The position numbers and the translations under genes are program-made. Shown here piece after piece: positions 1 through 64,000 of a stretch of DNA of 64,000 bases; position 1 is the stretch's first letter; each line of letters opens with the position of its first letter. Source of the stretch: Chaenocephalus aceratus. Its lineage: Eukaryota > Chordata > Actinopteri > Perciformes > Channichthyidae. The notes below the pieces were generated by a model. It ran no database searches. It had not been told where the DNA came from and saw nothing but the letters and a program-made list of their open reading frames with translations. Location: positions 62,001 through 126,000 of the forward strand of contig JAMFTG010000573.1 of the NCBI GenBank assembly GCA_023974075.1. The letters run 5' to 3'.

Positions 1-1010
1 GGTCGTCAAACAACTCCACAGTGGCAATGCCCACTTCTGGGTGGATGAGATCCGCCCGGAGATGCTGAAGGCTCTGGGTGTTGAGGGACTGTCATGGTTG
101 ACACGTCTCATCAACGTTGCGTGGAAGTCGGAAACAGTACCGAAGGAGTGGCAGACCGGGGTGGTGGTTCCCCTTTTCAAAAAGGGGGATCAGAGGGTGT
201 GTGCCAATTACAGAGGCATCACACTACTCGGCCTCCACGGGAAGGTTTACTCTAAGGTGCTCGAAAGGAGGGTCAGGTCGATTGTCGAACCTCAGATTGA
301 GGAGGAACAATGCGGATTCCGTCCTGGTCGTGGAACGACAGATCAGCTTTTTACTCTCGCAAGGATCCTGGAGGGGGCCTGGGAGTACGCTTATCCGGTC
401 TACATGTGTTTTGTAGACTTGGAGAAGGCGTATGACCGAGTTCCCAGGGAGTTACTGTGTGTGCTGTGTCCGGGTCCTCGGCAGGAAGTTGGACCCATTT
501 CCACCAGGGCTGCGCTTTGTCACCAATCCTGTTTGTAATATACATGGATCGGATTTCGAGGCGTAGTCGTGGGGGGGGGGGTCTGCAGTTCGGTGGACTA
601 AGGATTGCACCACTGCTTTTTGCAGATGATGTGGTTCTGATGGCTTCATCGGTCTGCGACCTTCAGCACTCACTGGATCGGTTCGCAACCGAGTGTGAAG
701 CGGCTGGGATGAGGATCAGCACCTCCAAATCTGAGGCCATGGTTCTCAGCAGGAAACCGATGGACTGTCCACTCCAAGTAGGGAATGAGTCCTTACCCCA
801 AGTGAAGGAGTTCAAGTATCTCGGGGTCTTGTTCTCGAGTGAGGGAACAATGGAGCGTGAGATGGGCCGGAGAGTCGGAGCAGCGGGAGCGGTACTGCAG
901 TCGCTTTACCGCAGCGTGTGACAAAAAGGGAGCTGAGCCAGAAGGCAAAGCTCTCTGTCTACCTCCGCGACCCGAACACGGATAAGCGGGAGAAGATGGA
1001 TGGATATATA
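1..1010 (+). mobile_element. RTE-like LINE reverse-transcriptase fragment, broken, with 3' end
   Basis: This is a piece of a non-LTR retrotransposon polymerase, which would copy element RNA into DNA at the insertion site. Positions 41-460 encode the start of the RT domain (EIRPEMLKALG, CGFRPGRGTTDQ and FVDLEKAYDRVP blocks). The reading then breaks: the segment between the DLEKAYDRVP block and the LRQGCALSPILF-type block is deleted. RT resumes in another frame (457-921), with the catalytic FADD box at 619-630 and a KEFKYLGVLFSSEGTM block. Just after, at 985-1005, a GATAAGCGGGAGAAGATGGA tail looks like the usual 3' end of this fish LINE type. It is a dead copy with its 5' part outside the window. 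RTE clade is my best guess; a CR1/Rex relative is less likely. Confidence 0.8.
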
Positions 1011-1537
1011 TATATTTAGAACATTTTAACATTATTATATGCTTACCTTTAACCTTTGTGTGCTGTTTGGGTCTGTGGGATCCGTTTTCAGTGTTTACTA
1101 AAAGAAAATGTTGCAATTTAATTATTTTAACCTGCTTTATTTAGGAATGGATCTCAAATCCTCTAGGGGGGACCTCACCTCCTCTAGGGGGGCCCGTGGG
1201 CATGCACCCCCGGGAAGATTTTTGAGTGAAATGCATCAATCTGGTGAACTTTGAGAGCAAAATTAATTGATGGATACAGCTCTCAACACTCAGATGAAAG
1301 GGAGCTGTATACTTTTCAATGATCCAAACATCTTTAGAATATGATCACAACCAATAACAAATAATTTAAACTGGTTTATTCTTATCTTATGTTACCTAGT
1401 TAGCATTCTTTCTTTTTATTTATGCATATTTTACTAATCACTCTTTTTAACTGTTTTGATTTTTTACTGTCCTATAGTACACATTGGAATGACTTCTTAC
1501 TTTATATTTTACATCTATATTTAATATATAAAGGTGT

Positions 1538-1610
<73 letters not shown>

Positions 1611-1729
1611 CACAGAGGCTGTGTGCTCCTCCGTGTCGATGACGGCTTGCGTTAAAAAATAATAATAAACATATTTGTAAAGAAGGGAGACACAAACGCG
1701 ATTTTGAAAAGTGGGGGGTGACATGTAAT
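1011..1729 (-). repeat. Dispersed repeat block, inverted copy of 32.6-33.56 kb and 48.1-48.56 kb
   Basis: No gene is visible. From about 1,130 to 1,729 the sequence matches, in reverse complement, the segments at 32.6-33.56 kb and 48.1-48.56 kb (shared AGCTGTATCCATCAATT-type and GACAGTAAAAAAAC-type stretches and the CCGTCATCGCCATGGAGGAG-like stretch). It includes a long CT microsatellite. The block's edge at about 1,729 is also where similarity to the OR 3' flank begins, so it is a duplication or rearrangement breakpoint. Confidence 0.65.
1539..1607. repeat. (CT)n microsatellite
   Basis: About 34 perfect CT dinucleotides. Open frames across it in both directions (Ser-Leu or Arg-Glu repeats) are artefacts of the repeat. 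Confidence 0.97.
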
Positions 1730-2424
1730 ATGGACAGAATCTCCTCAGAGTCAGGGTCTAAACGTAATCATGGAAAATGTCCCCTTGCTCTGTTCTCGCT
1801 GTCAGAATCCAACCAGTTTAGCTCCAACTTCACATTGGATGGCTTATCAGCTCTTAGAGGGGAATACAGCGGGACTGAGGCGCTGTTGTGTTCAAAATTC
1901 CAGGAAAGAACAACTTCTAAGTTTAACTATTTATTATAAAACAGCAACATATATATTTTCACTTGGCCAAGGACTCCGTCCGGTCACAGAAATCACAGGC
2001 AGCAAAGGCTGTAATCTGTCTGTCTATTTCCAGAAAGAGTCCCGAAACTCGTGCGTCAATACATTTGGTCACACAGGGCGTTGCCCGTACATTTATGATT
2101 GGTCAAGACTAGCTGAAGAGATACCGTGGTTTAGACTTGGTTCTCTTTGGTTGGTGCACAGACTTAGAAAAAAGTCTCTTAGCAACACGATCCTCCAATC
2201 AGCATTCAGCCGGCCTGTGGAAGTCCCTCCCTACTCTTTCGCCATCAAACATGATTTGTTTTCGCTAAAGCTGCTTTGCAGACAGATAGTGGAATCCTCC
2301 ATTTACGCTGCTTCCTAGCTGTGCGTTGGAGTGGAGCTCACCCGAAGCTCAAGGCCGGAGCGATGTCCTGTTCTGACTGCCTCTTTGTATTCTTCCAGTG
2401 TCTCACCTGATCTTGCTACTTTAG
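1730..2424 (-). repeat. OR-block 3' flank, copy 1, distal part
   Basis: Segmental-duplication sequence lying 3' of the odorant receptor. It matches 51,060-51,720 (same orientation) and 42,000-42,560 plus 43,690-43,815 (inverted). It was contiguous with 10,922 onward before the hAT-like element at 2,425-10,921 inserted. Open frames here are not conserved in frame between copies and I do not treat them as genes. Confidence 0.8.
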
Positions 2425-3594
2425 CAGGGACGTGCACAGGTACGGGCTAATGTTGCCCGGGCAACGGCCCGTTTGCCATTTTTGTCTGACCTGCCCCTCT
2501 GGAGAGAGTGAGAGGTTTTTTTTTCTTTTCTGTTGTGGCCCTATGGTTGTGGCCGAATAAACATGATAGGCCTATGCCCACAATTAGTATTGTAGCGTCT
2601 CGCTGAGGGAAACACACCGGAAGTCAGCGCTGTCATCTGCCCGCAGTAACGTGACTTTGTTTACAATCTAACGGCTGGAAGCAAAGGCCTCATGGTGATC
2701 AGACCAAATGCCCGCCTGGCTTTGGTGGCCAATCCCCGGATCAATCTGTCCCCGTTTTTAAATATGCTTTTAAGACCACCGCTAGTGTCGGATTTTGGAA
2801 AATTGATTTTGAGTTTTCTCATGGCAGTTAGAGTATAGGGGACCAACTAGGGGACTTTACTTCCTCTTGACACCGTCGGTTATTTACAAAAAAACACCTA
2901 AATATACTTGTTGTTGTGCTTCTGTCTTTCTGTGTTGTTTCATCTGTAAACTCCTTCACCGCTCGCTCTCTTTTCTTGATCGCCCTCTCACGGAGAACAC
3001 TTCACTTTCCCGCTTCATTGTAGGATTTCTGCAATGTCTCTACTTCAGTTTGACCATCTCTGTTATTAAGTGATGGAATACTAGATAAATAAGTAATTAG
3101 ATACCTTACCGTTACTGCGCTCATAAAGAATGATAAGAATAATAATAATGCGTATTGAACTGGTTTCATTAATGAAAGTAAGTGAGTTTATTTAAGGTAA
3201 TTAGTTAGAAGCCCTATTTTATCAGCATGTCTGCACAGCAGTTACAATGGTCAAACTACATTAAAACAGAATTGTCCACATTCTTTCTTTAATAGTTACT
3301 AACATTAGATATTTTTAATGAGATATGGACCGCAAAACAAAAGATATCCCTGGTTTTCATTTAAAGGAGACCTATCATGCTATATTTAAATGATATAGTG
3401 TATGACCATACCTATATATGAAATATACCTATATAAGGTATATTTATACATTTTATTTTCCAAAATACCAAACAGATCATTTTTTAGACATGCCTCGTTT
3501 CGCTCATTTTCGCTCTATTCCAAGCCTGTCTTTGAAAATTCTGAGCAGCAGCTGACCACGCCCCCCTGCAGAAGCGGGGGGCATGAGCCGGCGA

Positions 3595-4425
3595 GAGTCA
3601 CGTTACCATGCTTGCTGTGATTACGAGTGTCGAATAAACATGTCATCTCAGAGCAATGCATGTGTTCAAGCATATTATCAATTTGATCCAGAAACTGACC
3701 CTGAAGCAGCGGAGGTTTTGGTGGAGGTGCAAAAATCTCGGTTGCAGCAGGACGTTTCTGAATGGTTAGCTGACAAGCTGTTGTCCCTATTTATTTTACT
3801 CTGTTACGATGCTTGCTCCTTATTCCGTTCATATTTTGGCTAATTAGCAAGAATGCAATGTGTACAGTTTGTAACGCAAAAACAGCGATATATATATTTA
3901 TAAAGGGAGACATTCATATTTTCAGCATATATACAATGGCCTCATTGCGTTTATTAATAGTTTACAGTCCTTTTCTTCCAACATCGTGCAACAACCGTTG
4001 GAAAGTTCAATAATTTAGTATGATAAAAAGTATAACTCCAACAACACCTCAGTTGTCAGCAATGTGTGTACTTTCATGTGTTTTTAAAAGCTCAGTTATT
4101 GACTTCTTTGTGCAAATTGCGCCACGATGCCTTCTGAACGGAGAATGTGTGCTGCATGGAGATACCACAGGTAACATTTTTGATAGCTTCACTAAGTTGT
4201 CTGTTTAGAGAATACATTTTTCACATGTCATTCAATATATGTTTATCACACTAGGTGTCAAGACGGATGCAGTAACTTGAGGACTCTGTAACCTGTAAGG
4301 TGGACCATCCTGGATTGGAGCCTGTGTGCCTAAATGTGTTCTCCCTGCAGAATGCGTTGAATATTTACAGAGCTGAACATGGTGGACTACAGTTGAGGCA
4401 AATAGAGCAGTGAGTGGTTTGTTTG
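3595..4425 (+). pseudogene. P2X7-C-terminal-like zinc-domain protein remnant inside the Kolobok-like element
   Basis: Three exon-like pieces are seen. At 3,640-3,770 there is ACVQAYYQFDPETDPEAAE followed by a VQKSRLQQDVSEW stretch. At 4,105-4,170 there is a CANCATMPSE block that shifts frame into ENVCCMEIPQ, ending at an AG|GTAAC splice-like junction. At 4,258-4,415 there is DHPGLEPVCLN followed by an SLQNALNIYRAEHG stretch, with an in-frame stop upstream. The Cys-rich order resembles the cytoplasmic Zn-binding tail of P2X7 receptors, which also occurs in transposon-borne fish proteins. There are no channel domains, so this is not a P2X receptor gene. A frameshift and a stop make it a pseudogene. 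Its role in the transposon is unknown to me. Confidence 0.55.
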
Positions 4426-4754
4426 TTTTGACTGAAATTGTAAAACGAATGCTAATATTGTTCATGGAAATAAATACTGGTGTATATGGCTTTATGCAAT
4501 CTTTCATTCTGTCATTGTACATGTACTATTATATTATATACTACACAGCAATGGCATAACACACCCATGTGTACGACAAAAAAAGTCCACACACAACCTC
4601 ATGCTTTTGAAATCAGAATATTCTTTACCAATCCAAACATGAATAATCACGACACATTTGATATCAACTCGGATCTTTATTGTCAAAATCAACGGTTCTT
4701 TGAACCCATAAAAAAAAACTAAATGTAGCCTACTTGTATTTTGTATAAATGACA

Positions 4755-5360
4755 CTAAATATTTTCACAGAAGCTTTGTGAGCTGGTGCTGGGGCTTCCT
4801 TGGACGCAGGATCAGAGTGGTCATTCCGGCCTGCGTTGTCCTCAGGATACGCAGGGAGTTTCCTGATCCGTGAAATGTCGATGTTGGGTTCAGACAGCAG
4901 CCAAATTGAACCGTGTAGCATACCCGGCGATGACCTCCTCCCTGTCAGGTCGCTCATAATGGTGCAGGGTCCACAAAGACTTGGTCGAAGATGAGGTCCA
5001 TCAAGTTGGCCTGTGCAATGTTAAAAAAAAGCACAACAAAAAATGTGGTTTAGATTAGTATATGCATGTAAAAAACTGAAAGTTTTTTCTAATTTTTTTA
5101 TTTTATATTTGTAAATAGTTGTATAATAAATATTTTAAACACTTACGGAATGTGGGGTCAGTCTTTACTGGGTTTGCTCTGCATTCTCCCTTCCTGGCCT
5201 TTGGGAACTGCAGTTTATACAGAGGGTTTCCAGTGGATATAGTGGCTTGTGCACGCTCAGCGTTTTCATTGTAGTGCAGGGCTGCCAGGTACAGTCTTTC
5301 ATTTCCGCCATGATAAAAAAAAATGTAAATAATAGCAAAGGATGTACAAATTGTCACTAA
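4755..5360 (-). pseudogene. C-terminal exons of the THAP-type transposon protein, degraded
   Basis: On the minus strand, 5,357-5,140 encodes a stretch with GGNERLYLAALHYNENAER and FPKARKGECRANPVKTDPTF, the style of a conserved domain end in transposon proteins. After a splice-like break, 5,010-4,760 encodes a stretch beginning with a LMDLIFDQVFVDP-like block that runs into lower-similarity sequence. Strand and position suit the 3' end of the gene that starts with the THAP exon at 9,966. I recognise the pattern only in general terms and cannot name the domain. The intervening catalytic exons are missing or unrecognisable. Confidence 0.4.
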
Positions 5361-5399
5361 TTAGTAAGTATGTGAGATGCTGGCCTGTAAAGAAGAACA

Positions 5400-6440
5400 C
5401 ATAGTTAGAACAAAATCATCTCAACTTAGTATTCAGGATGAGAAAATACTATTTGGATAAATATAGTCTGAAATCCCAAAAGATGGGGCTTAAAACTCTA
5501 TTTAGCAAAACTCTCTATTTAGCAAAGCTCTCTATTTAGCAAAGCTCTTTGCTTAGCCTTTTCCAATCCGAGTTAGTTTTGAACCGTAACGTGCATGCTG
5601 TGTTTCTGACTCAATGCAGGTGATGTGTTGGAGAGGGGCTGAGCTCAGTAGACTGAATGTAATGAGTGCTAGCCACTAATTAGCCTGTTGCTAGAGGTAA
5701 GGCCTTGTCAACAACAACAGACCAACGGGGCTTTAGCTCAGTTTTACTCGTGGTGTGTGTCCCCCTCGCATACATACAGTGTTGTATCCTAACCAAGCGG
5801 CAAACTCTGGGGAAGAGCCGGGAAGCCAATACGGAAGTGCCACACACTGCAGTTCATATACTGGCCGATAGGCGATGGCTGCAGAAAGGAGCAATTTCCA
5901 TAGACCCCCATGTTAAAATGCCCAAATTTACAGCAGAAAAAAACATGTTTCTACCCCTGGCTCCATACATTTTATTATCGATATAGTTAGATTCCACCTT
6001 CATGATTATGGATCTGTGAGTGAATTGTTTTCTAACGCGACCCTTTTATTTATATTAGGTCTTAAAGTTTGTGCATCAATTAGGGCGTGGTCACATTGAG
6101 TGACGGTTCTGTCAAGTGCCTGCGGCTGTTAGCTTCTTGTCTCTCCGCTAGCTGCTCCGTGAAGCTAGCTACAGGGACTCTGCCTGCTCAGCTCATCCAG
6201 GGAACACAACTTGTAGCCGGCCGTGGTTGTTTGTTCTTCATGCTTATATATCGGACTATTGTGACTCGCTCTGCGGTTAAAACAGACGGTGCATGAATGC
6301 GGTAAGTACAATTCGAGTGCTTTATTGATGTGTTAATGATTTTAATCAGCTACGTAATGAATGGTAAGGCTTGGGTTAGCATGTAAGCTAGTGGTAGCTA
6401 CATCGGTGCTAACGATTGTAATCGTACCCTCCAAGTTAAA
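5400..6440. other. Non-coding interior of the Kolobok-like element, with MITE-like sequence
   Basis: No gene is seen. A 21-bp motif (CTCTATTTAGCAAAGCT type) is repeated three times at about 5,498-5,553. The stretches around 5,830-5,960 (CATAGACCCCCATGTTAAAA) and 6,060-6,200 (GGGCGTGGTCACATTGAGTG) have the look of common short teleost inverted-repeat elements, but I could not fix their ends. Confidence 0.4.
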
Positions 6441-9041
6441 ATCATAGACTGTATATATAAAGGTTAAAACGAAATAGACAAGTGTTAAGTGGGATAATAC
6501 TGTTGAACAAACGGCTTCTGTTTGAGGTTGATAAAATAAGGTTACATCCTTGTAATTTAGAGATATTTTATTATGTAGGAGGAACTGTATGCATCGCTAA
6601 GGTTAATTTAAATTGGCTATGCTCAAGTATGTAGACAAGCTAATGTCGTGTATGTGAAATCAACCTCACAATAAGATGTGTGTATATTACAATTATTAAT
6701 GTCATATTTCAAGATGATTACTTAGATATTACAATATGGTTGATTGAGCTGGAGTTCATTATCGAGCTTACACCTTAACGTCATAGTCATCTGAAGAACG
6801 AACCCAAACCTTGTTGTTTTTATTAATTGCATTACCAAATGGGTATCAAATAAACAGTAAGCATTGGTAACACAACTTCCAAAGTTACAGTAAAATAAAA
6901 AGGACCCTGACTTGGACAATACACAATCCAACATGTTCAACAGAAGAGAATCAGTTATATTGTTTGTACACATGGTACTTTACATATATATCTTTTTGTT
7001 TAAGGTGTCCAGGTGATGCAGACAGGCTGGACCAGAGAGTGAGAGACAGAACTGGACTCCTCACAGCAGTGAACTTCAGCTCAGGTACAAAGACTCTTTT
7101 GTCATACTGTACAAAGAATCAAGAAAGATATTGGTTTAAATGAATGAAGTATTGACTTGAATACACTGATATACATTCCAATAAACAATACTAAATACTA
7201 GATCACCTACACATCAGTTAAGTTGAGGGTTTATTCCATGCAAAAAGTTACATTTTAGATATTTAGCAATATGACTTTGTCAGCTTTCTAATTTAATGTA
7301 TTGATGGCAAAGATATTTAACACAGTGAGAACTGCTACTATTTATCTCTCAATATTGTCTGTAAAAACGTGGTAAAAGTTATTCTTTCAGTGAGACAACA
7401 GAGCATGCTTCTACAGTTGCACTACGTTTTGTAACAGTTCAATATTATTTTGATAATAACATATATTTCAATGTTGATGAACTTCATACTGTTCATTCAT
7501 AATCTGATTGCTCACTGTTAAAAAAAACAAAACCATTACAATTACAAAATAATTATATCTACAGCCCCTAAAAACACAAACACAACGCTTTCATAAATAA
7601 CACACTTGTTCTGCAATTATGTTTTATGTTTCCTGTCATTTTTGTTAGGAAAGGACATGCCTGAAAGACACGACATTTTCTCCTTCTCTGAGGATCAAGA
7701 AGAGCATCCAAGAGGAACATTAAAAGCTGATGTTATGAGACACTCCATCAGCTGATTATTTCTATTTGCCTCACTTTATGAGCTTCACATCACTTGTGCC
7801 TTGTACCGCAGAGTTTGCAACATCACAAATAAATGGGGCCAATCTTCAGTCAGATGTGAATGTGTAATCTAACATGTTCAGTAAGAATAATGGACAAAAG
7901 GAATGCAAATACAAATACAATTTATTGAAATGTGAACCAAAAGTTAATCAAATGTTTTAAATAAAAAGCACATATGGACAGAAGGTGTAAACCTATTACA
8001 TTTATAAGTAAACACATTTAGTCAAATAAAGTGACAGACTAGGCCTGTGCAGTTGGTATCAGCTTTGCCCAGCATGGGCTCCTCTATCAGGCCTGGTCCT
8101 CCTCCATCAGGCCTGGTCCTCCTCGCAGAGGAAAGACCCTCAGTCCTCTCCACACCAACAGACTGGACTTCCATCACATGGAGGTTTCTCCCTGAAGTCT
8201 CTGCAGCTCTCTGGACACCATGCTGTCTCAATCCGTCCACACTGAATATGAGAGGGGGAAAATGAAAATAATAAATGCTTTAGACAATAAGAAACATAAA
8301 GTTGACTGTTGAGTTGCTCAGTTTTTTTAGATTGTCAATACTATTACTGTATAACTAATATATCAGGTTAAGAGGCACATTCAAATAAAGATTGGTCTTT
8401 AAATACATGTTGTCTTTTGAATTGTTTGTCTAAAGTCAAGGATCTAGAACTGGTACTTAGTTTTAATGATACAGTCTGGTTATTATGCTGTTTGGAGGAG
8501 GCCTCACAGGTAAGAGCACTAACTAGCTACCATCACATGTACCTTAGCTTGACTTAAACATATAATTAAGTGATATCAAAATACAAATAACTAATGTCAT
8601 GCAAACATATTAATATTTGCTTGATTCCAGTGTTGAATTTAGCACAATTGCATACAAACATTAAGGGGTTTTAAGATTCTGAAGTATTATGCTAAAAACT
8701 CAATAACTTAGATTATTATTTATAGTTTTGCTGAATAGTTTTATGTCCGCTTACCTTAGAAACGTAAAATGCGACGGCAGTGTGCAGATGGGGAGCATGT
8801 TAGCTTAGCTTGGTAGCTTCAGCTAGCTCTGGAACTTCCAGCTCGGTGGCAGCAGGTCCCTCCTCCGCTCCGCCTCTTTGCCCTTATTTGGAGCAGGCTG
8901 GAGAAGGCGGGAGTTGAACTCTGACGTCACTGTCGAGCCGTTAGTGGCCGACTCCGCCTACTAAGGGCTTCACGGCAACTCTGCAGAATCCTATGGGTGA
9001 CGTCACGGACCCTACGTCCATTTATATATACAGTCTATGAT
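6441..9041. mobile_element. 2.6-kb TIR element nested in the Kolobok-like element
   Basis: A perfect 21-bp inverted repeat, beginning ATCATAGACTGTATATA at 6,441-6,461, recurs in reverse complement at 9,021-9,041. If the outer AT is a 2-bp target duplication, the ends begin CATAGACTG, which would suit an ISL2EU-like group; AT is its own complement, so this is only suggestive. The interior has exon-like stretches (7,016-7,083, ending CAG|GTAC; 7,650-7,835, ending in AATAAA) and a tandem GGCCTGGTCCTCCTC repeat near 8,090-8,125, none of which I can assign. The right 160 bp (CGTCACGGACCCTACGTCCA) looks like a widespread teleost MITE end. Confidence 0.55.
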
Positions 9042-9473
9042 CCTAACACACCCCCATTTATATTCATGTGCGCAAACAAGTAAACACACAAAAGCTTTTA
9101 CATATAACGCTGCAAAAAACAGCATGTCTCATTAGCGTAGCGTAGCTTAGCTTACAGATCGATGATATCTGATCGTTCTTACAGACTACAATCACAAACG
9201 CTTTTACATATAATGCTGGAAAAAGGCACTTACATACAGAAGATTACGTTTGTTATTATAACTTACTCAATATGATTTTAGAGGATACAAAATACTAATA
9301 AATAGGAGAATAAATACTTGTGTTATCGGCTAGGGCGTGGCTTTACAGCCTTCACACGGATCGCCTTTACGGCAGTATGTCTGAACATGTTAGCAAATGC
9401 CTGATAATTAAAATAAAAGACAAAGCAAAGACTGCGGAGCGTAAAAAATAAAATAAAATGTTACAAAAACATA

Positions 9474-9616
9474 TAAACACCTAAGGATTACTATTTGGGT
9501 TTGAGGTGACATTGATACGGCGAAGCTACATGCTACATGCTACATAAACACCTAAGGATTACTATTTGGGTTTGAGGTGACATTGATACGGCGAAGCTAC
9601 ATGCTACATGCTACAT
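9474..9616. repeat. Tandem duplication of about 71 bp
   Basis: A unit beginning ACACCTAAGGATTACTATTT and ending in GCTACATGCTACATGCTACAT is present twice, almost identically. Confidence 0.85.
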
Positions 9617-9691
9617 ATACAAGCTAGAGATAGCTTTATCAGGAAAAACACCGCTAAATAAAAACGTACAGCTTCAAAATTGGATGTGTCC

Positions 9692-9966
9692 TCACTGGCC
9701 TGGTCCCGGATGGTTGGTATTGATCCCGGGTTTAGCATTAGTTTGGAGGCATATCCGTGTTGGACTTGAGAGAAGTTCATAAACATGTCCATGGTAAAAT
9801 GTTTGGAACACACAAACAGAAATCTGCCGTGGTCTTCTGGCACATGTCCCTTGTAAATGAAGTCTAGCCACAGATTCATTTATTTTTCCACTGATGGCAT
9901 TGCATGCAGTCCCCTGTCCCGAGTCTTGCAGCCAACAACAGCACAACGTTTAACTGGCTTAGACAT
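9692..9966 (-). pseudogene. THAP-domain exon, interrupted by a stop
   Basis: Reading leftward from the ATG at 9,966-9,964, the frame opens MSKPVKRCAVVGCKTRDRG (the paired Cys of a THAP C2CH finger) and reaches an in-frame TAA. The same frame continues with MNLWLDFIYKG and then FVCSKHF, the Cys/His half of the motif. THAP fingers are DNA-binding N termini of several transposases (P, Kolobok and others) and of host proteins. Its location just inside the right end of a TTAA-flanked element supports a transposase origin. The stop between the two metal-ligand pairs makes this copy non-functional. Confidence 0.6.
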
Positions 9967-10440
9967 CCTGGCAAGAGCAGGCAAAAATACAGATGTGACT
10001 GGGGTTGATTATTTAGCCTGCCGATGCGAATGAGAGGTTTGGCAATGCACGTGGCCGTGGCTCATTCCCCTGATAGGTGGAGAGTTAACCAATAAGCGGA
10101 GCACCTCTTTGTGACGTAGAAAAGTGTTGAAATATGGATCCGTTTTTTTCAGATCCGTTGCAGCCCCTTTTTTAGAGATTTGGCAAAGGAGGAAAATAGA
10201 GAGGGTTGTGTTTTCTGACACTTGGTGAGTTCCCTGGAACACCGGGGACACATATTCATGTATAAAGGACGTACAAAGGTGCATTTTGCATGATAGGTCC
10301 CCTTTAATTCAAGTCACTGAATGCAAGTACTTGCCTTAGCTTATTTTGTTATGAGATGATGATGTGAATTACTGTTCAAATTGGTTAATGTAATAATCGT
10401 TTGGTTATTTTATGCATAGCCTAATGTTACATTTCTGTGC

Positions 10441-10556
10441 TTAAGAATGCCTTCAAGAGGAAACTGAAGCAGAGAGAGAGAGATCTGAAGGAGGCAGCTA
10501 AAAGGACTGCAACTTTGCAGAGCTGGATAAAAGGTGCCAGCAGGGCAGCTTCAGGT
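10441..10556 (+). pseudogene. hAT transposase-like N-terminal exon fragment
   Basis: One frame reads NAFKRKLKQRERDLKEAAKR followed by TATLQSWIKGASRAAS, then a G|GTGAAG donor-like site. Basic KRKLK blocks of this style occur near the N terminus of TTF-type zinc-finger/hAT proteins. It lies in the outer element's own sequence (10,308-10,921). Only about 370 bp follow before the terminal repeat, so the rest of the transposase is gone. Confidence 0.45.
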
Positions 10557-11070
10557 GAAGCCCTGTGATTATGTCAAGCAACTACATACATTGGATTACA
10601 CTAATACAACCAATCAGTGATAAATGCAAAGCCTGTGTCTGTGCTGAGAGAAGTTCATGTTCTGTTAGGGGCTAACCCCAAGCCTCCAGTTCAGAGCACA
10701 TTTGAGAGGCTGCACTGAACACAGGCTGAATAACGAATATAGCAGTTGGACATAAAAGTCAACTGAGTGTCACTTGCAATGAGTGATGTGTTCTTATTTC
10801 ATTAACCTTTTATATTAACAACAAGTTAGAATTTTCAAAAGGTCTTATGTTTTTTTTCGGGAGGGGAGGCCCTTTTTCAGTTTAGAGCAATAGCCCCTCC
10901 AAATGTCTGTGCACGTCCCTGTACTTTCGTATTGCAAGCTAAAAATGTCTATTTATCCCAAAGTCACAGCAACATAAAATGAGCACAATAAGTGTATAAG
11001 GTAATAATAAGAATCTGTCTTTCTAATGTTATATAAGAATAGCCTCCACAGCAATCAAACAGTGTTGGGG

Positions 11071-12021
11071 TCAGCTGTCTCTGCGACACCTCAGCAGCCT
11101 CTTCACATGCGTGAACACCTCCTTTAACTTCAGTCCATACACCACGGGGTTCAGTACAGTGGGTACTAGCATCATCAGGATGGAGGTGATGAGGGTGGAG
11201 TCAGATTCTTTGTTGCTCTGCAGGCGGCGGAGCAGCAGATCTAAGCAGACGCTGATGGAATAGTTAAAGAAGACGAGCAGGTGAGGAAGACAGGTTTGTA
11301 GAGCTTTGCTGCTGAAGCTACGTGAGCGCCGCAGACAGATGAAGAGGATCCTAGCGTAGGAGAAGAGCACGAAGGCGGCAGGCAGGAATATGATAACTGC
11401 TGTGAACAGCAGACCAAATATTCCACTCAGCTGCGCTTCAGCACCACCGCAGCTCAGGCTTACAATGCTGTAGATAATGCAGTAGACCCTGTTGATCTGC
11501 GCCCTGCAGAGCGGTAAGCGGCTCGCCAGCAGCGTTGTGACTCCCCCTCCAATGAAGGGCAGCAACCAGCAGAGAAGCAGCATCAGCACCACCTTGGCAG
11601 GAGTTACCAGCACAGCGTAGTGCATCGGGTGGCAGATGGACAGGTAGCGGTCAAAGGCCATGGCCGACAACAGCATGTAGCTAGCTCCACCAAGAGAGGA
11701 AACAAAGAAACCCTGGCACAGACACAAAGTCCGGGACACCTGCACCAAGCCGGCGCCGGACAGCAACAGGTCTGACAGTAGTTTGGGATAAGTCAGTGTG
11801 CTGACTGTGAGAGAGTTCAGCAGAACTGATGCCACGAAGGCAAACATGGGCCGGTGAAGAGCTCGCTGCGAACAGATGATATAAATCACCAGAGAGTCAC
11901 TGAACAACACGAAGAGGTACAGCAACAAAAACACGAAGAATAAGAGCGAGCTGTGGCCAGACAGCGAGGAGAAACCGACCAGCGTCAGGGACGAGGTCAC
12001 GTTAAACCCTGCTGACGTCAT
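11071..12021 (-). CDS. Odorant receptor OR1 (seven-transmembrane GPCR)
   Basis: An intact, intronless 316-codon frame, the usual length for fish type-1 odorant receptors, which sit in the membrane of olfactory neurons and couple to Golf. Visible hallmarks: N-glycosylation site NVT (residues 7-9); LHRPMF (55-60) at TM2; conserved C100; MAFDRYLSICHPMHY (121-135) at the end of TM3; SYARIL (221-226) in TM5; KALQTCLPHL (239-248) at TM6; and NPVVYGLK (291-298) in TM7. The start chosen is the only upstream ATG, and the same codon is kept in all three copies. Compared with OR2 and OR3 it differs at about 20 and 18 residues; four of its own changes cluster at residues 156-163 in TM4 (F, G, G, T). It is a member of a local three-gene set in inverted or direct copies. 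Expression cannot be judged from sequence. Confidence 0.95.
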   Translation of the reverse strand: MTSAGFNVTSSLTLVGFSSLSGHSSLLFFVFLLLYLFVLFSDSLVIYIICSQRALHRPMFAFVASVLLNSLTVSTLTYPKLLSDLLLSGAGLVQVSRTLCLCQGFFVSSLGGASYMLLSAMAFDRYLSICHPMHYAVLVTPAKVVLMLLLCWLLPFIGGGVTTLLASRLPLCRAQINRVYCIIYSIVSLSCGGAEAQLSGIFGLLFTAVIIFLPAAFVLFSYARILFICLRRSRSFSSKALQTCLPHLLVFFNYSISVCLDLLLRRLQSNKESDSTLITSILMMLVPTVLNPVVYGLKLKEVFTHVKRLLRCRRDS

Positions 12022-12061
12022 GAGGAGACCCCACCAAACAACACGCTGTGACCTCAGGTCA
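12013..12061 (-). promoter_or_regulatory. OR1 start region: CRE palindrome over the ATG and everted AGGTCA pair
   Basis: The perfect CRE-type palindrome TGACGTCA (12,013-12,020) overlaps the start codon. The 13-bp TGACCTCAGGTCA (12,049-12,061), two everted nuclear-receptor half-sites spaced by one base, lies 28 bp upstream. Both are identical in the other two copies. Whether either is bound is unknown. Confidence 0.45.
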
Positions 12062-12075
12062 ACAACAATAACAGC

Positions 12076-12112
<37 letters not shown>

Positions 12113-13195
12113 GCAATAAGTCAGAGCTAACCAACCTGTTGATATTATTTATGAAAACATTTAAATAAAGGATATAACATTAGTTTATATCACATTGACA
12201 TATACAGTAGGAAAAATGAAACTGGAATATTTAGAACACACATTTATTTAACATTCATATTTAAAATGTGTATTCATAGAATATGAATTCACAGTTAATT
12301 AATCAGATACTAAAATATCTGCTTTAACATTAATGTATAAGTCAATGATAAATATTTATCATGAATCAGAAACAGGCGAAAGCATCATCGCAATGAACAC
12401 GAAACATGAGGAGAAGCAGACCTGAATCCACCTGTGTTTAACAGGTGGATTCAGGTCTGCTTCGGTCGTTATTATCGACAATTTAAAGGATATTTATATA
12501 TAATTAATCATGAACACACAGAAACATCCTCACAGGGAACTTAAAGAGAAACTGACCAGAATCCACCTATTCATCAAGAAGCAGACACATCACAGCGTAA
12601 AGAACATTAATACATATGACTTCAAAATAACATTTATAAGTGAACTATTGAACTAACATCATCACAAGGAACACGAAGGAAGAAGAGAAGCTGACCTGAA
12701 TGCAGCCGGTGAAACATTAATAACATTATGCATCGACACAGTGAACCATCGAATGTATGTGAACACGAAACACGAGAAACATGAGGAGAAACAGACCTGA
12801 CTCCACCTGTTAAAACAAAAGCATGAGCAAATAACAATTATTAAAGAGTGGTTATATGACATATATGTGAAATGAGTCATAAACCTGCAGACAATCATCA
12901 CAATGAACACGAAACAAGAGGAGAAGCAGACCTGAATCCACCTGTTTAAACAATTAAGTGAATATATACACAACATTAATATTTATAACATTAATTTAAA
13001 GAATATTAAAATATAATTCATCATGAAAACAGAGAAATATCATATGAGAAGAAAAAGACCAGAATCCACCTATTCATCAAGAAGCAGACACATAACAGCG
13101 TACAGAACATTAATACATATGACTTCAAAATAACATTTATAAGTGAAATATTGAACTAACATCATCACAAGGAAAACGAAGGAAGAAGAGAAGCT
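12062..13195. repeat. OR1 5' flank: AAC-rich tract and degenerate repeats
   Basis: An AAC/CAA microsatellite (12,062-12,117, much longer than in copies 2 and 3) is followed by AT-rich sequence. After that come irregular repeats of a unit with GAACACGAAACATGAGGAGA and GCAGACCTGAATCCACCTGT, evidently relatives of the 100-bp satellite that follows. No gene is seen. Confidence 0.7.
12413..12463. repeat. Perfect hairpin, 23-bp arms and 5-nt loop
   Basis: Arms at 12,413-12,435 and 12,441-12,463 are exact reverse complements around GTTTA. The arm is the local repeat core (GACCTGAATCCACCTGT). The corresponding site in copy 3 (about 53,165-53,200) has only one arm, so the second arm arose, or an intervening stretch was lost, in copy 1. 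Confidence 0.9.
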
Positions 13196-13985
13196 GACCA
13201 GAATGCAGCTGGTGAAAAATTAATACAACATTAATGTAGATATGATGAAGCACGTACAGACAGAGACAGCATCTCATTGAACGTGAGGAGAAATTGACCT
13301 GAGTCCAGCTGGTGAAACATTAATACAACATTAATGTAGATATGATGAAGCACGTACAGACAGAGACAGCATCTCAGTGAACGTGAGGAGAAATTGACAT
13401 GAGTCCAGCTGGTGAAACATTAATACAACATTAATGTAGATATGATGAAGCACGTACAGACAGAGACAGCATCTCAGTGAACATGAGGAGAAACTGACCT
13501 GAGTCCAGCTGGTGAAACATTAATATAACATTAATGTAGATATGATGAAGCACGTACAGACAGAGACAGCATCTCAGTGAACATGAGGAGAAGCTGACCT
13601 GAATCCAGCTGGTGAAACATTAATACAACATTAATGTAGATATGATGAAGCACATACAGACAGAGACAGCATCTCAGTGAACATGAGGAGAAACTGACCT
13701 GAGTCCAGCTGGTGAAACATTAATACAACATTAATGTAGATATGATGAAGCACGTACAGACAGAGACAGCATCTCAGTGAACATGAGGAGAAACTGACCT
13801 GAATCCAGCTGGTGAAACATTAATACAACATTAATGTAGATATGATGAAGCACGTACAGACAGAGACAGCATCTCAGTGAACAAGAGGAGAAACTGACCT
13901 GAATCCAGCTGGTGAAACATTAATACAACATTAATGTAGATATGATGAAGCACGTACAGACAGAGGCAGCATCTCAGTGAACATG
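13196..13985. repeat. 100-bp tandem satellite, 8 copies, upstream of OR1
   Basis: The period is exactly 100 bp: the end of GATGAAGCACGTACAGA falls at 13,260, 13,360 and so on to 13,960. Each unit holds AGTCCAGCTGGTGAAACATT, an ACATTAATGT palindrome and a CAGCATCTCAGTGAACATGA stretch. Copy 2 has 7 units and copy 3 has 6. Single diverged units occur elsewhere in the window. Confidence 0.95.
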
Positions 13986-14398
13986 AAGCTGTGAAGCTGC
14001 TTTTATCACCGTCCTTCTTCCTCCGTGGAGCTCATTGTAAATTCATTAAAGGTCATCTGCCAATCACAAATATCTTGTTGTTTGGAATGGGAGTTTCTGA
14101 GAAGGCAATGTCAAGTTAATGTAAAACAGACATAATCATCTTAAAATAGTAAATATTGAAAGCGTCCCTTTGATTAATTCAGTGCTTTGTTTGATGTTAG
14201 TAATATGTTCAGGTGTCAGATACACGCAGGGGTTACATTGGCCCCGGCTCATAGGACGATGCTCTGACTTCATCACCCTCACATATTTGTCATATGTTTA
14301 CAAAAAACTACATATATGTTAATTTTTTTGCTGCTCCGTGCAAAGAGTCTGCAAACCACCCGTCCTGTAACACGGAGCTGTTTCTTAAACCATGCTAA

Positions 14399-14399
<1 letters not shown>
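13986..14399. other. OR-block flank without a gene, copy 1
   Basis: Low-copy sequence matching 54,546-54,990 and inverted 38,600-39,040. No coding sequence is recognised. Confidence 0.6.

Positions 14400-14460
<61 letters not shown>
14400..14460. repeat. (GT)n microsatellite
   Basis: About 30 GT dinucleotides. The paralogous tract is CA-rich at 38,488-38,576 and GT-rich at 55,001-55,046. Val-Cys repeat frames across it are artefacts. Confidence 0.97.
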
Positions 14461-14463
<3 letters not shown>

Positions 14464-15338
14464 GGAGGCCTTCAGGGATTTGTTATCCCGGGGTCTCCCG
14501 AGGCAGTTGTACGGTACCGACAGGCCCGAAGGGCAGCAGCCTCATCCGTGGCAGAGGCAAAGCAGCGGGTGTGGGAAAAGTTCGGAGAAGACATGGAAAA
14601 GGACTTTCGGGCAGCACCAAAGTTGTTCTGGAAAACTGTCCGACACCTCAGGAGGGGGAAGCAGGGAACCATCCAAGCTGTGTACAGTAAGGATGGGACG
14701 TTGTTGACCTCAACTGATGGAGTGTTAGCGCGTTGGAAGGAACACTTGAGGAACTCCTGAACCCGACAACTCCGCCCTCTATGTTAGAGGCAGAGCTGGA
14801 GTATGACGGGGGATCAACACCATTCTCCCGGAGGTCACTGAGGTCGTCAAACAACTCCACAGTGGCAAAGCCCCGGGGGTGGATGAGATCCGCCCAGAAA
14901 TGCTGAAGGCTCTGGGTGTTGAGGGACTGTCATGGTTGACACGTCTCATCAACGTTGCGTGGAATTCGGAAACAGTACCGAAGGAGTGGCAGACCGGGGT
15001 GGTGGTGTTAGGGCGTTGGAAGGAACACTTGAGGAACTCCTGAACCCGACAACTCCGCCCTCTATGTTAGAGGCAGAGCTGGAGTATGACGGGGGATCAA
15101 CACCATTTTTCCGGAGGTCACTGAGGTTGTCAAACAACAACACAGTGGCAAAGCCCCGGGGGTGGATGAGATCCGCCCAGAAATGCTGAAGGCTCTGGGT
15201 GTTGAGGGACTGTCATGGTTGACATGTCTCATCAACGTTGCGTGGAATTCGGAAACAGTACAGAAGGAGTGGCAGACCGGGGTGGTCGTCCCCCTTTTCA
15301 AAGAGGGGGATAAGAGGGTGTGTCCTAATTACACTCTT
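14461..15338 (+). mobile_element. RTE-like LINE fragment with internal tandem duplication
   Basis: The fragment encodes the linker between endonuclease and RT (EAKQRVWEKFGEDMEKDFR, APKLFWKTVRHLRRGKQGT) and the beginning of RT (DEIRPEMLKALGVEGLSWLT). A segment of about 283 bp starting GTGTTAG is present twice (14,722-15,004 and 15,005-15,288). Copies 2 and 3 have it once, so the duplication is specific to copy 1. The element stops abruptly at CTAATTACA (about 15,332), where the recombinase-like fragment begins. Confidence 0.85.
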
Positions 15339-15815
15339 CGGAGGTATCTTACGGCGATAGAACTCCTTCCGATGATGCTGCTGCAGCTGCTGCCGCCCTG
15401 AACATGGAGCGGATCTTCAATCCCTCCTTTATTCCAGGCGTATTCGCGTAGAATCAGTCATCCTCAGTGTTGGTCATGTTTGCGTACACACCCGGACGGT
15501 GGCCATAGAGGAGGCTCCAATGGAGGGTTAGATAGCCATATAGCAGGTACTGGGTGATTCAGGTCGGATTGCAAGCCATCAGGTCAAGGAGATCAGGGAT
15601 GCGCTTCTCAGCGGCCGCCTTGGCGGCGAGAAGCTCCGCCTGGCTCGGCAGACGATCCAGCTTGTTCCTCTTCACCTTAAACTGGTGGACAGTGACAGAC
15701 TTTTTCAAGTCGTTCATGTTTGCTTTCACCTCTATGATGATGTGGGTCATATCAGACTGGGTGAGCCTGCACCCCCGGAGCTTTGACTCAGACAAGTACC
15801 CTATTTAGAGAGAAT
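15339..15815 (-). pseudogene. Tyrosine-recombinase-like pseudogene fragment, copy 1
   Basis: On the minus strand, 15,795-15,559 encodes a stretch with MSESKLRGCRLTQSDMTH and FKVKRNKLDRLPSQAELL, ending in IPDLLDLMACNPT. This aligns with exon 2 of the intact gene at 25.9-26.6 kb (SRLSQTDMILIKREVV, VKRDKMEGLPSH, IPQLLDVMASNPT). It continues with YGHRPGV-type and NMTN blocks, then jumps directly to FYANTPGIKEGLKIRSMF and a poly-Ala tail, matching the end of the intact protein. Everything between the first catalytic Arg and the Tyr is deleted and stops are present. It is a related but distinct subfamily from the intact gene. Confidence 0.75.
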
Positions 15816-16264
15816 GGACGTCCATTCTCAGGAGACGTCTGACAGTGGGGCGGTTATCCAAAGTGACAGAGCCCCAAACTACGGACTGTAAGCAGGGTCC
15901 CACAGGCACACAGGCAGAGATCCAGGGTGATGCACATGGCTTTCTTAACCAGGTATGAGTGTGTGAAAGCTGGGTACAAGTTATGTGAATACAGGGAGAG
16001 AGGAGCAGCAGCAGCAGCAGGATGTGACCCAGAGAGCTCCTTCCAGCACCTCGCTCTCCCACCACCCAGAGGACAGGCTGCTTCACAGCACTATGTAACC
16101 CAGGAAAGACGCTTTAAACCTGTCCATTTCATCCACATTTGACTCATGAAATGTACAGGAATCTGTCCATTTCATCCACATATGACTCATGAAATGTACA
16201 GCAGAGTCACTGCTGTAAGCAGGGTCCTACAGGCACACAGGCAGAGATCCAGGGTGATGCACAT
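15816..16264. repeat. Satellite-related block with GAAATGTACAG palindromes, copy 1
   Basis: The block holds two copies of the short palindromic motif (16,145-16,200), a CAGGTATGAGTGTGTGAAAGCTGGGTA stretch like the 21-23.8 kb satellite (in pieces), and a repeated CAGAGATCCAGGGTGATGCA. The inverted counterpart is at 36,910-37,315. No gene is seen; open frames are not conserved. Confidence 0.65.
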
Positions 16265-16655
16265 GGGTCAGAAAAAATCTAAGTTAACTTTTGGAAGAAC
16301 CGGAAAAAAGGGGTGAAAATTTACAAATTGTACCCCAAAATAGTGTCTCTTAAGGCGGATATAGTCCCCTGACAACCCCCGTTACATTCCTCCAGAGTCA
16401 GAAAAAGTCTGAGTTAACTTTTGGGAGAACCATAGAAAGGGGTGAAAATGTATCAAATGTATCCCAAAATAGTGTCTCTTAAGGCGGGTAGAGTCCCCTG
16501 ACAACTCTCCTTGCATTCCTCCAGAGCCAGGAAAAACTCTGTTATCTTTTGGGAGAACCAGAGAAAAGGGCTGAAAATGGAGAAATTGTATCGCAAAATA
16601 GTGTCTCTTAAGGCGGGTAGAGTCCCCTGACAACTCTCCTTACATTCCTCCGATT
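16265..16655 (-). repeat. 125-129-bp satellite array, 3 units
   Basis: Units carry GTCAGAAAAAGTCTGAGTTA, AAGGGGTGAAAATG and GGCGGGTAGAGTCCCCTGAC. This is the same family as the arrays near 18.2, 20.2, 29.5, 34.3, 36.7, 56.5 and 62.8 kb. Confidence 0.9.
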
Positions 16656-17340
16656 TCGTGCAGATCGTAGCTTGAAAAACATGAATGCATTTTTTTGACG
16701 GAGGAGGGGAGGTCTCGATTCCCCTCTCCATTGTAAGTTACAACGGGGGAGTGCAAAAGTGTCTGGGGCTTCGGCCCGAAGCGCGGAAGGGTTGGCCTCT
16801 TTCTCTGTTGGCACTTTTTTTAAACTTCATTTTTGATTATTTTAAGATATAATTGAACGTTTTCTTTACTTTTTTCTTCTTTCCACGGATGGGGGCGTAT
16901 GGCACGCTGCCTATGAGCTCCCAAATTCGGCCTGGAACCTCCAGGAATTGTGGGCTATAGTGTTAAAACGCCTGATGAATATGTTAATAATGCTGGCAAC
17001 AGGTTCACTGCTGTTAGCAGTGAACCTGTTGCTTTCAGGATTTTGCGGTGCTTTACCGTCCGCCCATCAGCATCCATATTCGGCCTTCTTCACGGCACCC
17101 CCCCTGTGCTGGAGGTTCAAACTTTAACTGTTTTGTCATATTTTGTCTATGAGCTCCGTATTGCCCTGCAATATCACATTTGGTGTATTTCCAAAAAGCT
17201 ATAAAAATACACCTATCTCTGTCATGTCCTGTAAAATATCATTCTTTGTTTATTTCCATCATTCAGGCAAATACACATATCTTTGTCCGCTCCAGGAGCT
17301 TCAAAGTACAGACTCCTGAGCTCCATCATGTCCTGCAAAA
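16656..17340. repeat. Recurrent modules next to the satellite array, copy 1
   Basis: From left to right there is a CTCCTCCGTC / CCGTTGTAAGTTACAACGG-type block with a GCTTCGGCCCGAAGC near-palindrome (about 16,680-16,800); a GGGGGCGTATGGCA and CCTATGAGCTCCCAAATTCG block (16,890-16,960); one TTTGCGGTGCTTTACCGTCC unit related to the 120-bp array (17,040-17,115); and a GTCCTGTAAAATATCATTCT block. The same modules recur at 30.0-30.45, 33.6-34.1, 36.0-36.6 and 57.3-58.4 kb. No gene is recognised. Confidence 0.7.
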
Positions 17341-18200
17341 TATCATTCTTCCGACCGCCAAGCACCGGCACGTGGACCCGGGCAGGAGGCCCTCCGATGG
17401 CGGGTCAAATGTGCTGATAGCACAGCTGACGGCTGGACACTAGCTGTAGAGGAACACCAGGGCAAGACCAAGCAGTTCCCTCTTTGCAGACAAGCATATG
17501 TGGTTGTTACGCAGGATCAAACAGGTACCCTGTGATGAATTTGGGTCGACCCTATATCATGTGAAGCCACCGAGCCGTGGTCCCCGAGGGAACTGGTGCC
17601 CGGAGCAAGGCCAATTGCTGAATGCTGCAGCCGACTAAGGCCGCTATACAACAGTGGAGGATTAGAGAAACTGATGTTTGCCTGCTACTCTGCGGTGAAG
17701 TGGGGAGGTGGAACTTCCACCCCACTGCGGAACCCGTGGTGGGACCCCTGAGTCAGACGGTTCGTCTTGGAAAGGCTTCATATCTGTTGGCCCGGAAGGT
17801 AAGAGACATGCAGGGTTAACCCCACGCAGCACACCCTCCCGGCCATCAGAGTCGAACCCGCAGTTCGGAAGAACCGACAGCCAGAGCACCGGCACGTGGA
17901 CCGGGGGAGAAGACCCTCCGACTGCGGGTCGCGTTTGCCATTCGATCAGTGAGGTCAGAGGAGAAGAACTCGCAGTTCGGAGGAACAGACCGCCAGAGCA
18001 CCGGCACGAGGCCGGGCCGGCGGAGGCCCTCTGATGGCGGGTTGCGTTTGCCATTCGATCAATGAGGTGAGAGGAGAAGAACGCAGCAAAAATGGACAAC
18101 ATCCGTTAATATACGGTCGAGTTGGGGGGGGGAACGGCTAGACAATGGCCGTCGGGGGGCACCCAGGACCGGGCAGTGCCCCCGGTAGAAATAAAAATAA
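17341..18200. repeat. GC-rich repeat module, copy 1
   Basis: Contains repeated AGAGCACCGGCACG and TTGCCATTCGATCA stretches spaced about 100 bp apart. Homologous modules are at 34,838-35,570 (inverted), 55,880-56,425 and 58,430-59,290. Open frames on both strands are not conserved between copies, so I call no gene. Confidence 0.7.
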
Positions 18201-18790
18201 AAAGAACCAGACAAAAGGGGTGAAAATGTAAAAAGGTATCCAAAAATAGTGCATCATAAGGCGGGTAGAGTCCCCTGTCAACTCCCCTTACATTTCTCCA
18301 GAGTCAGAAAAAAGTCTGAGTTAACTTTTTGGAGAACCATAAAAAAGGGGTGAAAATGGAAAAAAGTATCCGAAAATAGTGCCTCATAACCCGGGTATAG
18401 TCCCCTGACAACTCCCGTTGCATTCGTCCAGAGTCAGAAAAAGTCTGAGTTCATTTTTGGACAACCATAGAAAAGGGGTGAAAATGGAGAAAAAGTATCC
18501 GAAAATAGTGTCTCATGAGGCGGGTAGAGTCCCCTGACAACTCCCCTTGCATTCGTCCAGAGTCAGAAAAAGTCTGAGTTCATTTTGGGACAACCAGAGA
18601 AAAGGGGTGAAAATGGAGAAATTGTATCCGAAAATAGTGTCTCATAATTCCCTGAAAACTCCCCTTGCATTCCTCCAGAGACCAGTTCAAAAACTTAAAG
18701 TTTTGGAAGCACTCTAGTGCCGGCATGGACAATTCTCCCATAGGGATATAGCAGCACCGTCCAAATACTGGGGCCAAGGGATGGTCCACT
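18201..18790 (-). repeat. 125-129-bp satellite array, about 4 units, plus terminal module
   Basis: Same satellite as at 16.3 kb. At its right end is a GAGACCAGTTCAAAAACTTA module (18,675-18,720) that recurs at the outer end of the arrays at 20.15, 29.98, 34.2 and 62.75 kb. Confidence 0.88.
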
Positions 18791-20000
18791 GAATTTGCAG
18801 TCCCGTCGCCACCATATTTGTGCCGGACACAACATATGCATGTGGTGCATGTTATTGGACCCTAGGTGGCGGTCTTCTAATAGGGTTGTACTTGTACTGA
18901 GGTCCTAGAGACTCACGGAGGGTACCATTGGATGCGGAATAATTAAAGGTGGGGAATAGCCATTGATCCCGAACCGATCAGACGTTGTTATCAAAAGATA
19001 CGAATTCGAATCGGACAAACCACGTTTCAGTGTCATAACATTGATATAAACTCAAGCATATGAGTGACGCAATTGATATTCACAGCAAATATTCCCTGCT
19101 ATATGTAGTACATTGGTGTAGAATTTCAGGGATCCAGCTGCTACCATTCGCTCCTATAAAATATTTTTAATTAAAAAAACGTGGAACTTGTGTGGAACCC
19201 GCTTGCAAAATGTGGGGACCCTGCGACCGTGTACACAGTACTAAGAGCCATTTCATTTTATTCCCCTCCCCCACCACAAGGCTGGCAGATTCTAAGCAGT
19301 GCAGTTGCAGTGATATAAGGGTTGCTCATTGGTGCGGATGGTCGCGAGTTTGAATCCATGCTATGGCATGCATGCAACATTTTTTATATTTAGTCAAGAG
19401 ATAATTATATGTGGAAAGTTGTCTTCTCAGACTCTCCATATTTGAAGTTGATTATTGTATAGTTAGTGTTATAGTATTTTAGGGTAGTTAGTATAATAGG
19501 TTTATTCATTTTGTAACTATTAAATGTAAAACACACGTTTTTCACATTTTGGCAGTACTTCCATTCGCTTCGTCTTGGTCTGTAGATGTGATTTGATGTG
19601 TCGTTTATACATTTTGATGGCAGAAAAGATATGAAAATATCCCGTTGATATACATAGTGAGAAATATATTCGTGTATATTAGACTTTTTTCCCTGTAATC
19701 TCTAAGTGGCCCTGTGTAGTACTGAGATAAGCGTTAGTCTTTCCTCTGGGGGACCCGGGTACGATACCCGCCTGAGACCTTTTAATGGAAATGTGAAAAT
19801 TATTTAAAATTAGTTGAATTGAGAGAGGGATACTTTTATTGAAAATGCTAACCGCTAGCAGCAAAGCTAGCATCACAGCCACTGGTCCGTTTGCGGATAC
19901 TTTGCACACGTTTTTCACACGCTAGAAGTCTGTGAGTACTTCGGTTAGCTTCGTCTTGATCTGTAGATGTCATTCGATGCATCGTTCGTCCATTTTGATG
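18791..20000. repeat. Duplicated segment with tRNA-like B-box sequences, first copy
   Basis: Matches 59,296-59,346 plus 61,058-62,600 in the same orientation; the 1.7 kb between those pieces is absent here. Two tRNA-like stretches are seen: 19,320-19,370 (AGTTTGAATCC) and 19,715-19,780 (GATAAGCGTTAGTCTTTCCT then GGGTACGATACCC). A CATTCGCTTCGTCTTGGTCT / GTAGATGTGATTTGATG module follows at 19,563-19,640 and again near 19,940-20,000. There is no complete tRNA cloverleaf and no gene. Confidence 0.65.
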
Positions 20001-20625
20001 GTGTAAAAGACACGAAATCAGAAACCGGAAGTCGGTTTTTGAAAGGACTCAGAAGAAAAACGGCTGCCTCACTTCATGGAGGAATGTCTCCCCGCTCCAT
20101 GTGCACTCTGGCCCCGGTACATGTGTTGCCTGGAGACCCCCCAGTATGGTTCTTCAAAAACTTTAAGTTTTTGAACTGGTCTCTGGAGGAATGTGAGGAA
20201 AGTGGAGTTGTCAGGGGACTCTACCCACATTATGAGGCACTATTTTCGGATACATTTCATCCATTTTCACCCCTTCCTCTGGTTCTTCCAAAAGTTAACA
20301 TACTTTTTCTGACTCTGGAGGAATGTAAGGGGAGTTGTCAGGGACTCTACCCGCATATGAGGCACTATTTTCGGATACATTTCATCCATTTTCACCCCTT
20401 CCTCTGGTTCTTCCAAAAGTTAACATACTTTTTCCTGACTCTGGAGGAATGTAAGGGGAGTTGTCAGGGACTCTACCCGCCTTACGGGACACTATTTTCG
20501 GATACTTTTTTCCATTTTCACCCCTTTTCTATGGATCTAAAAACAAAGTCAACTCAGACTTTATTAAATTATTTTTTTATATATGACTTATTTTTTAAAT
20601 ATAGTGGGGATAGTGGAATTAACTA
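20001..20625 (+). repeat. Terminal module plus 125-129-bp satellite array
   Basis: A CGGAAGTCGGTTTTTGAAAG module and a CTTTAAGTTTTTGAACTGG module lead into about 4 satellite units. The direct duplicate is at 62,600-63,340. The long plus-strand frame here is a satellite read-through, not a gene. Confidence 0.85.
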
Positions 20626-20800
20626 GTACCCAGTGTAAGAGAAACTTCTGTTGCAATGGAAATCAGGACACGGGAGGAGCAGGAATTCTGAATGTCAAAC
20701 ACTGGGATTTATTGAGAGATCCAACGGCCGGGAGAGATTACACAGCATAGTCACATTTTCATGTCGGCCACCTTGCAATCTCTGAAGACATAGCTCAAAA
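20626..20800. other. Short spacer without a recognised feature
   Basis: I see no coding or repeat signature other than the end of segment similarity at about 20,628. Confidence 0.4.
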
Positions 20801-21069
20801 ATATGGTCTGTATAACCATAAGGAGTGGCCTATTTTCCCGCCTCTGGTAATCAACACCAGACCCTAAAAACAAAGACATCTCTATATGCGCCTTCAAACC
20901 CCTCACCCACAGGAAAGCAAAAGACCTCTTTGACCTTTGTCCTCCTCTAGTTACAGACAGAGCACAGGCAAGAAGAACTGAGAATCTTAAAATACAAAGA
21001 GATATCCTTAAAATATTCTCTAACAAGCGCAGAGTATTGGACTATGCCATTGAGTTCAGGACCCTTGCA
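20801..21069 (+). mobile_element. Retroelement-derived fragment fused to 40 bp of gypsy gag
   Basis: The segment 20,807-21,024 matches 44,585-44,803 and, inverted, 50,085-50,303; one frame contains LCPPLVTDRAQARRTENLKI, which I cannot assign to a family. From 21,030 to 21,069 the sequence is gypsy gag (CAGAGTATTGGACTATGCCA onward), matching 46,472-46,511 almost exactly. It then breaks off at CCTTGCA, where the 10-kb insertion begins; gag resumes at 31,064. Confidence 0.8.
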
Positions 21070-23880
21070 TACTCTAGGGACCAGAGGGTACAATGGTTGG
21101 ACATTTACTACCGGCCGCGGTCTGCCTAGTGCCAGGGTCCATATAACCGACCGCAATGCATAGCGGGAAGTCGGTTATATAGACATCAACAAAATAAGTG
21201 TTTAACGGTGACTAGTTTATGCGGGGAAAAGAGTGCTCAAAATCGGATTAAACAGGCCATTTCATCCACACCTCACGACTCCCATCAAAAGTGATTGAAA
21301 TGTACAGGAATCTGTACATTTCATCCACATTTGACGACCCGAGCAGGGTGACTTTGTTACCCAGGAATAAGTGTCTGAAAGTCGGGGAAGATTACTTTAA
21401 ACACAGGGTACACATGGCTGTATTACCCAGCAATTAGTGTGTGAAAGATGGGTAAGTTTGCTGTGAATTTAAGGGAGATATGGCCCTTTCAAACAGGGAG
21501 ATGTACACGGCTTTATTACCCCGGATTTAGTGTCTCAAAGCCCGGTAAGATTACTTTAAATGCATGGTGCACATGGCTGTATTACCCATGAATTAGTGTG
21601 TGAAAGCTGGGTAAGTTTGATGTGAATTTAAGGAAGATATGGCCATTTCATCCACACCTCACGACTCCCATCAAAAGTGATTGAAATGTACAGGAATCTG
21701 TACATTTCATCCACATTTGACGACCCGAGCAGGGTGACTTTGTTACCCAGGAATAAGTGTCTGAAAGTCGGGGAAGATTACTTTAAACACAGGGTACACA
21801 TGGCTGTATTACCCAGCAATTAGTGTGTGAAAGATGGGTAAGTTTGCTGTGAATTTAAGGGAGATATGGCCCTTTCAAACACACCTCACGACTCCCATCA
21901 AAAGTTATTGAAATGTACAGGAATCTGTCCATTTCATTCACATTTGACGACCCGAGCAGGGTGACTTTGTTACCCAGGGATAAGTGTCTGAAAGTCGGGG
22001 AAGATTACTCAGGGTATACAGGACTTTCACCCTCCCCCGTTGGCACTTAGCCGTTTTTCGAGAATCATCCATATACCCTAGGGACCAGAGGGTACAATGG
22101 TTGGACATTTACTACCGGCCGCGGTCTGCCTAGTGCCAGGGTCCATATAACCGACCGCAATGCATAGCGGGAAGTCGGCTATATAGACATCAACAAAATA
22201 AGTGTTTAACGGTGACTAGTTTATGCGGGGAAAAGAGTGCTCAAAATCGGATTAAACAGGCCATTTCATCCACACCTCACGACTCCCATTAAAAGTGATT
22301 GAAATGTACAGGAATCTGTACATTTCATCCACATTTGATGACCCGTCCAGGGTGACTTTCTTCCCCAGGAATTAGTGTCTGAAAGCTGGGTAAGATTACT
22401 TTAAATACTGGGTACACATGGCTTCATTACCCATGAATTAGTATGTGAAAGCTGGGTAAGTTTGATGTGAATTTAAGGAAGATATGGCCATTTCATCCAC
22501 ACCTGATGACTCCCATTAAAAGTGATTGAAATGTACAGGAATCTGTACATTTCATTCACATTTCTTACCCAGGAATTAGTGTCTGAAAGCTGGGTAAGAT
22601 TACTTTAAATACTGGGTACACATGGCTTCATTACCCATGAATTAGTGTGTGAAAGCTGGGTAAGTTTGATGTGAATTTAAGGAAGATATGGCCATTTCAT
22701 CCACACCTGATGACTCCCATTAAAAGTGATTGAAATGTACAGGAATCTGTACATTTCATTCACATTTCTTACCCAGGAATTAGTGTCTGAAAGCTGGGTA
22801 AGATTACTTTAAATACTGGGTACACATGGCTTCATTACCCATGAATTAGTGTGTGAAAGCTGGGTAAGTTTGATGTGAATTTAAGGAAGATATGGCCATT
22901 TCATCCACACCTCACGACTCCCATCAAAAGTGATTGAAATGTACAGGAATCTGTCCATTTCATTCACATTTGACGACCCGAGCAGGGTGACTTTGTTACC
23001 CAGGAATAAGTGTCTGAAAGTCGGGGAAGATTACTCAGGGTCTACAGGACTTTCACCCTCCCCCGTTGGCACTTAGCCGTTTTTCGAGAATCATCCATAT
23101 ACCCTAGGGACCAGAGGGTACAATGGTTGGACATTTACTACCGGCCGCGGTCTGCCTAGTGCCAGGGTCCATATAACCGACCGCAATGCATAGCGGGAAG
23201 TCGGTTATATAGACATCAACAAAATAAGTGTTTAACGGTGACTAGTTTATGCGGGGAAAAGAGTGCTCAAAATCGGAATAAACAGGCCATTTCATCCACA
23301 CCTCACGACTCCCATTAAAAGTGATTGAAATGTACAGGAATCTGTACATTTCATCCACATTTGATGACCCGTCCAGGGTGACTTTCTTCCCCAGGAATTA
23401 GTGTCTGAAAGCTGGGTAAGATTACTTTAAATACTGGGTACACATGGCTTCATTACCCATGAATTAGTGTGTGAAAGCTGGGTAAGTTTGATGTGAATTT
23501 AAGGAAGATATGGCCATTTCATCCACACCTGATGACTCCCATTAAAAGTGATTGAAATGTACAGGAATCTGTACATTTCATTCACATTTCTTACCCAGGA
23601 ATTAGTGTCTGAAAGCTGGGTAAGATTACTTTAAATACTGGGTACACATGGCTTCATTACCCATGAATTAGTGTGTGAAAGCTGGGTAAGTTTGATGTGA
23701 ATTTAAGGAAGATATGGCCATTTCATCCACACCTGATGACTCCCATTAAAAGTGATTGAAATGTACAGGAATCTGTACATTTCAATCACATTCGACGACT
23801 CCATTAGAAATGCATGAAATGTACAGGACTCTGTCCATTTCATCCACATTTGACGACCCGTCAAGGGTGGCTTTCTTAAC
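21070..23880. repeat. Higher-order satellite: about 1.0-kb units with about 204-bp subrepeats
   Basis: The CTAGGGACCAGAGGGTACAA landmark recurs at about 21,075, 22,079 and 23,105 (1,004 and 1,026 bp apart). Between the landmarks, a subrepeat with period 204 bp (GGCCATTTCATCCACACC at 22,486, 22,690 and 22,894) carries two dyads. One is the palindrome GAAATGTACAG / CTGTACATTTC around GAAT; the other is TTACCCAG ... CTGGGTAA. The element's left end lies inside a unit. No coding potential. Confidence 0.9.
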
Positions 23881-24199
23881 CATTATGTACACCGACAAAG
23901 CCACCTCTTCGGGGCCGCTCCAAGACCCCCAAAACACGGACGCAGCAGCCCCAGCATCTCTCCCTGACATGAGCAAACAGGTTATTTCAGACTTCCATGA
24001 AATACCCCGGGGAAAAGCACCTCTCTGTGGCCGCTCCAAGACCCCCAAAACACGGACTAAGGAGCTCCAGGATCTCTCCCTGACATGCGTACTTCCAGAA
24101 CCTCGCACACCTTGGGTCCCCGGGCCCCCGAACTTAAGCACTCCCCCACGGACTAAACCAAGATGATCACACCCTCAAGAATCTCGTGCCCCTGGGAAT
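23881..24199. repeat. Recurrent module with CCAAAACACGGAC repeat
   Basis: A GGCCGCTCCAAGACCCCCAA stretch occurs twice about 110 bp apart. The module recurs near 36,060-36,230 (inverted) and 57,740-57,950. The open frames on both strands are short, Pro/Arg-rich and not conserved. No gene is called. Confidence 0.55.
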
Positions 24200-24890
24200 C
24201 TTAAAGGGGGGTGTATTTTGCGGTGCTTAATCGTCCGCCCATCGGCACCCATAGTCGGCCTTCTTCACAGCAGTACCACCCAACCTCCATGGAGGATTTT
24301 TCTCGTGCCCCTGGCAACACTTAAAGGGGGTCTACTTTGCGGTGCTTTACCGTCCGCCCATCGGCACCCATAGTCGGCCTTCTTCACAGCAGCACCACCC
24401 AACCTCCATGGAGGATTTTTCTCGTGCCCCTGGCAACACTTAAAGGGGGTCTACTTTGCGGTGCTCTATCGTCCGCCCATCGGCACCCATAGTCGGCCTT
24501 CTTCACAGCAGCACCACCCACCCTCCAGTGGAGGATTTTTCTCGTGCCCCTGGCAACACTTAAAGGGGGTCTACTTTGCGGTGCTTTACCGTCCGCCCAT
24601 CGGCACCCATAGTCGGCCTTCTTCACAGCAGCACCACCCACCCTCCAGTGGAGGATTTTTCTCGTGCCCCTGGCAACACTTAAAGGAGGTCTACTTTGCG
24701 GTGCTTTACCGTCCGCCCACCGGCACCCATAGTCGGCCTTCTTCACAGCAGCACCACCCACCCTCCAGTGGAGGATTTTTCTCGTGCCCCTGGCAACACT
24801 TAAAGGGGGGTCTACTTTGCGGTGCTTTACCGTCCGCCCATCGGCACCCATAGTCGGCCTTCTTCACAGCACCACCTGTCCTGCTGGAGG
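24200..24890. repeat. 120-bp tandem array, 6 copies
   Basis: The period is 119-121 bp. Landmarks are GCGGTGCTTTACCGTCCGCC, CACCCATAGTCGGCC and TCGTGCCCCTGGCAACACTT. The minus strand is open across several units (repeating MGADGRTVKHR-like stretches) because the period is near a multiple of three. Two further units lie at 30,776-30,945 and single units in the OR blocks. Confidence 0.93.
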
Positions 24891-25108
24891 TTCACACTTT
24901 AACTTTTTTTACCCTCTTCTACCTTACAAATCATCCCACACTTGAGCACTCCTCACTCGGACTAAACACCTCCATGCTACCACCAGAACCAGAATATCGT
25001 GCCCCTGGAGATCTTAAAGGAAAAAAAACCATAGTGGGCTTTAAAAACAGAAGACTTAGTAATTTTAACAAACTTTATTTACAGTAATATTGACAGTAAT
25101 AAATACAT
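24891..25108. other. 3' flank of the recombinase-like gene
   Basis: Downstream of the gene on its own strand. No clear AATAAA is seen on the minus strand in the first 100 bp; TTTATTTA-type runs at 25,070-25,080 read as TAAATAAA on the gene strand and could serve for polyadenylation. Confidence 0.35.
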
Positions 25109-27498
25109 TCACACAGGATATAAAGTATTTACAAGGGGACTGATTACAACAACACACTGCATATTTACAAGTTGATCACTGGCAAAAGTGGGTGAAGTTG
25201 GGGCAGAGTATGGCACCCTCTCTTCACCCATGTCTGAGGGGCTGTGTTCGGCCAGTGACTGGTCCCTCGTCGCTCGCCAAGCGTTGGCATGTCTTGGTAG
25301 GGAGTCTTGGTAGGGAGCCGGGCTGTGCTCCTCTCCAGAGATGTCACTGTCGATGTCAATACCCGCAAAAGTGTCTTCATTTCCCGCTGCTACTGCTGTC
25401 GATGCCGCCGCCGCTGCTTGCAGTGACTCTGTGAACAGTAACCGAATGTCCGCAGCCTCCTTCAAAGAAGGATTATTCGCGTAAAATTTGTCCGCAGTTG
25501 CAGTGTTGTGACACATGAAATCACTAACTCTTTGGCGGTTGCCTTTGTCTTGAAACCTCTTCGCATTATCGGCGTGGACTGTGCGGAGGTCGGTGAAGTT
25601 AATGGGACCGTGGAGCCCCACATCAGCCCAGGCCAACCTCAGGGAGTAGGCAAGCTTCCTGAACGGGTTCTTCCCCTCTGTGTATAGAAAGTAACGGCTC
25701 TGGGTGCAGGTCAGCGTACCCTTGATTTCCAGCCACCTCTTCATCCATCCAAATTCTTCTACGGTGAGGTACAGCTGCGCTTCCCCGAACGCGTTGGCCG
25801 TCTTGTGGTTGCTTACCTGTTATGACAGAGTTAGAGAGTGTCAATACAATGTAAATCATGCATATAACTGCCAGAATAAATGCATTGATTAATAGCACTC
25901 ACATGAACCAGATAGCCGAAGGCAGTGCCAGTTGTATCCGCCTTTCGGACCTCGGCGTTGGTCATGTTGGAGTAGACCCCCGGACGATGGCCGTAAATGC
26001 AGCTCCAATGAAGAGTCATATAGCCATAGAGCAGGGTCCGGGTTGTGGTAGTCGGATTGCTGGCCATCACATCCAGGAGCTGAGGGATGCGAATGGTGGT
26101 CGAAGTCAAGCATGTCATTAGGTCGTTGTGGCTCGGCAGACCTTCCATCTTGTCACGCTTCACTTGCATCTGGTGGACAAGTACTTTTCTCTTCAGGGAC
26201 TTCAAGATGGCAACTACTTCCCGTTTGATTAAAATCATGTCGGTTTGGCTGAGCCTGCTCCCCTTGCACGGTGTGTCGGCCATGTACTTGAGAAAGTGTG
26301 ATATATTCTTGATGTAGAAGTCGGAGGTCGTGACCTGAAGGCTTGACTTCATCAGGCTTGACTTCATCAGGCTCCGGGACCACCCGCGTATCCTCTTGAG
26401 ATCCCTCAAAAAGAGCCAGTCAGACAGGCGATTGAACCCGTGAGCCATGAAACTTAGGAACGACTTCACTCTGCTCAGTTTGGAAACTGTGTTTTCCTGG
26501 AGCCTCACTGGTGGGTCGATACCTGCATAATGCTCCCGGTATCCTTGAAGATACTCCTCTGTGAAATATAAACAGTACTTTAATGACAACACATCGTGTG
26601 TTACAGAAACTGCATGTGTCACATAGCCAACACACTTACCCATGACCCGTGGGAATGTGATGTCCCGCATTATATTTCCCCGGCCCCTGCCCCGGAACCA
26701 GGGGGAATGGATGGGAGGGGAGGTTGACGAGGCCTCGGTATGCATGGATGCAGGCTCTGAGGAGCTGGATGAATGTGTGTGAGAGCCAGTGGGGGACTCG
26801 CTGCAGGCGGGAATGGGAGACTTGCTGCAGGAGGGACCTTTCGACTTGGACAGCCTCGTTGGTGTCGACTCTGTTCGGGGTCGTTTCTTCAGAATGACCC
26901 GCTCTCGTTCCTCCCCATCGAACGCGGGCATGTCCCCGGCCCGCTGATCCATCCTCTGTCGCTTGTGCTTTATCCTCTGCTGCAACTTGCAGCGCAGGGA
27001 TTTCACCTCAGCAGCATATATGTCCCGCTGAGCCCTCACTGCGTTTGCCTCCAGCCTCCATTCTTTGCAGTCCGGGTTGTCACATTCATTCACCGGGGAC
27101 AAGGGTGGAGGTTGTGACAGTATATCGTCGTCTGCCACCGTGTCAACAGCCCAAGCGGTAATCATTTCTATGGTGGGGTTTGTCATTCGGAGTTCATAAA
27201 GCTCCTTCTTGGCCACTGTCATTTTCAGTTTATTTTGAACCACATGTAGTTCCTCCCGGGCCAGCTCAACATGGTCTCTGGCCAAGTGGCGATCCAGCCT
27301 TGTGCCGCGGTATTCGCATCCCAGAATGGTACAGGGATGGAGCCTAATGTTGGTCCGTCCGTTGGCCAACAACAGCAGAATTTTTCTTTCAACCAAGTTA
27401 CGCACACCATGGCGCCTCTGCAGGTGCTTGCTCAGGGCGAGGTAGGAACTATTACAGATCGGACAACGGACCGCCATCCAACCTGTATTCTTGAGCAT
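25109..27498 (-). CDS. Tyrosine-recombinase-like (Crypton-type) protein, three exons
   Basis: Predicted exons are 27,498-26,640, 26,558-25,903 and 25,816-25,109. Introns begin GTAAGT and GTGAGT and end CAG; the sum is 2,223 nt, in frame, 740 aa. The N terminus has two C2H2-like fingers (C12, C15, H25, H30 and C56, C61, H71, H76), then a predicted coiled region, a basic Ser/Pro-rich linker and a core-binding-like region from about 287. Catalytic candidates are R478 (HRPGVYSNMT), K510 (NHKTANAFG), R583 (FTDLRTVHA), H608 and Y617 (MCHNTATADKFYA), with the usual nine-residue H-to-Y spacing. The His of the HxxR box is Thr here. The C terminus is Ala-rich and acidic. Such enzymes cut and rejoin DNA through a Tyr-phosphate link. 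Intron 1 is itself open, so an unspliced reading is possible; an upstream in-frame ATG at 27,675 exists, but M1 or M8, just before the first finger, is likelier. A 15-bp duplication gives SLMKSSLMKSS. Confidence 0.75.
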
Positions 27499-27719
27499 TT
27501 CAGTACCGGGAAATGTCACCAGAATCGTGGGTAAAAAAGAAGGAAGCGTGAAAAGACTCACGAAAGATGCACTCAGCTTATTTTCAAATCGGTGTTTGTT
27601 TTCATTTGCATCATGGTGCGGTGTCCCATTTAGGCACTCGTTAGGCGGGCAGAGATCCCTGTAATCTCCCCTCACGTTCCTCCAGAGTCTGGTTCTCCCA
27701 AAGGATACCCGACAGTTTC
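27499..27719. other. 5' flank of the recombinase-like gene
   Basis: The minus strand is open upstream of the chosen start but Cys/His-poor and Leu/Phe-rich (about 59 codons), probably untranslated. At 27,655-27,700 one partial 129-bp-satellite unit (AATCTCCCCTCACGTTCCTC) leads into the minisatellite, so any promoter lies next to or within repeats. Confidence 0.4.
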
Positions 27720-29456
27720 GGGTACGACAACGTGGGGATAGCAGTACCCTCCGGGCGTTCCGTCCCCCAGGGGAGGCATTGAACCCCTCTCACCTGCCCC
27801 CGGAGGAGGCAGGGGAGTCAGGTACCCAGAGGGTGGACGGCCAGGGCGAGGCCGCCACACCGCGCTGGAGTCAGGGTCCCGGTGAGGCGCAGGACGGAGC
27901 ACCCGGCAGTAGCCTCCAGCAGACCCCCGCACGGTTCCCTCGTCCCTCGGAAGAGGTGGAGAGGCGGGTGTTTTCATCTGCTGGCGGGTTGTCGGGGGAA
28001 CAGTATCCTCCGGGGAGGCATTGAACCCCTCTCACCTGCCCCCGGAGGAGGCAGGGGAGTCAGGTACCCAGAGGGCGCACGGTGGACGGCCAGGGCCGCC
28101 ACACCGCGCTGGAGTCAGGGTCCCGGTGAGGCGCAGGACGGAGCACCCGGCAGTAGCCTCCAGCAGACCCCCGCACGGTTCCCTCGTCCCTCGGAAGAGG
28201 TGGAGAGGCGGGTGTTTTCATCTGCTGGCGGGTTGCCGGGGGAACAGTATCCTCCGGGGAGGCATTGAACCCCTCTCACCTGCCCCCGGAGGAGGCAGGG
28301 GAGTCAGGTACCCAGAGGGCGCACGGTGGACGGCCAGGGCGAGGCCGCCACACCGCGCTGGAGTCAGGGTCCCGGTGAGTCGCAGGACCGAGCACCCGGC
28401 AGTAGCCTCCAGCAGACCCCCGCACGGTTCCCTCGTCCCTCGGAAGAGGTGGAGAGGCGGGTGTTTTCATCTGCTGGCGGGTTGTCGGGGGAACAGTATC
28501 CTCCGGGGAGGCATTGAACCCCTCTCACCTGCCCCCGGAGGAGGCAGGGGAGTCAGGTACCCAGAGGGCGCACGGTGGACGGCCAGGGCCGCCACACCGC
28601 GCTGGAGTCAGGGTCCCGGTGAGGCGCAGGACGGAGCACCCGGCAGTAGCCTCCAGCAGACCCCCGCACGGTTCCCTCGTCCCTCGGAAGAGGTGGAGAG
28701 GCGGGTGTTTTCATCTGCTGGCGGGTTGCCGGGGGAACAGTATCCTCCGGGGAGGCATTGAACCCCTCTCACCTGCCCCCGGAGGAGGCAGGGGAGTCAG
28801 GTACCCAGAGGGCGCACGGTGGACGGCCAGGGCGAGGCCGCCACACCGCGCTGGAGTCAGGGTCCCGGTGAGGCGCAGGACGGAGCACCCGGCAGTAGCC
28901 TCCAGCAGACCCCCGCACGGTTCCCTCGTCCCTCGGAAGAGGTGGAGAGGCGGGTGTTTTCATCTGCTGGCGGGTTGCCGGGGGAACAGTATCCTCCGGG
29001 GAGGCATTGAACCACTCTCACCTGCCCCCGGAGGAGGCAGGGGAGTCAGGTACCCAGAGGGCGCACGGTGGACGGCCAGGGCCGCCACACCGCGCTGGAG
29101 TCAGGGTCCCGGTGAGGCGCAGGACGGAGCACCCGGCAGTAGCCTCCAGCAGACCCCCGCACGGTTCCCTCGTCCCTCGGAAGAGGTGGAGAGGCGGGTG
29201 TTTTCATCTGCTGGTGGGTTGCCGGGGGAACAGTATCCTCCGGGGAGGCATTGAACCCCTCTCACCTGCCCCCGGAGGAGGCAGGGGAGTCAGGTACCCA
29301 GAGGGTGGACGGCCAGGGCGAGGCCGCCACACCGCGCTGGAGTCAGGGTCCCGGTGAGGCGCAGGACGGAGCACCCGGCAGTAGCCTCCAGCAGACCCCC
29401 GCACGGTTCCCTCGTCCCTCGGAAGAGGTGGAGAGGCGGGTGTTTTCATCTGCTGG
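27720..29456. repeat. GC-rich minisatellite with alternating 244/249-bp units
   Basis: The landmark GGAGGCATTGAACC recurs with GGCATT at 27,775, 28,017, 28,261, 28,510, 28,754, 29,003 and 29,247 (steps 242, 244, 249, 244, 249, 244). Units differ by a GCGAG insertion (GGCGAGGCCGCC versus GGCCGCC) and by GCGCAC, so the true period is a 493-bp dimer. Long frames on both strands exist only because the DNA is GC-rich and repeated; no two units keep one frame, so I call no protein. Confidence 0.95.
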
Positions 29457-29990
29457 CCAGAGTCAGAAAAAGTATAAGTTAACTTTTTGGAAGAACCATA
29501 GAAAAGGGTGAAAATGGATAAATTGTATCCGAAAATAGTGTTCCATAAGGCGGGTAGAGTCCCCTGACAACTCCCCTACCTTCCTCCAGAGTCAGAAAAA
29601 GTATAAGTTAACTTTTTGGAAGAACCATAGAAAAGGGTGAAAATGGATAAATTGTATCCGAAAATAGTGTTCCATAAGGCGGGTAGAGTCCCCTGACAAC
29701 TCCCCTACCTTCCTCCAGAGTCAGAAAAAGTACAAGTTAACTTTTTGGAAGAACCATAGAAAAGGGTGAAAATGGATAAAATGTATCCCAAAATAGTGTT
29801 CCATAAGGCGGGTAGAGTCCCCTGACAACTCCCCTACCTTCCTCCAGAGTCAGAAAAAGTCTAAGTTAACTTTTTGGAAGAACCATAAAAAAGGGTGAAA
29901 ATGGATAAAATGTATCCCAAAATAGTGCCCCTTGAGGCAGGTAGAGTCCCCTGACAACTCCCCTTGCATTCCTCCAGACACCAGTTTGAA
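29457..29990 (-). repeat. 129-bp satellite array, 4 units
   Basis: The step is exactly 129 bp (AGTCAG at 29,461, 29,590, 29,719 and 29,848), with high identity between units. It is the most regular array of this family in the window, which suggests recent amplification. Confidence 0.95.
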
Positions 29991-30465
29991 AACTTAAAGT
30001 TTTGTGAGAACCAGGATTGGGGGTCCTCTTGGCAACAATTTCATCCGATCCAAAGTGCTCCTGAGGCGGATACATTCCTCCATGATTTCCCCATCATGTG
30101 AAAAGTGCTCTCAAAAACCGGGTTTCCGATTTCGTGCAGATGGTAGCTTGGAAAGATGAATGAATTTTTTGGACGGAGGAGGGGAGCTCTGGTTTCCCCT
30201 CTCCGTTGTAAATTGCAACGGGGGAGTGCAAAAGTCTCCGGGGCTTCGTCCCGAAGCGCCGAAGACTTGACCCCCTCCCCCGTTGGCACTTAGCCGTTTT
30301 TCCAGAATTTTCAAAAGCTTCATTTTTGACTATTTTAACATATAATTGACCGTTTTCTTTACTTTTTTTTGCTTTCCACGGGTGGGGACGCATGGCAGGC
30401 CGCCTATGAGCTTCCAAATTCGGCCTGGAACCTCCGGGAATTATGGGTTAAGCTCCATATACTGA
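29991..30465 (-). repeat. Recurrent modules beside the array, in the 10-kb element
   Basis: In inverted order these are the same modules as at 33.6-34.2 kb: the AACCGGGTTTCCGATTTCGT block, the CCGTTGTAAATTGCAACGGG stem block, and the CGCATGGCAGGCCGCCTATG and AATTCGGCCTGGAACCTCCG blocks. No gene is seen. Confidence 0.7.
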
Positions 30466-30760
30466 CGACTCCCATTAAAAATGCATGAAATGTACAGGAA
30501 TCTGTCCATTTCAATCACATTCGACGACCCCATTAAAAATGCATGAAATGTACAGGAATCTGTCCATTTCAATCACATTCAACGACCCCATTAAAAATGC
30601 ATGAAATGTACAGGAATATGTCCATTAAAAATGCATGAAATGTACAGGAATCTGTCCATTTCATCCACATTCGACGACCCCATTAAAAATGCATGAAATG
30701 TACAGGAATCTGTCCATTTCAATCACATTTGATGACCGGTCCAGGGTGACTTTGTCTGGT
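30466..30760. repeat. Cluster of GAAATGTACAG palindromes
   Basis: At least five units of 52-60 bp, each with TGCATGAAATGTACAGGAAT followed by CTGTCCATTTC and a CACATTCGACGACC spacer. The right arm has one base different from the perfect palindromes at 21-23.8 kb (GTCC for GTAC). Confidence 0.85.
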
Positions 30761-31056
30761 GAGTCAGAAAAGAGGTGTATTTTGCGGTTCTTTATCGTCC
30801 GCTCATCGGCACCCATAGTCGGCCTCTTTCACAGCAGCAGCACCCACCCTCCATGGAGGGTATTCTCGTGCCCCTGGCAACACTTGAAGGGGGTGTATTT
30901 TGCGGTGCTTTATCGTCCGCCCATCGGCACCCATAGTCGGTCCAGTCGCTGACAGGTACTTGACATCGGAGGTTGACATCGCATTTCCATTGAGCGGACA
31001 TGCGTACATCTGAAGGGCAAGTTCCACGGTACCTCCGTCTCTAAGGCTGACATGTG
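30761..31056. repeat. Two 120-bp units and right end of the 10-kb element
   Basis: The two units of the 24.2-kb array type lie at 30,776-30,945. The last 110 bp (30,946-31,056) are not repeated elsewhere in the window and would be the element's unique right terminus. Confidence 0.7.
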
Positions 31057-31063
31057 CCTTACA

Positions 31064-31436
31064 GCAGATAGTGGCTGGAATTCTTCAGCACTGCTCGACG
31101 CCTTTTTGTCTGGTCTTTCGGATTCCATTAAAGACCAGTTAATACCTTTGGACCTCACAGAAGACTTGGATTCTGTCATTGCACTGGCAGTTCGAATAGA
31201 CAATAGACTGGCCGAAAGACAAAAACAAAGGTTCAAGAATGTGGCACGTCTGCCTCTACACCAAGGGGACACACCAAGCCATCATCCGGCCTGGAGACCT
31301 CCTGCCGATCCTGAATGCGTCTTTGGCGCATAAAGGAGGGCAGGTGTTTTTACTGTGGGGAGCAGGGGCACCTCCTGGCTTCTTGTACAGCAAAAGATCG
31401 GGCTCATCAGGGACGAGGAGGACCCTGGTGAGCCGA
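31064..31436 (+). pseudogene. Gypsy gag fragment, right of the 10-kb insertion
   Basis: Reads ADSGWNSSALLDAFLSGLSD, then a [20 protein letters not shown] stretch (here TEDL). Compared with 46.5-46.9 kb it lacks about 90 bp before the zinc knuckle, shifts frame, and the second Cys codon region is altered ([13 protein letters not shown] in place of a CCHC reading). It joins directly to L2-like sequence at the same point as the 46.9-kb copy, so the chimera predates the duplication. Non-functional. Confidence 0.85.
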
Positions 31437-32220
31437 CTGTCATCTGGATTCCCCACTCTGTCTTTCCAAGCCCATATCAAACACATCACCAACACCTCCT
31501 TCTTTCACCTGAAAGACATTTCCCGACTGAAGCCCTCACTCTCAACTGATAACACCAAAAAACTGGTTCATGCACTCGTCTTCTCAAGACTAGATTATTG
31601 CAATGCACTCCTCTCCGGTCTCCCAGCCAAATCCATCAACCGCCTGCAACTTGTCCAGAACAGTACAGCCAGAGTTCTCACCGGTACAAAAAGGTCCGCA
31701 CACATAACCCCCATACTTGCACAACTACACTGGCTCCCAGCCCACTACAGGATCCAGTTTAAGGTTCTGCTCCTCACTTACAAAGCCCTGAATGGACAAA
31801 GCCCAAAATACCTCTGTGACCTCATCCGTGCCCAGACATCTACCCGCTCTCTCCACTCCAGCCACGCTCCTCGTCTTTACATCCCCCGAACACGTCTCCG
31901 AACAATGGGAGACCGAGCCTTCTGCTCATTCGCCCTGTGCCTCTGGAACTCCCTCCCAGATCAGCTTAGATCTGCCCCTTCCACCAAGGTCTACAAAACC
32001 GGCCTTAAGACCCTCTTCTTTTGGCAGGCCTTAACAATAAACTTTGAGCATGGTACACCTGGAGGATTGCCATTTTTATCGCTATATCCGATTTTTTATT
32101 TGAATTATTATTATTATTTGTTTAATCCCTCAAAGTGTATCAGTGTCCTTTGTTGTGAAGCGCCTCGAGATTTGTCTTGGCAGATGAGAAGCACTATATA
32201 AAATACATTTATTATGATTA
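31437..32220 (+). mobile_element. L2-like LINE 3' end (RT C-terminus and 3' UTR)
   Basis: Encodes the C-terminal part of an L2/Maui-type polymerase: [48 protein letters not shown] and a [10 protein letters not shown] block, ending near 32,035. The 3' UTR follows, with GTGAAGCGCCTCGAGATTTG and a TATATAAAATACATTTATTA end typical of L2-type tails. The frame is open but lacks endonuclease and catalytic RT motifs, so it is a 5'-truncated piece. Confidence 0.85.
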
Positions 32221-32601
32221 AATGTATTATGTGTGGGAAACTCTGCTATCTTACCAGTTCTTATGCAACTCGCAAATATCTCTCTCTCTCTCTCTTCGCT
32301 ATCTCTCTCTCTCTCTCTCAATTGCGTTCGGGCGCAAATGCGCGTTTTTTTTAAATGATCCGTTGCTCCTTTTTTGGCGGGGGGTACTGGGCACCTGCGC
32401 ACCAGTTATGTGCAGCCCTGGTTATATTAATGTTTCACCAGCTGGATTCAGGTCAGTTTCTCCTCATGTTTCGTGTTCCTTGTTCTAATGTTAGTTTAAT
32501 ATTTCAACATATTTATTGCACTTGACGTACACACACACGCATGGCGTAATTTCCACTGGGGACAGGGGGGACATGTCCTCCCAACTTTTAAAAATCCCGT
32601 T

Positions 32602-32632
<31 letters not shown>

Positions 32633-33560
32633 ACTTTACAAATATGTTTTTTTTATTTTTTTAACGCAAGCCGTCATCGCCATGGAGGAGCACACAGCCT
32701 CTGTGAGCGAGCAAGACAGAGAAAGAGAGAGTCTCTCTCTCTCTCTCTCTCTCTGTCTCACCTTTATCTATTAAATATAGTTGTAGTGGCCAAAATCCCG
32801 AAAGTTTTTTCTTGTAACCTTCACCTCAACAGTTAATGTTCTTGGTCACATGTAGAGCTTGGGCCTCGGAAGCAGTGTCAGACTCGCAGTACAAAACCCA
32901 CTGGACGTTTCTGTTGCTTTTGAAGGCTTATTTCCAGGTAAAACATAAAACAAAATACGAAAACAATATTGAACATAAACTTAAACATCAGATCCTAATA
33001 ATCTGTTTTCTACTCAGCATAAGGTTGCGTCTGCGTGTCAATGACGGTATTGCTGCGGCCTGCTGCCCTCCCGTCACACACCGCACCTCCAACTTAAAGC
33101 CTTAGCCCCGCCCCCTTCACCTGAGCCCTGCTGCCCTCTCACTGAAACAGAAAAATGCATTAATCAAGGTTCCAAATAAATCAAAACAAAATAAACTTAA
33201 ATGCGGCTCCTACAATAGTTGTAAAAAATAAAGTAAGAAATCATTCCAATGTGTATTATAGGACAGTAAAAAAACAAAACAGTTAAAAAGAGTGATTAGT
33301 AAAATATGCATAAATAAAAAGAAAGAATACTAACTTGGTAACATTAGATACGATTAAACAAGTTTAAATGATTTGTTATTGGTTGTGATCATATTGTAAA
33401 GATGTGTTGATCATTGAAAAGTATACAGCTCCCTTTCATCTGAGTGTTGAGAGCTGTATCCATCAATTCATTTTGTGCTCGAAGTGCACCAGATTGACCC
33501 CCGGACCCCAATAGAGGATGTGAGATCCATCCCTAAATAAAGCAGGTTAACATAATTAAA
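32221..33560. repeat. Duplicated non-coding block with CT tracts and poly-C
   Basis: Direct duplicate of 47,741-48,560 (longer here). Contains hAT-type right-end sequence finishing CCCTG at 32,420, then GTTATATT and half of a 100-bp satellite unit (32,421-32,475), a 27-bp poly-C (32,606-32,632), CT runs (32,280-32,320 and 32,731-32,755) and the inverted counterpart of 1,130-1,729. The open frames seen are repeat-driven. No gene. Confidence 0.75.
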
Positions 33561-34100
33561 TTGCAGTGAACCTACTGCCAGCATTACAAACATATTAATC
33601 AGGCGTTTTAACACTTTTTTCCAAGAAAATGATTTTTATTCACTATCATGGGGCTATATAAATCAAATTCCGGGTAATTAGGAGCACAATTGTACCTTTT
33701 ACTATTTAAATGTATTTGTATTATATATTTTTGGGCCATTAAAGTGACATTTCTGGGTGACTTTGTCAGTTTATGGAGCTTAGCCCACAATTCCCGGAGG
33801 TTTCAGGCCGAATTTGGGAGCTCATAGGCGGCCTGCCATGCGCCCCCACCCGTGGAAAGCAGAAAAAAGTAAAGAAAACGGTCAATTATATCTTAAAATA
33901 ATCAAAAATGAACGGAGGAGGGGCTCCAAAAAGCTCGATTCTTCGGCGCTTCGGGCGGAAGCCCCGGACACTTTTCCACTCCCCCGTTGCATTTTACAAC
34001 AGAGAGGGGAATCGAGACCTCCCTTCCTCCGTCAAAAAAATGCATTCATGTTTTTCAACCTACAATCCGCACGATATCTGAAACCCGGTTTTTGAGAGGA
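33561..34100 (+). repeat. Recurrent modules, copy 2 outer end
   Basis: From 33,776 the module order CCCACAATTCCCGGAGG, GGGAGCTCATAGGCGGCCTG, CACCCGTGGAAAGC and the CCCCCGTTGCATTTTACAAC stem block leads to the satellite array. The first 215 bp (33,561-33,775) have no recognised feature. Confidence 0.65.
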
Positions 34101-34837
34101 CACAGAAAAAAAACGGCTGTTTCACATCATGGAGGAATGTGTCCGCTCCATGAGTGCTTTGGCTCGGATACAATTGTTGCATGGAGACCCCCAGTATGGT
34201 TCTTACCAAACTTTAAGTTTTTGAACTGGTCTCTGGAGGAATGCAAGGGGAGTTATTATGAGACACTATTTTCGGATACAATTTCTCCATTTTCACCCCT
34301 TTTCTCTGGTTCTCCCAAAATGAACTCAGACTATTTCTGACTCTGGACGAATGCAAGGGGAGTTGTCCGGGGACTCTACCCGCCTCATGAGACACAATTT
34401 TTGGATACTTTTTCTCCATTTTCACCCCTTTTCTATGGTTGTCCAAAAATGAACTCAGACTTTTTCTGACTCTGGACGAATGCAAGGGGAGTTGTCAGGG
34501 GACTATACCCGGGTTATGAGGCACTATTTTCGGATACTTTTTTCCATTTTCACCCATTTTCCCCAGTTCTCCAAAAACTTGATTCTGACTATTTTGCCTG
34601 TGGAGGAATGACAAGGGAGTTGACAGGGGACTCTACCCGGGTTATGAGGCACTATTTTCGGATACTTCTTTACATTTTCACCCCTTTTTGATGGTTCTCC
34701 AAAAAGTTAACTCAGACTTTTTTCTGACTCTGGAGAAATGTAAGGGGAGTTGACAGGGGACTCTACCCGCCTTATGATGCACTATGTTTGGATACCTTTT
34801 TACATTTTCACCCCTTTTGTCTGGTTCTTTTTATTTT
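34101..34837 (+). repeat. 125-129-bp satellite array, about 5 units, copy 2
   Basis: Same family, plus orientation, inverted partner of 18,201-18,790. A variant unit with GATTCTGACTATTTTGCCTG (34,580-34,605) is the type amplified at 56.65-57.1 kb in copy 3. Confidence 0.88.
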
Positions 34838-35570
34838 TATTTCTACCGGGGGCACTGCCCGGTCCTGGGTGCCCCCCGACGGCCATTGTCTAGCCGTTCC
34901 CCCCCCCAACTCGACCGTATATTAACGGATTTTGTCCTATTTTTGCTACGTTCTTCTCCTCTCACCTCACTGATCGAATGGCAAATGCGACCCGCCACGT
35001 GCCGGTGCTCTGGCTGTCGGTTCCTCCGAACTGCGAGTTCGACTCTAATGGCCGGGAGGGTGTGCTGCGTGGGGGTAACCCTGCATGTCTCTTACCTCCC
35101 GGGCCGACAGATATGAAGCGTTTCCAAGACGAACCGTCTGACTCAGGGGTCCCACCACGGGTTCCGCTGCGGGGTGGAAGTTCCACCTCCCCACTTCACC
35201 GCGGAGTGCCAGGCAAACATCAGTTTCTCTAATCCTCCACTGTTGCATAGCGGCCTTAGTCAGCTGCAGCGTTCAGCAATTGGCCTTGCTCCGGGCACCA
35301 GTTCCCTCCGGGACCACGGCTCGGTGGCTTCACATGATATAGGGTCGACCTGACTTCATCACAGGCTACCTGTTTGATCCTGCGTAACAACCACATATGC
35401 TTGTCTGCAAAGAGGGAACTGCTTGGTCATGCCCTGGTGTTCCTCTACGGCTAGTGTCCAGCCGTCAGCTGTGCTATCAGCACATTTGCCCGCCATCGGA
35501 GGGCCTCCTGCCCGGGTCCACGTGCCGGTGCTTGGCGGTCGGAAGAATGATATTTTGCAGGACATGACGG
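34838..35570. repeat. GC-rich repeat module, copy 2
   Basis: Inverted counterpart of 17,341-18,200, with one of the two internal GCACCGGCACG repeats missing. Open frames are unconserved. Confidence 0.7.
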
Positions 35571-36300
35571 AGCTCAGGAGTCTGCACTTTGAAGCTCCTG
35601 GAGCGGACAAAGATATGTGTATTTGCCTGAATGATGGAAATAAACAAAGAATGATATTTTACAGGACATGACAGAGTTAGGTGTATTTTCATAGCTTTTT
35701 GGAAATACACCAAATGTGATATTGCAGAGAAATACGCAGCTCATATACCCATGTGATGTTGTGCAGTACATTACTGAGCTCATTTAACGACATGGAGTAC
35801 CAGGGGCACTAAGGGCACTAAGGGGCACTAAGGTCTTACCCGGATGTCCTTATGTGTTTAGTCAGAATGAGAGTGCTTGAGTTTGGGTACACAGTTTTGC
35901 CAGGTGCACCCACCCGTGGAAAGACGAAATATGACAAAACAGTTCAAGTTTGAACCTCCAGCACAGGGGGGGTGCCATGAAGAAGGCCGAATATGGAAAA
36001 GCACCGCAAAATCCACCCCCTTTTTAGGGTTTCCAGGGGCATGAGGTTCTGTAGGGTGTGAACATCTGGGTTTAGTCCGTGGGGGAGTGCTTAAGTCCGG
36101 GGGCCCAGGGTCTCACGGTGTGCGAGGTTATGGAAGTGCGCATGTTAGGGAGACATGCTGGAGCTGCTTAGTCCGTCCTTTGGGGCTCTGTGAAGGGCCA
36201 CAGAGAGGTGGTTTTTGCGGTCTGTCTCCTGGAAGTGTGAAAAACCTGTTTGCCTTTTGCCTTTGCCTGTGAGTGTGAGACCCTGCTAACAGCAGTGAAC
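35571..36300. repeat. Recurrent modules, copy 2 (ATATCATTCT, CACGGACTAAACCC and 120-bp-unit types)
   Basis: Inverted relatives of 57,700-58,440. Includes one diverged 120-bp unit near 35,975-36,025, a tripled GGGGCACTAAGG near 35,812-35,833, and the CTTTGCCTGTGAGTGTGAGA stretch. No gene. Confidence 0.6.
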
Positions 36301-36915
36301 CTGCTGCCAGCATTATTAACATATTAATCAGGAGTTTTAACACTATAGCCCACAATTCCTGGAGGTTCCAGGCCGAATTTGGGAGCTCATAGGCAGCGTG
36401 CCATACGCCCCCACCCGTGGAAAGAAGAAAAAAGTAAAGAAAACGTTCAATTATATCTTAAAATAATCAAAAATGAAGTTTAAAAAAAGTGCCAACAGAG
36501 AAAGGGGCCAACCCTTTGGCGCTTAGGGCCGAAGCCCCAGACACTTTTCCACTCCCCCGTTGTAACTTACAATGGAGAGGGGAATCGAGACCTCCCCTCC
36601 TCCGTCAAAAAAATTCACTCATGTTTTTCAATCTACGATCTGCACGAAATCGGAGGAATGTAAGGAGAAATGTCAGGGGACTCTATTCGCCTTAAGAGAC
36701 ACTATTTTGGGATACAATTTCTCCATTTTCAGCCCTTTTCTCAGGTTCTCCCAAAAGATAACAGAGTTTTTCCTGACTCTGGAGGAATGCAAGGAGAGTT
36801 GTCAGGGGACTCTACCCGCCTTAAGAGACACTATTTTGGGATACATTTGATACATTTTCACCCCTTTCTATGGTTCTCCCAAAAGTTAACTTAGACTTTT
36901 TCTGACCCATGTGCA
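36301..36915 (+). repeat. Recurrent modules and 125-129-bp satellite array, 2-3 units, copy 2
   Basis: Inverted partner of 16,265-16,990. Contains the CCGTTGTAACTTACAATGG stem block, then units with GGCGAATAGAGTCCCC-type cores. Confidence 0.82.
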
Positions 36916-37309
36916 TCACCCTGGATCTCTGCCTGTGTGCCTGTGGGACCCTGCTTACAGCAGTGACTCTGCTGTACATTTCATGAGTCAAATGTGGATG
37001 AAATGGACAGGTTTCAAGCGTCTTTCCTGGGTTACATAGTGCTGTGAAGCAGCCTGTCCTCTGGGTGGTGGGAGAGCGAGGTGCTGGAAGGAGCTCTCTG
37101 GGTCACATCCTGCTGCTGCTGCTGCTCCTCTCTCCCTGTATTCACATAACTTGTACCCAGCTTTCACACACTCATTCCTGGGTAAGAAAGCCATGTGCAT
37201 CACCCTGGATCTCTGCCTGTGTGCCTGTGGGACCCTGCTTACAGTCCGTAGTTTGGGGCTCTGTCACTTTGGGTAACCGCACCACTGTCAGACGTCTCCT
37301 AAGAATGGA
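36916..37309. repeat. Satellite-related block with palindrome, copy 2
   Basis: Inverted partner of 15,816-16,264, with a (CTG)6-like run at 37,110-37,125 and one GAAATG/CATTTC dyad near 36,972-37,010. The ORF common to copies 1 and 2 (minus in 1, plus in 2, about 93 codons) has no recognised motif; I leave it uncalled. Confidence 0.6.
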
Positions 37310-37805
37310 CGTCCATTCTCTCTAAATAGGGTACTTCTCTGAGTCAAAGCTCCGGGGGTGCAGGCTCACCCAGTCTGATATGACCCACATCATCATAGAG
37401 GTGAAAGCAAACTTGAACGACTTGAAAAAGTCTGTCACTGTCCACCAGTTTAAGGTGAAGAGGAACAAGCTGGATCGTCTGCCGAGCCAGGCGGAGCTTC
37501 TCGCCGCCAAGGCGGCGGCTGAGAAGCGCATCCCTGATCTCCTTGACCTGATGGATTGCAATCCGACCTCAATAACCCAGTACCTGCTATATGGCCATCT
37601 AACCCTCCATTGAAGCATCCTCTATGGCCGCCGTCCGGGTGTGTACGCAAACATGACCAACACTGAGGATGACTGATTCTACGCGAATACGCCTGGAATA
37701 AAGGAGGGATTGAAGATCCGCTCCATGTTCAGGGCTGCAGCAGCTGCAGCAGCTGCAGCAACATCATCGGAAGGAGTTCTACCGCCGTAAGATACCTCCG
37801 TAGAG
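37310..37805 (+). pseudogene. Tyrosine-recombinase-like pseudogene fragment, copy 2
   Basis: Inverted partner of the copy-1 fragment and nearly identical to it. Exon-2-like coding (37,332-37,612) stops at a TGA in LTLH*SILYGRRPGV, continues to NMTNTEDD and a stop, then FYANTPGIKEGLKIRSMF with a longer Ala run (CAG repeat, 37,733-37,760). The junction that removed the K, HxxR and H motifs is identical in both copies, so the deletion predates the block duplication. Confidence 0.78.
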
Positions 37806-38487
37806 TGTAATTAGGACACACCCTCTGATCCCCCTTTTTGAAAAGGGGGACCACCACCCCGGTCTGCCACTCCTTCTGTACTGTTTCCGAATTCCACGAA
37901 ACGTTGATGAGACGTGTCAACCATGACAGTCCCTCAACACCCAGAGCCTTCAGCATTTCTGGGCGGATCTCATCCACCCCCGGGGCTTTGCCACTGTGGA
38001 GTTGTTTGACGACCTCAGTGACCTCCGGGAGAATGGTGTTGATCCCCCGTCATACTCCAGCTCTGCCTCTAACATAGAGGGCGGAGTTGTCGGGTTCAGG
38101 AGTTCCTCAAGTGTTCCTTCCAACGCCCTAACACTCCATCAGTTGAGGTCAACAACGTCCCATCCTTACTGTACACAGCTTGGATGGTTCCCTGCTTCCC
38201 CCTCCTGAGGTGTCGGATAGTTTTCCAGAACAACTTTGGTGCCGCCCGAAAGTCCTTTTCCATGTCTTCTCCGAACTTCTCCCACACCCGCTGCTTTGCC
38301 TCGGCCACGGATGAGGCTGCTGCCCTCCGGGCCTGTCGGTACCGTGCAACTGCCTCGGGAGTCCCCCGGGATAACAAATCCCTGAAGGCCTCCTTCTTCA
38401 GTCGGACGGCTTCCCTGACCACCGGTGTCCACCAGGAGGTTCGAGGGTTATTGCCCCTTGAGGCACCTAAGACCTTGAGACCACAGC
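37806..38487 (-). mobile_element. RTE-like LINE fragment, copy 2
   Basis: Inverted partner of 14,461-15,338 and 55,115-55,812. Encodes RLKKEAFRDLLSRGTPEAVA, AEAKQRVWEKFGEDMEKDF and the first RT block; it lacks the tandem duplication of copy 1. It is interrupted at the same GTAATTAGGACAC point by the recombinase fragment. Confidence 0.85.
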
Positions 38488-38499
38488 CCCCCCCCCCCC

Positions 38500-38576
<77 letters not shown>
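38488..38576. repeat. Poly-C and (CA)n tract
   Basis: A run of about 14 C followed by CA dinucleotides with a single TA interruption. Paralogous to the GT tracts at 14,400 and 55,001. Confidence 0.95.
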
Positions 38577-39040
38577 TTTAAGAAACAGATCCGTGTTAAA
38601 GGATGGGTGGTTTGCAGACTCTTTGCACGGAGCAGCAAAAAAATGAAGTCAACACATATCGACCCTGAATATAGTCCATGTTAAGAACGAGAAAAGTTTT
38701 AACATATATGTAGTTTTTTGTAAACATATGACAAATATGTGAGGGTGATGAAGTCAGAGCATCGTTCTATGAGCCGGGGCCAATGTAACCCCTGCGTGTA
38801 TCTGACACCTGAACATATTACTAACATCAAACAAAGCACTGAATTAATCAAAGGGATGCTTTCAATATTTACTATTTTAAGATGTTTATGTCTGTTTTAC
38901 ATTAACTTGACATTGCCTTCTCAGAACCTCCCATTCCAAACAACAAGATATTTGTGATTGGCAGATGACCTTTAATGAATTTACAATGAGCTCCACGGAG
39001 GAAGAAGGACGGTGATAAAAGCAGCTTCACAGCTTCATGT
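38577..39040. other. OR-block flank without a gene, copy 2
   Basis: Inverted counterpart of 13,986-14,399 and 54,546-54,990. Nothing coding is recognised. Confidence 0.55.
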
Positions 39041-39770
39041 TCACTGAGATGCTGCCTCTGTCTGTACGTGCTTCATCATATCTACATTAATGTTGTATTA
39101 ATGTTTCACCAGCTGGATTCAGGTCAGTTTCTCCTCTTGTTCACTGAGATGCTGTCTCTGTCTGTACGTGCTTCATCATATCTACATTAATGTTGTATTA
39201 ATGTTTCACCAGCTGGATTCAGGTCAGTTTCTCCTCATGTTCACTGAGATGCTGTCTCTGTTTGTACGTGCTTCATCATATCTACATTAATGTTATATTA
39301 ATGTTTCACCAGCTGGATTCAGGTCAGTTTCTCCTCATGTTCACTGAGATGCTGTCTCTGTCTGTACGTGCTTTAACATATCTACATTAATGTTGTATTA
39401 ATGTTTCACCAGCTGGATTCAGGTCAGTTTCTCCTCATGTTCACTGAGATGCTGTCTCTGTTTGTACGTGCTTCATCATATCTACATTAATGTTATATTA
39501 ATGTTTCACCAGCTGGATTCAGGTCAGTTTCTCCTCATGTTCACTGAGATGCTGTCTCTGTCTGTACGTGCTTTAACATATCTACATTAATGTTGTATTA
39601 ATGTTTCACCAGCTGGATTCAGGTCAGTTTCTCCTCATGTTCACTGAGATGCTGTCTCTGTCTGTACGTGCTTCATCATATCTACATTAATGTTGTATTA
39701 ATGTTTCACCAGCTGGACTCAGGTCAGTTTCTCCTCATGTTCACTGAGATTATGTTTCTCTGTTTTCATG
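39041..39770. repeat. 100-bp tandem satellite, 7 copies, upstream of OR2
   Basis: TGTACGTGCTT landmarks fall every 100 bp from 39,061 to 39,661. Units alternate between TCTGTACGTGCTTCATCATA and variants with TTTGTACG or CTTTAACATA; the latter two variants alternate as a dimer in the middle of the array. Confidence 0.95.
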
Positions 39771-40856
39771 ATTGATCATATATTAACATTCTTTAAATGA
39801 ATGTTATAAATATTAATGTTGTGTGTATATATTAACATTATTGTCTAAACAGGTGGAGTCAGGTCAGTTTCTCCGCCTGCTTCGTGTTCACTGTGATTAT
39901 CTTTCTGGCTTTTTCTGATTCATTATAATACAAAAAATAAATGTACTTTATATTAATGCTGTATATATTAATGTTATATAAATTGAAGTTAATTGTTTAA
40001 ACAGGTGGATTCAGGTCTGCTTCTCCTCTTGTTTCGTGTTCATTGTGATGATTGTCTGCAGGTTTATGACTCATTTCACATATATGTCATATAACCACTC
40101 TTTAATAATTGTTATTTGCTCATGCTTTTGTTTTAACAGGTGGAGTCAGGTCTGTTTCTCCTCATGTTTCTCGTGTTTCGTGTTCACATACATTCGATGG
40201 TTCACTGTGTTGATGCATAATGTTATTAATGTTTCACCAGCTGCATTCAGGTCAACTTCTCTTCTTCCTTCGTGTTCCTTGTGATGATGTTAGTTCAATA
40301 GTTCACTTATAAATGTTATTTTGAAGTCATATGTATTAATGTTCTTTACGCTGTGATGTGTCTGCTTCTTGATGAATAGATGGATTCTGGTCAGTTTCTC
40401 TTTAAGTTCCCTGTGAGGATGTTTCTGTGTGTTCGTGATTAATTATATATAAATATCCTTTAAATTGTCGGTAATGACATTATGTGTGTATGTTACTGTT
40501 ATGTAATAACATGATTGTTTAACAGGTGGATTCAGGTCTGCTTCTCCTCATGTTTCGTGTTCATTGCGATGATGCTTTCGCCTGTTTCTGATTCATGATA
40601 GATATTTATCATTGACTTATACATTCATGTTAAAGCAGATATTTTAGTATCTGATTAATTAACTGTGAATTCATATTCTATGAATACACGTTTTAAATAT
40701 GAATGTTAAATAAATGTGTGTTCTAAATATTCCAGTTTCATTTTTCCTACTGTATATGTCAATGTGATATAAACTAATGTTATATCCTTTATTTAAATGT
40801 TTTCATAAATAATGTCAACAGGTTGGTTAGCTCTGACTTATTGCTGTTATTGTTGT
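39771..40856. repeat. OR2 5' flank with degenerate satellite relatives
   Basis: Irregular units containing ACAGGTGGATTCAGGTCTGC and CTCCTCATGTTTCGTGTTCA, separated by AT-rich sequence. No hairpin and only a short AAC tract compared with copy 1. Confidence 0.65.
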
Positions 40857-40905
40857 TGACCTGAGGTCACAGCGTGTTGTTTGTTGGGGTCTCCTCATGA
40901 CGTCA
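40857..40905 (+). promoter_or_regulatory. OR2 start region: everted AGGTCA pair and CRE over the ATG
   Basis: TGACCTGAGGTCA (40,857-40,869) and TGACGTCA (40,898-40,905), at the same spacing as in copies 1 and 3. Confidence 0.45.
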
Positions 40906-41847
40906 GCAGGGTTTAACGTGACCTCGTCCCTGACGCTGGTCGGTTTCTCCTCGATGTCTGGCCACAGCTCGCTCTTATTCTTCGTGTTTTTGTTTCTGTA
41001 CCTCTTCGTGTTGTTCAGTGACTCTCTGGTGATTTATATCATCTGTTCGCAGCGAGCTCTTCACCGGCCCATGTTTGCCTTCGTGGCATCAGTTCTGCTG
41101 AACTCTCTCATAGTCAGTACCGTGTTTTATCCCAAACTTCTGTCAGACCTGTTGCTGTCCGGCGCCGGCTTGGTGCAGGTGTCCCGGACTTTGTGTCTGT
41201 GCCAGGGTTTCTTTGTTTCCTCTCTTGGTGGATCTAGCTACATGCTGTTGTCGGCCATGGCCTTTGACCGCTACCTGTCCATCTGCCACCCGATGCACTA
41301 CGCTGTGCTGGTAACTCCTGCCAAGGTGGTGCTGATGCTGCTTCTCTGCTGGATGCTGCCTGTTATTCTAGTGGGAGTCACAGCGCTGCTGGCGAGCCGC
41401 TTACCGCTCTGCAGGGCGCAGCTCAACAGGGTCTACTGCATTATCTACAGCATTGTGAGCCTGAGCTGCGGTGGTGCTGAAGCGCAGCTGAGTGGAATAT
41501 TTGGTCAGCTGATCAGAGCAGTTATCATATTCCTGCCTACCGCCTTTGTGCTCTACTCCTACGCTAGGATCCTCTTCATCTGTCTGCGGCGCTCACGTAG
41601 CTTCAGCAGCAAAGCTCTACAAACCTGTCTTCCTCACCTGCTCGTCTTCTTTAACAATTCCATCAGCGTCTGCTTAGATCTGCTGCTCCGCCGCCTGCAG
41701 AGCAACAGAGAATCTGACTCCACCCTCATCACCTCCATCCTGATGATGCTAGTACCCACTGTACTGAACCCTGTGGTGTACGGACTGAAGTTAAAGGTGG
41801 TGTTCACGCATGTGAAGAGGCTGCTGAGGTGTCGCAGAGACAGCTGA
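40897..41847 (+). CDS. Odorant receptor OR2 (seven-transmembrane GPCR)
   Basis: An intact 316-codon single-exon frame with the same landmarks as OR1 (NVT at 7-9, DRY at 124-126, KALQTCLPHL, NPVVYGLK). Own differences from both paralogues include M20, F33, I72, M153, Q204, R207, T215, Y220, N254 and V301. Several lie in TM5 (GQLIRAVIIFLPTAF), including a charged R207 inside the membrane segment, and NPVVYGLKLKVVF replaces the KLKEVF/KLKELF of the others. These could change ligand choice, or mark relaxed constraint. Its 3' flank in this copy is interrupted by the TA-flanked MITE at 42,562. Confidence 0.95.
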   Translation: MTSAGFNVTSSLTLVGFSSMSGHSSLLFFVFLFLYLFVLFSDSLVIYIICSQRALHRPMFAFVASVLLNSLIVSTVFYPKLLSDLLLSGAGLVQVSRTLCLCQGFFVSSLGGSSYMLLSAMAFDRYLSICHPMHYAVLVTPAKVVLMLLLCWMLPVILVGVTALLASRLPLCRAQLNRVYCIIYSIVSLSCGGAEAQLSGIFGQLIRAVIIFLPTAFVLYSYARILFICLRRSRSFSSKALQTCLPHLLVFFNNSISVCLDLLLRRLQSNRESDSTLITSILMMLVPTVLNPVVYGLKLKVVFTHVKRLLRCRRDS

Positions 41848-42559
41848 CCCCAACACTGTTTGATTGCTGTGGAGGCTATTTTTATATAACATTAGAAAGA
41901 CAGATTCTTATTATTACATTATACACTTATTGTGCTCATTTTATGTTGCTGTGACTTTGGGATAAATAGACGTTTTTAGCTTGCAATACGAAAGTAGCAA
42001 GGTCAGGTGAGACACTGGAAGAATAGAAAGAGGCAGTCAGAATAGGACATTGCTCCGGCCTTGAGCTTCGGGTGAGCTCCACTCCCACGCACAGCTAGGA
42101 AGCAGCGTAAATGGAGGATTCCACTATCTGTCTGCAAAGCAGCTTTAGCGAAAACAAATGACATATGATGGCGACAGAGTAGGGAGGGACTTCCACAGGC
42201 CGGCTGATTGCTGATTGGAGGATCGTGTTGCCAAGAGACTTTTTTCTAAGTCTGTGCACCTACAAAGAGAACCAAGTCTAAACCACGGTATCTCTTCAGC
42301 TAGTCTTGACCAATCATACATGTACGTGCAACGCCCTGTGTGATAAAATGTATTGACGCACGAGTTTCGGGACTCTTTCCGGAAATAGACAGACAGATTA
42401 CAGCCTTTGCTGCCTGTGATTTCTGTGACCGGACGGAGTCCTTGGCCAAGTGAAAATATATATGTTGCTCTCTTATAATAAATAGTTAAACTTAGAAGTT
42501 GTTTTGTCTTTCCTGGAATTTTGAACACAACAGCGCCTCAGTCCCGCTGTATTCCCCTC
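41848..42559 (+). repeat. OR-block 3' flank, copy 2 proximal
   Basis: Inverted counterpart of 51,190-51,865. Contains the unfilled site of the copy-1 hAT insertion near 41,985-41,997 (CGAAAGTA). No gene. Confidence 0.75.
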
Positions 42560-42561
42560 TA

Positions 42562-43687
42562 TTGCCCCTTTCACACCAACGCATTTTCAGCTCCGGCTCG
42601 GAGCTGGAGCTGAAAAGTGCCAGTTTTTCCTGTTCACACCGCAGCGGCGCCGCATCTTAGCTCCGGAATCCGGTTCACTTCCAGCTCCAAAAAGTTGTCG
42701 GCCTAGAGGCAAGAGCTTCGGAGCTAAGAGATGGCGTCGCTTACGTCTCCCTTACGTTGAGGCGTGTAGGAAACTAAACCCACCTCCCCTGAACATGAGT
42801 CGACTGCCATGCCTGCCTACAAGCAGTAGTGCTTATAAACACACTTTATAAAGTCAGGCAACACTAACCAGGCTTCGTGTGATTCTGTTTATTTGTACCT
42901 TACTTTGACCATCCGTTCACTGTTATTGATCATTGTGGAGAGCAGGCAGACGTTTTGTATTATAACAGCTATCGGATGGAATCAATACATGGGCTGGACA
43001 GGTTGTCGTGTCCGACTATCACAAGTAGAATCATAATAAAAATACGCCGGTAAAATGTGCCTGTAGAAAACGGTTTATGCCACAATAGGATAGCAATAGC
43101 AAGTAGTCAGTTTAGCTTCGGTTGCTATGCTAACATCACCCATTGTATACCAGAGAAACTTTCATAACAGCGTTGTGATGCCAAACAGCGTCAATTCAGA
43201 CTGACACACATGCACTTAAGGGGAACTGGGGATATTTATCAGCTGCTTGTGTGAGTCGGACAGTGAATACTTTAGAGCGGCCGCTGCAGTGTGAGCTAAC
43301 CGGGAGCTAACGGGATAATAAACTCCCGTGGAAGAGCAGCCAGCGCTGCAGCGGTCGGTAAATTCTGCAGAAACACATTAATAAACAATGAACCACGGCA
43401 CTCTGGAGAAAAGCATAAGGTTGGAGAAGTCGTTATTTAATTTAATCTGGCTTCGTGTGATTAAAAGCAACACGATCATCTACCTGACGCAGTTCCCCGT
43501 TGTTGTGAGCGCCGTAACGCCGTTGGGGAGCAAATCAGCGATGGTGACGTCATGACGCAGCAGCGGAAGCACCAGTCGGGCTCTGGGCGGTGTGAACAGA
43601 GCGGGAGCAGAAAAGTGAAACCGGAGCTGAATCAGAAAAGCTCTAGCTCGGAGCTAGAAAGGGAAAAGCGCTGGTGTGAAAGCCGCA
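42562..43687. mobile_element. TA-flanked MITE, 1,126 bp
   Basis: The ends TTGCCCCTTTCACACCAACG and, inverted, TGCGGCTTTCACACCAGCGC are similar inverted repeats extending into AGCTCCGAGCT-rich arms. TA lies on both sides (42,560-42,561 and 43,688-43,689). Copies 1 and 3 have the unfilled CCCCTCTAAGAGCTG arrangement with one TA. No transposase; TA duplication suggests mobilisation by a Tc1/mariner-like or other TA-specific enzyme. Confidence 0.85.
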
Positions 43688-43689
43688 TA

Positions 43690-44120
43690 AGAGCTGATAA
43701 GCCATCCAATGTGAAGTTGGAGCTAAACTGGTTGGATTCTGACAGCGAGAACAGAGCAAGGGGACATTTTCCATGATTAAGTTTAGACCCTGACTCTGAG
43801 GAGATTCTGTCCATACTAAAGAATGGCTTTTATGTTATTTATTCCATTAGAAATGTATTTCACGTCTCCAGATAATCCATAAAAAATACTTTACATTTTT
43901 AAAAATGGGTTAACAGAAAAAAAAATGAAAGATAGGTTTCTTACATTATTCAAATGTATGAATGTATTTGTGCTCTGACATGTGACACAGTAAAGTTGGT
44001 GTATAATGAGCTCCAAGGAGGACGAAAGTTGGTGATAAAAGCAGCATCACAGCTTCATGTTCACTGAGATGCTGTCTCTGTCTGTACGTGCTTCATTATA
44101 ATCTATATTAATGTTATAAC
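43690..44120 (+). repeat. OR-block 3' flank, copy 2 distal
   Basis: Inverted counterpart of 50,756-51,180 and, in part, of 1,730-1,860. It ends in most of one diverged 100-bp satellite unit (44,045-44,120), which is where the hAT-type element inserted. Confidence 0.7.
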
Positions 44121-44137
44121 CAGGGGTGCACATAACT

Positions 44138-45171
44138 TTTTTGCCCTGGATCTGGCACAACATGTACATGGGTCCACCCACAATCATGGTCACACACCTG
44201 ACCTCATCATCAACAGAAACATACCTGCATCAGACCTAAACATCTCTGATCTTGGAGTGTCTGACCATAAGGCTACCTCCCTAACGCTGACAATCCCATC
44301 CTCCAACCAGCCACCCCCCACTGAGAGAGTCATGAAGTACCGAAACATCCATAATCTGGACACTCCACTTTTCTCAAATCCATAACACCAAACCTTTCAA
44401 CTGATCTCCGTTCGTTTTCCGCCGACGACATGATTGAGCTCTACAACGACACCATGACCACCACGCTCAACATCCTGGCTCCGTAAAAAAGGAGGAAAGC
44501 TACTTTCCAACGGTCCTCCCCCTGGTTCACGGATGACCTCCGACGCATGACAACCTGCAGTCGTCAGTTGGAGACACTAACATGGTCTGTATAACCATAA
44601 GGAGTGGCCTATTTTCCTGCCTCTGGTAATCAACACCAGACCCTAAAAACAAAGACATCTCTATATGCGCCTTCAAACCCCTCACCCACAGGAAAGCAGA
44701 AGACCTCTTTGACCTTTGTCCTCCTCTAGTTACAGACAGAGCACAGGCAAGAAGAACTGAGAATCTTAAAATACAAAGAGATATCCTTAAAATATTCTCT
44801 AACACCCAGTACTGAGAGGGACTGACTTTGATTGCAGATCACGCTCAACATCCTGGCTCCGGAAAAAAGGAGGAAAGCTACTTTCCAACGGTCCTCCCCC
44901 TGGTTCACGGATGACCTCCGACGCATGAGAACCTGCAGTCGTCAGTTGGAGAGACTATGGTAGAAGCAGGCTCTCGCCGTCCACCTACTGGCCTTCAGAG
45001 AACACCAAAGTGCCTATGCTACTGCTCTAAAAAACTCTGCATACTACTCGTCAATAATAGACAACAGCAAAAACAATTCTAGAACCTTATTCTCCACTAT
45101 CAACCGCCTTCTAAACTCCACCAACACAGGCCCCCCAGCTGCCTCTCCAGAACTCTGCAATAACTTCTCTG
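44138..45171 (+). mobile_element. L2-like LINE fragment: endonuclease end and following linker, rearranged
   Basis: Reads HVHGSTHNHGHTPDLIINR, then LGVSDHKA (the SDH motif of the AP-like endonuclease). A SADDMIELYNDTMTTTLNIL stretch and PWFTDDLRRM follow. At 44,581 it is interrupted by about 260 bp of the unassigned fragment also seen at 20.8 kb, and about 110 bp of L2 is repeated on the far side (44,848 onward). It then runs AFREHQSAYATALKNSAYY and SRTLFSTINRLLN to 45,171, where the gypsy LTR begins. Frames are broken; no complete enzyme. Confidence 0.78.
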
Positions 45172-45849
45172 TGTTGTGACTCGACAGATATATTAGGTTT
45201 AGTTATGTTTTACTCTAGTTTTGTGTTTTGATCTTGTCACTTCCTGTTTTTATTTTGAAAGTAATCTTTCCTGTCATTCCAGATCCCACATTTCCTGCCT
45301 TCGTGGGTTTCCCGCCCGTGAGATTGCTTGGCCCTGCCCTGATTGTTTTCACCTATATATAGCCCTGATGTTTCTTTGTTCCTTTGTCAGTTCGTTATGT
45401 TTCATGTTGTGAGCACCTAGGCCTTTTGACTCCTGATACCTACCTTGCGATTTAGACCTTTTGCCAAGTGAGTTTTTGTGTTGCTGTACAACTTAGTTAT
45501 ATTTCACACAGGCTCCGCCCTCTACTGGACTCTATGGGTACTACTCTCTATCATGCTGTGCGTCCTTTCACCTACTGAGTTAACTAACACTTTGTCAGCT
45601 CATCTGAAGAGAAAAAGGATAGGGGGCGGCGGGTGTAGCCGCCTTTATATACTGTGGGCCTGCGCGCGCATTCAGGTAGGCTCGCCCCGATTGGCCGGCT
45701 ACGTTTACGTAAACTCAGTTGGCTGTTCAACTATTTTCTATTTTTTGAAAGTACGATTTAGTTTTTGTTATTAAAGAACATTCTATTTTTGGACAACTGT
45801 CTCCGAATCCTGCTTTTGGGTCCTGCGTCCTGTGTCTCGGTTCATAACA
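45172..45849 (+). mobile_element. Ty3/gypsy-type LTR, 678 bp
   Basis: Begins TGTTGTGA and ends TCATAACA (imperfect inverted ends). It has a TATA-like CTATATATAG near 45,352 and an ATTAAA signal at 45,771, and is followed by a short leader and a gag ATG at 45,868. No matching 3' LTR lies in the window, so the element is truncated and joined to L2-like sequence downstream. Confidence 0.8.
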
Positions 45850-45867
45850 GTACGAACTGACCAAAAT

Positions 45868-46952
45868 ATGGACCCATCGGATTCAGAGACAGTGAAGATA
45901 GCTCTGCGAGCTCAAGGAGCGAGACTACACACCCATGAGGAGCTGCTGGGCGCCATCAACCTAGGGGTGAGGGACTTGACCGGCCGTCAGTAAAATGTTC
46001 AAGCCTCCATCAATACTCAGGTGAATCACCTTGCCGAACAGCTGCACCGTGTCCTCGCTCACCTGGAAGCTCACCGGTTCATCCCCTCAGCCTCCTGCTA
46101 TTGCTCACACACCACTTCCTCCAGCTGATCGTGTGCCACTCCATGCTCCACCGCCTCGTCTGGCATCTCCAGAGCGATTCTCCAGAGCGATTCTCCGGAG
46201 ATTCCGGTGACTGTCGCCCTTTCATTGTTCATTGTGATCTCCATTATAAATATAACCCTGCTGCGTTCCCCACTGATCACTCTAAAGTGTCCTTCATGGT
46301 GAGCCAATTAACGGGGAGAGCAGCGGCCTGGGCTACGTCCGAATGGGCGAGAGATTCACCTACCTGTAATTCTCTGGATGTATTTACAGACACTCTCACC
46401 AAGGTGTTTAATCGCACGGCTCCTGGAAGGGAGGCAGCCAGAGCACTGATGCAGATTAAGCAGAGTCAGCACAGAGTATCGGACTATGCCATTGAGTTCA
46501 GGACCCTTGCAGCAGATAGTGGCTGGAATTCTTCAGCACTGCTCGACGCCTTTTTGTCTGGTCTTTCGGATTCCATTAAAGACCAGTTAATACCTTTGGA
46601 CCTCCCAGAAGACTTGGATTCTGTCATTGCACTGGCAGTTCGAATAGACAATAGACTGGCAGAAAGACAAAAACAAAGGTTCAAGAATGTGGCACGTCTG
46701 CCTCTACACCAAGGGGACACACCAAGCCATCATCCGGCCTGGAGACCTCCTGCCGATACTCCTCCTGAGAGAAGAGTGCTCCCTAGTGTCTCAGAGGAGC
46801 CTATGCAGTTGGGTCGGGCAAAGTTGACTCCGGAGGAACGTCTTTGGCGCATTCAGGAGGGCAGGTGTTTTTACTGTGGGGAGCTGGGGCACCTCCTGGC
46901 TTCTTGTACAGCAAAAGATCAGGCTCATCAGGGACGAGGAGGACCCTGGTGA
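45868..46952 (+). pseudogene. Gypsy gag gene, broken by a stop and a frameshift
   Basis: Gag is the structural polyprotein of an LTR retrotransposon. The reading from 45,868 opens MDPSDSETVKIALRAQG and meets a TAA at 45,991-45,993. After a frame change the capsid-like part runs from about 46,180 (CDLHYKYNPAAFPTDHSKV, SQLTGRAAAWATSEWA, VSDYAIEFRTLAADSGW). The zinc knuckle [14 protein letters not shown] (C-x2-C-x4-H-x4-C) is at 46,866-46,907. It ends at 46,952 where L2-like sequence takes over. No protease, RT or integrase follows. It provides the uninterrupted version (CCTTGCA at 46,505-46,511) of the site where the 10-kb element sits. Confidence 0.85.
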
Positions 46953-47740
46953 GCCGACTGTCATCTGAATTCCCCACTCTGTCTTTCCAAGCCCACATCA
47001 AACACATCACCAACACCTCCTTCTTTCACCTGAAAGACATTTCCCGACTGAAGCCCTCACTCTCAACTGATGACAACAAAAAACTGGTTCATGCACTCAT
47101 CTTCTCAAGACTAGATTATTGCAATGCACTCCTCTCCGGTCTCCCAGCCAAATCCATCAACCGCCTGCAACTTGTCCAGAACAGTACAGCCAGAGTTCTC
47201 ACCGGTACAAAAAGGTCCGCACACATAACCCCCATACTTGCACAACTACACTGGCTCCCAGCCCACTACAGGATCCAGTTTAAGGTTCTGCTCCTCACTT
47301 ACAAAGCCCTCAATGGACAAAGCCCAAAATACCTCTGTGACCTCATCCGTGCCCAGACATCTACCCGCTCTCTCCGCTCCAGCCACGCTCCTCATCTTTA
47401 CATCCCCCGCACACGTCTCCGAACAATGGGAGACCGAGCCTTCTGCTCATTCGCCCCGCGCCTCTGGAACTCCCTCCCAGATCAGCTTAGATCTGCCCCT
47501 TCCACCAAGGTCTACAACACCGGCCTTAAGACCCTCTTCTTTTGGCAGGCCTTCCAATAAACTTTGAGCATGGTACACCTGGAGGATTGCCATTTTTATC
47601 GCTATATCCGATTTTTTATTTGAATTATTATTATTATTTGTTTAATCCCTCAAAGTGTATCAGTGTCCTTTATTGTGAAGCGCCTCGAGATTTGTCTTGG
47701 CAGATGAGAAGCACTATATAAAATACATTTATTATGATTA
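46953..47740 (+). mobile_element. L2-like LINE 3' end, second copy
   Basis: Near-identical to 31,437-32,220 (the same [20 protein letters not shown] start and the same 3' UTR tail). Because the gag-to-L2 junction is shared, both loci come from one ancestral chimera that was duplicated. Confidence 0.85.
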
Positions 47741-47939
47741 AATGTATTATGTGTGGGAAACTCTGCTATCTTACCAGTTCTTATGCAACTCGCAAATATC
47801 TCTCTCTCTCTCTCTTTGCTATCTCTCTCTCTCTCTCAATTGCGTTCGGGCGCAAATGCGCGTTTTTTCATATGATCCGTTGCTCCTTTTTTGGCGGGGG
47901 TGCGCATGCGCACCTGCGCACCAGTTATGTGCAGCCCTG

Positions 47940-48560
47940 GTTATATTAATGTTTCACCAGCTGGATTCAGGTCAGTTTCTCCTCATGTTTCGTGTTCCTT
48001 GTTCTAATGTTAGTTTAATATTTCAACATATTTATTGCACTTGACGTACACACACGCATGGCGTAATTTCCACTGGGGACAGGGGGGACATGTCCCCCCC
48101 ACTTTTCAAAATCCCGTTTGTGCCCCCCCCCACTTTACAAATATGTTTATTTTATTTTTTTAACACAAGCCGTCATCGCCATGGAGGAGCACACAGCCTC
48201 TGTGAGTGAGCGAGAGAGAGAGAGTCTCTCTCTCTCTCTCTCTCTCGCTCACTCTCTCTCTGTCTCACCTTTATCTATTAAATATAGTTGTAAAAAATAA
48301 AGTAAGAAATCATTCCAATGTGTATTATAGGACAGTAAAAAAACAAAACAGTTAAAAAGAGTGATTAGTAAAATATGCATAAATAAAAAGAAAGAATACT
48401 AACTTTGTAACATTAGATACGATTAAACAAGTTTAAATGATTTGTTATTGGTTGTGATCATATTCTAAAGATGTGTTGATCATTGAAAAGTATACAGCTC
48501 CCTTTCATCTGAGTGTTGAGAGCTGTATCCATCAATTCATTTTGTGCTCGAAGTGCACCA
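47940..48560. repeat. Non-coding block, direct duplicate of 32.42-33.49 kb
   Basis: Starts with a partial 100-bp satellite unit, then a shorter poly-C (48,122-48,130), CT/GA runs at 48,209-48,263 and the inverted counterpart of 1,230-1,700. Compared with the 32-33 kb copy about 400 bp are missing after 48,294. Confidence 0.7.
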
Positions 48561-49235
48561 GATTGTCCGATATATGGAGTAAGTGGTCTTGCATATGGTC
48601 CTGCTGTACACTCAATAACTTAGCATTAACTGGCTTTGATATATGGAGTAAGTGGGCTTGCATAATAATAATAATAGTTTTTATAACTTGTAGATCCCAC
48701 ATCTCAATATGGAAGCCCACTTGCCTGGGGGGTTCCCACTTCATGACTCCCACTTCTCAATATTATTAATAATTCCAAAATAATAATAATAATAATAATA
48801 ATAGTTTTTATAACTATTAAATATGCACCCATATTGACTTGGGTCACATATAACAATGAATTCAAGGAACTCAATATTTGATGCCAAGGGCAGGATTCGT
48901 AAAAGCTTATTGAACAAAAGTATCATATATAGACTCCACTATAAAGTAAAAAGACATTTCTCTATCGTTTTGGCGATCAAAATTGACAAGAAAACACATC
49001 AAATCACATCTACAAATCAATACGAAGCTGATGAAACCACTTTCAGACTCCTGAACGCGTGTTTACAAGTTTTAAAACGTAGCAATGGCTTTTCACATCA
49101 CACCATTGTGTGATATATGATTAATATGATTAATATGATGAAATTAATGTGTATAATGTTTTTAAATGTTCCCAATGATTGTTCTTATAATGTTTCTTAA
49201 ATGTTTTTGTATAAATGTATTTGTTCTGCTATATA
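48561..49235. other. Sequence without a recognised gene
   Basis: Contains a repeated GATATATGGAGTAAGTGG (48,569 and 48,640), a (TAA)n run at 48,779-48,802, and a stretch with an ACATCTACAAATCAATACGA match to the CATTCGCTTCGT module (inverted, about 49,000-49,030). An 85-codon open frame (48,856-49,113) is AT-rich and shows no motif. Confidence 0.4.
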
Positions 49236-50050
49236 ATATGGAGAGTCTGACAGGAGTTTCGAACCCCTGTCACCCGTGTAGCGACCTGGATCGCCTCAAG
49301 CTTATAGCTGTATAGTCTATTATAAACATTCTGAATGGCACATTTACCTGTGTTTTCCACCATCAAAATGTACAAACGACAAATCAAATCACATCTACAG
49401 ATGACGACGAAGCGAATGGAATTACTCGCAGACTCCTAGTGTGTGGAAATTGAGATGTGAGATCTCTCACATTTCTGGGCTAACCAGAAATGTAAATAGT
49501 GCTCAAACAGAAAAACTAGACATGCTAGGAGTCTATGGAGTACTTCCATTCGCTTCGCCTTGATCTGTAGATGTCATTTGAGGCATCGTTTGTCCATTTT
49601 GATGGTGGAAAACAAAGGGAAATGTATTTTGATCATTGTAATTGTTAAAGTGAAGCTGAAAGTGAAGTCACTGTTGAGAAACGGAGAGAGCAGGGGAGAG
49701 AGATCTCACGTCTCGATTTATACACACTATGAGTCTGGCAGTGCGTCCATTCGCTTCGTTTTCATCTGTAGATGTGAATTGATGTGTCGTTTGTACATTT
49801 TACTGGTGGAAAACAAAGCTAAATGTCTCGTTACTCTATTGACGAATCTATAAAGCACACTTATTCTCCATAAGCTCTCAGCGCCACTTGTGGGGCATTG
49901 AGATAAGCACTGGTCCGGTAGGTTCGGTAGGTTCGAAACCCACCCGAAACTAGTAGTCAAAATAGAATTATTATAATATATATTATACTATATATATATT
50001 GTGGTGCACTTTTTTTTTTATTCAAATATTGCTATATCTGCAATCAAAGT
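49236..50050. repeat. tRNA-like B-box repeats with the CATTCGCTTCGTC module
   Basis: B-box-like T arms are seen on the minus strand at about 49,253-49,272 (GGTTCGAAACTCC) and on the plus strand at 49,890-49,950 (GATAAGCACTGGTCC, then GGTTCGAAACCC). The accompanying module CATTCGCTTCG / TCTGTAGATGTCATTTG occurs at about 49,385-49,425 (inverted), 49,548-49,610 and 49,748-49,805. The right 600 bp recur inverted at 63,350-64,000. No full tRNA fold was found. Confidence 0.55.
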
Positions 50051-50054
50051 CAGT

Positions 50055-50755
50055 CCCTCTCAGTACTGGGTGTTAGAGAATATTTTAAGGATATCTCTTT
50101 GTATTTTAAGATTCTCAGTTCTTCTTGCCTGTGCTCTGTCTGTAACTAGAGGAGGACAAAGGTCAAAGAGGTCTTCTGCTTTCCTGTGGGTGAGGGGTTT
50201 GAAGGCGCATATAGAGATGTCTTTGTTTTTAGGGTCTGGTGTTGATTACCAGAGGCAGGACAATAGGCCACTCCTTATGGTTATACAGACCATGTTAGTG
50301 TCTCCAACTGACGACTGCAGGTTGTCATGCGTCGGAGGTCATCCGTGAACCAGGGGGAGGACCGTTGGAAAGTAGCTTTCCTCCTTTTTTACGGAGCCAG
50401 GATGTTGAGCGTGGTGGTCATGGTGTCGTTGTAGAGCTCAATCATGTCGTCGGCGGAAAACGAACGGAGATCAATTGAAAGGTTTGGTGTTATGGATTTG
50501 AGAAAAAGTGGAGTGTCCAGATTATGGATGTTTCGGTACTTCATGACTCTCTCAGTGGGGGGTGGCTGGTTGGAGGATGGGATTGTCAGCGTTAGGGAGA
50601 TAGCCTTATGGTCAGACACTCCATGATCAGAGATGTTTAGGTCTGATGCAGGTATGTTTCTGTTGATGATGAGGTCAGGTGTGTGACCATGATTGTGGGT
50701 GGACCCATGTACATGTTGTGCCAGATCCAGGGCAAAAAAGTTATGTGCACCCCTG
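50055..50755 (-). mobile_element. L2-like endonuclease fragment, inverted copy
   Basis: Reverse complement of 44,121-44,580 plus the unassigned 20.8-kb-type fragment (50,070-50,303). Encodes the LGVSDHKAISLTLTIPSSNQ and NIHNLDTPLFLKSITPN blocks in one open frame (50,619-50,389), where the 44-kb copy has lost a base. The hAT-type end CAGGGGTGCACATAAC lies at its outer edge (ending 50,755). Confidence 0.8.
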
Positions 50756-51865
50756 GTTATAACATTAACATAGATTATAATGAAGCACGTACAGACAGAG
50801 ACAGCAGCTCAGTGAACATGAAGCTGTGATGCTGCTTTTATCACCAACTTTCGTCCTCCATGGAGCTCATTATACACCAACTTTACTGTGTCACATGTCA
50901 GAGCACAAATACATTCATACATTTGAATAATGTAAGAAACCTATCTTTCATTTTTTGTTCTGTTAACCCATTTTTAAAAATGTAAAGTATTTTTTATGGA
51001 TTATCTGGAGACGTGAAACACATTTCTAATGGAATAAATAACATAAAAGCCATTATTTAGTATGGACAGAATCTCCTCAGAGTCAGGGTCTAAACGTAAT
51101 CATGGAAAATGTCCCCTTGCTCTGTTCTCGCTGTCAAAATCCAACCAGTTTAGCTCCAACTTCACATTGGATGGCTTATCAGCTCTTAGAGGGGAATACA
51201 GCGGGACTGAGGCGCGGGATGTTTAACTATTTATTATAAGAGAGCAACATATATATTTTCACTTGGCCAAGGACTCCGTCCGGTCACAGAAATCACAGGC
51301 AGCAAAGGCTGTAATCTGTCTGTCTATTTCCAGAAAGAGTCCCGAAACTCGTGCGTCAATACATTTTATCACACAGGGCGTTGCACGTACATTTATGATT
51401 GGTCAAGACTAGCTGAAGAGATACCGTGGTTTAGACTTGGTTCTCTTTGTAGGTGCACAGACTTAGAAAAAAGTCTCTTGGCAACACGATCCTCCAATCA
51501 GCATTCAGCCGGCCTGTGGAAGTCCCTCCCTACTCTGTCGCCATCATACGTCATTTGTTTTCGCTAAAGCTGCTTTGCCGACAGATAGTGGAATCCTCCA
51601 TTTACGCTGCTTCCTAGCTGTGCGTGGGAGTGGAGCTCACCCGAAGCTCAAGGCCGGAGCGATGTCCTGTTCTGACTGCCTCTTTCTATTCTTCCAGTGT
51701 CTCACCTGACCTTGCTACTTTCGTATTGCAAGCTAAAAACGTCTATTTATCCCAAAGTCACAGCAACATACAATTAGCAAAAATAAGCGTATAATGTAAT
51801 AATAAGAATCTGTCTTTCTAATGTTATATAAAAATAGCCTCCACAGCAATTAAACAGTGTTGGGG
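50756..51865 (-). repeat. OR-block 3' flank, copy 3
   Basis: An uninterrupted version of the flank: one satellite unit (50,756-50,830), then sequence equal to 43,690-44,040 and 1,730-2,424. It includes both unfilled sites, for the MITE (near 51,190) and for the hAT element (TACTTTCG near 51,717). No gene. Confidence 0.75.
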
Positions 51866-52816
51866 TCAGCTGTCTCTGCGACACCTCAGAAGCCTCTTCA
51901 CATGCGTGAACAACTCCTTTAACTTCAGGCCGTACACCACGGGGTTCAGTACAGTGGGTACTAGCATCATCAGGATGGAGGTGATGAGGGTGGAGTCAGA
52001 TTCTCTGTTGCTCTGCAGGCGGCGGAGCAGCAGATCTAAGCAGACGCTGATGGAATAGTTAAAGAAGACGAGCAGGTGAGGAAGACAGGTTTGTAGAGCT
52101 TTGCTGCTGAAGCTACGTGAGTGCCGCAGACAGATGAAGAGGATCCTAGCGTAGGAGAAGAGCACGAAGGCGGCAGGCAGGAATATGATAACTGCTGTGA
52201 TCAGCAGACCAAATATTCCACTCAGCTGCGCTTCAGCACCACCGCAGCTCAGGCTCACAATGCTGTATATGTCGCAGTAGACCCTGTTGAGCTGCGCCCT
52301 GCAGAGCGGTAAGCGGCTCGCCAGCAGCGCTGTGACTCCCACTAGAATAACAGGCAGCAACCAGCAGAGAAGCAGCATCAGCACCATCTTGGCAGGAGTT
52401 ACCAGCACAGCGTAGTGCATCGGGTGGCAGATGGACAGGTAGCGGTCAAAGGCCATGGCCGACAACAGCATGAAGCTAGATGCACCAAGAGAGGAAACTA
52501 AGAAACCCTGGCACAGACACAAAGTCCGGGACACCTGCACCAAGCCGGCGCCGGACAGCAACAGGTCTGACAGAAGTTTGGGATAAAACACAGTACTGGC
52601 TGTGAGAGAGTTCAGCAGAACTGATGCCACGAAGGCAAACATGGGCCGGTGAAGAGCTCGCTGCGAACAGATGATATAAATCACCAGAGAGTCACTGAAC
52701 AACACGAAGAGGTACAGCAACAAAAACACGAAGAATAACAGCGAGCTGTGGCCAGACAGCGAGGAGAAACCGACCAGCGTCAGGGACGAGGTCACGTTAA
52801 ACCCTGCTGACGTCAT
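51866..52816 (-). CDS. Odorant receptor OR3 (seven-transmembrane GPCR)
   Basis: An intact 316-codon single-exon frame, same orientation as OR1. All family landmarks are kept. Own changes include A73, L106, A112, F115 (GFLVSSLGASSFM at TM3), M144, D182, H232 and L302. D182 lies in extracellular loop 2 and F115 faces the TM3 region where odorant receptors bind ligand, so a shifted ligand range is plausible. TM4 keeps the VILVG sequence shared with OR2, showing that OR1's version is the derived one. Upstream are 6 units of the 100-bp satellite. Confidence 0.95.
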   Translation of the reverse strand: MTSAGFNVTSSLTLVGFSSLSGHSSLLFFVFLLLYLFVLFSDSLVIYIICSQRALHRPMFAFVASVLLNSLTASTVFYPKLLSDLLLSGAGLVQVSRTLCLCQGFLVSSLGASSFMLLSAMAFDRYLSICHPMHYAVLVTPAKMVLMLLLCWLLPVILVGVTALLASRLPLCRAQLNRVYCDIYSIVSLSCGGAEAQLSGIFGLLITAVIIFLPAAFVLFSYARILFICLRHSRSFSSKALQTCLPHLLVFFNYSISVCLDLLLRRLQSNRESDSTLITSILMMLVPTVLNPVVYGLKLKELFTHVKRLLRCRRDS

Positions 52817-52856
52817 GAGGAGACCCCAACAAACAACACGCTGTGACCTCAGGTCA
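52808..52856 (-). promoter_or_regulatory. OR3 start region: CRE over the ATG and everted AGGTCA pair
   Basis: TGACGTCA at 52,808-52,815 overlaps the start codon, and TGACCTCAGGTCA lies at 52,844-52,856, the same layout as in OR1 and OR2. Confidence 0.45.
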
Positions 52857-53945
52857 ACAACAACAACAGCAATAAGTCAGAGGTAACCAACCTGTTGACA
52901 TTATTTATGAAAACATTTAAATAAAGGATATAACATTAGTTTATATCACATTGACATATACAGTAGGAAAAATGAAACTGGAATATTTAGAACACACATT
53001 TATTTAACATTCATATTTAAAACGTGTATTCATAGAATATGAATTCACAGTTAATTAATCAGATACTAAAATATCTGCTTTAACATTAATGTATAAGTCA
53101 ATGATAAATATCTATCATGAATCAGAAACAGGCGAAAGCATCATCGCAATGAACACGAAACATGAGGAGAAGCAGACCTGAATCCATCTGTTAAACAATC
53201 ATGTTATTACATAACAGTAACATACACACACAATAATGGCATTACCGACAATTTAAAGGATATTTATATATAATTAGTCATGAACACACAGAAACATCCT
53301 CACAGGGAACTTAAAGAGAAACTGACCAGAATCCACCTATTCATCAAGAAGCAGACACATCACAGCGTAAAGAACATTAATATATATGACTTCAAAATAA
53401 CATTTATAAGTGAACTATTGAACTAACATCATCACAAGGAACACGAAGGAAGAAGAGAAGCTGACCTGAATGCAGCCGGTGAAACATTAATAACATTATG
53501 CATCGACACAGTGAACCATCGAATGTATGTGAACACGAAACACGAGAAACATGAGGAGAAACAGACATGAATCCACCTGTTAAAACATTAACTTCAATTT
53601 ATATAACAAAAATATATACAGCATTAATATAAAGTACATTTATTTTTTGTATTATAATGAATCAGAGAAAGGCAGAAAGATAATCACAGTGAACACGAAG
53701 CAGGCGGAGAAACTGACCTGACTCCACCTGTTTAGACAATAATGTTAATATATACACACAACATTAATATTTATAACATTCATTTAAAGAATGTTAATAT
53801 ATGATCAATCATGAAAACAGAGAAACATAATCTCAGTAAACATGAAGAGAAGCAGACCAGAATGTTAAAACATTAATATATATATACCATTGAGCAGAAA
53901 GATGACCACAGTGAACCATGTGAGCACGAAGCATGAGGAGAAACT
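52857..53945. repeat. OR3 5' flank with degenerate satellite relatives
   Basis: Matches 12,120-13,195 and inverted 39,771-40,856, with the short AAC tract (52,857-52,872). Contains a CATACACACACAATAATGGC stretch absent from copy 1, where the hairpin is found. No gene. Confidence 0.65.
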
Positions 53946-54540
53946 GACCTGAGTCCAGCTGGTGAAACATTAATACAACATTAATGTAGATATGATGAAG
54001 CACGTACAGACAGAGACAGCATCTCAGTAAACAAGAGGAGAAGCTGACCTGAATCCAGCTGGTGAAACATTAATATAACATTAATGTAGATATGATGAAG
54101 CACGTACAGACAGAGACAGCATCTCAGTGAACATGAGGAGAAAACTGACCTGAGTCCAGCTGGTGAAACATTAATATAACATTAATGTAGATATGATGAA
54201 GCACGTACAGACAGAGACAGCATCTCAGTGAACATGAGGAGAAACTGACCTGAGTCCAGCTGGTGAAACATTAATATAACATTAATGTAGATATGATGAA
54301 GCACGTACAGACAGAGACAGCATCTCAGTGAACATGAGGAGAAGCTGACCTGAATCCAGCTGGTGAAACATTAATACAACATTAATGTAGATATGATGAA
54401 GCACGTACAGACAGAGACAGCATCTCAGTGAACAAGAGGAGAAACTGACCTGAATCCAGCTGGTGAAACATTAATACAACATTAATGTAGATATGATGAA
54501 GCACGTACAGACAGAGGCAGCATCTCAGTGAACATGAAGC
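53946..54540. repeat. 100-bp tandem satellite, 6 copies, upstream of OR3
   Basis: Landmarks end at 54,010, 54,110, 54,211, 54,311, 54,411 and 54,511; one unit has an extra A (GAGAAAACTGACC). Confidence 0.95.
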
Positions 54541-54997
54541 TGTGAAGCTGCTTTTATCACCGTCCTTCTTCCTCCGTGGAGCTCATTGTAAATTCATTTA
54601 AGGTCATCTGCCAATCACAAATATCTTGTTGTTTGGGAATGGGAGGTTCTGAGAAGGCAATGTCAAGTTAATGTAAAACAGACATAATCATCTTAAAATA
54701 GTAAATATTGAAAGCGTTCCTTTGATTAATTCAGTGCTTTGTTTGATGTTAGTAATATGTTCAGGTGTCAGATACACCGAGGGGTTACATTGGGCCCCGG
54801 CTCATAGGACGATGCTCTGACTTCATCACCCTCACATATTTGTCATATGTTTACAAAAAACTACATATATGTTAAAACTTTTCTCCTTCTTAACATGGAC
54901 TATATTCAGGGTCGATATGTGTTGACTTCATTTTGTTGCTGCTCCGTGCAAAGAGTCTGCAAACCACCCGTCCTGTAACACAGAGCTGTTTCTTAAA

Positions 54998-55000
<3 letters not shown>
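54541..55000. other. OR-block flank without a gene, copy 3
   Basis: Counterpart of 13,986-14,399. Includes a stretch (54,875-54,935, GGACTATATTCAGGGTCGAT) lost from copy 1. Nothing coding. Confidence 0.55.

Positions 55001-55046
<46 letters not shown>
55001..55046. repeat. (GT)n microsatellite, with duplicated flank
   Basis: 23 GT dinucleotides. The flanking CCCGTCCTGTAACA and GTTTCTTAAACC stretch is repeated on the far side (55,065-55,105), followed by a second short GT and poly-G tract (55,108-55,129). Confidence 0.93.
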
Positions 55047-55048
<2 letters not shown>

Positions 55049-55114
55049 GAGTGAGAACCCCCCGACCCGTCCTGTAACATGGAGGCCGTTTCTTAAACCA
55101 TGCTAAATGTGTGT

Positions 55115-55812
55115 GTGGGGGGGGGGGGGCTGTGGTTTCAAGGTCTTAGGTGCCTCAAGGGGCAATAACCCTCGAACCTCCTGGTGGACACCGGTGGTCA
55201 GGGAAGCCGTCCGACTGAAGAAGGAGGCCTTCAGGGATTTGTTATCCCGGGGGACTCCCGAGGCAGTTGCACGGTACCGACAGGCCCAAAGGGCAGCAGC
55301 CTCAGCCGTGGCCGAGGCAAAGCAGCGGGTGTGGGAGAAGTTCGGAGAAGACATGAAGAAGGACTTTCGAGCGGCACCAAAGTTGTTCTGGAAAACTGTC
55401 CGACACCTCAGGAGGGGGAAGCAGGGAACCATCCAAGCTGTGTACAGTAAGGATGGGACGTTGTTGACCTCAACTGATGGAGTGTTAGGGCATTGGAAGG
55501 AACACTTTGAGGAACTCTTGAACCCGACAACTCCGCCCTCTATGTTAGAGGCAGAGCTGGAGTATGACGGGGATCAACACCATTCTCCCGGAGGTCACTG
55601 AGGTCGTCAAACAACTCCACAGTGGCAATGCCCCGGGGGTGGATGAGATCCGCCCAGAAATGCTGAAGGCTCTGGGTGTTGAGGGACTGTCATGGTTGAC
55701 ACGTCTCATGAACGTTGCGTGGAATTCGGAAACAGTACCGAAGGAGTGGCAGACCGGGGTGGTGGTTCCCCTTTTCAAAAAGGGGGATCAGAGGGTGTGT
55801 CCAAATCTCACT
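55115..55812 (+). mobile_element. RTE-like LINE fragment, copy 3
   Basis: The best-preserved version of this piece: FKVLGASRGNNPRTSWWTPV, EAVRLKKEAFRDLLSRG and AKQRVWEKFGEDMKKDFRA, then FEELLNPTTPPSMLEAELEY in one frame. A one-base shift before GNAPGVDEIRPEML breaks it. No tandem duplication. It breaks off at CCAAATCTCACTCTTCGG (55,801), the same recombinase-side junction as in copies 1 and 2. Confidence 0.85.
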
Positions 55813-56425
55813 CTTCGGAGGTATCTGACGGCGGTAGAACTCCTTCCGATGATGCTGCTGCAGCTGCTGCAGCATCAGCATCAGTGGAGGATTAGAGAAA
55901 CTGATGTTTGCCTGGCACTCCGCGGCGAAGTGGGGAGGTAGAACTTCCACTCCGCTGCGGAACCCGTGGTGGGACCCCTGAGTCAGACGGTTTTTCTTGG
56001 AAACGCTTCATATCGGTCGGCCCGGGAGGTAAGAGACACGCAGGGTTACCCCCACGCAGCACACCCTCCCGGCCATCAGAGTCTAACCCGCAGTTCGGAG
56101 GAACCGACAGCCAGAGCACCAGCACGTGGACCGGGGGAGACCCTCCGATGGCGGGTCGAGTTTGTCATTCGATCAGAGAGGTCAGAGGAGAAGAACCCGC
56201 AGTTAGGAGGAACCGACCGCCGGAGCACCGGCACGAGGCCGGGCCGGTGGAGGCCCTCTGATGGCGGGTTGCATTTGCCATTCGATCAGTGAGGTGGGAA
56301 GAGAAGAACGCAGCAAAAATGGACAAAATCTGTTAATATACGGTCGAGTTAGGGGAGGGGAACGGCTGGACAAAGGCCGTCGGGGGGGCACCCAGGACCG
56401 GGCAGTGCCCCCGATAGAAAGAAAA
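55813..56425. repeat. Recombinase-tail remnant joined to GC-rich module, copy 3
   Basis: Only the Ala-tail part of the recombinase pseudogene is left (55,813-55,880, GATGATGCTGCTGCAG). It jumps directly to the GTGGAGGATTAGAGAAACTG point of the GC-rich module. Copy 1 has 2.2 kb more between these two points, so copy 3 carries a deletion. Confidence 0.7.
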
Positions 56426-57310
56426 AGAACCAGACAAAAGGGGTGAAAATGTAAAAAAGTATCTGAAAATAGTGCATCATAAGGCGGGTAGAGTCCCCTG
56501 TCAACTCCCCTTACATTCCTCCAGAGTCAGAAAAAAGTCTGAGTTAACTATTTGGAGAACCATAAAAAAGGGGTGAAAATGTAAAAAAGTATCCGAAAAT
56601 AGTGCCTCATAATCCTGGTAGAGTCCCCTGTCAACTCCAATGTCATTCCTTCACAGGCAAAATAGTCAGATTCCAGTTTTTGGAGAACCAGGGGAAATGG
56701 GTGAAAATGGAAATAAGTATCCGAAAATAGTGCCTCATAACCCGGGTAGAGTCCCCTATCAACTCCCATGTCATTCCTCCACAGGCAAAATAGTCAGATT
56801 CAAGTTTTTGGAGAACCAGGGAAAATGGGTGAAAATTGAAAAAAAGTACCCGAAAATAGTGCCTCATAACCCGGATAGAGTCCCCTGTCAACTCGCATAT
56901 CATTCCTCCACAGGCAAAATAGTCAGATTCAAGTTTTTGGAGAACCAGGGAAAATGGGTGAAAATGGAAAAAAGTACCCGAAAATAGTGCCTCATAACCC
57001 GGATAGAGTCCCCTGTCAACTCCCATGTCATTCCTCCACAGGCAAAATAGTCAGAATCAAGTTTTTGGAGAACCGGGGAAAATGGGTGAAAATGGAAAAA
57101 AGTATCCGAAAATAGTGCCTCATAACCCGGCTAGAGTCCCCTGACAACTCCCCTTGCATTCCTCCAGAGTCAGAAAAAGTCTGAGTTCATTTTTGGACAA
57201 CCAGAGAAAAGGGGTGAAAATGGAGAAATTGTATCCCAAAATAGTGTCTCTTAAGGCGGGCAGAGTCCCCTGGCAACTCTCCTTACATTTCTCCGATTTC
57301 GTGCAGATGG
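56426..57310 (-). repeat. 125-129-bp satellite array, about 7 units, copy 3
   Basis: The longest array of the family. The middle 4-5 units are a variant with CACAGGCAAAATAGTCAGATT in place of the GTCAGAAAAAGTCTGAG segment, present as a single unit in copy 2 (34,580), so it amplified in this copy. Confidence 0.9.
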
Positions 57311-58430
57311 TAGCTTGAAAAACATGAATGATTTTTTCTGATGGAGGAAGTATCGATTCCCCTCTCCGTTGTAAGTTGCAACGCGGGAGTGCAAAAGTGT
57401 CTGGGGCTTCGGCCCGAAGTGCCAAAGCGTTGGTCCCTTTCTCTGTTGGCACTTAGTCGGTTTTTGGAGAATTTTTTTTAACTTCCTTTTTGATTATTTT
57501 AAGATATAATTGAACGTTTTCTTTACTTTTTTCTTCTTTCCACGGGTGGGGGCGTATGGCAGGCTGCCTATGAGCTCCCAAATTCGGCCTGAAACCTGCA
57601 GGAATTGTGGGCTATAGTGTTAAAACGCCTGATTAATATGTTAGTAATGCTGGCAGCAGGTTCACTGCTGTTAGCAGGGTCTCACACTCACAGGCAAAGG
57701 CAAAAGGAAAACAGGTTTGTTCACACTTCCAGGAGACAGACCGCAAAAACCACCTCTCTGTGGCCCTTCACAGATCCCCAAAGGACGGACTAAGCCGCTC
57801 CAGCATGTCTTCCTAACATGCGCACTTCCATAACCTCGCACACCGTGAGACCCTGGGACCCCGGACTTAACCACTCCCCCACGGACTAAACCCAGATGTT
57901 CACACCCTACAGAACCTCATGCCCCTGGACACCCTAAAAGGGGGGTGGATTTTGCGGTGCTTTACCGTCCGCCCATCAGCATCCATATTCGGGCCTTCTT
58001 CACGGCACCCCCCCTGTGCTGGAGGTTCAAACTTTAACTGTTGTGTCATATTTCGTCTTTCCACGGGTGGGTGAACCTGGCAAAACAGTGTACCCAAACT
58101 CAAGCACTCTCACTCTGACTAAACACATAAGGACATCCGGGTAAGACCTTAGTGCCCTTAGTGCCCCTGGTCCTCCATGTCGTTAAATGAGCTCAGTAAT
58201 GTACTGCACAACATCACATGGGTATATGAGCTCCGTATTGCCCTGCAATATCACATTTGGTGTATTTCCAAAAAGCTATAAAAATACACCTATCGCTGTC
58301 ATGTCCTGTAAAATATCATTCTTTGTTTATTTACATAATTCAGGCAAATACACATATCTTTGTCTGCTCCAGGAGCTTCAAAGTGCAGACTCCTGAGCTC
58401 CATCATGTCCTACAAAATATCATTCTTCCG
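57311..58430. repeat. Recurrent modules, copy 3
   Basis: Order: CCGTTGTAAGTTGCAACG stem block, GGGGGCGTATGGCAGG block, CTTCCAGGAGACAGACCGCA / CCCAAAGGACGGAC module, one 120-bp-type unit (57,950-58,020), the TAGTGCCCTTAGTGCCCCTG block and the ATATCATTCT module. No gene is recognised. Confidence 0.65.
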
Positions 58431-59346
58431 ACCGCCAAGCACCGGCACGTGGACCCGGGCAGGAGGCCCTCCGATGGCGGGTCAAATGTGCTGATAGCAC
58501 AGCTGACGGCTGGACACTAGCTGTAGAGGAACACCAGGGCAGGACCAAGCAGTTCCCTCTTTGCAGACAAGCATATGTGGTTGTTACGCAGGATCAAAAC
58601 AGGTAGCCTGTGATGAAGTCGGGCCGACCCTATATCATGTGAAGCCACCGAGCCGTGGTCCCCGAGGGAACTGGTGCCCGGAGCAAGGCCAATTGCTGAA
58701 TGCTGCAGCCGACTAAGGCCGCTATGCAACAGTGGAGGTTTAGAGAAACTGATGTTTGCCTGGCACTCTCCGCGGTGAAGTGGGGAGGTGGAACTTTCAC
58801 CCCGCTGCGGAACCCGTGGTGGGACCCCTGAGTCAGACGGTTCGTCTTGGAAACGCTTCATATCTGTCGGCCTGGAAAGTAAGAGACTGCAGGGTTACCC
58901 CACGCAGCACACCCTCCCCGGCCATCAGAGTCGAACCCGCAGTTCGGAGGAACCGACAGCCAGAGCACCGGCACGTGGACCGGGGGAGAAGACCCTCCGA
59001 CGGCGGTCGCGTTTGCCATTCGATCAGTGAGGTCAGAGGAGAAGAACTCGCAGTTCGGAGGAACTGACCGCCAGAGCACCGGCACGAGGCCGGGCCGTCG
59101 GAGGCCCTCTGATGGCGGGTTGCGTTTGCCATTCGATCAGTGAGGTGAGAGGAGAAGAACGCAGCAAAAATGGACAACATCCGTTAATATACGGTCGAGT
59201 TGGGGGGGGGAACGGCTGGACAATGGCCGTCGTGGGCACCCAGGACCGGGTAGTGCCCCCGGTAGAAATAAAAATAAAAAGAACCAGACAAAGTGATGTT
59301 ATTGGACCCTAGGTGGCGGTCTTCTAATAGGGTTGTACTTGTACTG
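58431..59346. repeat. GC-rich repeat module, copy 3, and segment junction
   Basis: A second GC-rich module in this copy, closest to 17,341-18,200. At 59,293 it passes into GTGATGTTATTGGACCCTAG, the start of the duplicated 18.84-kb segment. Confidence 0.7.
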
Positions 59347-61057
59347 CATGGGGGGGTGGCAGAAAGTCAACATGAGAGCCCACTTACCACATATTAAACA
59401 AATATTAACGTACTGTGTACTTATACTTATGGGGAGGGTTGGGGGTGTCCGACAATATGGGGTCCCACTTACCGAATATTTGTAATGTTGTGGGGGGTGT
59501 CCGTCAACTCAATATGGGGTCCCACTTCCCAAATATTTGTACCATGTACTTATACTTATGGGGGGGGGGTGTCTGGAAATCTGAAGTATGGAAATTTAAA
59601 GCCACCCATAATTTTTTTTTCAATAACATTTAAAATTTCTCACATAATCCTGATTTACGTGTATAGTCTGAGAGGCTGGTGCTGGAGAAGAATGAGCCAA
59701 TTGAAAAAAAAATCCAAAAATGTGCTTGGCGCTCCGAGCCTTTGAGAGTGTCTTGTTTAGCTTGTGTGGAACCCGCTTGCAAAATATGGGGACCCTGCGA
59801 CCTTCCACAAGGTAAAAAACCGAGGTCAGAGGTCACGTTTTCATGCCATACTGTGCCCTTTACGCGGAAAGGAAGGTCCGACCGCCTTGAACTTGCTCTC
59901 ATTAGAACCGGCTCGAAGAGTACATGCAGATTGATGCCTCTGCTGCTCCTAATGTCAAAGGTTACGGCTTGAAATGTAACAAAGCTACAAAGGTCAAAGG
60001 TCACGCTTTCATGCCTTACGGTGCCCTTTACAGCACAAAGGAAGGTCCGACCGCTTTGAGCTTGATGTCATTTTAACCGTCTCGGAGAGCAGATGCAAAT
60101 GGATGCCTCTGGTGCGACTAAATGTCAAAGGTTACGACTTCAAATGTAACAAAACCTTCCGTTAAGGCCTTTGAGAAGCCGCAGTGCTCCGTGAGTGTTT
60201 AAAGTACTTTGAAAAGGGCTAAAGAGATAATTTTTCCACAGGGGGCCTCTAAATAGGGCCCAGATCAGGAAATCTGAAGTATGTAAACTGTAACCCACCC
60301 AGAACGTTTTTTTCAATAAAATGTCAAACTTTCTCACAAAATGCTGTCTGGAGCTTAGCATCCGACAGGCTTGTGTTGGCAGATGGGAAGAAAATTTAAA
60401 AAATTTAAAAAATGTGGTTGGCGCTCCGAAACTTCGAGAGTGTGTTGTTGCACTTGTGTGGAACCCACTTGCAACATTGGGGACTCTGCGACCTCGGACA
60501 AGGTGAAAACCGAGGTCAGAGGTCACATTTGCAATGCCGACAGTACCCTCGACGGCACAAAGGAAGTTCCGACCGCTTTGAGCTTGCTCTCATTAGAACC
60601 GGCTCGAAGAGTACATGCAGATTGATGCCTCTGCTGCTCCTAATGTCAAAGGTTACGGCTTGAAATGTAACAAAGCTCCAAAGGTCAAAGGTCACGCTTG
60701 CATGCCGTACGGTGCCCTTTACAGCACAAAGGAAGGTCTGACCGCTTTGAGCTTGATGTCATTTTAACCGTCTTGGAGAGCAGATGCAAATGGATGCCTC
60801 TGGTGCATCTACATGTTAAAGGTTACAGCTTAAAATGTAACAAAACCTTCCGTTAAGGCCTTTTGAGAAGCCGCAGTGCTCCGTGAGTGTTTAAAGTACT
60901 TTGAAAAGGGCTAAAGAGATCATTTGTTCACAGGGGGCCTTTAAATAGGGCCCAGATCAGGATCTGAAATATGGGAACCCTAGCCCACCCAGAACTTTTT
61001 CAATCAAATGCCATCATGCATTACTGCCATTGACGTCTGACTGCCCTAGCTCCGCCC
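59347..61057. repeat. 0.7-kb tandem duplication carrying DR1 AGGTCA pairs; absent from the 18.9-kb copy
   Basis: Two units of about 690 bp (about 59,600-60,290 and 60,290-60,990) share GGAACCCGCTTGCAAAAT-type, AGAGTACATGCAGATTGATG and CCGCAGTGCTCCGTGAGTGT stretches; a third partial unit is at 61,375-61,640. Four DR1-type sites are seen: AGGTCAGAGGTCA at 59,823 and 60,513, and AGGTCAAAGGTCA at 59,991 and 60,682. The paralogous segment at 18,897 goes straight from CTTGTACT to GAGGTCC. The left 250 bp have G-runs and repeated TACTTATACTTATGGGG. No gene is called. Confidence 0.75.
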
Positions 61058-62600
61058 CCTGAGGTCCTAGAGACGCACGGAGGGCTGAATTGGATGCGGA
61101 ATAATTAAGGTGGGGAATAGCAATTGAGCCCGAACCGATCAGACTTTGTTATCAAAAGATACGAATTAGTAGCACTATCGGACAAACCACGTTTCAGTGT
61201 CATAACATTGATATAAACTCAAGCATATGAGTGACGCAATTGATATCACTGCAAAATATTCCCTGCTATATGTAGTACATTGGTGTAGAATTTCAGGGAT
61301 CCAGCTGCTACCCGTTCGCTCCTATAAAATACTTTTAATTAAAAAAACGTGAAATCCTAAAAGAGATATAAATAGATAATTTTTTCACAGGGCCCAGAAA
61401 GGGCCTAAATAGGGCCCAGATCAGGGATCTGAAGTATGGGAACCCTAGAACACCCAGAACCTTTTTTCAATCAAATGGCAAACTTTCTCACAAAATCCTG
61501 ATTTACTCGTAGAGTCAGACAGGGTTTTGCTGGAGAAGAATGAGAAAATTGAAAAAAATGTGCTTGGCGCTCCGAGCCTTTGAGAGTGTGTTGTTGCACT
61601 TGTTGTGGAACCCGCTTGCAAAATGTGGGGGACCCTGCGACCGTGTACACAGTACTAAGAGCCATTTCATTTTATTCCCCTCCCCACCACAAGGCTGGCA
61701 GATTCTAAGCAGTGCAGTTGCAGTGATATAGGGTTGCTCATTGGTGCGGATGGTCGCGACTTCGAATCCATGGTATGGCATGCATGCAACATTTTTTATA
61801 TTTAGTCAAGAGATAATTATATGTGGAAAGTTGTCTTCTCAGACTCTCCATATTTGAAGTTGATTATTGTATAGTTAGTGTTATAGTATTTTAGGGTAGT
61901 TAGTATAATAGGTTTATTCATTTTGTAACTATTAAATGTAAAACACACATTTTTACATGCTGGCAGTACTTCCATTCGCTTTGTCTTGGTCTTTAGATGT
62001 GATTTGATGTGTCGTTTATACATTTTGATGGCGGAAAAGATATGAAAATGTCCCGTTGATATACATACTGAAAATATATGCATATATACTAGCCTTTTTT
62101 CCCTGTATTCTCTAAGCTGCCTTGTGTCATACTGAGATAAGCGTTGGTCTTTGCTCTGGGGGACCCGGGTACGATACCTGCCTGAGATCTTTTAATGGAA
62201 ATGTGAAAATTATTTAAAATTAGTTGAATTGAGAGAGGGATACTTTTAAGTTAATTATTATAGGTTTAGTTATTATGGAATTATTAAATATAACAATTGT
62301 GTTGAATTAAGAGAGAGTTACATTATAATTTATGTCAGGGTGTACAGTGAATGTGTGAAATACTAATATTATGCTAACCGCTAGTCGCTAAGCTAACGGC
62401 AGCCATTTCAATGTATTTTTCCATTGAAAATGCTAACCGCTAGCAGCAAAGCTAGAATCACAGCCACTGGTCCGTTTGCGGATACTTTGCACCGTTGTTC
62501 ACACGCTAGAAGTCTGTGAGCACTTCGGTTAGCTTCGTCTTGATCTGTAGATGTCATTTGATGCATCGTTTGTCCATTTGATGTGTGTGTAAAAGACTAC
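61058..62600. repeat. Duplicated segment with tRNA-like B-box sequences, second copy
   Basis: Direct counterpart of 18,897-20,000, about 300 bp longer because it keeps more of the 0.7-kb unit (61,360-61,640) and an extra GCTAACCGCTAG repeat region (62,240-62,440). tRNA-like stretches lie at 61,735-61,780 (CTTCGAATCC) and 62,130-62,190 (GATAAGCGTTGGTCTTTGCT, GGGTACGATACC). No gene. Confidence 0.65.
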
Positions 62601-63345
62601 TGTCTGCACGAAATCGGAAACCGGAAAGTCGGTTTTTGAAAGGGAAAGAAAAACGGCTGCCTCACTTCATGGAGGAATGTCTCCCCGCTCCATGTGCACT
62701 CTGGCCCCGGTACATGTGTTGCCTGGAGACCCCCCAGTATGGTTCTTCAAAGACTTCAAAGTCTGAAACTGGTCTCTGGAGGAATGTGAGGAAAGTGGAG
62801 TTGTCAGGGGACTCTACCCGCATTATGAGGCACTATTTTCGGATACATTTCATCCATTTTCACCCCTTCCTCTGGTTCTTCCAAAAGTTAACATATTTTT
62901 TCTGACTCTGGAGGAATGTAAGGGGAGTTGTCAGGGACTCTACCCGCATATGAGGCACTATTTTCGGATACATTTCATCCATTTTCACCCCTTCCTTGGT
63001 TCTTCCAAAGTTAACATACTTTTTCTGACTCTGGAGGAATGTAAGGGGAGTTGTCAGGGGACTCTACCCGCATATGAGGCACTATTTTCGGATACATTTT
63101 TTCCATTTTCACCCCTTTTCTATGGTTCTTCCAAAAGTTAACTTAGACTTTTTCTGACTCTGGAAGAATGTAAGGGGAGTTGTCAGGGACTCTACCCGCC
63201 TTACGGGACACTATTTTCGGATACTTTTTTCCATTTTCACCCCTTTTCTATGGATCTCAAAAAAGTTAACTCAGACTTTATTAAATTATTTTTTTATATA
63301 TGACTTATTTTTTAAATATAGTGGGGATAGTGGAATTAACTAGTA
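62601..63345 (+). repeat. Terminal module plus 125-129-bp satellite array, second copy
   Basis: Direct counterpart of 20,001-20,625 with one extra unit. Ends at the shared TAACTAGTACCCAGT point. Confidence 0.85.
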
Positions 63346-64000
63346 CCCAGTACTGAGAGGGACTGACTTTGATTGCAGATATAGCAATATTTGAATAAAA
63401 AAAAAGTGCACCACAATATGTATATAGTATAATATATTATAATATCTATAATATATATTTAATAATTCTATTTTGACTACTAGTTTCGGGTGGGTTTCGA
63501 ACCTACTGAACCTACCGGACCAGTGCTTATCTCAATGTCCCACAAGTGGCGCTGAGAGCTTATGGAGAATAAGTGTGCTTTATAGATTCGTCAATAGAGT
63601 AACGAGACATTTAGCTTTGTTTTCCACCAGTAAAATGTACAAACGACACATCAATTCACATCTACAGATGAAAACGAAGCGAATGGACGTACTGCCAGAC
63701 TCATAGTGTGTATACATCGAGAGGTGAAATCTCTCCCCCTGCTCTCTCCGTTTCTCAACAGTGACGTCACTTTCAGCTTCACTTTAACAATTACAATGAG
63801 CAAAATACATTTCCCTTTATTTTCCACCATCAAAATGGACAAACGATGCCTCAAATGACATCTACAGATCAAGACGAAGCGAATGGAAGTACTCCATAGA
63901 CTCCTAGCGTGTCTAGTTTTTCTGTTTGAGCACTATTTACATTTCTGATTAGCCCAGAAATGTGAGAGATCTCACGTCTCAATTTCCACACACTAGGAGT
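63346..64000 (-). repeat. Inverted copy of 49.4-50.06 kb, with tRNA-like B-box
   Basis: Reverse complement of 49,440-50,060, including the B-box-like GGTTTCGAACC (63,493-63,503 on this strand) and two copies of the CATTCGCTTCG module (inverted). The window ends inside it. Confidence 0.7.

What the first reader, a model, noticed from the sequence alone, without database searches (positions are those of the whole stretch)
21063..31063. A 10-kb insertion with a tyrosine-recombinase gene splits a gypsy gag and has a paralogous empty site
Gag sequence ends at CCTTGCA (21,063-21,069) and resumes after CCTTACA (31,057-31,063); the continuous version is at 46,472-46,540 with one CCTTGCA. The insert has no inverted ends, a short direct repeat and an apparently intact YR gene, the expected anatomy of a Crypton-type element. 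Known Cryptons are a few kb. This one carries about 5-6 kb of distinct satellite and minisatellite arrays, which would make it an unusually large, satellite-laden form.
Basis: partly seen in the sequence, partly recalled or inferred. Interest (0 to 1): 0.9.

Follow-up and report, generated by a model that had tools for sequence, protein, structure and literature searches.

The report
Satellite-filled Crypton-type transposon of icefish
A ten-kilobase mobile DNA element in an Antarctic icefish carries a recombinase gene packed between tandem-repeat arrays, and its many genome copies show how it picks its landing site and marks one end of each insertion, which makes an uncharacterised kind of animal transposon directly testable.

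Summary
The insertion is real: a tyrosine-recombinase (YR) transposon with many near-identical copies, in an assembly that matches Chaenocephalus aceratus by two exact scaffold lengths. The window element is 21069-31062, from ATACYCTAGGG to ...GACATKTG-CCTTAC. All 47 right ends read end in CCTTAC, including all 40 scored places of a search blind to those letters. The 35 distinct left flanks carry a variable 6-mer near NCTWAC; here CCTTGC, as in the paralogous empty site. So the left core comes from the target and the right core from the element, as YR integration predicts. Seven right ends run straight into a left end with one core between. A copy in a minisatellite gives a second empty site. 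The satellites are internal: nine sampled YR-bearing copies (8.1-14.6 kb) share one module order with varying array lengths; a 1.8-kb copy lacks the gene. The protein family has the YR fold and is fish-wide. The Crypton reading is supported, but the core is 6 bp, not 7, and only 44 bp of gag lie on the left. The literature searches listed no description of it.

The parts
21063..21068 (+). left core CCTTGC, from the target (identical in the empty paralogue at 46505-46510)
21069..31062 (-). whole YR element (gene on minus strand), left end ATACTCTAGGG..., right end ...GACATGTG-CCTTAC
   Evidence: boundaries from 47 right ends and 49 left-end rows
21069..23857 (+). left array: 2.7 copies of a unit of about 1 kb (starts 21069, 22073, 23099) built of 58-bp units and other repeats
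21297..23841 (+). 11 dyad sites GAAATGTACAG-GAAT-CTGT[A/C]CATTTC (one with centre GACT), all in one orientation (starts 21297, 21683, 21910, 22301, 22528, 22732, 22936, 23327, 23554, 23758, 23816); candidate recombinase sites, a lead only
23973..24876 (+). module Afl and 120-bp array (24182-24876), next to the 3' end of the YR gene
25109..27498 (-). YR gene, 740 aa: exons 27498-26640, 26558-25903, 25816-25109; two zinc-finger-like Cys/His motifs near the N-terminus (by eye); motifs YGHRPG (aa 475), HKT (509), FTDLRT (579), FMCHN (605), ADKFY (613)
25074..25079 (-). AATAAA polyadenylation signal
27638..27692 (-). 5' flank of the gene, up to 83% identical to the 129-bp satellite unit
27770..29457 (+). 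244-bp minisatellite; a homologous unit is translated as the N-terminus of a Gymnodraco YR protein model
29457..29978 (+). 129-bp array
29978..30447 (+). modules M7 (29978-30124) and M8 (30125-30447)
30464..30940 (+). right 58-bp array with 5 dyad sites, then about 1.4 copies of the 120-bp unit: direct repeat, in order, of left modules
30946..31056 (+). right terminal module
   Evidence: 40 scored genome copies of 280 candidates
31057..31062 (+). right core CCTTAC, fixed in the element
   Evidence: 47 of 47 right ends read
46505..46510 (+). empty target core CCTTGC in the paralogous gag
15421..15804 (-). relic of a second YR subfamily (86% identical to P0010 over 126 residues) with satellite modules in the same order beside it
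37263..37805 (+). second relic of that subfamily (inverted paralogue)

Best explanation
It is a DNA transposon moved by its own tyrosine recombinase. Shown: fixed ends in many dispersed copies; a 6-bp core that is target-like and variable on the left (near NCTWAC) and CCTTAC on the right in every copy read; head-to-tail junctions with a single core; two empty sites; an intact YR gene whose family has the YR fold; satellite arrays that are part of the element in every YR-bearing copy sampled. Inferred: the recombinase joins the two ends into a circle across CCTTAC; the circle pairs with a target of similar 6 bp; staggered YR exchange leaves the target's core on the left and the circle's core on the right. 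Some arrays grew from sequence next to the gene and vary in length by ordinary tandem-repeat change. Re-insertion at the core of a resident copy, or at a like site inside it, builds head-to-tail chains and the longer-period repeats.
Against: No circle was observed; head-to-tail junctions can also arise by unequal exchange. The recombinase was not assayed, and catalytic residues are assigned by conservation; the model is poor (pLDDT under 50) over residues 327-337, which hold the proposed H and Y. Only the best 40 of 280 (right) and 40 of 545 (left) candidates were scored, so older, diverged copies were not sampled. One of ten copies read in full (C16:0.40M) has an altered left end. In two of six copies followed from the left end no right end was found in the 7-kb stretch read. 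Of the nine sampled YR-bearing copies, three have stops in the gene matches and one lacks the middle of the gene. The window scaffold C573 is probably unplaced.
Confidence: 0.88

Rival explanations
1. A piece of a satellite macro-array was copied into the gag by error-prone break repair with a few bases of microhomology; the YR gene is a passenger.
For: The window holds other satellite rearrangements with short microhomology (18.9 kb against 59-61 kb, a 3-bp CTG, read by eye); about 1.66 kb is missing 44 bp from the left junction.
Against: The same two ends occur at dozens of unrelated sites; microhomology repair does not give fixed ends or a fixed right core.
Confidence: 0.03
2. A cut-and-paste element moved by a DDE transposase supplied in trans, with a 6-bp target-site duplication; the YR is cargo.
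For: Short direct repeats flank the copies.
Against: A duplication gives the same letters on both sides; here the right core is CCTTAC in all 47 right ends read while the left differs from it in 30 of 35 distinct flanks, and in nine sampled copies both sides were read together, seven of them with unequal cores. No terminal inverted repeats. No DDE domain in the 10 of 56 ORFs scanned.
Confidence: 0.04
3. A YR retrotransposon (DIRS, Ngaro or PAT-like) that has lost its reverse transcriptase.
For: Terminal modules repeat directly at the two ends, loosely like split direct repeats (recalled); DIRS1 elements are known in notothenioids (PMC5941688, passages).
Against: The gene keeps two introns. Known modules fill most of each sampled copy (one copy has an unmapped stretch of about 1.6 kb). 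The relatives whose sequences were printed are single YR proteins, most with the N-terminal Cys/His motifs; one listed relative carries a reverse-transcriptase domain (P0124) and was not examined.
Confidence: 0.04
4. Assembly joins made the insert and its flanks.
For: Window scaffold C573 is probably unplaced, and the region is repeat-rich.
Against: The same junction letters recur at many places on chromosome-scale scaffolds.
Confidence: 0.01

Closest known systems
Crypton DNA transposons (CryptonA of medaka; CryptonF of fungi; Kojima and Jurka 2011, PMC3212892, sections 3, 8, 17 and part 1 of 3 of section 4 read)
   Same: YR as the only recognised enzyme; no inverted ends; most fungal Cryptons have 6-bp and CryptonS 5-6-bp terminal direct repeats; many copies and gene-less derivatives, as in medaka.
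   Different: The paper reports no terminal repeats in animal Cryptons; here a 6-bp core with fixed right and variable left copy is clear. N-terminal zinc-finger-like motifs and 5-6 kb of element-borne satellites were not described in the parts read.
CryptonV (PMC8869645, passages only)
   Same: YR element with target preference; one copy here sits in a minisatellite.
   Different: CryptonV was described from cnidarians, some families in microsatellites; here the targets read are mostly unrelated sites sharing a 6-mer.
Tn916/Tn1549 integrative elements (coupling sequences, recalled; Tn1549 integrase structures listed)
   Same: YR, circular junction, target with a similar short overlap; flanking short sequences differ between the two ends.
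   Different: Bacterial; no satellites; here one end keeps the same core in every copy read.
TCAST2 satellite and Crypton-2_TCa of Tribolium (PMC4316633 and PMC5844308, passages only)
   Same: Proposed link between a satellite and a Crypton, with 5-9-nt motifs duplicated at dispersed copies.
   Different: There a 159-bp, 70% similarity that the later paper says was not considered significant; here the satellites lie inside the YR element in every YR-bearing copy sampled.
Starship elements of fungi (search listing with abstract starts only)
   Same: Large elements whose classification centres on a YR.
   Different: Gene cargo, up to about 700 kb, in fungi; here the extra DNA is satellite.

Membership tests
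Crypton | Encodes a tyrosine recombinase with catalytic R-H-R-Y (plus K) | tested here: met
   Fold of the close relative P0002. R197, K229, R302, H327, Y336 of P0002 have counterparts in the window protein and in most relatives that cover these places; the exceptions are P0018 (R1 and K), P0003 (K segment missing), P0015 (second R and Y), P0024 (R1 region degraded), and P0013, P0034, P0035, P0036, P0038 lack all or part of the region. The model is poor over 327-337.
Crypton | No reverse transcriptase or DDE transposase | tested here: met
   Pfam scan of 10 of the 56 ORFs of 70 aa or more overlapping the insert, plus the two YR ORFs: no RT or DDE domain. The other ORFs were not scanned.
Crypton | No terminal inverted repeats | tested here: met
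Crypton | Short direct repeats (4-6 bp) at the termini | tested here: met
   6-bp core, right CCTTAC, left NCTWAC-like
Crypton | Circular intermediate | not testable with these tools
   Head-to-tail junctions with one core agree with it
CryptonA group | YR clusters with CryptonA or DUF3504 proteins | tested here: inconclusive
   No DUF3504 match at E 1 or below in the 10 members of A1, the 8 of A3 and 9 further relatives (some proteins are in both A1 and A3); no CryptonA reference sequence at hand
DIRS/Ngaro YR retrotransposons | Reverse transcriptase and RNase H between the ends | tested here: not met
   No such domain in the 12 reading frames scanned; most of the other ORFs listed were not scanned
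Starship | Starship-type (DUF3435, recalled) captain gene and gene cargo | tested here: inconclusive
   No DUF3435 match in the Pfam scans; no second gene found among the ORFs scanned

The most novel reading that the evidence does not exclude
A self-mobile satellite: the recombinase gene and the tandem arrays form one replicating unit. The 58-bp dyad arrays, in one orientation on both sides of the gene, are recombinase sites, so the same enzyme inserts the element, cuts out shorter or gene-less forms and stacks copies head to tail. Satellite DNA would then be made and spread by an enzyme it encodes, in icefish and perhaps in other fishes with this gene family.
Probability: 0.3. Interest if true: 0.88.

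Novelty: new variant of a known kind. Interest (0 to 1): 0.77.

Why it matters
By the paper read (PMC3212892), how Cryptons integrate rests on analogy with prokaryotic YR elements, and animal Cryptons showed no terminal repeats. The fixed right and target-derived left core give a direct footprint of YR integration in a vertebrate, with a ready pair of sites for a recombination assay. The element also ties several satellites to one transposon, which bears on how satellites spread, and it is abundant in a fish group known for transposon-driven genome growth (PMC10256766, passages).

Tried and rejected
Pfam and PDB sequence searches gave nothing usable for the window gene itself. Viral contigs and bacterial genomes: no relatives; of two DNA patterns in viral contigs one gave three loci, which were not examined further, and one gave none. 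A 7-bp core was my first reading; it came from a query that held those letters and was corrected to 6 bp with copies found from the left end and with the core-blind search. The 58-bp dyad as recombinase site: conserved somewhat more than the rest of its unit (0.983 against 0.914) but not significantly (p 0.096), so kept only as a lead; an interrupted palindrome at 21137-21184 likewise. An apparent second 7-bp junction (ACCCAGT at 20628, 44804, 50065, 63345) could not be resolved and is not used. Empty sites for other copies by joined flanks could not be searched. Rows dropped: copy C16:0.40M from the left-core count (altered end); 6 near-duplicate flanks, 6 tandem and 2 internal rows from the 49 left-end rows; L009-L011 from the right-end count because they repeat L012-L014, and L094 and L097 because no right end was found. 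L091 was fetched to see whether a small request passes and was not used. Matches of P0076, P0077 and P0104 to the arrays were taken as low-complexity without further test. One search was a script with a wrong offset and gave no rows; and the right-end part were off by one and were redone. An 8-letter test flagged L107 as head-to-tail; its further letters differ, so it is not counted as tandem, but it is also missing from the 31 non-tandem flanks; L109 is a diverged left-end-like start and is counted among those 31.
Full report
Observation. The gag split is real. The insert's left flank matches 46468-46511 and its right flank 46505 onward, overlapping in CCTTGCA/CCTTACA. The right flank stays collinear with the 46-kb locus to 33496/48565, so the two gag pieces look like segmental duplicates of one gypsy fragment. 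On the left only 44 bp are gag. Before them is another repeat, and the 46-kb locus has about 1.66 kb more there. A junction overlap of 7 bp with at most one mismatch has a chance of 0.0013-0.0016.

Host. The assembly has 1,064,297,438 bases. Its contigs C15 and C3 measure 33,456,537 and 48,033,548 bases, exactly the N50 and the longest scaffold of the Hi-C assembly of Chaenocephalus aceratus (PMC10522714, passages; the paper gives 3,135 scaffolds and 1,065,717,810 bases, the held copy 3,032 contigs). The window lies on C573, whose length no call showed; I take it to be an unplaced scaffold.

Boundaries in the genome. A search with the last 118 bp gave 40 scored places of 280 candidates. Because that query held the core, it was repeated without it (again 40 scored of 280). 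All 40 places of that second search were read, and in all the element ends GACAT[G/T]TG-CCTTAC. With seven more right ends the count is 47 of 47, with 34 distinct flanks. The next base is A in 25 and T in 6 of the 31 flanks not flagged as tandem. So the core is 6 bp. Some of the 47 were found with the biased query, which favours A at that next base; the T cases come from the other two routes.

Left ends. A search with the first 186 bp gave 40 scored places of 545 candidates, one of them the window itself. With nine of the ten copies read in full and the window, 49 left-end rows were examined: 6 are head-to-tail junctions, 2 are internal, 6 are near-duplicates and 35 are distinct external flanks. 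The six bases before the element's first A vary: CCTAAC 6, ACTAAC 6, CCTTAC 5, ACTTAC 4, CCTACC 2 and twelve others once each, among them CCTTGC of this window. The last C is constant in 35 of 35. These are target letters: the empty paralogue has CCTTGC. A copy at C16:43.37 Mb sits in a minisatellite whose repeat spacing is restored when the element and one core are removed (22, where most native spacings are 18 or 22; 29 if both cores stay), and whose own units read ACTTAC. Left core from the target and right core from the element is the footprint expected of YR exchange across a short overlap; a DDE transposase would leave the same letters on both sides.

Head-to-tail. Seven right ends run directly into a left end with one CCTTAC between (L017, L026, L030, L031, L104, L108, L115), as do 6 of the 39 fetched left ends (three of these six read ACATTTT-CCTTACA rather than ACATTTG-CCTTACA at the joint). 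This is what a circle junction, or insertion at a resident copy's core, would give.

Satellites. Ten copies were read over 20 kb. Nine carry YR gene matches and are 8.1-14.6 kb long. Their order is the same as in the window: left unit with 58-bp repeats, Afl, 120-bp array, YR, 244-bp array, 129-bp array, M7, M8, 58-bp array, 120-bp unit, right terminus; three copies show a weak extra M7 match (69%) at the start of the 129-bp array. Array lengths differ: the 120-bp array has about 5 to 15 units and the 244-bp array about 1 to 7, the window included. The tenth copy, 1,781 bp, has only the left unit, 58-bp units, 120-bp unit and right terminus. Four more copies followed from the left end measure 7.0-11.0 kb; in two of six no right end lay in the stretch read. 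The satellites are therefore parts of the element. The gene is not intact everywhere: three of the nine sampled copies have stops in the matches and one lacks the middle of the gene. The source of two arrays is partly visible: the 5' flank of the gene resembles the 129-bp unit (up to 83%, E down to 6e-9) and the 3' flank the start of the 120-bp region (74%, E 7e-10). A Gymnodraco YR protein model of another subfamily (P0007) begins with a translated 244-bp unit. Older relatives in the window, with relic YR genes at 15.4 and 37.5 kb, show most of the same modules in the same order.

Candidate sites. Sixteen dyads GAAATGTACAG-GAAT-CTGT[A/C]CATTTC, one with four mismatches, lie in the insert, 11 left and 5 right of the gene, all in one orientation, with one more at 16148 and none elsewhere in the window at up to five mismatches. 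They look like YR sites as described in PMC3212892 (inverted arms of 11-13 bp, 6-8 bp apart), but their centre is not the integration core and their extra conservation is not significant. They are a lead.

Literature. Ten full-text searches of the held open-access library, among them Crypton with notothenioid, satellite, minisatellite, teleost, extrachromosomal circles, zinc finger and Starship, and CryptonV alone, listed no description of this element; subscription papers and Repbase itself were not searched. The held main texts of PMC10256766, PMC13131655 and PMC10522714 hold no mention of Crypton. PMC3212892 states that no terminal repeats were found in animal Cryptons.

Verdict. A Crypton-type YR transposon with element-borne satellites and a resolved 6-bp integration footprint, with many near-identical copies in an icefish, hence recently amplified. 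It works like a Crypton and meets the general features that could be tested; the Crypton subgroup is open.

Noticed in passing
window 15421-17134, 36283-37805, 55870-59292: Paralogous blocks with relic YR genes of a second subfamily, or a YR-less stretch (Tx, 17145-18200), between the same satellite modules; units follow each other head to tail.
   Followed up: partly
window 20628, 44804, 50065, 63345: ACCCAGT lies exactly at a breakpoint shared by several arrangements: two copies of a satellite block end there with different flanks, and two loci are uninterrupted there.
   Followed up: partly
window 11071-12021, 40897-41847, 51866-52816: Three similar open reading frames of 316 aa that look like olfactory receptors (by eye), in segmental duplications of both orientations, with a 100-bp satellite nearby (13188, 39035, 53932).
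   Followed up: no
window 21025/21026: Next to the insertion about 1.66 kb present in the 46-kb locus is missing, 44 bp from the left end of the element.
   Followed up: partly
Danio rerio rows: Of 28 Danio rerio rows of this YR family, 13 give a longest contig of 76,376,419 bases, as if clustered on one chromosome; none has a functional name.
   Followed up: no
L032, after position 9703: The right flank of the 1.8-kb copy contains a few telomere-like CCCTAA repeats and then a piece resembling the older satellite blocks (compare window 15800).
   Followed up: no
internal left-end units: In seven of the ten copies an internal repeat of the left end is preceded by CCATACA, in one by CCATA, mostly after an M8-like piece, which looks like an earlier insertion at a core-like site inside the element.
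   Followed up: partly
right flanks +7 and +8: Target right flanks lean to T/A and A at the places where the element's own left end has TA, as expected if both fit the same half-site of the recombinase.
   Followed up: no
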